NCBI GenBank assembly: GCA_027051165.1 | Contig: JALTZZ010000039.1 | Coordinates: 35,519-68,445, forward strand | Reading direction: 5' to 3' | DNA from: an archaeon | GTDB taxonomy: Archaea; Hydrothermarchaeota; Hydrothermarchaeia; JALTZZ01 | Length of the DNA stretch: 32,927 nt | Part shown: piece by piece, positions 1 to 32,927 of the stretch | Position numbering within the stretch: the first letter of the stretch is position 1 | How the letters are laid out: every line of letters starts with the position of its first letter | Notes under the pieces: generated by a model | Seen by the model: the letters and a program-made list of their open reading frames with translations, nothing else | The model's database searches: none | Told to the model about the DNA's origin: nothing | Program-made: the position numbers and the translations under genes

Positions 1-40
1 ATAATTAAATGTCCTTTTATTGAAAAATATTATGTATAGC

Positions 41-1079
41 TTAGCTCGCAATTATATGAGCATGTCTCTTCGCTTGTATGAGGTCTTTTGCAAAGGGGTT
101 AATGTTCTTAATAGCTTCAGAGTTATATAGATGCTTATCTCCATAAATTTTTAAAATTGCATAATCGATATCTCTACCGCTCATAGGAGCATGTATGCTT
201 GTCATCTCACTGTCATTTGACAAACCTAAAAATATTCTTATTTGAGGTTCTGTAATGAATTTCGTCAGAACTGTTGCTCTTACATGTCTTAATGCATGTG
301 GATTGACTTTCTTTTTTTCTGATCTTTTTGTCAATTCTTTAAGCAGTTTTCTTACGTAATGATAATTTATATATTTATTAGCAGTTGTTGGATTTGTTGA
401 TGTTGGAATTCTGCATCAAAGACAGGTTTCTGGATTGTTTCTATCTGGATGATCCTCTAACCATCTCTGTAAGGCAACTACTGAGGCAACTAACCTGATT
501 TTTCTTTCACCAGTTTTACCTCATTACATATAATAATGCACCGTATTCATCAAATTCTATGTGCGTTATTTTTAGTGAAAGGAAATCCCCGATTCCACAT
601 CCACTTTTATATAACATAAGGACAAATGCTCTATCCCTAGAATTACACGCTACTTTTGTCATTCTTTTTATTTCTTCTTCACTCAATATCTCTTCTGGAA
701 GTTTCCCAACTTTTGGTATCTTTGCTTTTATCTATGAGGTATCCAGTTCCCAAAAAGGCAAAGAACTTCTTTATAATTACTTTATAATCGTGCTTTGTCC
801 ACGCTGCAAGGTTACTGTCCATCTCTATCTCAACTATTAGATTTCTTAGATCTTTCTCTGTTACTTCTTTGAATGGTTTTCCCAACCTTCTCCTGACTGG
901 TATAAGAGTATATATGTATTTTACAATTCTGCTCATACTAATTCCTTCGATAATCATCTGATTTATGAATTCTTTAGCACTTTGTTATCTTCTTCTGAAA
1001 AAGATGACACACCCTCCTTTATTATTCTCTCCAAATTATTTAATCCACCATAAATTCTGTATCCATCTTTATCGTTCAT
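41..1079 (-). pseudogene. Tyrosine recombinase (archaeal integrase) pseudogene
   Basis: Reading the minus strand from an ATG at 1079 across several frames rebuilds an integrase of about 345 residues. It has an N-terminal part with IYGGLNNLERIIKEGV, a core-binding domain (EGISMSRIVKYIYTLIPV, GKPFKEVTEKDL) at about 960-700, then the catalytic domain with LYKSGCGIGDFLSLKI at about 620-570, GKTGERKIRLVAS at about 520-480, and HALRHVRATVLTKF at about 305-260. At least four lesions separate these pieces: frame changes near 970, 720 and 525 and a stop near 415. Two catalytic positions also look replaced. The first Arg of the usual GCRIGE motif is Gly (codon 594-596), and the nucleophilic Tyr of the usual SIYxHLSGRD motif is His (codon CAT, 191-193). 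The HxxR box survives. The enzyme would normally insert or excise an element at a tRNA or similar site. It is certainly dead. Whether it belonged to the same element as the fragment at 31.3 kb cannot be told, but the geometry argues against it. Confidence 0.88.
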
Positions 1080-1379
1080 ATTGTAGTTTTTTTGCCTACT
1101 ATAGTCTATACACCTACGTCATTGCTTATAAAAGCCAAGGCTATAGTTATATTAAATTTGAGTTCTTCCACGGCACTTTTTTCCAGTGCCACAGCCTTAA
1201 CTTTTTCTAATAGGTATAATTTTTCCCGAAATTAATGCATACGAGGAATTCAAAGAAAAACGCAAAACATATTCTCAAGTGCTTCTCAGCGTTTCAGGCT
1301 ATCAAAAAAGAGACTTGGAAGATTCTCAAAAAACTTGTCTGTGGTGGATGATATTATTTTTATCTCTTCGCTGGAAATA
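1080..1379. other. Gene-poor spacer with a small hairpin
   Basis: No intact gene is visible. A 6-bp inverted repeat GGCACT/AGTGCC with a 7-base loop lies at 1172-1190. On the minus strand, 1106-1225 stays open for about 39 codons (VKAVALEKSAVEELKFNITI is part of it) but has no start codon, so it may be the tail of a lost gene. The plus strand at 1234-1350 has a Lys-rich open stretch with no recognisable family. The area reads as eroded DNA between two pseudogenes. Confidence 0.5.
1125..1134 (-). promoter_or_regulatory. TATA box of the integrase pseudogene
   Basis: The minus strand reads CTTTTATAAGC here, about 48 bases before the ATG at 1079. That spacing allows a start of transcription near 1100 and a short leader. 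Assigned on sequence and position only. Confidence 0.4.
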
Positions 1380-1642
1380 GATGTGGGAAACCTTGATTCG
1401 AGGCTTAGAGTCTCGCTCTTTTCCCGCTCTCAAGTGTAGGAAAGGTCGGCTTTACCTATCTTAAGAAGAAGGTGCACACAGCCGATGACAACCTGAGCAT
1501 GCACATGCATAGGCTTTGCAATGCTGGTTATGTAACCATGGGGAAAGTCTTTGAGGACAGAAAACCAAGCCAGCTCCTGAACGAGAGATATTCTGGCTTA
1601 GCAAAGCTCCAGCCACGTCAAGGAGGCGGGAATATTGTCTAA
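1380..1642 (+). pseudogene. Winged-helix transcriptional regulator pseudogene
   Basis: From 1436 to the stop at 1640-1642 the frame reads VGKVGFTYLKKKVHTADDNL followed by SMHMHRLCNAGYVTMGKVFE and DRKPSQLLNE. This matches the small archaeal winged-helix regulators of the HTH_34/ArsR-MarR type: an FTELKE-like helix, a DGNLSSHLRKLEEAGYV-like recognition helix, then a wing ending in RKP. The expected first helix (about 1396-1425, DSRLRVSLF) is in another frame and ends in a stop at 1436-1438, and no usable start is in frame with the good part. So this is a frameshifted relic of a regulator of about 95 residues. The neighbouring integrase pseudogene suggests both came from one decayed element. Confidence 0.65.
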
Positions 1643-1671
1643 AATACCATGCAATGGCATGACACGAAAAA

Positions 1672-1679
1672 TTTATAAA
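1672..1679 (+). promoter_or_regulatory. TATA box for the 1808/2070 surface gene unit
   Basis: TTTATAAA lies 136 bases before the ATG at 1808. An archaeal start about 25 bases downstream would fall near 1700, giving a leader of about 105 bases that contains the long hairpin at 1721-1786. A short inverted repeat, CATGC-N4-GCATG (1649-1662), lies just upstream and could be an operator. Not tested. Confidence 0.55.
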
Positions 1680-1720
1680 TTCGTTATACAAAAATTATAT
1701 TTTCAATTTCAACATTACTT

Positions 1721-1786
1721 AAGAGGGGCAAAACGGTAGAGAGTTTGCCATAGAGCTGGCAGGTTCTTTACTGTTTTTCCCCTCTT
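1721..1786 (+). promoter_or_regulatory. Long leader hairpin (29-bp stem) before a Shine-Dalgarno
   Basis: The left arm is 1721-1749, the loop 1750-1757 and the right arm 1758-1786. As plus-strand RNA the 29 positions give 23 Watson-Crick pairs, 5 G-U wobbles and 1 mismatch (C9 against U21). On the other strand the five wobbles would be C-A clashes, so the fold favours RNA made from the plus strand. It is followed after 6 bases by GGAGGTGA (1793-1800) and the ATG at 1808. The same layout with unrelated sequence recurs at 12187-12260. The T-run after the right arm also allows a terminator or attenuator role. Confidence 0.75.
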
Positions 1787-1807
1787 TTTCCTGGAGGTGA
1801 AAAATAA

Positions 1808-2014
1808 ATGGTAAAAAGTAATATTATGCGGGCAAAGTTTGTGTATGTGCTGGTTTTTGTTCCGGTAGCGATTAGCAGTGTATGTGCAGAGGTTGTTGAC
1901 AGCGGTGGCGATGTTGACTGGCATACCTCAATAGCCTTTGACTCAAATAGAAATCCGCACATAAGCTACTACGATGATTCGAACAGTTATCTGAAGCACG
2001 CTTACACTCACTAA
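1808..2014 (+). CDS. Short secreted protein, probably a truncated repeat protein
   Basis: This 68-residue ORF has a strong ribosome binding site (GGAGGTGA, 7-base spacer) and a clear signal peptide (KFVYVLVFVPVAISSVCAEV, cleavage probably after the Ala near residue 27). The mature part is one copy of a motif seen in large secreted repeat proteins: DWHTSIAFDSNRNPHISYYD. In those proteins the motif occurs many times; here the frame ends at TAA after a single copy. I see a gene cut short, or a deletion that joined a 5' end to the next gene. The big ORF starting at 2070 lies only 55 bases downstream and has its own signal peptide, so this ORF might also act as a leader peptide in a shared transcript. 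Function is unknown. Confidence 0.6.
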   Translation: MVKSNIMRAKFVYVLVFVPVAISSVCAEVVDSGGDVDWHTSIAFDSNRNPHISYYDDSNSYLKHAYTH

Positions 2015-2069
2015 AATCAGCTTATAATAGTTAATGCCGAGGAAAAGAAAGTTTTGAGGGGGTTCAGAA

Positions 2070-5000
2070 TTGTGGGCATCAATATTGAGTAGTATTTCGT
2101 TCGTTTTCGTCCTTCTCGCTCTCCTCAACATCGCAGGAGCCCTGCCTCTGAGCTCATGTGGTGTAATAGAATCTCCCGGCTACTACACCTTAGTTAGCGA
2201 TATAACAAACACCACAACATCAATTTGCTTCTGGATAAGGGCGAGCAACGTCACCATAGATGGCAACGCACATGTTCTTCTCGGCTCGCCCTCAGGTATC
2301 GGGATGCTTATCGGCTCAAATCAGGTAAAAGCCATAAATATAACCATAGAGAACATTTCTCTTGAGGGCTGGTCTACCGGAATTTCCGTGAAGCAAGGTG
2401 AAAATGTGAGAATATATAACGCAAAGATTGAGAACGGCACAGATGGCATTTCCTTAGGAGACCCGCTAAGGAGCAGCAGCTCCATTACAATAGACAACTG
2501 CACCCTGAAAAACAACATAGATTATGGTATAACCATAGGCTACAATATTGAGAATATAACAATTAAAGACTCCGTAATAATATATAGCTACCGTGGTATA
2601 TCCTATGGGGGTAGCAGCTACTATCCCAACATCACCGTTTACAACAACTTCTTCAACACAACGCTGGATGCGGTTGAATCCCTTGTGAACTTCTATGGAA
2701 TATTTAACACAACAAAACGGGCTGGAATTAACATAATCGGCGGTAGCTACATAGGTGGTAATTACTGGGGGAGAACAGATGGAAACGGCTTCAGCGACAC
2801 CTGCATAGACACCGATGATGACGGAATATGCGATTCTCCTTCTTACTACCAGATAAACAGCATGAGCTACGACCATCTTCCATTAGCCGGCGCTGGTGTA
2901 GCACCTCCGCCTATTGAGGAATATCAGATTTCAGGCAAAATCTACTATTCTGGAAACAGAAGTGGCATTATCTACATAGAGGTGCTCTACTCCTGTGACC
3001 CCTTTGCAGCACCGCTTTTCTTTACAAACATCTCATCTCCCGGAGATTACACCATAAACGTAACAAGTGGGAGCTACTATGTGAGAGCTTTCATGGATGC
3101 AAATGGAAATTTGAGCTACGATGCAGGCGAGCCTTACGGCATGGCGATAAACAAAAGCACTTGTGCAGATGCGGATTTGATAAACATCTTTAATGCAGGA
3201 GTTTCCGGTGTGGACATAACCATCTACGAGGCTGAGAGCACACCTCCATTAGTTTACATAATATTGCCTCAAAACAAAAGCTACAACACCACCAGCATTC
3301 CCATTGAGGTTTCTGCCATGGACGATACGGGCATAGATACCGTAATTGCCGAGCTTGATGGGGTAAACATAACCCTGAGCTACTCAGCTGGGCTTTACAG
3401 GGCTACCGCCACAGGGCTTGGAGAGGGAATGCACCACCTCAAAGTATATGCAAACGACACCTTTGGAAACGTGAATTCAAGCGAGGAAGTCTACTTCAGC
3501 GTTGACACCACTCTGCCAAGCTTAACCTTTGTTGCTCCTACGCCAGCGAATGGCACGCTGATGAACGCAAGAAATGCAACCTGGATATACATAAATGTAA
3601 CTGCCGATGAGCCTCTGAGCGGAGCTTGGCTGGAATACTGGAACGAAAGGATTCATGCCAACATAAGCCTCAACGGCTCTCTGAGAAACTGGCACGGCAA
3701 TTTTTCCCCTGCAGATGGTGCCTACTACTACAGAGCTTGGGGCAACGACAGTGCTGGAAATAAAAACGCTACAGGGATCAGATTTATATGGATTGACACA
3801 ACGCTACCTAACATAACCATTTATTCTCCACGGAACACAACCTACACTACGAGTGATGTTGGACTCAACCTCTCAGCCAGCGAGCCAGTCTCAGCATGGT
3901 GGTACTCCTTGGACAGAGGGGCAAATGTAAGCTTTACTCCAAACACGACTCTTCAAAACCTTGGAGATGGCTTGCACCTACTTGAAGTTTATGCAAGAGA
4001 CCCTGCTGGAAACACGGGTAACGCTAAGGTTGTTTTCACAGTAGCTCTTCCCGATATAACACCTCCTCTCCTGAGCTTTGTTTCTCCCACCCCCGAAAAC
4101 GGCTCTATTGTAAATACGAGCTACATTTATGTGAACGTAACCTCAAGCGAACCTCTCTCTCAGGCTGTGCTTGAGTGGAACGGCGCCAACTATACGATGT
4201 ACGGTTCTGGTGTAAACTGGCATCGCAACTTCACAATATACTATCCTGGATACTACCACGCTACCTTCAGGGTGCACGGCAGAGATGTGAGTGGAAACTG
4301 GGGCTCCACCGAGAAGAGGTTAATAATTGTGAGAATCTCCAGAATAGATGGATGCACAGTAATAGGATATCCCGGTGTTTACACCCTTACCAAAGATATA
4401 GTAAATTCTACAAGCAGCATGTGCATCTGGATTCTGAGCAGTGATGTTGTGATAGAAGGAGCATCGCACGCCATAGATGGTGTGCAAAACGTGAACTCCA
4501 AGGGAATATATGTTTACAACTCCTCCGGAAGGCTGAGAAATATAACGGTAAGAAATTTAACACTGACAGACTGGGATTACGGCATCTATATATATCGAGC
4601 AGAGGACAGCCTTATTGAGAAGATATCTGCTTCAGACAACACCGTGGGTGCACATCTAACTGGAGTGCAGAACATAACCCTTCAGGATAGCACCTTTACA
4701 CCCAAGTCAGGCGGAGACGGAGTCTATCTGAGCGGTTCAAATTGCACCATAAAAAACAACGCCTTCCTCAACACAGCCTACGCCCTGCGCCTCTATAGAG
4801 CATCAGAAAACTCAATACACAACAACGTTGTTGCTGCTGCTACGGGCGGCTACGGCATATACCTATCCTCCTCCCCATCTAACACATTGAGGAACAATCA
4901 GCTGGTAAATGGAAGCTACGGCATTTATTTGACCTCGTCTCTGAAGAATTTCATTCTGGAAAATGGAATTTCCTCTGCTCAGTATGGAATTTACCTTGAA

Positions 5001-8000
5001 AACTCTGGGAACTGCACACTGCACAACAACATCTTAGACTCAAGCTTCCGGGCACACATCTACCTCAACGCCTCTGGATATTCAGATATTGCGAGAAACA
5101 TCTTAGAGAACTGGACTGATGGTATAGAAACACACAATTCACCTCATCTCAGTGTAATAAACAACACCGCTAGAGAACTGCAGAAATTCCTCAGCATATA
5201 CAACTCCAGCGATTCCTATGTGATCAACAATACAGTCACCTACATTGAGGATGCGCTTGAGGTTTACAATTCTTCCAGACTGGATATAAGCCACAATATC
5301 TTTATAAGCAACTTTATTTTCTCCACAGGAATCCTTATGGAGAATTCTAATGACAGCACAATACACACCAATAGAATAGAGGAGTTTGAAATTGCAGTGG
5401 AACTCTTCAAGTCTTATGGAAATCTGATATTCAACAACCTATTCAACATCTCTGCTGTGGCAGATAACGGAAACAACCAGTGGAACACAACAAAGAGGAC
5501 AGGGGTTAACATAGTAGGTGGTCCATACATAGGCGGGAACTACTGGGCACTGCCGGACGGCACTGGATACAGCGACGCATGCACAGATAGCGATGCAGAT
5601 GGAATCTGCGACCTCCCATACACCACTGGAAATGTGATTGACTACCTGCCCCTCGCAAGATACGACACTCAGCCGCCGCAAATAGAAATAATAGCACCTT
5701 CACAGATTGAGAAGGGCAGCAACTTCGTGCTAAACATAACAATAACAGACAGAAATCCCTCTGAGTACAACGTAACAGGGAATGGCAGTTTGATAGCCAG
5801 TGGAGGCTATATCTCCGGCACACCGATAATTCTAAATCAGCTCTATGGGTTAGACTATTTTGATACTGGAGACCTGAGCTATGAAGTTTGTGCCAACGAC
5901 AGCTACAACAACTCCAATTGCACCTCAGTTGTTGTTAGAGTTGTGGATACCACACCGCCAAGCATAACACTCTATTCTCCACAGAATATCACCTATTTCA
6001 CAGATATCATTGATCTTAAAGTCTCAGCCAGCGAGCCAGTCTCAGCATGGTGGTACTCCTTAGACGGAGGGGCAAATGTAAGCTTTACACCGAATATAAC
6101 AATAAATGTTGCACCCTCCCGAAGCCACACTCTCACAATCTATGCCAGGGATTTAAGTGGAAATGTGGGGAAGGTGAAGGTGGTATTTACCGTCGCAAAC
6201 CTCATTAGAGGGTGCATGCAGATTTCAGCACCTGGCACATATTTTGTAGTTTCGGATATACTGAACTCTTCTGCAGAAAAGTGCGTAGTAATAAGCTCTG
6301 GAGACGTGATTTTGGAGGGTGAAGGGCATGTAATAGATGGAAGAGGAGGAGACTACGGAATTTACATCTCTCCCTCACAGGGACGGCTTGAGAATGTCAC
6401 AATCAGGAATCTAACACTCTCTGAGTGGGAGTATGGGGCTTATGTCAGTGAAGTAGACAACAGCACCTTTTCAAACCTCAGCATAGAGAATGGCATCCAC
6501 GGGATGGAAGTGTGGTATGGAGACAACAACACCTTTGCAGGAATTACTTTCCTGAACAACTACGATGGTATAGGTATGTATGCAGGAGATTCAAACGTCC
6601 TCGCACACATATATGTTGAATGTTCGCCAATGCACAATGGCCCAGGTGTTTGGCTGGATCACAGCAACTACAATTTCCTGTGGAATATAAGTGTGACCTC
6701 TTGCAACGATGGAATTATCCTGGGATATTCATCTCAAAATACCCTGAGGAGCAACTCAATGATGAGCAACACCCACAACTTTGGAGTTCTTGGCGATAGA
6801 GCGGAGCATTTCCGTAACAACATAACCACAACAAATCTCGTTGAGGGAAAGCCTATCTATTATCTCCTTGACCTCTCGGGAGCCCAAGTAGTTGCAAACG
6901 CGGGCTACGTAGGGCTTGTGAACTGCTCGGATATTAGGGTAATGGACACAAGGCTCACCAAAAACTATCAGGGGGTCCTGCTTGTGGACTCCACAAACAT
7001 AACAGTTTCAAATGCGACTCTATCTCAGAACCGGTATGGGATTTATATCCGCGGGGGCTCCAACTCCACAATTGTCAAATCCACGATAGAGCACAACAGC
7101 TATGCGGGTATATACACAGACAGCTCTCCTTCTAATTACCTTATCTACAACAACCTTCTCAACAACAGTCTCAATGTGTTCAATGGAGGCAGAAACAACC
7201 ACTGGAACACCACAAAGCAGAAGGGCAGAAGCATAGTTAACGGCCCATTTATAGGAGGAAACTACTGGGGCAAGCCAGATGGCAGGGGCTACAGCGACAC
7301 ATGCTCAGATAATAATGGAGATGGAATATGCGACTCCCCCTATACCCTTGGCACTTATGTAGTAGACTACTTACCTTTAACCTTTGAAGTTAAGCCACCC
7401 GAAATAAATATAATATCTCCGCAGAGCAGAGAATACACCTCTCCACCCTTGATAAATATCTCCACCATGGATTTAAGTGGCATCTCTTTAGCTACTGTTG
7501 AGGTTGACAATAGGGTTAATATCACCCTTAGTCTTATCAACGGCTATTATCTTGGCAACCTCTCTCCCCTATGGCCCGGGAAGCATCTCCTCAGGATATA
7601 CGTCTGGGACAGCTTAGGAAATGGGAACTCCACCCATGTTGCATTTAGCTTGAAGTCGGCTTCTCACGCAAAGGCTCACAAAAACCTAAGCTCCGGAAAG
7701 AGAGAGGTAGTAAACGAAACCCTGGGCAACACCTCTGTTGAGCTTGAGATTGCCCCTCTGGTCAATGATAGCGTTTTTATAAGCGTAAATGAGAGCACAA
7801 ATGTGAGCCAGCTTGCAAATACAACGAATGAGGAGTTTTCAGCCTTTGCAATAGCGAACAACGCTCAAGCTATAGGCAGATTTGTCAGAATTGAGGTTAA
7901 CGGGAGCAGAATAAATAACACAGCCAATCTGAGCTATGTAATTGTAAAGCTCCACTACACAACAGCAGACCTTGACAAAAATGGTGATGGCGACTATAGT

Positions 8001-9005
8001 GATCCCGGTGATATAGACCCGAGAACTCTGCACTTTTACAGATACTGCCCAGATACGGGCACCTGGGATGAGGTTCCCCATGGTCGCGGCTGGGTGTGCG
8101 GAAATGTGGAAGTGTTCAATAGCAGCGTTAACCTATCGGGTAGATACGTGTGGGCAAACTTAAGCCACCTTAGCGTCTTTGGAATAGCTGGTAAAGTAGT
8201 AACACAAGAAGTTATCGTAAGTGTTGGTGGCGAAGGAGGAACACCCGAGATTGTAGCAAAGACATTCAACGAAATAACTAAAAAACTGCTGGAGGAAATA
8301 TTCAAGGCAAAGAACTTGATCTACAGAACCTTCGTAGAAGTGCCTAAGCAAGCCTTGGCAAGCTTGCTCAGCATAGCAGATAAAACAAAGCTCTATCCGT
8401 TCTTTGAGGAGCTCAAAGATATAGTAAAGAAGGAGCCGGAGAAATTAGAGGGGGACATATACGAGATAACAGCAGAGCAAGTGCTCAGCAAATACACATG
8501 GGTGCCGAGGGTAATAATAGCACGCGGCGACTTGGAGGTTGACAGCTACGCAGCATTAGCACTTGCAAAAGCAAAGGGTGCACCAATACTGTTAACTAAG
8601 CCTGATGAGCTGCCAGAAGCAACGCTTAAGGCAATAGAGAAGCTCAAGCCAAAGGAGATAATAATTGTCGGCGGACCAAAGGCGGTTAGCGAAGAAGTAG
8701 AAGCTAAGCTTATGGAATACGCCAAAGTAACAAGATTGTGGGGAGCTACAAGAATAGAGACGAGCGTTGAAATTGCAAAGCAGTTTGCAAAGCCGAAGTA
8801 TATTGTGATCGCTAACTGGAGCTCAAGCGAGAAAGCGGCTTATATAGCTTATCTATATAAAGCTCCCGTGCTCTATGTAAAGGGTAGAGAGGTGCCAAAC
8901 GTCGTCGAGGAATACATTAAAGAGAAACTTGAAGAATATCCAAAACCAAAGATAGTTTTTGTTGACATAAGCAGAGAAGCTAAGAGCAAAATAGAGAATT
9001 TGTAA
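2070..9005 (+). CDS. Giant surface protein: three NosD-like beta-helix blocks, Ig-like spacers, CW_2-type C-terminus
   Basis: The start is TTG at 2070 with GAGGGGG at 2056-2062, and it opens a signal peptide (FVFVLLALLNIAGA) cut near residue 24. Three blocks each begin with a C-x-VI-x-x-PG-x-Y-like motif, run through beta-helix repeats (NITI..., GIY...), and end with GGNYW(G/A) and an acidic D-x-DGDGICD-like loop that looks calcium binding; the GGNYW motifs fall near residues 229, 1155 and 1729. Ig-like or Big domains (DTTLPSLTFVAPTP and similar) fill about 395-760, 1190-1380 and 1775-1860. A PGF-pre-PGF-like segment (about 1860-2060, LHFYRYCPDTGTWDEVPHGR) is followed by a helical linker and two putative cell-wall-binding-2 repeats (about 2147-2311, IIARGDLEVDSYAALALAKA, IIIVGGPKAVSEEVEAKL). 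There is no C-terminal membrane helix. N-x-S/T sequons are abundant. The gene is visibly richer in G+C than its neighbours, which suggests a separate origin. Adhesion or surface-layer association is inferred. Confidence 0.88.
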   Translation: MWASILSSISFVFVLLALLNIAGALPLSSCGVIESPGYYTLVSDITNTTTSICFWIRASNVTIDGNAHVLLGSPSGIGMLIGSNQVKAINITIENISLEGWSTGISVKQGENVRIYNAKIENGTDGISLGDPLRSSSSITIDNCTLKNNIDYGITIGYNIENITIKDSVIIYSYRGISYGGSSYYPNITVYNNFFNTTLDAVESLVNFYGIFNTTKRAGINIIGGSYIGGNYWGRTDGNGFSDTCIDTDDDGICDSPSYYQINSMSYDHLPLAGAGVAPPPIEEYQISGKIYYSGNRSGIIYIEVLYSCDPFAAPLFFTNISSPGDYTINVTSGSYYVRAFMDANGNLSYDAGEPYGMAINKSTCADADLINIFNAGVSGVDITIYEAESTPPLVYIILPQNKSYNTTSIPIEVSAMDDTGIDTVIAELDGVNITLSYSAGLYRATATGLGEGMHHLKVYANDTFGNVNSSEEVYFSVDTTLPSLTFVAPTPANGTLMNARNATWIYINVTADEPLSGAWLEYWNERIHANISLNGSLRNWHGNFSPADGAYYYRAWGNDSAGNKNATGIRFIWIDTTLPNITIYSPRNTTYTTSDVGLNLSASEPVSAWWYSLDRGANVSFTPNTTLQNLGDGLHLLEVYARDPAGNTGNAKVVFTVALPDITPPLLSFVSPTPENGSIVNTSYIYVNVTSSEPLSQAVLEWNGANYTMYGSGVNWHRNFTIYYPGYYHATFRVHGRDVSGNWGSTEKRLIIVRISRIDGCTVIGYPGVYTLTKDIVNSTSSMCIWILSSDVVIEGASHAIDGVQNVNSKGIYVYNSSGRLRNITVRNLTLTDWDYGIYIYRAEDSLIEKISASDNTVGAHLTGVQNITLQDSTFTPKSGGDGVYLSGSNCTIKNNAFLNTAYALRLYRASENSIHNNVVAAATGGYGIYLSSSPSNTLRNNQLVNGSYGIYLTSSLKNFILENGISSAQYGIYLENSGNCTLHNNILDSSFRAHIYLNASGYSDIARNILENWTDGIETHNSPHLSVINNTARELQKFLSIYNSSDSYVINNTVTYIEDALEVYNSSRLDISHNIFISNFIFSTGILMENSNDSTIHTNRIEEFEIAVELFKSYGNLIFNNLFNISAVADNGNNQWNTTKRTGVNIVGGPYIGGNYWALPDGTGYSDACTDSDADGICDLPYTTGNVIDYLPLARYDTQPPQIEIIAPSQIEKGSNFVLNITITDRNPSEYNVTGNGSLIASGGYISGTPIILNQLYGLDYFDTGDLSYEVCANDSYNNSNCTSVVVRVVDTTPPSITLYSPQNITYFTDIIDLKVSASEPVSAWWYSLDGGANVSFTPNITINVAPSRSHTLTIYARDLSGNVGKVKVVFTVANLIRGCMQISAPGTYFVVSDILNSSAEKCVVISSGDVILEGEGHVIDGRGGDYGIYISPSQGRLENVTIRNLTLSEWEYGAYVSEVDNSTFSNLSIENGIHGMEVWYGDNNTFAGITFLNNYDGIGMYAGDSNVLAHIYVECSPMHNGPGVWLDHSNYNFLWNISVTSCNDGIILGYSSQNTLRSNSMMSNTHNFGVLGDRAEHFRNNITTTNLVEGKPIYYLLDLSGAQVVANAGYVGLVNCSDIRVMDTRLTKNYQGVLLVDSTNITVSNATLSQNRYGIYIRGGSNSTIVKSTIEHNSYAGIYTDSSPSNYLIYNNLLNNSLNVFNGGRNNHWNTTKQKGRSIVNGPFIGGNYWGKPDGRGYSDTCSDNNGDGICDSPYTLGTYVVDYLPLTFEVKPPEINIISPQSREYTSPPLINISTMDLSGISLATVEVDNRVNITLSLINGYYLGNLSPLWPGKHLLRIYVWDSLGNGNSTHVAFSLKSASHAKAHKNLSSGKREVVNETLGNTSVELEIAPLVNDSVFISVNESTNVSQLANTTNEEFSAFAIANNAQAIGRFVRIEVNGSRINNTANLSYVIVKLHYTTADLDKNGDGDYSDPGDIDPRTLHFYRYCPDTGTWDEVPHGRGWVCGNVEVFNSSVNLSGRYVWANLSHLSVFGIAGKVVTQEVIVSVGGEGGTPEIVAKTFNEITKKLLEEIFKAKNLIYRTFVEVPKQALASLLSIADKTKLYPFFEELKDIVKKEPEKLEGDIYEITAEQVLSKYTWVPRVIIARGDLEVDSYAALALAKAKGAPILLTKPDELPEATLKAIEKLKPKEIIIVGGPKAVSEEVEAKLMEYAKVTRLWGATRIETSVEIAKQFAKPKYIVIANWSSSEKAAYIAYLYKAPVLYVKGREVPNVVEEYIKEKLEEYPKPKIVFVDISREAKSKIENL
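3871..3937 (+). repeat. Internal near-identical repeat, copy 1
   Basis: About 67 bases starting TCTCAGCCAGCGAGCC are nearly identical to 6022-6088. Both copies encode SASEPVSAWWYSLD-x-GANVSF, part of an Ig-like spacer domain. The surrounding domains are much more diverged, so this patch suggests recent duplication or gene conversion. Confidence 0.85.
6022..6088 (+). repeat. Internal near-identical repeat, copy 2
   Basis: Second copy of the patch at 3871-3937, in the same frame. It differs at only a few bases, including TTGGACAGA against TTAGACGGA. Confidence 0.85.
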
Positions 9006-9007
9006 TT

Positions 9008-9034
9008 CCAGAATTATTCTTTTATTTTTTTAAA
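9008..9034 (+). terminator. T-rich terminator of the 2070-9005 gene
   Basis: Just after the TAA at 9003-9005 the plus strand is T-rich (ATTATTCTTTTATTTTTTTA). Archaeal termination usually needs only such U-rich stretches. The palindrome at 9065-9098 may add to it. Confidence 0.45.
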
Positions 9035-9064
9035 TTACTACTTTGTTATAAGTATTATGTTTTT

Positions 9065-9098
9065 AACCCCCTTGTGAGATGAGTAATGCAAGGAGGTT
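9065..9098 (+). repeat. 34-base palindromic element, copy A
   Basis: AACCCCCTTG (9065-9074), a 14-base middle, then CAAGGAGGTT (9089-9098): arms pair with one mismatch. It lies 60 bases after the stop at 9005. Copy D (31183-31216) matches at roughly 25 of 34 positions including part of the loop (ATGAGT). A related but weaker element is at 25186-25218 and a hairpin with the same CCCTTGC/GCAAGGG core closes the insertion sequence at 10208-10235. It may be an IS end, a small non-autonomous element or a 3'-end signal. Confidence 0.6.
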
Positions 9099-9202
9099 AG
9101 TTTTTCTATAAAAACAAATTTTTCAAGAGAAACTCTTCATTCTTATAAAAGGACGTTTGCATTAGAAACGAGGCAAAATTTTCCAGGCGAAACGCAGAAA
9201 AA

Positions 9203-9236
9203 TTTATATAGGAGAAGGGGTATTAACCCCTTCTCC
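9203..9236 (+). promoter_or_regulatory. TATA box and 11-bp hairpin before the transposase
   Basis: TTTATATA at 9203-9210 is followed directly by GGAGAAGGGGT-ATTA-ACCCCTTCTCC (9211-9236), a perfect 11-bp inverted repeat with a 4-base loop, ending one base before the GTG at 9238. A transcript would start at about the end of the repeat, so it is more likely a DNA site (operator or transposase binding) than an RNA hairpin. The half TATTAACCCCTT resembles the reverse complement of the right end (TTATAACCCCTT at 10230-10241). Confidence 0.55.
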
Positions 9237-9237
9237 G

Positions 9238-10224
9238 GTGATAGGCATGAAACAGCCACTAATTCCATATTTAGCTCATCCTACGTGGATAATCTTCAAT
9301 AACATCATAAATCTTTTTGACAGAAAAACGGTAAAGAAGGAGATGACTAAAGCAGGGATAAAACCTGTCAAGAGAGCGGCATTGATGATTAGAATAACGC
9401 TAACAGCGATATTCTTTGAGAGAAGCGTAACAGAGGTAGTAGAAGAGCTTAAAAGGAATGAAGAGCTTAGAAGAGTCGTTAGAGTTGCAGAAGTCCCTTC
9501 TACAGATGAGATATACAGCTTCCTCAGCAGATTCAGCGAGGATCAGTTCATAAAGCTTTTATCAGTTATAAACAGGTTTATTAAGAGGAGCTCGGTAAAG
9601 CTCCTCGATACTACCGATGTAAATCTGTTCAGAGAGCAAAAAATATAAATGGTGCTATGCTTTAGGCAAGGGGTTCTATAAAGGCTACAAGCTCGCTTTA
9701 GTCGTGGAATATCCTTCTTTAAAGCCCATAGGGGTTTATCTATACGAAAGATCGCCAAACGACTCAAAACTCTTCCTTAAAATCGTTAAAGACCTTAAGA
9801 AAAGAAGAGTTTTGAGAAAAGGTGATAAAATAATAGCCGATAAAGGATTCTGTGCTCAGAAAAACTACTGGAAAAGCATTATGTGGTATAAAATTCTCCC
9901 TTTCATATTTCCTAAGAGAAATCTGAACGTTAAAAGGATTAAGGGAAGATTTACTTACCCCTTTAAAGCCCTTAAGGATAAAGAGACTTTATGATAAACT
10001 CTTTTCCTCTTTCAAGAGCTTCCTGAACTCTTGGGAGAATTTTAAAGCCATTAGGAGCGTTGTCGAAGATGTGTTTAAGGTTCTCAAAAATTCTCTCTTT
10101 AAAGAACTTACACAGATATTCTAAGCGCTCTGTTATAAAGTTCGCAGCCTTGAGTGTCCTTTTATTAGGCATATCTATGGGATTTAACAGCAAGGAGAAA
10201 CTCCAAGCCCTTGCTGAGTCTTGA
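9238..10224 (+). pseudogene. IS4-family DDE transposase, broken in four frames
   Basis: Joining four frames gives a transposase of about 325 residues. Piece 1 (9238-9640) carries the N-terminal region and LLDTTDVNLF with the first catalytic Asp. Piece 2 (about 9645-9990) has WCYALGKGFYKGYKLALVVE, the DSKLF segment and IIADKGFC with the second Asp. Piece 3 (about 9990-10110) has AIRSVVEDVFKVLK with the expected Glu of the R-x3-E-x6-K signature. Piece 4 (about 10110-10224) has SKRSVIKFAALSVLLLGISM and ends at the original stop TGA 10222-10224. The first break is one extra base in an A-run near 9641. Start is GTG 9238 or ATG 9247. All three catalytic residues survive, so decay is recent and due to frameshifts rather than substitutions. 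No intact copy is in this window to supply it in trans. Confidence 0.82.
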
Positions 10225-10235
10225 CTCTGCAAGGG
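10208..10235. repeat. Palindrome at the IS right end, copy B of the CCCTTG family
   Basis: CCCTTGC-T-GAGTC-TT-GACTC-T-GCAAGGG is an almost perfect 28-base palindrome with one T-T clash. It overlaps the last codons of the transposase and is followed by GTTATAACATTTTTG. It shares the CCCTTG/CAAGGG core with the palindromes at 9065 and 31183. Confidence 0.65.
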
Positions 10236-10253
10236 GTTATAACATTTTTGAAA

Positions 10254-10880
10254 TTATTTAAGCACTTTTCTGGTCTTCATATACCAAAGATATAAGTCGA
10301 GTTCAGCCAAGCTCAGATTAACTCTTTCGGCTATCTCCTCAAGCTTCTTCTCTATTTCTAAATATCTTCTTTTCGTAAGGGTTTTTGGTTTTTTTATTAT
10401 GCCATTTTCAGAAAGCACGTTGAGAATATGTCTGTCAATTATCGCAACATTCTTATAACCAACGTTTCTTAAAAAGTGACTTGCCTCCTTGTATCCTATG
10501 CCCTTAATGTTTTTAACAAGCCATTCTCTCGCCTTCCTTTCACATTTAAAATTTTCAACAATTTCCTTCAGATTTTCTGCGTATCTCCTTGCAAGAACAA
10601 TGTATTCTGCTCTCTTTCTATAAAATCTATGACCAAGCTCTTTAAGTTTTTTCTCAAGCTTCTCTCTGCTCCAAAATAAAAAACCATATCCTATCTCTTT
10701 TTGAGCCGTAATACCAAGGTTTGCACTTGAATTTGCTGTTAGAATACAAAAACATAGCTCCAAGAACCACTCCTTGCTATCTTTATTTTTAAAGCTCTCG
10801 AACTCCTTTATTCTTTTTTTAATTATCTTGGAAACACCGCTCTTCTTAAGCTCCTCAATATAGCCTATTATAGAGTTCAT
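10254..10880 (-). CDS. ogg: Archaeal 8-oxoguanine DNA glycosylase/AP lyase (Ogg2 type)
   Basis: The 208-residue product has the length and layout of archaeal Ogg2 enzymes, which excise 8-oxoguanine and nick the abasic site in base excision repair. The helix-hairpin-helix lies at about 120-132 (WLVKNIKGIGYKEASHFLRN) and supplies the catalytic lysine K131. The conserved aspartate is D149 in AIIDRHIL. The protein ends in lysine (K208); in the Methanocaldococcus enzyme the C-terminal lysine contacts the lesion, so this end is probably native. The ATG at 10880 overlaps the end of the DUF98 gene by 26 bases, so the two are probably co-transcribed and translationally coupled. There is no obvious functional link between them. 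Nothing suggests inactivation. Confidence 0.9.
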   Translation of the reverse strand: MNSIIGYIEELKKSGVSKIIKKRIKEFESFKNKDSKEWFLELCFCILTANSSANLGITAQKEIGYGFLFWSREKLEKKLKELGHRFYRKRAEYIVLARRYAENLKEIVENFKCERKAREWLVKNIKGIGYKEASHFLRNVGYKNVAIIDRHILNVLSENGIIKKPKTLTKRRYLEIEKKLEEIAERVNLSLAELDLYLWYMKTRKVLK

Positions 10881-11379
10881 ACGGAAAGAACTCCGTTATG
10901 TTTATCAAAACCCTTTTATTGCTTATTATGTTGTAGTTCCTCTTTAATATTATTCTGCTCGACAGAATCTTGCTTAGCCCCTTGCTCCTAACAACGCTTA
11001 TGTCTATAATCTCTCTTCTTGCTTCGATCTTATGCTTAGCCATAATTCTTCCTATTGGTATATCAGCTCTTGCAATATCATCTCTAAATCTTCTATCAAG
11101 CCTTTCTATGGGAGAAAAGGAAACTGCATACGCAAGCTTAACGTTTCCGTGCACCAAGAAAACGGATCTGAGGTTTACATTTTCACCAACGTTTATGCCG
11201 AGAACATCTGCAATATATTTGTTCGCCTTTATTATCTTTTGGTCTTTTGTGATAATATCTACCCTTTTCCCAAACAAACTCTCAAGTATTCTTGTTACAG
11301 AGCCATCTGTGGTTAGTATAATTTTATGTATGGGATTTAATCTCAAATTTCTTTCAATATTCCTAAGCTTTTCGAGCAT
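10855..11379 (-). CDS. DUF98 chorismate lyase-like protein (4-hydroxybenzoate formation)
   Basis: The 174-residue protein resembles the archaeal DUF98 family, which is distantly related to UbiC. Characterised members cleave chorismate to 4-hydroxybenzoate and pyruvate, feeding methanopterin synthesis. Supporting motifs are LRSVFLVHG (R71, placed like the substrate-binding Arg of UbiC), the strand LAYAVSFSPIERL, and DIPIGRIMAKHKIEARREI (about 106-124), which contains the family's PxGRxL-like loop and acidic residue. The start is ATG 11379. The gene is the first of a two-gene operon, with ogg overlapping its 3' end. It runs divergently from the IS5-like relic at 11476. Methanopterin is used by methanogens and Archaeoglobales, which supports the suggested lineage. 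The family assignment rests on motif recognition; the role is inferred. Confidence 0.75.
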   Translation of the reverse strand: MLEKLRNIERNLRLNPIHKIILTTDGSVTRILESLFGKRVDIITKDQKIIKANKYIADVLGINVGENVNLRSVFLVHGNVKLAYAVSFSPIERLDRRFRDDIARADIPIGRIMAKHKIEARREIIDISVVRSKGLSKILSSRIILKRNYNIISNKRVLINITEFFPYELYNRLY

Positions 11380-11475
11380 TGAATATTATATGGATGTTTA
11401 ATAAGAAAAAACTTATTTATGATTGCTCTGTTGCAAGTTTTATATTATGCACCGATAATTCCATGGAATAGTATT

Positions 11476-11960
11476 CAGCTTAGGTTACAGAGATATTGAA
11501 GAAGAGTTTATATTAAGCAGGAAACTCAGGAAGATTATAAACTTAAAGAGAGTTCCGTGTTATACAACGATATGCAGAGCTGTAGGGAAGTTAACGGAAG
11601 AAGAAGCGAATTTTTGAAGAGTTTTAGTATGCGATTCTACCGGCATTAGGGCAGAGAACGGGAACTCATACTACGAAGCGAGATCGGGAAAAAAAGAGAA
11701 AGTTTTGGCATAAGATCGTCTATATCGCTGATACAAGTAACATTTCGGTGATCTCTCAGAGAATCGGTATAAGCACAAGCTCAGATTTCTTAGCTGATGT
11801 GAAAAGCGAAAAAACACATAGTCGAAGATTCAGACTTCGATTGCTTGGCAACTGGAGCTTCGCAGTTTTAAAGCCCAAAAAACACCAGCTGCTCTATCTT
11901 AGATTCCTCCTCGCCAATGTGAAAAATAGAGTTAAATCCTGCTTATGTAAGTTCTGCTAA
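11476..11960 (+). pseudogene. IS5-like transposase relic
   Basis: Three frames must be joined. 11476-11617 reads GYRDIEEEFILSRKLRKIIN and VPCYTTICRAVGKLTEEEAN before a stop. About 11632-11700 reads DSTGIRAENGNSYYEARSGKK, with the DST(G) of the first catalytic Asp of IS5-type DDE enzymes. From about 11690 another frame gives KRKFWHKIVYIADT and then fragments. The 70-residue ORF at 11748-11960 is in a wrong frame for much of its length and should not be called as a gene. The second Asp and the Glu regions are lost. No terminal repeats were recognised. It is older and more eroded than the element at 9.2 kb. Confidence 0.7.
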
Positions 11961-12123
11961 TCGCCGCCTGCTACAACGTCTTTTGCACATCTTTTCTGTT
12001 ACTTTTTTTATCTTTTATCTAAATTCACAACAGAGCAAAACCGAATAATAAACTTTAATAAAGACCAATATAGTTGTGCTAATATCCTGTTATTTGGAGA
12101 GAATCTGGAACTATGATGGCAGG

Positions 12124-12132
12124 TTTTATATA
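12124..12132 (+). promoter_or_regulatory. TATA box of the 4288-residue surface protein gene
   Basis: TTTATATAA at 12124-12132 lies about 145 bases before the TTG start at 12277. A start near 12155 would give a leader of about 120 bases containing the hairpin at 12187-12260. The rest of the stretch 11961-12276 is AT-rich and shows no gene. Confidence 0.6.
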
Positions 12133-12186
12133 AGTTTTTCAAGGTTAATATTTTAAGTAACAAGAATAATAATATACAAAAGATGC

Positions 12187-12260
12187 ATCCTCGCAGATGA
12201 AGGTTATAAACAGCAGATCATTTATGTGATCTGTTGCTTATAACCTTCTTTTGCGGGGAT
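12187..12260 (+). promoter_or_regulatory. Long leader hairpin (34-bp stem) before a Shine-Dalgarno
   Basis: The left arm is 12187-12220, the loop TTTATG is 12221-12226 and the right arm is 12227-12260. As plus-strand RNA the arms give 29 Watson-Crick pairs, 3 G-U wobbles and 2 mismatches over 34 positions. Four bases later comes GGAGGT (12265-12270), then the TTG start at 12277. Geometry and placement match the hairpin at 1721-1786 although the sequences are unrelated. In archaea no known riboswitch of this form comes to mind. The hairpin could hold the leader open, bind a protein or be cut by an RNase. Confidence 0.8.
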
Positions 12261-12276
12261 TACTGGAGGTATTGAG

Positions 12277-15200
12277 TTGAGAAACTCCTCCAATAAAAAT
12301 TTTCGACATATATTTTTAAATTTCTTGGACTTGGGAAAGAAATTTTTCATGATTCTTCTGCTTCTATTATCCACCCCGGTTTATGCTTCAAATCTTCCTC
12401 ACGATATTTTTAAAGGAGAGAAGATCCCGGTAAAGGAAGGTAAGCATTCTCCTGCCTATATTGTTGGTCTAAATTATACAGAAGAGGATTTAAAAAAGGA
12501 AATCGAGTTAAAATACACATACAACATGAATACATTTTTGGAAGATTTAAATAGGGATCCCGTAAAAATTTACTATTATATAAGAAACAACTTCGATTAT
12601 CAGCCATATTATGGAAGTTTGAAAGGTGCGGAAGGGACTTTTCTTGAAAGATCTGGAAACGATTTAGATTTAGCAAACTTGCTTGTAGAACTCTACAGAG
12701 AGCTTGGAATTCCAACAAAATATGTTCATGGCAATATTATAGTTTCAAAAGAATCCCTTTCAAGGATTTTTGGTGTGGATATCAACAATGTTGAGAGGGT
12801 TTTGAGATCTGCAATGATTCCATACAACAAAAGCGGGGCAAACTATGTAGTAGATCACTTCTGGGTAGAAGCTTACATAAATGAAACGTGGATACCTCTC
12901 GATCCTTCCTTTAAGTTCTATGAGTATGTAGAACCGTCTATAACTATGGAAGAACTTGGACTCAACACAACAAATCTCTCATATAGAGTTACAGGGGTGA
13001 TAAAGACTAATAATAATACTATAACTACCTCACCCATAACATACGATAAATTCCCAGAGTTATCTTTTGATTTTCTATATGGATTGGGCGGTAACATAAC
13101 AGATATCGTAGAAAAACAAATTGGAGACCTATCTAAACAAAGTATATATGGTATTATAAAAAAATATGATAAATTCAGGAAAAACTTCTTGGGAAGCTGG
13201 AGAATTGTTCCAGAAGACAAGTCTGCCTTTCCAGAGAGGCTACCTTATGAGGTGCACAGTGTCATAGAGGAGTTCTCTTCAATTCCAGAAAAGTATAGGT
13301 ATAAAATAAAGATAAATGTTGACAGTGCAGGACTGGAAGTAGTGTTTAATACAAGTAAAGTTGCGGGGAAAAGAATAGTTCTCACATATGTTCCTTATAA
13401 CGAAAGCGATGCTGATATAATAAACTCTTATGAAAGTATAGAGGACGTTCCAATAGATAAAGTATATATATCGCCAGTATTAATGGTGGATGGTTATCCC
13501 AAAGCCTTTGGAACGAAATCAAGACTCGGTGAAAAAGCAAATCTTACGATAAGTATTTTTATTGGAGAAAAATTCTTAGGAAATGACACAACAAAGATAA
13601 CATTGGGGGGAGATTATGCAGTAGGAATGAACATGCAAAGAGTAAGTGAGCAGCTTCTTAGCTATAGGATAAACAGGTTAAAAATAACGAATTTTCTGTT
13701 TGAGAATGGATTTAGGAATATTACGAGGGAAGAGATTGTTGGAGAAATACTAAACATAGTTTCTTTGATATACTGGTATAAACTTGACAGCTATGCGGAG
13801 AGAATTGCTGGTTATTCCAAGATAAGGTTCTTTAGGGCACCTTCAATACTTGTTGTTGGAAGTGCATACAACGTTAGCAAAAATAGGATGAAATTGATTG
13901 GAATGTTCATAGATATACACAGAGATTACTATGTGCCTATTGCAAACGATTCAGAGGCTGAAAAAAGATTTATGATAATGACAGGATTAAAAGGTGCTGA
14001 ACTCGAAGCTGAAGTCATAGAGAAGCTTACAGGAGTTCCAGCCATCTCTACTGGAAAGATATTCAGCATTGCAAGAGATTTGAATATACCTATATACATC
14101 GTGAACTCCACAAATGTAAATACTACTCTTCCCCTCCTCAACATAACCATTGAAGATAAAAGTGCGATAAAAAAAGCGGTTTCCAAGGGATTGACTGTCG
14201 TAGTTCCAGCAAGAAATGTTGTTATTAATCGCTGGAAGGGCACGGGTTTCTACATGATAAACGAGTCAAGCGGTGCAATGGCTTACATGATAAGCGGTGG
14301 AATAAGGGGAGGACTTTCAATTTCGGAGTACATAAAAAAACAATTAACCTTAAAGAAAAGACTTGAAAACTTGTATGATAATCTTGCTAAAACAGAAGCT
14401 GGCAAAAGGTTTTTGAAAAAGCTTCCCGGAGTTAATATTCTCGTTAGTCAAGCCGAGAATATTATAACAGCGGTTTTTGAGCTTTATTATGCAGAGCCGT
14501 GTGAAAGAGCAATGATAGCATCTCAAAAGATTGTAGATGTTTTGGTAGATTTAATTGGTGATGTAATATCGGATACCGTTGGCATGGAGATAACCTTAGC
14601 TGAAATTACGGTCTCAAGAACAGTAATAAACGATTTCAGCATAGATTTCATGGATACAATAAAAGATGCCATTAAATCGTATGCAAAGGAAAAGCTTGGT
14701 ATAGACAATTTGCTTGCTAATTGTCCGCAACCATCTATTCTTATTCGTGAGCGGAAAGAACCAATAAAAATTCCTCTTGGGGAAAAAGTAACATTTAGAG
14801 CATTTTTAATTTGTAACTATTGGGCTATGAGCGGAGAAAAGGCATATAATCCTTTAATATGGGTTATACCAAAAGAGGAGAATAGACCTTACGATCTCAT
14901 AACGAGAATAGAGCCGCACTCGGGAGCAACGACTTATGGATGCGACAGGGTTATGGTAACTATAGATACGAGTTTTATTGAAAAATGGGCAAAAAGAGGA
15001 CATGGAGAGAAAGCAATGGACATTCTCCTTAGCGAAATCGGAAAGGACAATACTGGTCTCTACATCATATCAGTAATATCAAACGATCCATCCAAGCCAG
15101 TAGAATATGCTGCGGTTCGGTTTGTAATTACTCAAAACAAAAGCATTGTTAAGGTAGACGAAAGTGCATGGCTATCTTACAAAAAGGGTGGGAGTGATAA

Positions 15201-18200
15201 GGACTATGTAAAAGTTTTAAATCTTGGTCTATCTCCGATAAACTTGTCTGTGAAGCCAGAAAAGATATCAAAATTGGGGATTGAGATAAAATATCCAAAA
15301 GTAATAGATCGTGGGAGTAGCGGATTTATTGAAATAACTTCAAAAGGAGCTCCTGTAGGAGATTGGAAAGCAAAAATATCTGTTATTGCTAAAATTGGAA
15401 ACGAAACAATAGTAAAAGATGTATCGATTAGAGTTCATGTATATAAAGAGGATAAAAACAAAAATGATCAACCAGAACCCAGACCTGGAAACGATCATCC
15501 AGATGATAACAGCGATGTTCCAAGAACGATACTATCAAAAGAAAACAACATTTATACAATCCTCAGAGAAGGTATAATCAATAATTTAAGCGTTGCCTAT
15601 GATATATATAAGTTAATCAATTATTTCAATAACATAACACCAGTTTATACTAAGAATGAATCTTTCAATTTAGTGGAGAACGTTTCAATGATATATAATG
15701 CTCTTTCTGCAAAACTAAATGTTAAAGAGTTCGAAGAGAATGCTGCAAGCGTTGCTGTGCTTAAGAGAGGGTTCTATGTGGGAGCATCTAACATCCTTTC
15801 TTCAGCAAGAATACCCCATACAATTGTTGAGGATTTTGATCCCGTTAAGCTTGCAAAGACAAAGAAGGTGTTAATAATACCATCTGGTGGTCTTTTTGGA
15901 GCAAAAACTAAAATTTTTAAGGAAAAGTTAAGAAAATATTTGGAAGAGGGAGGAAATATTATTGTTTTCTCCCAGCAGTTTGGTAGAGATTATGAAATAC
16001 TTCCTCTCTCTCCAAGTGGGGTTGGCTGGGCTGAGGATCAGATGTGCTTCATAAACTCTCTCTATGTAACTCAGGATAATCCAATATTCTCCTCTATAAC
16101 AAGAAACATTATAAGTGAGGAAGTAGATGGATACTTTGACAGGTATCCAGCAACATCTGTTTCCCTTTTAAGCAGGACGAAGAATCACTTCCCTGCAATG
16201 CTCATGTATCCATACGGTAAAGGATACGTTATTATCTCAACTCTTTATTCTGACTGGAAGAGTGAACAGAGAGAACCTTCTGAATTTATAACCTCGGTAG
16301 TTAGGGACATGGTTGCATATATAACATTAAACAAAGATGTTTATGAGATAGGATTAAAAAAAGCTTGGCGGGGTCTATACCTTCCTGAAAACAATTATAC
16401 AATTCCAGTAAAAATAGATAATCCCGCCAAAGAAAGTGCTGATAAAATAAAATTCGTGCTTATATCTCCAAGTGGTAAAATATCTAAGATATTTGCTGTA
16501 AATGAAACCATAAAAAATAAAACATCGAAAATTGTTAATATAACAATTCCAAAGGATTACTTCTCTCCAGAGCTTGGAATATGGATCCTTGACTACATGC
16601 TCATGAAAGGTGGGGATATCATATATACAAAATACAATGCAAAGGGAATTTCTTTAAACCTATACAAGGACAATGATTATTTATTTAACTATGCTGGAAA
16701 GGAGAAGTATCTTGTATGGGCAACATCGAGTAAAGAAGAAGCAAAGCTTGGAGATACCATAAATATAACATTCCATATAATAAACAAGGATAATAAATAT
16801 TTGAACGGAAGTCTCGGAATCGGAGATCACGTTGTTAGATACGGCTGGACCGTGCATGAAGCTAAAAACGTAAGCATTCCTCCAAATTCCTACAAAAAAT
16901 TTGTTTTTGAATTAAAAATGCCGCCAAAATTATACGATCATACTCTATATAATATAAAAGGAGCTAATGGCATAACTTTCTACTTAGGATTTTATAAAGA
17001 TAGATCTGCATATAAAGGAGAAGGAGACTTCATTGATGCATTTCTGCGTGCTGAAAAGGGGGTAAAGATAAGACTACCTAATATATATGCTGAAGCAGAG
17101 TTCGCAGATAAAAAAAGAGAATATAAACCCGGAGAAATATTAAAGCTAAACATCAACCTCAAAAACAACGATGCTACAGACTGGGAGCTTAAGGTAAAAG
17201 CAGGTGTGTATAAGTATAAGCGTGGTTCTATAGTTGCAAATTCAACTGTGGTCAATATTTCAGCCGGCGAAACGAAGAACATAAAAATTGATTTAAAACT
17301 TCCGAACACCTTAGAACCGGGATCGTATAGTGTGGAGATAGATGTTTTTGAAGAAAGGAGTAATGCAAAAATAGCTTCTGATTATTTAACCTTTTCAAGA
17401 GAAGAGCCAAAGGTTGTAGTTAAACCTTCTTTATTGTTCAACCCTCCATATCTAAACCTTGATATAAACATAGAAAATAACATAACCCTTTCAAACCCTA
17501 TTCTTTATATTATTCATGAAATTTCAGAATATGCTGGAAATTCAAGTATAAAAACATACAAATACAATCTTACATTTAAAAACTACAGAAACACAACAAG
17601 ATTGCCAATAAGCTTAGATGAGGAAAAGTTTGCAAAGCACGTTTTCAGATACAGTATTGTGGAGGGAGCGGAGAAATATAAACCGCTTTCTGCAGGTTCC
17701 CTTACATTTGACAGAAAAATAGTGGTATACTACCCAAAGGTTTCTTTCAGCGGCATTGGAGGGGATATGCTAAATCTATCTGTAACCTTAGAAAATCCAA
17801 ACCAAATTTCCGAAACTTTTGACGTAAACATCTCAATTCCCGCAATTCCTTACACTAACGTATCCACGATAAAGATTGATAAAAAGACAAAAATAACTCT
17901 GAACTATAATATAAATGTTCCAAAGCTATCTAATGGTAGCTATTCTATTGTAGTAAAGGTTCAGAAAAATAACACATATATAGAGAAAAAAACAAGATTT
18001 TATATCAAAGATTCATATCTTTATGGTTACATACCCTATTCTCTATACTCCGCGAGAGATAATGCCACCGCATACGTTATTAATAAAGGCGGTGTTGATA
18101 CCACGGCAAATGCAACGTTAGGTATATGCAGAGGTAACGCTTTTCTGGCTAAAGAGAATTATATCCTAAAAATACCAGCCAATAAAAGAATTGCCATGAA

Positions 18201-21200
18201 TATAACAATTCCACAAAATATTACTCCGGGATTTTTCCTCTGTTTGAATGTAACGGATCTTAGAAATATGAAGAAGTTTGAAAAGAAAAGTAGGCTTTAC
18301 TTAAGAGGGATTAAGTTAGAGGCTGAATTAACGGAACCTATATATGCTGGAGAAGAAGCGATTTTATCTATTAAGAATGTAGGTGGAATAAGCGATAGAG
18401 CAAATATAACGGTTAAGTTGTTTAAACCATTCTTCTACAATCCAATTGTTAAAAAAGAATACAAGGATGTTCCACTTAACCTCGGTAGAGCTATAAATCT
18501 CTCTCTGCCAATACCAGATAACTTGGGTGGGGATTACAAACTGGTGATAGATGCTGATGGAGAATATTCAACAGATTTCTTAACTCTGTGGATTAAAGTT
18601 TTAGGTTTCAATTTATCCGCGATCGTTGAAAAGAACGCATACAATGCTGGAGATTCAATTGAAGTGCTTCTTAAGAACAGCGGTGGCGGGCATAAAAATA
18701 TAACAGTTTCAGCTCATCTGAAAAATGGCAATTTATTATACGAATTAGGAAGCAAAATTGTTGAAATAGGAAAACTTGAAGAAAAGGTTGTTAGCTTCAA
18801 AATCCCAGAATACACACCTACAGGCACCTATGTTCTTTATGTTAACTATGAGGGTAAAACATATTCAAAAGTTGTAAATGTAAGTGGTCTTGAGCTTGAA
18901 ATTAGATTACAAAGAGATAGTTTTGATGTAGATGAAGGTATAAACCTAATTATAAACAACACAGGAGCTTTAAATGCAAAATTGCTGATAAACTATGCCT
19001 TATCATACTACTATAGAGGAAGCACAACCCTTGAGATTGGTGCGGGAGAGTCAAAGAACATAACATTATCCGTGCCGAAATACATTTCAAGCGGGTATTA
19101 CATTCTAAATACTGAAATTAAGGATTTAAACACAAACAGAACATTTTATGATACATTTAAAGTAAAAATAAGAGGATTTGAATTGAATATTGGAATATAT
19201 AAGACAAATATAATTACTGGTGATAATTTAACTGTCACTATTGAAAATATTGGTGGTTTAAATCTTGATCTTGATATTACTTTAAAATTAAATGATAATG
19301 TTTTAAATAAGAGTGCTAAACTATCCAAGGGAGAAAAGAGAGATTTAGTATTTCAACTGCCTCTTCTGCCAAAAGGGGAATATGATGTGGAAGTAGTAGC
19401 TCAAGATAAAGTATCAAATAGAACTTTGAAGAAGATATTTAAAATAACAGTAAGCGGATTTAGAATAGATGCAAAACTAAACAAAAGCAACTTTACATCT
19501 TTAGAAAGAATAAATGTAACATTTATAAACGAAAATCCAAACGTAGATGCAGATTGTAGTTACGGTGTCTACCTTATAGATTCTTTTGATAAAAGCTTCT
19601 ACCTTGGCAGTGGGGATATAAGAATACCCAAGAATGGAAAGAATTATACAGAGATTGATTTAAAAGAAGGACTTGCAAGCGGAAGATACAAATTAATAAT
19701 AAATTTGGTAGAGAGGAACACCGGTGAAAGATTTACTATTACAAAAGATGTGCAGATAAAAGGTATAGAAAGCAAAATCAATGTTCAAATGCCGAAGAAT
19801 GCTTTTTACGATGATCATTTAAATGTAGATGTGGATGTTGATCAGAGGGGAATTGTAAAGGTGCAGGCTGGAGAGGAAATAAAGCACTACCCCTATGGTA
19901 TAGGAAATATAGAAAAAGAAGGAGAAGACTTATGGATATTTTTCAGAGAAATGCTCGGTTTATACAAAGATGGAAAGTTGACAGCATACTACTATCCTAC
20001 ACACGAAGTTGGATGGTTCGAAAGCGACTATATACCAGCATTAGTTACAAATAGTAAAGTATTTTTAGCAGATTTCCATGGAAATCTTCTGGTATTTAAT
20101 AAAATCTCCAAATCTTGGAATATTTATAACAACTCAAATATTTTGGGATATCCAGAAATGGGATGGCATGCTGGTATAACATCCATAGAATACTACAACG
20201 GAAGTATATGGATAGGATTTTATGGAAAGGGGCTTGTAAAGCTTAATTTTGATGAAAAGAATGCAGAGGTCTATAATACATCCAACAGCTTACTACCTTC
20301 TGACTGGGTGTTTGATATTGAAAACGATGGAAAAAGTCTCTGGATTGCTACAGATAGAGGCATTGTAAGGATAGATTCTACTTGGAAAGTTTGGAGCCCA
20401 TCTCAGCTGAATGTAACTGGGATAAAGGATATAGAGATCGTAAATGGAGATGTATGGATAGCTGGTGATAAAGTTTGCAGGATGTTTGGAGAATGCTATT
20501 CCAGCCAGCTTCTGAGCAGCAGCATAGATAGAATTGTGCATGACAATGTATCTTTATGGATCATATATGCCCCATGGAGCGGTGTAGAAGGGGTAAGCAG
20601 GTTTTACTTTGGAAACAAAACATGGGTGCATGTATATAAGAACAGTAGCATTCTCGGAGACCTCATAGATATAGAGGATGGGATCTATGCTACAACGAAG
20701 TATGGTATTATAGAAGATGGAGTTAATAGAGTATTCGGACCGAGAAGTAGTATAAATGATGTATTTTATGGGGACAAAGTATATGCAAGCTCTATGTATG
20801 AAGGAATAAGCATATACGATCCGAAAAACGAAAATTGGACATTCCTCTCCTCCGGTGTGTTTAATTTTGCTGACAATATATTCTACAATGGAAAACTGAT
20901 ATTTTCAAGTAAGGATATATATGGAAGTGATGTGCTTGTAGTGTATGACTTCCAGAACGTAACCATATACAATTCATCAAACTCCCCTCTAACGTCCTCA
21001 ACCTACATACGAAGCATAACTGGAAATGAAACAACGATATATTTGGGAACGTCTAAAGGCTTGATCATATACAATATGAATAGCGGTGTTTTTACTTTGC
21101 TTAATACAGAAAATTCAAACTTAACGAACGATAATATTTATTCCATCTACTTGTATGGAAATGAGCTATGGATTGCCGACTCTTCAGGAGTTGGAGTGCT

Positions 21201-24200
21201 GAACCTTAACAGTGGGGAATATCATAGATATATAACGGACTCTTCTAAGGAAGTTTTGGCGGATGAAAACAACATATATATAATAACGAGCTCCAACAAT
21301 TTGTTGATATATGATAGAACTACTGGTAAAAAGGAAATATACAACTCAACAAAAGGTCTCTTAGAGGATTGCATCTACGATATTGACATTTTAAATAAAA
21401 AAATATTTATAACATATTGCTCCGGCAATAAGATTTCCGTTTTTGATAATAAAAACTGGAGACACCTAAACATAAGAGCACTAAGCGTTTCTGCAGGAGA
21501 AAGAAGTGTTGCATTTGGAAATAGTGGGCTTTCTATTTATGAAAGCTACAATTTTGAATATAATGTAAATCCGGGGGTAAATAAAATAATAATTGAACCA
21601 CCGCACAAAGAAGGTAAAAATATCTTCAGATTCTATATAATTTCAGAGAAAGGACAGCTACTTAACGAAACGGCGAAAGATATTTATCTCTATAAGAGGA
21701 ATATAGAAGCAAAAATTATCAGTAATAAGAACGTATATAAGAAGGGAGAAGAAGCTGATATAAAAATTTTAATAGTAAATCATGCACCAATAGCAGATAA
21801 AATTAAATTTAATTTAAGCATCGAGGGAAATATTTACACAAAGGAGGTTGAAATACCTGCTACGACTTCTTATATATATGAAGTCAAGCTTAAAGTAGAG
21901 AAAAATTTGACAGCAAAGTTATCCTTGTTAGGTAGAGAAATCCTGAAAGACATAAAAGTTGTAGAGCCCAAAGCTATTATAGATGTTGAAATACCGGAGG
22001 TTGTTTCTCTCGATCCGTTTAACGTTACAGTTTGGATAACAAACATAGGAGAGGTAGAAATAAATGTCTCTGTTGATGTAGATGGAGAGAAATTTAATAA
22101 AATAATTTTACCGGGGAATTCGGATTATATAACCAAATCCATGAAAATTTCTCAAGATAGGAACGTAACAATAAAATTGAGTGGAGATATTGAAAAAGTT
22201 TTAACAAAAACAATAATATTGGGAGAAAAAGTAGATGTAATATTCAAGCCGAAATACGTAATTTCCCAAAATGAAAATGAGATAACGGTTGATGTAGTTA
22301 ATACTGGTGTTCTTGATTCTGCCTTTAATTTATCCATATACGGAAATTATACTACTAACTTGAGCATTTATATTTCTGCAAAAGAGAATAAAACTGTTTA
22401 TATACCGGTTAATCTTTCAGAAGGAAAACATGTGCTCTTTTATAAATCAAAGTTTGGAAATGGTAGCTTCATTGTTGAAGTTGTAAGAGAAAAATTAGAT
22501 GTAAAAGCTAAGGTAGTCTCACTCGGATATGGAAAAATGAGAGCATATATTAATGTGGAAAATATTGCCCCAATAGAATTCTTTGGAGTGTTGGAGGTAA
22601 TGTCGCCAGTTTCATACAAAAAAACCAGCATCAATATTAAACCTAATGACAACAAGACGTTTATATATGAATTTGAGGGAATATTTGAAGAGAGATTACA
22701 GAACCTAACTGTAAGAATACTCAAAAATGGAAAATTGCTAATCGAGAAAGATTTCGGATTTGTAGCGAATCCCGTCTATATTGTGGCTATAAATGCTAAA
22801 GATACTTATAAAATTGGAGAGTTAATGAAAATTATGGTTGAGATATCAAATGTAGGAGATTCTATTGGAAAAGATGCATTGCTTCTTGATATACCCGGAA
22901 TATACAGAAACTATACGGAAATAACTATAAATCCTAAAGAAAATCTGAGTTTTAATTTCTCTGTAAAACTCCCAGAAGATCTTCCAACAAAAGACATGAG
23001 GATCATAGCAAGTATTGAAAATATATCTGTAGAAAAGAAATTTAAATTGACTGGTATAAATTTAACTGCACGAGCTTATTTGGACAAAGAAGTGTATTCT
23101 AAAAACGACAATCTAACAATATACTTGAACATTAGCAACAACGAAAATGTTAGTGTAGAAGGCAATATAACTATATCCTGTGGGGATATTGAAAAAGTTG
23201 GAAGTTTTATACTTAATGAGTATCAAAGTAAAATATACTCTTTCAGTCTTCCTGTTTGCGAGAGAATTTTCTACAATCTAATGCTAAATTCTGGGAGACT
23301 GATCGAGATTTCCTCTCTACCCGTCAATATTCTGCAAAACAAAACTGTTGCTGTTTATACAGATAAGAATAAATATAAAATAGGGGAGAATATGACAATA
23401 TTTGTAAACGTTGGGTCTCCAACGCTTGTTTCACTTTCGATTTTTGGGAATCAGACGATATTGGATGTAACAGATAATACATCCGTTTATATGGTTGTGC
23501 CGGATGTTCCCAGCGGAACTTATGAGATATATTACGGAATTCCCGGAGAAGGAAGTTTTGTATACTATTTTGACGTGTATTCGCCTAGCGCTAAAGTGCT
23601 CTCTTTTGTTCCGAGTAAAGATGTCTTTTACCCGGGAGAAAAGATATCATTTTATGCAAGGATATATTCTGATGAAGATATTAAAGGAAAAATAAGGATG
23701 TGGCTCTATAATAATGAAAATTCCTTAGTTGATTATGATGAAAAACTTATAAATTTGAGCAAGGGTGAGAATGTTGTAAATATTTCCACGAATTTCTCTC
23801 TCCCATCAATGGGAGATTACTTTATCCTCTATGGTATATATAGGGGTTTAAATTCCACATTAATAGCTTCAGGCATTCAAAACTTAGAAACTGCCGGTCC
23901 TTCAATTGTATCCATAATAACAGATCGTCAGAAGTATTATGAAAATGAAAACGTGACTTTTAACATTACACTTTCTGGAAATGGAAAAGCAAATATAACA
24001 ATCTACGGAAAGGAAAAAGTTTTAGAAAAGACTATAATTTTAAACAATACCAATACGCTTACATATATTATACCCGCCAGCAAAATTGAAATGTCACTAA
24101 AAGCTGTTCTTGTTTGGGGTAATAGCTCTGCTAATAGAAGTATTTTCTTAGATATCATTAATCTGCCTCCAATAGTAGATTTTAAATATGAAAAAGGTTA

Positions 24201-25143
24201 TGCAAATGAATATATAATATTTGATGCATCCAATACCTACGATCCCGGAGGGGATGAGCTTACCTTTGTTTGGGATTTCGGAGATGGAAATATAACAACA
24301 ACGAGTAATAAGAAAGTTGCACACAAGTTTTCGGAGGCTGGAGAGTATATAGTCACGCTTAAAGTTATTGATGAAGACGGAGATTTTTCCACACTCACAA
24401 AGAAGGTTGTTGTATCAAGCAAGCCGGTGTCGGTTGCACCTATAACGGGAGTTGGCATAGAGAGGGTATATGAAAAGATTTTAACCAAAGCTGAAAAGGG
24501 AACGTTTGCGGAGCTTCAGCTTGACCCGGAGAAAGCATCAGAGTTGCTATCTGTGAATATAAAACCCACAGTATCTCTTCACAATGTGAAACTAAAGGTG
24601 GAACATGTCAATAAGCTACCGAGCAGTGTGGCAGAGCCTAAGGGAGTTGTATATAGGTATATAAAAATAACTCTAAGCACTTCAGCTATAGAAGAAGCTA
24701 AGATAAAGTTTAGAGTATCTGTGAAGTGGTTAAGAGAGAATGATGTTAATCCAGATACCGTTAAAATGCTGAGATATACTTCTGGAAAATGGGAGGAGCT
24801 TCCTACAAAATTAATCAAAATCTTGGATTCTGATTACATAGTCTATGAGGCATCTACAAGGGGCTTTTCATATTTTGCAATCATAGGTGAGAAAGGTTCT
24901 GGATTTAAGCTGGAGGAAGAAAAGAAACTCGAGGAAGAGAAGCAGTTAATTAAAAAGCAAATAGTTGAAAAACCTACGGAAAAAACGCCCAAGCAACCCT
25001 CAACAACAGCTCCTACACCAGAAGTGCAGATTCAGAAAGCAGAAAAACCCATATTCTTCGTTAAGGTCATGCTTATAGTCATACTTGTTATATTAATAAT
25101 AGTATTAATAGTATTCTATTACTATACCATTAAAAGGCGCTAA
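12277..25143 (+). CDS. 4288-residue surface protein: inactive transglutaminase-like fold, GATase-like, CARDB repeats, propeller, PKD, PGF-pre-PGF, TM anchor
   Basis: The start is TTG with GGAGGT 6 bases upstream. A signal peptide (FFMILLLLLSTPVYA) ends near residue 37. Residues about 100-210 are transglutaminase-like, of the kind found before YD-repeats in bacteria; the Cys position is D129 in SGNDLDLANLLVELYRELG, while H194 (DHFWVEAY) and D209 (PLDPS) remain, so no thiol chemistry is expected. About 590-690 continues that family (MAYMISGGIRGG). After an acidic linker (1066-1080) comes a class I GATase-like domain (about 1080-1355, VLIIPSGGLFGAKT, YLEEGGNIIVFSQQFGRDYE) with no nucleophilic Cys seen in the expected elbow. 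CARDB/NEW3-type Ig repeats fill about 1355-2520 and 3100-3960, separated by a beta-propeller (about 2525-3090; LWIATDRGIVRID, IWIGFYGKGLVKL). A PKD domain (3963-4048, FVWDFGDGN), a PGF-pre-PGF domain (4052-4205), a charged linker and a membrane helix with a KRR end (about 4258-4288) finish it. The protein is an extracellular, membrane-anchored scaffold or adhesin by inference. Confidence 0.88.
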   Translation: MRNSSNKNFRHIFLNFLDLGKKFFMILLLLLSTPVYASNLPHDIFKGEKIPVKEGKHSPAYIVGLNYTEEDLKKEIELKYTYNMNTFLEDLNRDPVKIYYYIRNNFDYQPYYGSLKGAEGTFLERSGNDLDLANLLVELYRELGIPTKYVHGNIIVSKESLSRIFGVDINNVERVLRSAMIPYNKSGANYVVDHFWVEAYINETWIPLDPSFKFYEYVEPSITMEELGLNTTNLSYRVTGVIKTNNNTITTSPITYDKFPELSFDFLYGLGGNITDIVEKQIGDLSKQSIYGIIKKYDKFRKNFLGSWRIVPEDKSAFPERLPYEVHSVIEEFSSIPEKYRYKIKINVDSAGLEVVFNTSKVAGKRIVLTYVPYNESDADIINSYESIEDVPIDKVYISPVLMVDGYPKAFGTKSRLGEKANLTISIFIGEKFLGNDTTKITLGGDYAVGMNMQRVSEQLLSYRINRLKITNFLFENGFRNITREEIVGEILNIVSLIYWYKLDSYAERIAGYSKIRFFRAPSILVVGSAYNVSKNRMKLIGMFIDIHRDYYVPIANDSEAEKRFMIMTGLKGAELEAEVIEKLTGVPAISTGKIFSIARDLNIPIYIVNSTNVNTTLPLLNITIEDKSAIKKAVSKGLTVVVPARNVVINRWKGTGFYMINESSGAMAYMISGGIRGGLSISEYIKKQLTLKKRLENLYDNLAKTEAGKRFLKKLPGVNILVSQAENIITAVFELYYAEPCERAMIASQKIVDVLVDLIGDVISDTVGMEITLAEITVSRTVINDFSIDFMDTIKDAIKSYAKEKLGIDNLLANCPQPSILIRERKEPIKIPLGEKVTFRAFLICNYWAMSGEKAYNPLIWVIPKEENRPYDLITRIEPHSGATTYGCDRVMVTIDTSFIEKWAKRGHGEKAMDILLSEIGKDNTGLYIISVISNDPSKPVEYAAVRFVITQNKSIVKVDESAWLSYKKGGSDKDYVKVLNLGLSPINLSVKPEKISKLGIEIKYPKVIDRGSSGFIEITSKGAPVGDWKAKISVIAKIGNETIVKDVSIRVHVYKEDKNKNDQPEPRPGNDHPDDNSDVPRTILSKENNIYTILREGIINNLSVAYDIYKLINYFNNITPVYTKNESFNLVENVSMIYNALSAKLNVKEFEENAASVAVLKRGFYVGASNILSSARIPHTIVEDFDPVKLAKTKKVLIIPSGGLFGAKTKIFKEKLRKYLEEGGNIIVFSQQFGRDYEILPLSPSGVGWAEDQMCFINSLYVTQDNPIFSSITRNIISEEVDGYFDRYPATSVSLLSRTKNHFPAMLMYPYGKGYVIISTLYSDWKSEQREPSEFITSVVRDMVAYITLNKDVYEIGLKKAWRGLYLPENNYTIPVKIDNPAKESADKIKFVLISPSGKISKIFAVNETIKNKTSKIVNITIPKDYFSPELGIWILDYMLMKGGDIIYTKYNAKGISLNLYKDNDYLFNYAGKEKYLVWATSSKEEAKLGDTINITFHIINKDNKYLNGSLGIGDHVVRYGWTVHEAKNVSIPPNSYKKFVFELKMPPKLYDHTLYNIKGANGITFYLGFYKDRSAYKGEGDFIDAFLRAEKGVKIRLPNIYAEAEFADKKREYKPGEILKLNINLKNNDATDWELKVKAGVYKYKRGSIVANSTVVNISAGETKNIKIDLKLPNTLEPGSYSVEIDVFEERSNAKIASDYLTFSREEPKVVVKPSLLFNPPYLNLDINIENNITLSNPILYIIHEISEYAGNSSIKTYKYNLTFKNYRNTTRLPISLDEEKFAKHVFRYSIVEGAEKYKPLSAGSLTFDRKIVVYYPKVSFSGIGGDMLNLSVTLENPNQISETFDVNISIPAIPYTNVSTIKIDKKTKITLNYNINVPKLSNGSYSIVVKVQKNNTYIEKKTRFYIKDSYLYGYIPYSLYSARDNATAYVINKGGVDTTANATLGICRGNAFLAKENYILKIPANKRIAMNITIPQNITPGFFLCLNVTDLRNMKKFEKKSRLYLRGIKLEAELTEPIYAGEEAILSIKNVGGISDRANITVKLFKPFFYNPIVKKEYKDVPLNLGRAINLSLPIPDNLGGDYKLVIDADGEYSTDFLTLWIKVLGFNLSAIVEKNAYNAGDSIEVLLKNSGGGHKNITVSAHLKNGNLLYELGSKIVEIGKLEEKVVSFKIPEYTPTGTYVLYVNYEGKTYSKVVNVSGLELEIRLQRDSFDVDEGINLIINNTGALNAKLLINYALSYYYRGSTTLEIGAGESKNITLSVPKYISSGYYILNTEIKDLNTNRTFYDTFKVKIRGFELNIGIYKTNIITGDNLTVTIENIGGLNLDLDITLKLNDNVLNKSAKLSKGEKRDLVFQLPLLPKGEYDVEVVAQDKVSNRTLKKIFKITVSGFRIDAKLNKSNFTSLERINVTFINENPNVDADCSYGVYLIDSFDKSFYLGSGDIRIPKNGKNYTEIDLKEGLASGRYKLIINLVERNTGERFTITKDVQIKGIESKINVQMPKNAFYDDHLNVDVDVDQRGIVKVQAGEEIKHYPYGIGNIEKEGEDLWIFFREMLGLYKDGKLTAYYYPTHEVGWFESDYIPALVTNSKVFLADFHGNLLVFNKISKSWNIYNNSNILGYPEMGWHAGITSIEYYNGSIWIGFYGKGLVKLNFDEKNAEVYNTSNSLLPSDWVFDIENDGKSLWIATDRGIVRIDSTWKVWSPSQLNVTGIKDIEIVNGDVWIAGDKVCRMFGECYSSQLLSSSIDRIVHDNVSLWIIYAPWSGVEGVSRFYFGNKTWVHVYKNSSILGDLIDIEDGIYATTKYGIIEDGVNRVFGPRSSINDVFYGDKVYASSMYEGISIYDPKNENWTFLSSGVFNFADNIFYNGKLIFSSKDIYGSDVLVVYDFQNVTIYNSSNSPLTSSTYIRSITGNETTIYLGTSKGLIIYNMNSGVFTLLNTENSNLTNDNIYSIYLYGNELWIADSSGVGVLNLNSGEYHRYITDSSKEVLADENNIYIITSSNNLLIYDRTTGKKEIYNSTKGLLEDCIYDIDILNKKIFITYCSGNKISVFDNKNWRHLNIRALSVSAGERSVAFGNSGLSIYESYNFEYNVNPGVNKIIIEPPHKEGKNIFRFYIISEKGQLLNETAKDIYLYKRNIEAKIISNKNVYKKGEEADIKILIVNHAPIADKIKFNLSIEGNIYTKEVEIPATTSYIYEVKLKVEKNLTAKLSLLGREILKDIKVVEPKAIIDVEIPEVVSLDPFNVTVWITNIGEVEINVSVDVDGEKFNKIILPGNSDYITKSMKISQDRNVTIKLSGDIEKVLTKTIILGEKVDVIFKPKYVISQNENEITVDVVNTGVLDSAFNLSIYGNYTTNLSIYISAKENKTVYIPVNLSEGKHVLFYKSKFGNGSFIVEVVREKLDVKAKVVSLGYGKMRAYINVENIAPIEFFGVLEVMSPVSYKKTSINIKPNDNKTFIYEFEGIFEERLQNLTVRILKNGKLLIEKDFGFVANPVYIVAINAKDTYKIGELMKIMVEISNVGDSIGKDALLLDIPGIYRNYTEITINPKENLSFNFSVKLPEDLPTKDMRIIASIENISVEKKFKLTGINLTARAYLDKEVYSKNDNLTIYLNISNNENVSVEGNITISCGDIEKVGSFILNEYQSKIYSFSLPVCERIFYNLMLNSGRLIEISSLPVNILQNKTVAVYTDKNKYKIGENMTIFVNVGSPTLVSLSIFGNQTILDVTDNTSVYMVVPDVPSGTYEIYYGIPGEGSFVYYFDVYSPSAKVLSFVPSKDVFYPGEKISFYARIYSDEDIKGKIRMWLYNNENSLVDYDEKLINLSKGENVVNISTNFSLPSMGDYFILYGIYRGLNSTLIASGIQNLETAGPSIVSIITDRQKYYENENVTFNITLSGNGKANITIYGKEKVLEKTIILNNTNTLTYIIPASKIEMSLKAVLVWGNSSANRSIFLDIINLPPIVDFKYEKGYANEYIIFDASNTYDPGGDELTFVWDFGDGNITTTSNKKVAHKFSEAGEYIVTLKVIDEDGDFSTLTKKVVVSSKPVSVAPITGVGIERVYEKILTKAEKGTFAELQLDPEKASELLSVNIKPTVSLHNVKLKVEHVNKLPSSVAEPKGVVYRYIKITLSTSAIEEAKIKFRVSVKWLRENDVNPDTVKMLRYTSGKWEELPTKLIKILDSDYIVYEASTRGFSYFAIIGEKGSGFKLEEEKKLEEEKQLIKKQIVEKPTEKTPKQPSTTAPTPEVQIQKAEKPIFFVKVMLIVILVILIIVLIVFYYYTIKRR

Positions 25144-25160
25144 TTTTTAAATTTTTATCA
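25144..25160 (+). terminator. T-rich terminator after the giant gene
   Basis: AATTTTTAAATTTTTATC begins within a base or two of the TAA at 25141-25143. Such U-rich tracts serve as archaeal terminators. The palindrome at 25186 follows. Confidence 0.4.
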
Positions 25161-25185
25161 TAACCTTCGTTTCAGTTAATTCCAT

Positions 25186-25218
25186 AACCCCTCCTTGGGT
25201 CATGACTTAGCGGGGGTT
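25186..25218 (+). repeat. Palindromic element, copy C (divergent)
   Basis: AACCCCTCCTTGG starts it and CGGGGGTT ends it (33 bases); only the outer 6-7 bases pair well. It lies 43 bases after the stop of the giant gene and resembles the elements at 9065 and 31183 in length, ends and position. Membership in the family is uncertain. Confidence 0.35.
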
Positions 25219-25243
25219 AAAGACAGATTTTATGAAAGTTCTT

Positions 25244-25300
25244 GTTACCAATTTTTTAAAAAGTTTTATCAAGTGCTACTTTTTATTAAATAGTGATACC
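25244..25300 (+). promoter_or_regulatory. Promoter region with three GNTAC motifs before the methyltransferase-ABC operon
   Basis: GTTACC (25244), GCTACT (25275) and GATACC (25295) lie 31 and 20 bases apart, close to whole helical turns, so a regulator could bind one face. A GTTTTAT/ATAAAAC inverted repeat brackets the last two (25263-25311). TTTATTAAA at about 25282 is a possible TATA box. I do not see a recognisable NikR site. Weak evidence. Confidence 0.3.
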
Positions 25301-25327
25301 AAGTAATAAAACTATTAATAACGTGGC

Positions 25328-26101
25328 ATGGTGAATGATATGGAAACGGATATCAAAAGGTTTATAGCTGAATATTGGAACAAAAGAGCCTCTGACTACG
25401 ACAGAACACCTACGCATAGAATAAATTCTGGAGAAGAAAAAGAAGAATGGATAAAGGTTTTGAAGGAAGCTCTCGGCAACGAGAGTAGATATGTGCTTGA
25501 TGTAGGAACTGGAACGGGTTTTTTAGCTATCCTTCTCGCTGAACTTGGACATAAAGTAGTTGGGATAGACATTTCAAAAAGAATGCTTGAAAAAGCGAGA
25601 GAAAAAGCCGTTAAACTTAAACTTGATATAATATTCAGAGAAGGAGATGCGGAAAATGTTCCGTTTAGCGACAATACCTTTGATACTGTTGTATGTAGAC
25701 ACGTTTTCTGGACACTTCCAAATCCGCTAAAAGCTCTTAAGGAATGGAGGAGAGTTCTAAAAGAATATGGCACGGTAGTTGTTATTGACGGAAAGTGGAG
25801 AACAGAGGGATTAAAAGGAATACTTAGGGAAATCTTTTGGAAAATTGGTATAGTTGTTCATGAGAGAAGGAATCCGTTTAGATCAAAGTATAATAAAGAA
25901 ATAGAGGAAAAATTACCATTTAAAAACGGAGTAAATATTAACGATGCAGTAAATCTATTTAAAAAAGCTGGTTTTAGTAATATTGAGGTAAAGAATCTTG
26001 AAAATATAAGAAAACTGCAAAAAAGAAGGATGCCTCTTCTCCTAAGGATTGCCTACAATAATTCGCTTTACATGATAAAAGGAAAAAAGGTGATAGAATG
26101 A
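25328..26101 (+). CDS. Class I SAM-dependent methyltransferase (UbiE/type-11 like)
   Basis: The protein has the Rossmann SAM-binding core: motif I LDVGTGTGF (57-65), the acidic end of strand 2 in VVGIDIS (D81), GDAENVPF (D107) and the motif IV-V region FDTVVCRHVFWTL. Length (257) suits a free-standing small-molecule methyltransferase. The likely true start is the ATG at 25340, which has GGTGA 5 bases upstream; the ATG at 25328 has no such site. The stop overlaps the next start as ATGA (26098-26101), so translation is coupled to the ABC substrate-binding protein. Being first gene in an importer operon suggests it modifies the imported compound, or a metal-binding ligand, tetrapyrrole or corrinoid made from it. 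The substrate cannot be read from sequence. Confidence 0.85.
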   Translation: MVNDMETDIKRFIAEYWNKRASDYDRTPTHRINSGEEKEEWIKVLKEALGNESRYVLDVGTGTGFLAILLAELGHKVVGIDISKRMLEKAREKAVKLKLDIIFREGDAENVPFSDNTFDTVVCRHVFWTLPNPLKALKEWRRVLKEYGTVVVIDGKWRTEGLKGILREIFWKIGIVVHERRNPFRSKYNKEIEEKLPFKNGVNINDAVNLFKKAGFSNIEVKNLENIRKLQKRRMPLLLRIAYNNSLYMIKGKKVIE

Positions 26102-27684
26102 TTGAGGAAAAAAGTATAACAAGAAGAGAATTCATGAAGTATGTTGCCGTAGGATGTGCCGTTGCTATGGGAACGTCCTTTTTGGGGTGCATGAAAAAAG
26201 AAGATGTGGTTAAGCAGGAAATTCAAAAAAATATTTATAGAGATGAGTTTATTTTGGGATATGGAAAAGATCATAAGCTTAAAGGAGGAAAATGGGGAAT
26301 AGGATTTTTCCCGAAAACTCATATACTTGAGAGGTTGGTTGAATACGATTTAAAAAGAGATGAGTATATACCCTCTCTTGCCGAGAAGTGGGTGCTTGAA
26401 AATGATGGAAAAGCTATAGTTTTTGAACTTAAAAAAGGTATAAAATTTTCGGATGGAGAGGAATTTAACGCTGAAGCCGTTAAGTTTAGTGTTGAGTGGC
26501 TCAAGCAAAACCATCCCCTCGGTAAGGAAACGTTTGAAGGTGCTGAAGTAATAGACGAACACACAGTCTTAATAAACTATAAAGAAGCAAAGTTCCTTAA
26601 TCTCGCAAAAATGGCAGAATTTCACATGGGCATAATGTCGCCGAATTCAGTATCCCCAGCGGGAGACCCTAAAGGAAAGTTTGTTTACCCAATAGGGACA
26701 GGTCCTTTTAAGGTTGTGGACTATAAGGAGGAGCAGTATGCAGTATACGAACCAAATCCGTATTGGTATGAGAGAATGGGGATAAAACCGAAGTTTAAGA
26801 GGTTTATTGTAAAGATAATAAAGGATGAAGATACAAGGGTAATGGCGCTAAGAAGCGGAGAGGTTGATGCGATTTCAGACTATTCCCATGGAGGAAGTGA
26901 CTATACTCCAAGAAATATGCTGGATGTTTTAAAAAGAGAAGGGTTCAAAGTTTACAAGAGAATAATACCTCTTACTTGGATAGTAGCCTTCAACTACGAA
27001 AAAGAACCGTTTAATGATGTCAAAATCAGGGAGATCGTTGATTTATCAGTAAATAGAGATGAAATTGTAAAAATATTTGATAATCAAGTTCTTCCAGCTA
27101 AAACATTATTTATAGAAGAAGCTCCCGGAATAAGGGAAGCAAATCGTATATATAAATATGATCCAGAGGTTGCGAGAGCACTTGCAGAGGAGCTTGGAAT
27201 TAAGGGAACAAAAGCAAGCATGATAATAGAAAGGGAGCAGGGAGATCAAATACTGGTTGGACAGCTAATACAGCAACAACTCAAAAACGTTGGTATAGAT
27301 GTAGAACTCAATGTATTGGAATCCGGAGCCTACAAGGAAAGGAGGGACTCAGGAGACTACGACATGAGAATCTACTACATAGGAGGAACAGACAGAAGAT
27401 TTTATTTGAGAATGTTCTGGAGGTTTCATCCAAAAACAAAGTGGAAAGTTTACGTAAGCGAAAGAACTGGGGAACTTTGCGATAGGATTTTAACAGAATA
27501 TGATAAAAATAAAAGAAAGCACTATTTAATAGAATTTTACAAAGCGGTTTACGAAGAGCATGGAGTAGTTCCTCTATACTTCGATATAATGACAGTAGTA
27601 GCGAGCCAGAAAGTGGATGTTGAATATGGAGAGCTGTTCAGATACGCAGAACCTATGTTCCACAGTGTTGGAGTCAGAATCTGA
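26098..27684 (+). CDS. Nickel/peptide-type ABC transporter substrate-binding lipoprotein (SBP family 5)
   Basis: The 528-residue protein belongs to the DppA/OppA/NikA family. Family signatures include LERLVEYD..IPSLAEKW (about 80-100), FELKKGIKFSDGEEFNAEAV (about 114-133) and PIGTGPFKVVDY (about 199-210). The N-terminus reads TRREFMK (8-14), a twin-arginine motif, followed by a short hydrophobic run and SFLGC (C31), so it is probably a Tat-exported lipoprotein anchored outside the membrane. The closing region RDSGDYDMRIYYIGG and VPLYFDIMTVVASQ resembles NikA, and a His-containing segment FWRFHPKTKW could matter for metal binding, but peptides or another chelate cannot be excluded. It starts inside the methyltransferase stop and is followed after 14 bases by the first permease. 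Confidence 0.87.
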   Translation: MIEEKSITRREFMKYVAVGCAVAMGTSFLGCMKKEDVVKQEIQKNIYRDEFILGYGKDHKLKGGKWGIGFFPKTHILERLVEYDLKRDEYIPSLAEKWVLENDGKAIVFELKKGIKFSDGEEFNAEAVKFSVEWLKQNHPLGKETFEGAEVIDEHTVLINYKEAKFLNLAKMAEFHMGIMSPNSVSPAGDPKGKFVYPIGTGPFKVVDYKEEQYAVYEPNPYWYERMGIKPKFKRFIVKIIKDEDTRVMALRSGEVDAISDYSHGGSDYTPRNMLDVLKREGFKVYKRIIPLTWIVAFNYEKEPFNDVKIREIVDLSVNRDEIVKIFDNQVLPAKTLFIEEAPGIREANRIYKYDPEVARALAEELGIKGTKASMIIEREQGDQILVGQLIQQQLKNVGIDVELNVLESGAYKERRDSGDYDMRIYYIGGTDRRFYLRMFWRFHPKTKWKVYVSERTGELCDRILTEYDKNKRKHYLIEFYKAVYEEHGVVPLYFDIMTVVASQKVDVEYGELFRYAEPMFHSVGVRI

Positions 27685-27698
27685 AGTTAAGGATAAGA

Positions 27699-28643
27699 AT
27701 GATAGAATACATAATTAGAAGGATAATACAAATAGTTCCAACACTTTTTGGGATTTCTTTTATATCCTTTTCTTTATTAATGCTCTTTCCCGGGGATCCT
27801 GCTGAAATTATAATTACCACGAGCTCTGGATACGAACCCGCAAAAGAGATTATCGAAGAATACAGAAGGGAGATAGGACTTGACGAACCCTTTATAGTTC
27901 AATATATAAACTGGCTTAAAAAAATTATTAGCGGAGATTTTGGTGTATCTTGGACTACGGGAGAGCCCGTATTGGATATGATAGCGGAGAGGTTTCCAGC
28001 TTCTCTTCAGCTGTTTTTCGCAACTTTCCTAATATCGGCAGTATTCTCTCTAATCCTTGGAATAATCTCAGCACTGTATAAGGATAGAGCTTTGGATAGC
28101 ATTATCAGGATATTCTCCCTTTTAGGGATAAGCATTCCGAGCTTCTGGTTAGGTTTAATTTTAATATGGATATTTTCCGTAAAACTAAGAATTTTACCAG
28201 CATTTGGCTACGGAAATATTGAGCATATAATTTTGCCGGTTTTAACATGGAGCTTTTCATTCATGGCTATCAAAACGAGATTTGTTAGAGCATCCCTCTT
28301 AAAAGAACTCTCAGAAGAATACATAATAACTGCAAGGGCGAAAGGACTGCCAGAGAAAGTTGTTATAATTAGGCATGCACTGAGAAACGCCCTAATTCCG
28401 ATAATAACGTATTTTTCTCTTTCAATGGGACATCTGATAGTAGGTTCTATAATGGTTGAATCCGTGTTCTCATGGCCCGGACTTGGTTCTCTCCTCGTAG
28501 AATCAACAATAAAAAGAGATTTTCCAGTAGTTCAGGCGTTGATACTATTTGTTGGTGTATTATTCGTAATAACGAATCTTTTAATAGACATTCTCTATGC
28601 GATAATAGATCCAAGAATAAGATATGGTGGTAAAAATGTTTAA
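27699..28643 (+). CDS. ABC transporter permease, DppB/NikB type
   Basis: The 314-residue membrane protein has the N-terminal pattern of this family (MIEYIIRRIIQIVPTLFGIS, then LLMLFPGDPAE), about six membrane helices, and the EAA loop at about 207-235 (ITARAKGLPEKVVIIRHALR, then NALIP) that docks on the ATPases. The C-terminal DPRIRYG is typical. A weak AAGGA precedes the ATG. The 3' end overlaps the next permease start. It forms the channel with the DppC-like partner. Confidence 0.93.
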   Translation: MIEYIIRRIIQIVPTLFGISFISFSLLMLFPGDPAEIIITTSSGYEPAKEIIEEYRREIGLDEPFIVQYINWLKKIISGDFGVSWTTGEPVLDMIAERFPASLQLFFATFLISAVFSLILGIISALYKDRALDSIIRIFSLLGISIPSFWLGLILIWIFSVKLRILPAFGYGNIEHIILPVLTWSFSFMAIKTRFVRASLLKELSEEYIITARAKGLPEKVVIIRHALRNALIPIITYFSLSMGHLIVGSIMVESVFSWPGLGSLLVESTIKRDFPVVQALILFVGVLFVITNLLIDILYAIIDPRIRYGGKNV

Positions 28644-29511
28644 AACGTTTAGTGAATTTTCAAAAACAAATTTCAAAAAAATTGGTGTGATATTTCTGAA
28701 TAAAACAGCTTTTATAGGATTTATAATAATATTAACTATAACACTCATGGGAATCTTGGCACCGCTTATAGCATGTGATCCTTATGAAGCAGATATAAGC
28801 GAGAGGCTGCAACCTCCCTCTTTAAAGCATCTCTTCGGAACAGATGAGCTTGGCAGAGACATTTTTGCAAGGATTGCTCATGGAGCAAAAACAACGCTCC
28901 TCTTAGCACTAACAATTTCTTTGCTCTCAATGATTATAGGAAGTATTATAGGAGCTATAAGCGGATACTATGGAGGAAAAATAGACGATCTATTGGGGAG
29001 AATCATTGACACGTTTTTAGCGATTCCTGAATTCGTTTTAAACATAGCCTTAGTTGGCGTTCTCTCCGCGGCTTATAGTGATTCCATACTAAATATTGTG
29101 GTTGCAATAGTTCTAACGAACTGGGTAACGTATGCAAGGGTAACGAGGGGTATTGTGATGTCTATTAAGGAGAGAGAATTTATATTGTGCACAAAAGCCT
29201 TAGGAGCCGGAGATTCTTGGATTTTATTTAAACACATTATTCCGAATGCAATCAGCCCCATAATCGTTTTAGCAACGCTTAATATGGGGAGCGTTGTAAT
29301 GACAGTTGCAAGTTTAGGTTTTTTAGGACTCGGAATTCAGCCTCCAACTCCAGAATGGGGGCAGATGCTAAATTCCGGTAAAAACTACATAACAACTGCT
29401 CCTTGGATAATGTTTTTTCCGGGATTTTTCATTGCAATATCAATTTTAGGTTTTAACATGCTTGGGGAGGGTTTAAGGGATGTCCTTGAAAAAAGAAATA
29501 TTAAGTATTGA
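28624..29511 (+). CDS. ABC transporter permease, DppC/NikC type
   Basis: The family N-terminus is present (FLNKTAFIGFIIILTITLMG, then HLFGTDELGRDIFARIAHGA), as is the EAA loop at about 184-213 (EFILCTKALGAGDSWILFKH, then IIPNAISP) and the usual PEWGQMLNSG motif near the C-terminus. Five to six membrane helices are visible. The better start is the ATG at 28636 with GGTGG 5 bases upstream, overlapping the previous gene by 8 bases. The 3' end overlaps the first ATPase by 32 bases. It pairs with the DppB-like subunit. Confidence 0.93.
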   Translation: MVVKMFKTFSEFSKTNFKKIGVIFLNKTAFIGFIIILTITLMGILAPLIACDPYEADISERLQPPSLKHLFGTDELGRDIFARIAHGAKTTLLLALTISLLSMIIGSIIGAISGYYGGKIDDLLGRIIDTFLAIPEFVLNIALVGVLSAAYSDSILNIVVAIVLTNWVTYARVTRGIVMSIKEREFILCTKALGAGDSWILFKHIIPNAISPIIVLATLNMGSVVMTVASLGFLGLGIQPPTPEWGQMLNSGKNYITTAPWIMFFPGFFIAISILGFNMLGEGLRDVLEKRNIKY

Positions 29512-30397
29512 AGATTTAAGAGTAGTTTTCAAAAATCCTTTTAAAAATGTTGCTGCAGTAAAAGATGTTGACCTAAAGATTTATGAAGGAGAAAAACTTG
29601 CCCTTATAGGAGAGAGCGGAAGTGGAAAATCTATTTTAGCATTATCGGTTCTTAGACTGCTCCCAAAAAATGCGGAATCGAGCGGAAAAATTATATTCAA
29701 GGGTAAAAATCTTCTTGAGCTAAATGAAAGTGAAATGAGAGAAATTAGGGGAAAACAGATAGCTCTAATACCACAGAATCAAGCATCATTAAATCCTGTC
29801 CTAACTGTAGGTTTTCAAGCCTCAGAACCTATTTTTCATCACTTTAAGGTAAATAAGAAAGTTGCATTCGATAAAATATTAAAATTATTTAAATTTTTCA
29901 AAATTCCAGAAAATAGGGCTAAGGAGTATCCGCATCAATTTAGCGGAGGCATGAGACAGAGAGTATTGGTTTCCATGGGTTTATCAACAAATCCAGATCT
30001 TATATTAGCAGATGAACCTACAAAAGGATTGGATTTTACTAAAAAGAACAAAATTATAGAAATTTTTAATAAAATCAATAAAACGTCCTTAATAATAACG
30101 CACGATCTGCATTTTGCACAAAAAATCTCTGACAGAATAGCGGTTATGTATAGGGGTGAAATCGTTGAAATATCTTCTTCAAAAGATTTCTTTTGTTCTC
30201 CTCTTCATCCATACTCCAGGGGTCTTCTGAACTCTCTACCCTCAAGGGGTTTAAAACCAATAAAAGAAGGAAGAAGAAAATATATTAAAGGATGCATATT
30301 TAGAGATAGGTGCGATTTTTCATATAAAAGATGCAGAATTAAACCTCCGCTTTTAAATGTAAATAGCAGTTTTGTAAGGTGCTGGTTGTATGATTGA
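29480..30397 (+). CDS. ABC transporter ATPase, DppD/NikD type
   Basis: All nucleotide-binding motifs are present: Walker A GESGSGKS (44-51), Q-loop Q99, signature FSGGMRQR (154-161), Walker B LILADEP (174-180) and switch H208. The C-terminal oligopeptide/nickel domain ends with CIFRDRCDFSYKRC, the Cys-rich tail usual for this subunit. At 305 residues it is close to family length. A detail: the signature-proximal D-loop reads TKGLD rather than the common TTALD, as in NikD-like proteins. It overlaps both neighbours (32 bases upstream, 8 downstream), which fits one coupled operon. Confidence 0.93.
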   Translation: MSLKKEILSIEDLRVVFKNPFKNVAAVKDVDLKIYEGEKLALIGESGSGKSILALSVLRLLPKNAESSGKIIFKGKNLLELNESEMREIRGKQIALIPQNQASLNPVLTVGFQASEPIFHHFKVNKKVAFDKILKLFKFFKIPENRAKEYPHQFSGGMRQRVLVSMGLSTNPDLILADEPTKGLDFTKKNKIIEIFNKINKTSLIITHDLHFAQKISDRIAVMYRGEIVEISSSKDFFCSPLHPYSRGLLNSLPSRGLKPIKEGRRKYIKGCIFRDRCDFSYKRCRIKPPLLNVNSSFVRCWLYD

Positions 30398-31109
30398 GGG
30401 TGTTTCATTAAGAAAAGTATTCAAAATTGGGATATTGGGGAGAAAAAAGATTGTTGCAGTGGATAACGTTAATATAAAGATAAAAGATAGGGAAACTGTA
30501 GTTCTTGTTGGAGAAAGCGGAAGTGGAAAATCAACTCTTGGAAAGCTTCTTTTAATGCTGTTAAAGCCTGATAGTGGCAGAGTATATTTTAAGGGTGTTG
30601 ATATAACAGATTTAAATCAAAGGGATCTAAAAAAATTTAGAAGAAAGATGCAACTAATTCCACAGAATCCTGAGGATGCATTAGATCCGAGGTGGAGAAT
30701 TTATGATAGTATAGCAGAACCTCTGAGGATACACAAGCTTTTTGATAAGAAAGAAGAGGAAGAAAATAGAGTTTTTGAGCTTATCGAAATGGTAAATTTG
30801 GATGATGAGCTTTTAAATAGATACCCACATGAGCTGAGCGGTGGAGAGCTTCAAAGAGTTGTTATTGCAAGAGCCTTAGCTTTAAATCCGGAATTTATAG
30901 TATGCGATGAACCTACATCAATGCTCGATGTATCAACACAGGCAAGTATTGTAAGGCTTCTTCTCAGGCTTCAGAGAAAGTTTAACTTATCATATCTATT
31001 TATAACACACGATATTGAACTTGCAAATGCAATTGCAGATAAAATTGTTGTAATGCATCGCGGTAGGATATTGTCTGAAGCTAAACATAGAAGAAAAATC
31101 ATTCTCTGA
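30390..31109 (+). CDS. ABC transporter ATPase, DppF/NikE type
   Basis: Motifs: Walker A GESGSGKST (41-49), Q92 in LIPQNPEDALDPR, signature LSGGELQR (149-156), Walker B FIVCDEP (169-175), D-loop SMLD and H207. The 239-residue length is short: the C-terminal extension with the Cys motif found in DppF proteins is absent, as in many NikE proteins. This favours a metal-type importer modestly. It is the last gene of the operon; the palindrome at 31183 follows 74 bases after the stop. Confidence 0.92.
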   Translation: MIEGVSLRKVFKIGILGRKKIVAVDNVNIKIKDRETVVLVGESGSGKSTLGKLLLMLLKPDSGRVYFKGVDITDLNQRDLKKFRRKMQLIPQNPEDALDPRWRIYDSIAEPLRIHKLFDKKEEEENRVFELIEMVNLDDELLNRYPHELSGGELQRVVIARALALNPEFIVCDEPTSMLDVSTQASIVRLLLRLQRKFNLSYLFITHDIELANAIADKIVVMHRGRILSEAKHRRKIIL

Positions 31110-31182
31110 CCATTTACTAAAATAAAGAAGCCTAATTTATCCTTTTCTAAATGCAGTGCTCAGCATGTTATAAAGTGTTATA

Positions 31183-31216
31183 AACCCCCTTGCAGAATGA
31201 GTGATGTAAAGGAGTT
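31183..31216 (+). repeat. 34-base palindromic element, copy D
   Basis: AACCCCCTTGCA (31183-31194) and TGTAAAGGAGTT (31205-31216) flank a 10-base middle, with three clashes in the arms. It matches copy A at 9065 closely, including AACCCCCTTG and ATGAGT. It also starts like the reverse complement of the IS right end (TTATAA(A)CCCC(C)TTGCAGA), so it may be a solo IS end. It lies 74 bases after the ABC operon. Confidence 0.6.
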
Positions 31217-31251
31217 AAAATGGCAAACATGTTTGGAAATATATCGGCAAG

Positions 31252-31273
31252 GTTACCAACGAGTTACCAACGA
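31252..31273 (+). repeat. Tandem 11-base direct repeat
   Basis: GTTACCAACGA occurs twice back to back. It lies 33 bases from the tRNA fragment, on its 3' side, where integrase arm sites or replication slippage could explain it. Confidence 0.7.
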
Positions 31274-31495
31274 CTTCTGAAAAAGGCAAAATTTCAGAAA
31301 AAATCGCGGGCCCGGGGGATTTGAACTCCCGACCAAGGGATTAAGAGGCTCGGATTTTCGTCCCGAAGAGTTACTAATACTATTAGGAACTTTGCCTATA
31401 AGCTTCCACTTCTGCTTTAGTTTGCCATTTTCACGAACATATCTAACCTCATAGAGATATTCTTTACCTTTGACTTTTTTCCTAACCAGAGCCAT
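31253..31495 (-). pseudogene. Integrase N-terminal-like fragment running into the att site
   Basis: Starting at the ATG 31495, the first 42 residues read MALVRKKVKGKEYLYEVRYV then RENGKLKQKWKLIGKVPN. Similar short basic beta-rich segments begin some archaeal integrases and some transposases. The frame then passes through the tRNA fragment (EPLNPLVGSSNPPGPRFF) and stops. An SSV-type integrase that carries its att site inside the gene would leave exactly such an N-terminal piece at one element border after integration. The C-terminal part is not here. The alternative is an unrelated small ORF. Function as a protein is unlikely. Confidence 0.45.
31306..31347 (-). other. tRNA-Lys(CTT) 3'-half fragment, probable integration (att) site
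   Basis: On the minus strand the sequence reads as a tRNA from the anticodon loop CTCTTAA (anticodon CTT) through TCCCT, TGGTC, the T-arm GGGAG-TTCAAAT-CCCCC and an acceptor end GGGCCCG. Upstream of the loop there is no matching anticodon stem, D-arm or 5' acceptor. This is the classic part of a tRNA copied into archaeal integrase attachment sites. The T-stem has one A-C clash and the C-run seems one base short, so the copy is probably slightly decayed and not functional as a tRNA. Confidence 0.7.
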
Positions 31496-31613
31496 GATGT
31501 AATATTAATCTTTTCGTAGTAATAAACCTTATGTAACTCTGATTACTTAAAGAAGCTTTCTTTAAATCCTAATAAAAATAATTTTTGAACTTTTATCTTT
31601 AAGATTGTTATTT

Positions 31614-32096
31614 TTAGATTTCCCCAGCTTCCCGTAGAACTTTATAAACCAAATCGTTACTTATCCAGAAACCATTTTCTCTTAGCATTTCAATGTTTTT
31701 CTTCAGGCTTTTGATTAATCCCATTTTCTTAGCTTTAAGCAGAATTCCAATGGTTCCAGCAACTTTTAATCCTAAGCTCTTTGCTATCCTTCTGACTTCA
31801 GCTTCATCCATTAAGTTAGCTTTAGTCTCAAGAGCCAAAACTATGGCTTCAGCCTCTCCATCATCTAAGAGCATTCGAAGAACTTTCTTAAAATTCTGAT
31901 CTTTGATTTCCCGAACTTCAATCCACTCTGAACTTTTTATTTCTTTTGAACCAGCTTTATTTTCGAATGTGCACTCTTCATAAACAGCTTTTGGGATAAT
32001 AATTCTGCCAAAAATTTCCTTTAACAACAATAACTTTCCAATTCTTGAAAGATGAATAAGAATTGAAGAGTTACTCACGACTAAATTCGATATCAT
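31614..32096 (-). CDS. PIN-domain toxin (DUF3368 type)
   Basis: The 160-residue protein has the PIN fold layout of DUF3368 toxins, which are predicted RNases: VVSNSSILIHLSRIGKL at the start, IPKAVYEE (E40, E41), LLDDGEAEAIVLALE (E81) and LMDEAEVRRIA (D97), then GTIGILLKAKKMG. The first acidic position is Asn (N9), a change that is common in this subfamily, so activity cannot be judged. The ATG at 32096 overlaps the upstream antitoxin by 26 bases, the usual coupling of such pairs. It lies inside the probable integrated element, where it would favour retention of that element. Confidence 0.82.
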   Translation of the reverse strand: MISNLVVSNSSILIHLSRIGKLLLLKEIFGRIIIPKAVYEECTFENKAGSKEIKSSEWIEVREIKDQNFKKVLRMLLDDGEAEAIVLALETKANLMDEAEVRRIAKSLGLKVAGTIGILLKAKKMGLIKSLKKNIEMLRENGFWISNDLVYKVLREAGEI

Positions 32097-32328
32097 CTTT
32101 TAAATCCTCTTCATAGTAGTGTCTATGAATTTTTCTTTTAGCCAATTCATCAATAAATTCTGTTTTTGAAAGTCCAGCTATTTTCCTTGCTTGACCCAAA
32201 GATAAGTAACCTTTTTGATAAAGCGTAATAGCTAATTCTGTTTTTATAACTCTTTCTAAGTCTTTTTCAGGAATTTTCATTCCCAAAATAATTTCTTCTG
32301 GGACTTCAATCTGAATAACTTTTCCCAT
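32071..32328 (-). CDS. UPF0175-type antitoxin
   Basis: The 85-residue protein carries the UPF0175 pattern: an N-terminal strand VIQIEVPEEI, a helix with ELAITLYQKGYLSLGQARKI and AGLSKTEFIDELAKRKI, ending in HRHYYEEDLKDDIEF. Members of this family pair with DUF3368 PIN proteins and bind DNA to repress their own operon. The acidic tail would neutralise the toxin. Start ATG 32328 is probably leaderless or nearly so, because the TATA box lies about 25 bases upstream. Confidence 0.85.
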   Translation of the reverse strand: MGKVIQIEVPEEIILGMKIPEKDLERVIKTELAITLYQKGYLSLGQARKIAGLSKTEFIDELAKRKIHRHYYEEDLKDDIEFSRE

Positions 32329-32342
32329 ATTTAAAGCTTAAG

Positions 32343-32358
32343 TTATAACGTTATAAAT
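32343..32358 (-). promoter_or_regulatory. Promoter/operator of the toxin-antitoxin operon
   Basis: TTATAACGTTATAA (32343-32356) is a perfect 14-base palindrome. On the minus strand it overlaps ATTTATAAC, the TATA box of the antitoxin gene. A repressor bound here would block promoter binding, as expected for autoregulation. Confidence 0.6.
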
Positions 32359-32489
32359 GTTTAGATTATTAACCAGCAGCTTTTAGTAACATTATAATAA
32401 GATATAATCCTTCGATTTAATCTCTTTTTTTAGCTCCTTAATAACAGTCTTCATAAAAGTTCTAATGAACAACTTTGTGCATTTGTATT
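32359..32489. other. Intergenic region between divergent promoters
   Basis: About 130 AT-rich bases with no ORF or clear repeat. Only the two flanking palindromes stand out. Confidence 0.5.
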
Positions 32490-32519
32490 CTCACAGCTGT
32501 GAGGAAATGAATTTATAAG
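32490..32519 (+). promoter_or_regulatory. Operator-like palindrome and TATA box of the winged-helix gene
   Basis: CTCACAGCTGTGAG (32490-32503) is a perfect 14-base palindrome followed after 8 bases by TTTATAAG (32512-32519). This is where a regulator acting on archaeal promoters would bind. The downstream gene is itself a winged-helix protein, so autoregulation is plausible. Confidence 0.55.
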
Positions 32520-32533
32520 CTGCAAAGATAGGC

Positions 32534-32927
32534 ATGAGGAGAGGTGAAGAGAAAGGTGATGAGAGGTTAGTTAACAATCATCAGCATACCATTATAGTAA
32601 CAGAGAACGTGGCAAAGGTCATCAAGTTTCTCTCTGAGAATCCATACACTACCCATAGAAGAATATCAGAGATAACTGGTATAAAGAGATCAACAGTAAC
32701 AAAGATTATAAATAGGCTCGAAAGAGCTGGCTTATTACGTAGAGAGATGCTATCACCTACGGGATTTAGATTCAGAGGCGGCTACAGATACATAGTAGAT
32801 CCAAGGTTACTCGAGGTCGTGGAGAAACGTAGAGGTTTGTCGAGGTTCACCTGCATAGTGGACAGAGAAAGCGGCGAAATTAAAGTATTATCCAGAGCTG
32901 ATGCCAGAAAAATTAAAAAGGCAAAGA
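32534..32927 (+). CDS. Winged-helix (MarR-like) DNA-binding protein, runs off the window end
   Basis: From the ATG at 32534 the frame is open for 131 codons to the last base, so the 3' end is missing. Residues about 24-70 form a winged helix (VAKVIKFLSENPYTTHRRIS, EITGIKRSTVTKIINRLERA, GLLRRE), a wing follows, and the basic stretch after it (PRLLEVVEKRRGLSRFTCIV) is of unknown function. TATA box TTTATAAG lies only 15-22 bases before the ATG, so the transcript may start at or inside the first codons and the true start could be later, such as the GTG at 32609. It is divergent from the toxin-antitoxin pair and probably part of the integrated element. Confidence 0.72.
   Translation, partial: MRRGEEKGDERLVNNHQHTIIVTENVAKVIKFLSENPYTTHRRISEITGIKRSTVTKIINRLERAGLLRREMLSPTGFRFRGGYRYIVDPRLLEVVEKRRGLSRFTCIVDRESGEIKVLSRADARKIKKAK

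Follow-up and report, generated by a model that had tools for sequence, protein, structure and literature searches.

The window, the whole stretch of 32,927 nt of a Hydrothermarchaeota genome analysed here, carries on its plus strand two leader hairpins, each lying between a TATA-like box and a Shine-Dalgarno sequence (SD) ahead of genes for secreted proteins:

1672–1679, plus strand: TATA box TTTATAAA, from the sequence and a motif scan, with CGAAAA (BRE-like) just before it
1721–1786, plus strand: leader hairpin 1, folded with RNAfold; orthologue at L018:15502-15567
1793–1798, plus strand: Shine-Dalgarno GGAGGT, 6 nt 3' of the hairpin 1 stem and kept in the orthologue
1808–2014, plus strand: 68-aa open reading frame with a signal peptide and one HISYYD repeat, the remnant of an orthologous 460-aa BNR-type secreted protein
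2070–9005, plus strand: 2311-aa secreted giant with NosD/beta-helix repeats, Ig-like and C-terminal CWB2 parts; homologous to L018:17288-19978
12125–12132, plus strand: TATA-like TTTATATA, 62 nt 5' of hairpin 2
12187–12260, plus strand: leader hairpin 2, with 34-position arms (29 Watson-Crick pairs, 3 G-U pairs and 2 mismatches) and a 6-nt loop by arm count
12265–12270, plus strand: Shine-Dalgarno GGAGGT, 4 nt 3' of hairpin 2
12277–25143, plus strand: 4288-aa secreted giant, transglutaminase-like and PKD, with a TTG start

Folding of the first leader confirmed the hairpin proposed in an earlier, sequence-only reading of this DNA, with a minimum free energy (MFE) of −40.2 kcal/mol on the plus strand (z −7.1) against −29.5 kcal/mol on the minus strand (z −6.0). 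In the RNAfold structure, 24 Watson-Crick and 5 G-U pairs are split by a single C·U mismatch (1729/1778) into blocks of 8 and 21. The earlier reading had the coordinates right, but it gave the loop 8 nt instead of 6 because the closing A-U pair (1750/1757) went uncounted. Its placement of the hairpin between the TATA box at 1672 and the SD, with the stem ending 6 bases before the GGAGGT at 1793–1798, was borne out, as was its count of five G-U pairs among six imperfect positions in plus-strand RNA, none of them A·C. The distance from the start of the TATA box (1672) to the stem is 49 nt, and from the position of this box the transcription start of operon 1 is predicted at about 1698–1705. Two further features lie upstream. 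Palindromic repeats resembling CCATGCAATGGCATG (1635–1665; CCATGCCATGCCATGGCA in the orthologue) adjoin the 5' side of the TATA box and are a possible operator, and directly 5' of the promoter, at 1440–1640, there is a gene remnant (KVGFTYLKKKVHTADDNLSMHMHRLCNAGYV...) that has no intact start and, judged by eye, looks like a winged-helix regulator.

Hairpin 2 is predicted to be more stable still, at −48.8 kcal/mol on the plus strand (z −10.1) versus −40.2 kcal/mol on the minus strand, and its wobble asymmetry is weak (3 G-U, 1 A·C and 1 U·U). Similarity searches detected no relationship between the two hairpins, and their size and position agree, in keeping with the original description of two leader hairpins of like geometry and unrelated sequence. 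Since the leaders are alike in geometry and show no detectable sequence similarity, sequence-specific recognition is unlikely; the stems agree in size and place but not in sequence, and this directs attention to the helix itself. The two also differ downstream, and this bears on whether hairpin 1, followed by UUUUU, acts as a transcription attenuator or terminator. A run of five U directly follows the hairpin 1 stem in both orthologues, as such a device would have it, but the run would be required after both elements and is absent 3' of hairpin 2. No evident alternative antiterminator faces the 29-bp stem, and archaeal termination by U-tracts with aCPSF1 (PMC8716108) also counts against an attenuator, which we regard as very unlikely.

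The two hairpins stand apart from every other leader in the sampled part of the genome. A survey of 1.2 Mb, about 51% of the host genome, covered 314 SD-led leaders, and these two were the only outliers, with stem scores of 28.0 (hairpin 1) and 29.9 (hairpin 2) followed by a third best of 13.1, against a median best stem of 6.3 and a 99th percentile of 11.4; both end 4–6 nt before GGAGGT. The top hairpin in 200 Markov-shuffled windows scored 17.7. Each hairpin was single-copy in our searches, so we rejected a MITE or dispersed palindromic repeat, and a viral origin was likewise set aside after the exact patterns of both hairpins found no match in viral contigs. The window gave no Rfam match at the gathering score. 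A covariance model of hairpin 1 recovered only the two orthologues in the 23 genomes of the class; it reached hairpin 2 (30.9 bits) only once the filters were disabled, and the class-wide search is therefore blind to hairpins of unrelated sequence. Bacterial relatives of the HISYYD-repeat protein (L120–L138) have several unrelated hairpins, none with a matching leader pattern.

Other long inverted repeats in the sampled stretches were few, among them an AT-rich 20-bp repeat, a 21-bp IS-end-like palindrome, a 57-position quasi-palindrome and a simple repeat. The perfect palindrome with 21-bp arms, TTTATAACTCCCTTGCTGAGTCATGACTCAGCAAGGGAGTTATAAA (L191:10977-11022), resembles the end (~10212–10245) of a degraded IS at window 9063–10240 and, to judge by this likeness, may possibly represent joined IS ends. 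The simple repeat, (AGATTT)n, extends over more than 100 bases at L184:6074-6187 of the same genome. The 57-position inverted repeat (L151:5358-5475, contig C20 of the same genome), which has 8 G-U pairs and 5 mismatches on one strand, is centred on the palindrome CTCACAGCTGTGAG. This palindrome occurs in 97 copies in the genome (0 for the reversed-pattern control), one of them at window 32490–32503 and others on L151, L163 and further contigs; the copies are mostly intergenic, sometimes placed immediately 5' of a TATA-like box, and they cluster on particular small contigs, with 7 copies in 5.8 kb of C20 and 11 in 20 kb of C34. It has the look of an operator, whether for a large regulon or for a separate replicon or virus.

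An orthologous leader of hairpin 1 was found in one relative, Candidatus Hydrothermarchaeota S141_67 (roughly 0.44 Mb sampled), which belongs to another family of the same class. The two leaders are 86% identical over 114 bases, and the TATA box of the orthologue reads TTTATTAA, with a spacer 5 nt longer. The stems differ at five positions, all A-U to G-U exchanges or the reverse; all five are one-sided changes that keep the pair, with no two-sided and no pair-breaking change. Such an outcome has P = 0.0026 under the substitution types of the flanks and loop, and the signal is weaker (P = 0.03–0.08) with base types held fixed. Changes are far denser in the loop (4/6) than in the arms (5/60; P = 0.002), and the difference between the arms and the upstream flank (14/76) is not significant (P = 0.13). 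Stability on the plus strand is kept (−40.6 kcal/mol in the orthologue and −40.2 in the window), and the minus-strand energy drifts from −29.5 in the window to −27.3 in the orthologue. These comparisons support constraint on hairpin 1 as a plus-strand RNA, with the proviso that two-sided covariation is beyond what two sequences can reveal. The earlier suggestion of selection for RNA structure is thus supported at hairpin 1, where every pair survived and the loop diverged.

The same data bear on two further alternatives. Any RNA hairpin is also an inverted repeat in DNA, and here a promoter, inferred from sequence, lies close by, so that a cruciform or an operator for a dimeric DNA-binding protein could be envisaged; however, all 8 wobble positions across the two hairpin 1 orthologues are G-U on the plus strand and hence mismatches in DNA, and the minus strand is weaker by 11–13 kcal/mol in both, which makes an element acting at the DNA level highly improbable. 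The hairpins might instead be neutral relics, quasi-palindromes left by template switching during replication or by inverted duplication and still undecayed. Their sequences are unrelated, both have broken genes and decayed transposase fragments close by, and hairpin 2 has no orthologue among the genomes compared, all of which would suit such an origin; yet the hairpin 1 orthologues lost none of their pairs through five stem substitutions while loop and flanks diverged, and both hairpins stop 4–6 nt before an SD. We consider relics of this kind quite unlikely.

Reciprocal best proteins of the window genome and S141_67 have a median identity of 51%, yet the non-coding leader remains alignable at 78–86%; in addition, a few end codons of the aminotransferase (hisC-like) gene that lies upstream in S141_67 persist upstream in the window. 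The hairpin 1 leader thus probably moved together with its operon by horizontal transfer, a claim built on sequence comparison. Behind the orthologous leader, the S141_67 operon encodes the 460-aa secreted HISYYD/BNR-repeat protein, a 117-aa protein and a NosD-type giant. The window has suffered a deletion of ~1.4 kb (positions 2005 and 2013 of the window match 15772 and 17212 of L018), which left the 68-aa remnant directly before the giant; hairpin 1 therefore leads an operon whose first gene is of ordinary size and, here, broken. When TAG was translated as an amino acid, no broken gene of the window plausibly opened up.

This gene order does not fit the idea, put forward in the sequence-only reading, of a leader class devoted to secreted giants. 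The 4288-aa gene behind hairpin 2 is the longest open reading frame in the sampled half of the genome, but its homologues in G017, G013 (S141_67), G006 and G003 have no comparable leader stem, and no comparable hairpin precedes other giants encoded in the host genome, of 2483 aa (C170), 2276 aa (C35) and 1259 aa (C18), some starts in both sets having been picked automatically. With the first gene behind hairpin 1 not a giant either, we abandoned the class in that form.

The least complicated reading is mRNA protection combined with SD spacing. We lean towards it tentatively, at slightly under an even chance: both hairpins would be shape-only 5'-leader structures that shield long surface-protein mRNAs and space the SD. 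Transcription would begin roughly 20–30 nt upstream of the hairpin and presumably include all of it, and the folded leader would be an A-form helix, about 30 bp long, that ends 4–6 nt before the SD. This helix could stop RNase J from degrading, in the 5'→3' direction, surface-protein mRNAs that are long and slow to make, could hold flanking sequence off the ribosome-binding site, and might persist as a long double strand thanks to the apparent lack of RNase III in the lineage. An RNase J homologue is present in the host genome, and archaeal aCPSF2, of the RNase J family, is a 5'→3' exonuclease (PMC10663502). RNase III had no match in any of the 23 genomes that represent the class, while 8 of the 14 controls were positive; as it was not found in the class, a helix this long would escape cleavage by it. 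Several points weigh against shielding: the stability predicted for 75 °C drops to between about −14 and −17 kcal/mol, the genome has other giant genes that manage without a hairpin, and the predicted 5' tail of ~20–30 nt is longer than would be ideal for blocking the 5' end in the manner of ompA.

A further objection, that the SDs are partly paired in the predicted full leaders, keeps a regulatory switch as the main rival. Here the hairpin would set the 5' tail (TTTCAATTTCA) beside the SD (TGGAGGTGAAA), forming across its base a weak anti-SD helix that heat, a protein or an sRNA could open, or it would be where a dsRNA-binding protein that regulates surface proteins attaches. The MFE structure of leader 1 does pair the 5' tail, largely conserved in S141_67, with the SD region, leaving the SD unpaired with a probability of about 0.25–0.5, and in leader 2 it is TCCTCC, within the first codons, that pairs with the SD. 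Against this, the anti-SD partner is not the same in the two leaders (5' tail in one, coding sequence in the other), the anti-SD helix of leader 1 is short, AT-rich, contains G-U pairs and hangs on the predicted start site, and no protein-binding sequence is common to both leaders. Translational control of this kind seems to us unlikely, if worth keeping in view. Returning to protection and spacing, a broader proposal is doubtful but has a real chance of being right. It holds that a shape-only helix of ~30 bp, free in sequence, stands 4–6 nt 5' of the SD in surface-protein operons of archaea whose lineage lacks RNase III, has arisen independently at different genes and moves between families with its operon. 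There is almost no knowledge so far of post-transcriptional control in uncultured archaea; if the helix protects the mRNA, it would do so in a lineage without detectable RNase III, where long double-stranded RNA can persist, and would be a compact, sequence-free part for model archaea.

Among known systems, synthetic or natural insulator hairpins of 5' untranslated regions (UTRs) also place a stable hairpin a few nucleotides before the SD; the present leaders share this arrangement and differ in having no ribozyme, and any insulation by them is putative. The S-layer leader slpA of Lactobacillus acidophilus has a large stem-loop in the untranslated part of a surface-protein mRNA that may protect it (PMC6482533), although its host is an unrelated bacterium and the structure and function of our leaders are predicted only. 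Stabilisation of mRNA by 5' stem-loops has bacterial precedent (PMC7509114), and stabilisers of the ompA type (also the papA, aprE and vacA leaders) come close in layout: there the mRNA of a surface or secreted protein carries a stem-loop in its 5' UTR, ahead of a strong SD. Our leaders likewise have a stable stem-loop upstream of a strong SD, in a 5' UTR whose transcription we infer from the TATA box; they depart from the ompA type in a stem of ~30 bp, an archaeal host without detectable RNase III, a predicted single-stranded 5' tail of ~20–30 nt and a stabilising effect that is putative. If the helix does protect mRNA from 5' decay, archaea share the physical trick of bacterial surface-protein leaders.

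Follow-up and report, generated by a model that had tools for sequence, protein, structure and literature searches.

A long hairpin before a giant exported-protein gene

What is a nearly perfect 34-position hairpin doing just in front of the ribosome-binding site of a gene for a 4288-residue exported protein, and is its pairing a property of the RNA or of the DNA? The question is raised by the window studied here (the whole 32,927-nucleotide stretch analysed, on contig C39 of a 2.38 Mb archaeal metagenome assembly in 171 contigs), in which this hairpin, H2, is preceded by another long leader hairpin, H1 (Table 1). Our analysis places H2 in a set of three or more discrete leader RNA hairpins encoded by the host, which belongs to the class of Ca. 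Hydrothermarchaeota and Ca. Pyrohabitans.

The H2 stem proved to be as an earlier note on this DNA had described it, with 29 Watson-Crick pairs, three G-U wobbles and two clashes (one A-C and one U-U), and a gap of four nucleotides to GGAGGT. Folded as RNA, the stem alone reaches -48.8 kcal/mol (z = -8.8 to -9.5 against dinucleotide shuffles), with the antisense strand giving a weaker fold of -39.6 kcal/mol; its ungapped score is 28, whereas the best hairpins obtained on shuffling the whole window 20 times scored 11-16.5. On the 3' side there follow, in order, UACU, GGAGGU, six nucleotides and the TTG start, which lies 16 nucleotides from the stem. Within 12264-12292 of the window, the UGGAGG of this Shine-Dalgarno (SD) motif has a possible pairing partner, CCUCCA, near the beginning of the coding sequence, so that the TTG would be enclosed between them. 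Small upstream ORFs within H2 (MKVINSRSFM) were judged by eye to be chance occurrences, as they have no SD and no counterpart in H1 or in the third hairpin, H3, described below. Likewise, an intrinsic terminator was rejected: no U-tract directly follows the stem, H2 being followed by UACUGGAGGU and H3 by GAGGUG, and a terminator scan of 1600-1900 around H1 found none, though a short T-run (UUUCC) stands directly after that stem. Rfam recognises no family in the window at the gathering score; lax thresholds bring up nothing beyond sub-threshold hits to microRNA precursors, which amount to plain stems.

Table 1. Features of the two hairpin-bearing leaders and their genes in the window
Feature	Position	Strand	Basis
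Candidate BRE/TATA GAAAAATTTATAA upstream of H1	1666..1678	+	consensus match only
H1 long leader hairpin, 30 positions, 6 nt upstream of GGAGGT (1793-1798)	1721..1786	+	scan, folding
68-aa ORF with signal peptide, located behind H1 and apparently left over from a larger surface protein	1808..2014	+	
2311-aa NosD/beta-helix surface protein; own weak SD; leader without long hairpin	2070..9005	+	
Candidate archaeal TATA region, TTTTATATAAG at about 12124, alternative at 12150	12123..12150	+	consensus match only
H2 long leader hairpin, arms 12187-12220 / 12227-12260, loop TTTATG	12187..12260	+	sequence, folding
Shine-Dalgarno GGAGGT of the 4288-aa gene, outside the H2 stem, 4 nt beyond	12265..12270	+	sequence
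4288-aa exported protein: TTG start, signal segment, transglutaminase-like domain, PKD, C-terminal hydrophobic membrane anchor	12277..25143	+	

H1 comprises 24 Watson-Crick pairs, five G-U pairs and one clash, and folds with -40.7 kcal/mol. Both its reality and its position were borne out, but the intact surface-protein gene expected behind it was not found, the ORF there being only the 68-residue remnant. The NosD-type ORF begins about 60 nucleotides past this remnant, in another frame and with an SD-like GAGGGG. The region 1808-2100, in which the remnant is succeeded by the out-of-frame NosD start, might reflect decay or recombination of a surface gene, or else a junction made in assembly.

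Genome scan and a third hairpin

We scanned 140 stretches, which sum to 1.41 Mb (5% N) and cover 60% of the genome, together with the window, on both strands, using an ungapped stem score and RNALfold. H2 is the most stable simple single-stem hairpin in this sample, and second among single-stem hairpins is H3 (-46.6 kcal/mol; stretch L171, 9752-9827, contig C135), which was turned up by the scan. H1 ranks fourteenth by RNALfold, behind tRNAs, palindrome repeats and hairpins from high-GC contigs that are possibly contamination. When G-U pairs are given no advantage in scoring, only three palindrome-repeat foldbacks and an imperfect inverted repeat (in stretch L059) join H1, H2 and H3 at or above the score of H3; these foldbacks and the L059 repeat aside, H1-H3 are the longest and strongest ungapped hairpins scanned.

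H3 directly abuts GAGGTGA, with an ATG 12 nucleotides after the start of the motif opening a complete 43-codon gene (MLRGWKYIIEIIVLVVVLLVAYVFVTELMESCRKIIRPIIENL) for a membrane peptide; leader hairpin, SD, 43 codons, stop and T-rich tract thus form a compact unit. The peptide, for which no homologue was found among 24 relatives, could be a small membrane toxin or encoded by a mobile element. The unit as a whole (L171 9740-9992) sits in a repeat-broken, IS-rich stretch.

All three hairpins lie on the sense strand with the SD outside the stem, at a distance of 0 (H3), 4 (H2) or 6 (H1) nucleotides. If an SD is taken as a match of at least 5 nucleotides starting 0-7 nucleotides away, which has a probability of 0.020 at a random position, finding one at 3/3 hairpins has a chance of 0.020 cubed, or 8e-6; H1 and H2, however, prompted the question, and the independent confirmation comes from H3 alone, with p about 0.02 for one strand and 0.04 for either. 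Weaker hairpins (-22 to -35 kcal/mol) are near background in this regard, 10 of about 1800 having an SD and a start, compared with 8 when the opposite strand is read.

H1, H2 and H3 are each present only once in the whole genome, and a mobile foldback or MITE family is ruled out by this lack of related copies. The earlier note had proposed an inverted-repeat scan and named mobile foldbacks as the outcome that would tell against it; over about 60% of the genome that outcome was absent and a third independent SD-abutting case emerged. Its view that shape and position, rather than sequence, are what recur gains strength from this third unrelated case and from the absence of copies of any of the three. 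The broader pattern it drew (TATA, about 30 bases, hairpin, GGAGGT, surface-protein start) stands in part. The placement of the hairpin relative to the SD holds, while the TATA spacing is one of several readings, as there are multiple TATA-like boxes; these consensus matches put the predicted transcription starts 0 to about 60 nucleotides upstream of the stems. A surface-protein start is too narrow a description for a 68-residue remnant at H1 and a 43-residue peptide at H3; what the products behind all three share is an N-terminal hydrophobic (signal or membrane) segment.

The mismatch pattern distinguishes RNA from DNA

Pooled over H1-H3, the sense strand carries 15 G-U to 1 A-C (binomial p = 2.6e-4), as against 205 G-U to 222 A-C in 74 control hairpins from the same genome (Fisher p = 2e-4). 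The controls were picked by a strand-symmetric score, and the sense strand of H1-H3 was set independently, by the SD. Even when random triples of controls are each read on their own better strand, an equal skew arises in just 0.1% of draws. A palindrome kept as DNA should gather G-T and A-C about equally; hence the 15:1 ratio is of the RNA type, and the skew on the sense strand implies that the pairing is maintained as sense RNA and not as DNA. The pairing of H1-H3 is thus maintained in the sense transcript, and this is the main new evidence of our analysis. Part of the skew could come from strand-biased mutation where transcription occurs, but that bias would need to be extreme. For uncultured genomes, the G-U/A-C ratio offers a cheap means of deciding whether a hairpin is of the RNA kind or a DNA palindrome.

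Other palindromes and inverted repeats

The same genome harbors further repeats with hairpin potential. The palindrome ATCCTCACAGCTGTGAGGAT, with TTTATAA-like boxes on either side, is present in 104 copies confined to 21 of the 141 stretches (e.g. L052 1269-6464, L171 8755-8880 and the window at about 32489), with 82 copies outside long ORFs and some within foldbacks of more than 100 nucleotides; it looks like a network of operators that overlap TATA boxes and belong to a mobile element or provirus. Decayed DDE-transposase insertion sequences with internal-hairpin ends (AACCCCCTTG...CAAGGAGGTTA) are found at 9060-10250 of the window and at L171 7420-8560, and account for the scan hairpins in L053 and L098. 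Finally, the imperfect inverted repeat at L059 9770-9878 spans 109 nucleotides, consists of repeated TTACAA / TGCAACAATT motifs and has no SD. It scores 22 with six clashes, and its wear (8 A-C, 3 G-U) is opposite to that of H1-H3; it may encode an antisense RNA or serve as an array of operators.

Distribution among genes and relatives

Across 48 ORFs of at least 700 codons with readable leaders, the median leader MFE is -14.0 kcal/mol, the extremes being the leader of H2 at -49.4 and the next at -29.7 kcal/mol; the gene behind H2 alone in this set carries a long hairpin, and the leaders of the other large exported-protein genes of that size have none. This comparison led us to reject a general trait of giant or exported genes. 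The earlier idea of a leader stabilising very long mRNAs as such likewise fails, since other ORFs of 1000-1400 residues lack the hairpin and a 43-codon gene has one. Distant homologues of the 4288-residue gene within the same class (39-41% identity) have no long hairpin before the SD, and neither do 24 further loci, the relatives searched including no other genome of the host's family. The first 400 residues of the protein are unmatched in both same-order genomes.

Functional interpretation

By analogy with bacterial leaders, we favor, with a probability of about 0.45, the reading that H1-H3 are 5' stability clamps of the ompA/aprE kind that would block 5'-to-3' decay by beta-CASP enzymes. A nearly perfect stem of 30-36 positions in the 5' leader, ending 0-6 nucleotides from an exposed SD, would obstruct a 5'-to-3' beta-CASP exonuclease of the RNase J family and would also prevent the leader from folding onto the ribosome site; the outcome would be a longer-lived downstream mRNA, loading at a fixed rate, or both. 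Among the marks of a 5' mRNA-stabilising stem-loop, a stable stem in the presumed 5' leader, an SD left unpaired by it and pairing maintained as RNA are found. This reading is favored because the genome encodes an RNase J-family protein (TIGR00649, 466 bits against a cut-off of 400) and aCPSF1, because in Sulfolobus a beta-CASP enzyme has been shown to degrade mRNA 5'-to-3' (PMC3792030), and because in Bacillus a long mRNA is protected when a hairpin or ribosome site lies ahead of it, close to the 5' end (PMC3997798). The identity of the opposing nuclease is presumptive, as are the point at which the transcript would begin, the gain in half-life and any regulation. More tentatively, H1-H3 might exemplify a class defined by shape alone, in which unrelated hairpins of about 30 base pairs at a fixed distance from the SD of selected envelope-protein genes would be sensed through their shape, whatever their sequence, by the machinery of decay or initiation. 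With three independent cases from a single genome and a strand-specific mismatch signature, long SD-abutting leader hairpins in archaea become testable as a class.

A stem 0-6 nucleotides from the SD would touch the area where the ribosome lands, and one ending 0-4 nucleotides before it would fall inside the 30S footprint or at its border and could equally lower initiation. The main rival to the clamp, which we regard as possible though rather doubtful, is accordingly a translational brake, whereby a stem in the 30S landing area limits the initiation of membrane or secreted products that would be harmful in excess; unwinding of the stem might fall to a helicase or protein, and at the 43-residue peptide the arrangement would resemble type I toxin leaders. 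The distances of the stems from the SD and the N-terminal hydrophobic segment common to the three products fit this proposal, and there is a precedent in gene IX of phage f1, where a hairpin ending just upstream of the start is thought to block initiation (PMC12548453). However, the SD is within none of the stems; on this ground simple masking of the ribosome site by the stem itself, as one way of controlling ribosome access, is not the design. The additional pairing open to the SD at H2 would also suit a brake, but it is no stronger than in shuffles (z -0.69). Moreover, the stability of some 30 pairs exceeds what an ordinary switch allows, and no antisense RNA or partner was seen. The stem may act on stability or, from its neighbouring position, limit ribosome access.

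Neutral or short-lived inverted duplications, generated by template switching and located before starts by chance, would readily yield three unrelated sequences without relatives in IS-rich stretches, as well as the absence of the hairpin from distant homologues. They would not be expected to show mismatches at 15:1 where controls show 205:222, nor to lie at an SD on the matching strand in 3/3 cases, and we consider them unlikely. A DNA-level element, be it a large operator palindrome, a site for attachment or recombination, or a mobile-element terminus, is suggested by the other palindromes of the genome, which resemble operators or IS ends; we hold it to be less likely still in view of the one-strand, RNA-type mismatch pattern, the lack of shared sequence and copies among the three hairpins, and their fixed position relative to the SD. 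Processing by a double-strand-specific RNase or other RNA-binding protein, leaving the SD-bearing 3' part as the working mRNA, suits the stem length, which falls in the range of RNase III substrates, but is the most improbable of all, for neither RNase III (PF00636) nor dsrm (PF00035) domains are matched in this genome, rated 100% complete and encoding RNase J, while controls matched in 8 and 9 genomes, and the bulge-helix-bulge of the archaeal splicing endonuclease is not apparent by eye in the folds; the RNase III-like processing raised by the earlier note therefore seems unlikely.

Relationship to known leader stem-loops

The control of mRNA life by 5' stem-loops is established in bacteria. 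The ompA and papA leaders of Escherichia coli have, like H1-H3, a 5' stem-loop with an exposed SD downstream; their stems are shorter and work against RNase E/RppH. In contrast, H1-H3 are archaeal, extend over 30-36 positions, lie 0-6 nucleotides from the SD and are of putative function. PMC3997798 presents the ompA and papA stem-loops, on the references cited there, as stabilising the mRNAs of surface proteins, and also cites work on the aprE leader of Bacillus subtilis, in which a 5' stem-loop together with the ribosome-binding site stabilises the mRNA of an exported protein. The latter function was demonstrated, and in a bacterium, while for H1-H3 it is only inferred. The aprE stem is also shorter than those of H1-H3. 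Type I toxin leaders resemble H3 in placing a strong stem ahead of a hydrophobic peptide, here of 43 residues; they differ in that no antisense RNA is known for our hairpins, that the SD is unburied and that H2 precedes a protein of 4288 residues. Searches of an open-access library yielded no long SD-abutting leader hairpins described for archaea. Hence, while 5' leader stem-loops as such are known, those described here differ from them in their length of 30-36 positions, their abutment on the SD, the absence of any sequence relationship between them and their archaeal host.

Follow-up and report, generated by a model that had tools for sequence, protein, structure and literature searches.

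A probable attachment junction of an element with an SSV-type integrase at a decayed tRNA-Lys(CTT) 3′ half in an archaeal genome

Results

A tRNA-Lys(CTT) 3′ half forms the core of the junction

The stretch of DNA analyzed here, referred to as the window, comprises 32,927 nucleotides (G000:C39:35519-68445, wherein G000 is the genome of the archaeon itself, assembled in 171 contigs). Near its right edge, which is the contig end, lies what is very probably the attachment junction of an element whose SSV-type integrase gene was split at tRNA-Lys(CTT). The element would lie to the right, with the intact tRNA and the C-terminal side of the integrase on contig C60, and an earlier element reading the tRNA in antisense would have used the same core.

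Nucleotides 31307 through 31347 (minus strand) constitute the 3′ half of a tRNA-Lys(CTT), from the anticodon loop to the acceptor end, and no whole tRNA is detected in the window by ARAGORN. An own-genome DNA search matched this core to an intact tRNA-Lys(CTT) gene (C60:55085-55158) with an E value of 1.4e-13, which excludes a chance match. The alignment has 40 identities in 42 columns; one base is missing and another is mismatched (A in place of G in the T stem), so the fragment is decayed and not a fresh duplicate. When the core was scored against 14 tRNA genes, Lys(CTT) ranked at the top (37), followed by Lys(TTT) (34). These data confirm the border at a tRNA-Lys 3′ half that an earlier sequence-only reading had proposed, and the second copy of its bases predicted by that reading exists only once elsewhere in the genome, within the intact C60 gene.

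Other parts of the window include two very large ORFs, 12277-25140 and 2070-9002 (4288 and 2311 amino acids, respectively), and an insertion-sequence copy at 9064-10160. Contigs C127 and C145 have ends that are found again in the window (at 10160 and 43), and such repeats probably broke the assembly.

A type-1 integrase N-terminus reads into the core

The ORF at 31253-31495 (minus strand) reads into the tRNA core, and its portion from 31348 to 31495 represents the N-terminal part of an SSV-type integrase gene running in the tRNA-sense direction, herein called IntN type 1. Residues 1 to 43 are 91% identical to the N-terminus on contig C65, which carries this region in its entirety and shares 224 bp at 100% identity with contig C146. 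On C146, a single 362-amino acid frame proceeds from the type-1 IntN tail (17 residues matched in a protein search) through a tRNA-Tyr-like core to an SSV-type PF16795 catalytic domain. The earlier suggestion that an integrase-like N-terminal ORF enters the core is therefore borne out, because the family to which the ORF belongs is continuous with a catalytic domain. By using window positions 31206-31595 as a query, we obtained 13 DNA matches in the same genome, the nearest DNA copy of the window IntN being 83% identical; the protein search with this IntN gave six matches, and copies reside at five further places.

Kinship of IntN to arm-binding domains is only weakly suggested by the profile matches. 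The Pfam family Arm-DNA-bind_4 was matched below its cut-off (E 0.011-0.058) and SSV1_ORF_D-335 at E 0.13. The predicted structure of IntN is a three-stranded sheet (pLDDT 85), for which a fold search of the PDB returned no fold at E ≤ 0.001. Matches of the IntN profile to PDB entries involved short stretches of beta-repeat proteins and were set aside. The 362-residue C146 protein, modeled without an alignment, gave an unusable result (pLDDT 33).

To the right of the core, the element carries a PIN-like toxin gene (DUF3368; 31614-32096, minus strand; PF11848, E 5.7e-15), a UPF0175 antitoxin gene (32071-32328, minus strand; PF03683, E 4.9e-25), and a winged-helix gene of MarR/HTH_24-like type (32534-32927, plus strand; PF13412, E 3.2e-10) that runs off the contig. 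Because the window stops at the contig end, the far end of the element is located elsewhere.

A second integrase N-terminus enters from the host side

The sequence-only reading had missed a second integrase N-terminus, NGKHVWKYIGKVTNELPTTSEKGKISEKIAG, which enters the same core from the host side (31217-31306, plus strand) and is truncated on its 5′ side. This type-2 IntN fragment is 89% identical to contig C81 at the DNA level over window positions 31217-31350, and on C81 the type-2 IntN runs antisense through an Arg(CCT) core toward a catalytic domain, with one in-frame stop and later deletions. Similar type-2 IntN sequences abut tRNA-Thr (C62) and tRNA-Ile (C127). The idea that these two contigs each hold two different IntN sequences was rejected, because both matches represent one type-2 gene. 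By homology, both ORFs converging on the window core are integrase N-termini, and two such scars on one core imply that two elements used the site. The whole type-2 element is missing, and thus its former presence rests on a fragment of ∼90 bp.

The truncated fragment abuts a sequence resembling an insertion-sequence end (31180-31216), and beyond this end, to the left of the type-2 IntN, the integrase homology stops. The same motif (≤6 mismatches in 25), with differing flanks, recurs at window position 9064 and a further nine times in the stretches of this genome that were examined. This insertion-sequence-like end is the probable cause of the type-2 IntN deletion.

A candidate far end on contig C60

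An intact tRNA-Lys(CTT) plus an integrase C-terminal fragment had been predicted for the far end of the element. On C60, the intact tRNA gene is followed by the type-1 sequence VTNTLGLGVTNTLNNFCNPIHEYGNDF, which is in the same reading phase that the window IntN has through the core; aligned with C65 over 176 bp, this side shows 89% identity and hence is also of type 1. The prediction stands with regard to the tRNA and to an integrase remainder of matching form and phase. It falls short in that the remainder ends ∼30 codons beyond the core, where unrelated sequence begins, and the catalytic domain is gone. C60 and C39 are separate contigs, no contig spans both, and none of 18 contig ends provides an overlap linking them, so that we only infer that these two contig ends belong to one element. 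Synteny at tRNA-Lys was not found in the two genomes of the same order.

Upstream of the C60 tRNA, on the host side, lies a 677-amino acid ORF that by eye appears to be a membrane pyrophosphatase. On the downstream side we found two toxin-antitoxin-like pairs, one AF2212-like with PIN and the other PIN_2 with a small partner lacking a confident family. These pairs are packed into 3 kb by the C60 attachment site (L014 9300-12141), and another pair lies at the window end.

At C60:55159-55290 (L014) and C65:2160-2330 (L009), the core and the C-side arm-like motifs (see below) are kept, and the integrase is lost right after GGGAATGACTTT. Such attachment sites without an integrase possibly belong to non-autonomous elements.

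One integrase family occupies many tRNA genes

Members of this integrase family are present at eight intact tRNA genes of the one genome and at the Tyr-like core. Integrase C-sides follow, in sense, tRNA-Lys(CTT), Gly(GCC), Arg(GCG), Lys(TTT), Arg(TCT), and Arg(CCT), and type-2 IntN sequences lie antisense against Thr(GGT) and Ile(GAT). The Tyr-like core, named from its anticodon loop GTA, is present in C65 and C146; no intact tRNA-Tyr carrying that half was found in the genome, and a match on C24 lies in a tRNA-Thr. Contigs C61 and C29 have antisense cores of other subfamilies.

Nine PF16795 catalytic domains, all over the cut-off, are encoded in the genome, none of them on the contig of the window, and the catalytic profile A1 finds the SSV1-type integrase structures 3uxu, 3vcf, and 4dks (E 6.5e-21 to 2.9e-20). 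The attachment site on C146 lies in frame inside the integrase gene. Among named integrases, that of Archaeoglobus profundus pleomorphic provirus 1 (ApPV1) comes closest, with 35% identity (E 4e-34), and related integrases exist in 10 of the 198 genomes searched, the own genome counted. One of these settings (G028:C8; L067, 1-20000) holds two tandem 8,724-bp units, 99.2% identical, at tRNA-Lys(CTT); where they join, the integrase gene is whole, and the units carry a prim-pol and an integrase with a CcdA-like N-terminus.

Scanning a genome contig collection with the integrase alignment gave 117 pattern matches, none of which was confirmed. A viral contig collection yielded no match to either the integrase alignment or the Lys core, and a plasmid collection yielded none to the window site.

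Arm-like motifs flank the cores

In 322,646 bp of the genome we counted 28 occurrences of the motif GTTACYAAYR, every one of them ≤70 bp from a core. This number compares with 8.5 expected by composition and five for the reversed pattern. Note that the motif was defined on these sites, such that its presence there is not independent evidence, whereas its absence elsewhere is. It is found at 12 of the 14 core loci, the exceptions being C61 and C29.

The arrangement of the copies is regular within each type. On the type-1 N side they form an inverted pair, and the C-side copies are direct, with a spacing of 24 or 12 bp. Type 2 has a direct pair 11 bp apart whose copies are in different reading frames, and therefore the motif points to DNA and not to protein. 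The type-1 inverted pair and the type-2 direct pair are both present in the window. The inverted pair lies within intN at 31370-31390, in the manner of a P arm, with one copy mutated (GTTCCTAATA, minus strand) and intact counterparts on C65 and C146. The direct pair of GTTACCAACG, 11 bp apart (31252-31272, plus strand), is an intact arm-like site of the type-2 element. From this placement we infer that the GTTACYAAYR motifs may be arm-type sites bound by the integrase. Arm-like direct repeats were not found at the cores of genomes G119 and G028.

We also considered a type-1 palindrome, CATACACGAGTATG, as a second genome-wide operator (see below) and rejected it: exact copies occur only in the five type-1 integrase genes, and at ≤2 mismatches the counts were 7 and 15 versus 9 and 7 for the control.

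A palindrome marks the element side

A 14-bp operator-like palindrome, CTCACAGCTGTGAG, is located at 32490-32503, and a TATA-like box begins 7 bp past it (32511-32520, plus strand). This is the sole site in the window at ≤2 mismatches, and thus the palindrome occurs once in the 1.6 kb to the right of the core and is absent from the 31.3 kb to its left, in agreement with the earlier placement of the element at higher coordinates. With ≤1 mismatch, there are 181 copies in the genome and none of the reversed pattern. The palindrome is present in 28 of the 150 genomes searched, among which, besides the own genome, only G013 (10 copies) and G017 (six copies) exceed two.

The link of the palindrome to elements was assessed at seven borders, for which the element side had been fixed beforehand from the integrase. 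There were 16 sites in 24.7 kb on the element side versus one in 79.1 kb on the host side; because the sites are not fully independent, the p value of 1.4e-9 serves as a guide. This count omits C62 (no site in 17.4 kb) and C127 (one site, on the element side), as well as C65, C146, C81, C61, and C29, which offer no clear host versus element side. On C145 and C76, the palindrome lies inside the integrase gene, just ahead of the C-terminal part. Contigs rich in the palindrome carry genes for a T2SSE ATPase, a HerA/TraG-like ATPase, ParA, TFB, and an SPFH protein.

The position of the palindrome relative to neighboring features suggests an association with promoters. A TATA-like box (≥7 of 10 letters) starts within 20 bp, on the better side, at 60 of 98 distinct sites, compared with 30% of 2000 random places having the same score, and at 29 of those 60 sites the spacing is exactly 7 bp. 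On six element contigs, a frame of ≥60 codons starts 15-60 bp away from 40 of 68 sites, the distances peaking at 29 bp, versus 31% of 3000 random places (p 4.6e-6). Genomes G013 and G017, which belong to another family of the class, also have site-bearing contigs on which the sites are clustered, and many of these sites keep the same spacing to TTATAAGC or TTAAAAGC. The best matches of their proteins on the site-bearing contigs are homologues 36-50% identical to proteins on the corresponding contigs of the own genome. Thus, many predicted element promoters, including that of the winged-helix gene in the window, have this site in common. For a leaderless archaeal transcript, the TATA-like box would be rather close to the start codon, and consequently the position assigned to the box or to the start codons may be wrong.

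Separately from these data, we observed on contig C162 an element-encoded TFIIB-like factor (L094:10687-11349) with a palindrome site at its end (10683).

Discussion

Proposed history of the junction and its alternatives

An SSV-type (“suicidal”) integrase carries the recombination site inside its own gene, and the junction would have arisen as follows. An element reading the tRNA in antisense would first have integrated at tRNA-Lys, after which a type-1 element would have used the same core at the tRNA, displacing the first element and splitting its own integrase gene. The N-terminal part and a spare tRNA 3′ half would thereby have been left at this location, with the toxin-antitoxin pair and the winged-helix gene to the right. 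The intact tRNA and the C-terminal side of the integrase would be at the far end on C60, the catalytic domain having been lost since. The antisense element would later have been deleted down to its ∼90-bp IntN fragment, presumably with the help of an insertion sequence. The order of the two integrations given here is the simplest one.

A junction with two IntN sequences might instead derive from recombination between two elements (attP with attP or attL, or homologous) and not from successive integrations. Strand exchange within the shared core, between a sense and an antisense site, would yield an identical IntN-core-IntN junction, and the C81 type-2 IntN, the close relative of the window fragment, is part of a complete integrase-like gene that lies apart from its tRNA. 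However, this route requires an antisense element with a Lys(CTT) core, and only antisense Arg(CCT), Thr, and Ile cores were observed among the other type-2 copies. We therefore judge it rather unlikely, although it deserves consideration.

Successive integration by itself would place the DNA to the left of the type-2 IntN inside that element, and so everything that the window holds on this side, including the dpp-type transporter operon, might be cargo of the type-2 element and not host chromosome. This is improbable given that no second core exists on the 68-kb contig, that the left-hand 31.3 kb is devoid of the palindrome, and that the type-2 IntN is cut at the insertion-sequence-like end where the integrase homology ceases.

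A chimeric joint produced by the assembler at a repeat is a concern with an assembly of 171 contigs, particularly since C146 ends inside IntN in the sequence that it shares with C65 and since the C127 and C145 ends recur in the window. Nevertheless, at 83% identity to the nearest DNA copy the window IntN is too diverged to have been collapsed, and the flanks of the core each have their own distinct, decayed sequence, making such an artifact very improbable. Finally, a mere tRNA pseudogene with an accidental ORF and no mobile element, an idea that draws on the decay of the tRNA fragment and on a short ORF unrecognized by Pfam, is scarcely credible and is already refuted by the sister copies, as IntN recurs at five further places, beside tRNA cores, with arm-like motifs and a matching far end on C60.

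Relation to known integration systems

We regard the border as a further case of a known integration scar that is set apart by its arm-like sites and its double scar. Earlier publications (PMC8371274; PMC6563490) already describe self-splitting integrases and their scars as well as target switching and tandem integration, and SSV1-type (“suicidal,” type I) archaeal integrases leave int(N) and int(C) scars, as stated in sections of a review (Badel et al. 2021, PMC8371274). As in the accounts given there, the site resides in the integrase gene, the gene is split on integration, the core is a tRNA 3′ half, the catalytic domain is of the PF16795/SSV1-like type, and relatives use many tRNA genes. 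Unlike the SSV1-type systems described in those sections, the present family has GTTACYAAYR repeats that flank the core inside the gene, sense and antisense variants in one genome, and two IntN sequences on one core. The terms “arm-type” and “arm-binding” gave no hit in the review, and a literature search for arm-type sites with SSV2 showed no paper on them among the matches listed.

A precedent for one integrase family switching among tRNA genes is the pT26-2 family, whose Thermococcales integrases have 14 tRNA targets according to part of the same review (PMC8371274). That set comprises many plasmid integrases, whereas here eight intact tRNA genes of one genome are involved. A partial tRNA is likewise a product of integration in Thermococcaceae, where such tRNA gene fragments pose an annotation hazard, as noted in passages of van der Gulik et al. 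2023 (PMC9897764).

The Archaeoglobus pleomorphic proviruses ApPV1 (BK065154) and AvPV1 (BK065155) resemble type 2 in that their integrase region by eye starts with an antisense tRNA T-arm-like stretch, and we accordingly dropped the antisense reading of the tRNA as a novelty. They differ in having structural genes beside int, none of which were noticed in the present elements, and GTTACYAAYR was absent from the 180 bases inspected in each.

A tentative shared regulon

We tentatively propose, with some doubt, that a genome holds several of these elements, distributed over its tRNA genes by target switching, and that they might run as one regulon via CTCACAGCTGTGAG at their promoters. The palindrome could act in operator- or stoperator-like silencing together with cross-immunity, or it could be a promoter signature for an element TFB or activator. 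A literature search for the letters of the palindrome gave no matches, and searches on archaeal operators, stoperators, and immunity showed none among the results listed. The operators and stoperators of mycobacteriophages, as presented in part of PMC9283540, are likewise one site repeated across an element genome. Unlike mycobacteriophage stoperators, the archaeal palindrome lies just upstream of a TATA-like box and is common to many elements. If it silences, it would be relevant to the question of lambda-like immunity in archaeal elements, for which no account had been reported according to passages of the 2021 review (PMC8371274); studies of the phage phiH immunity genes are among the references of that review.

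The single genome analyzed here preserves apparent intermediates of target switching, namely sense and antisense variants, two elements on one core, attachment sites without an integrase, and an intact copy, and it therefore offers a direct test bed for how integrases change tRNA specificity. Contig C146 (L013), on which the SSV-type integrase is whole as far as the contig reaches, is element-like and by eye carries a PCNA gene, a nuclease-like gene, and a multihaem cytochrome.
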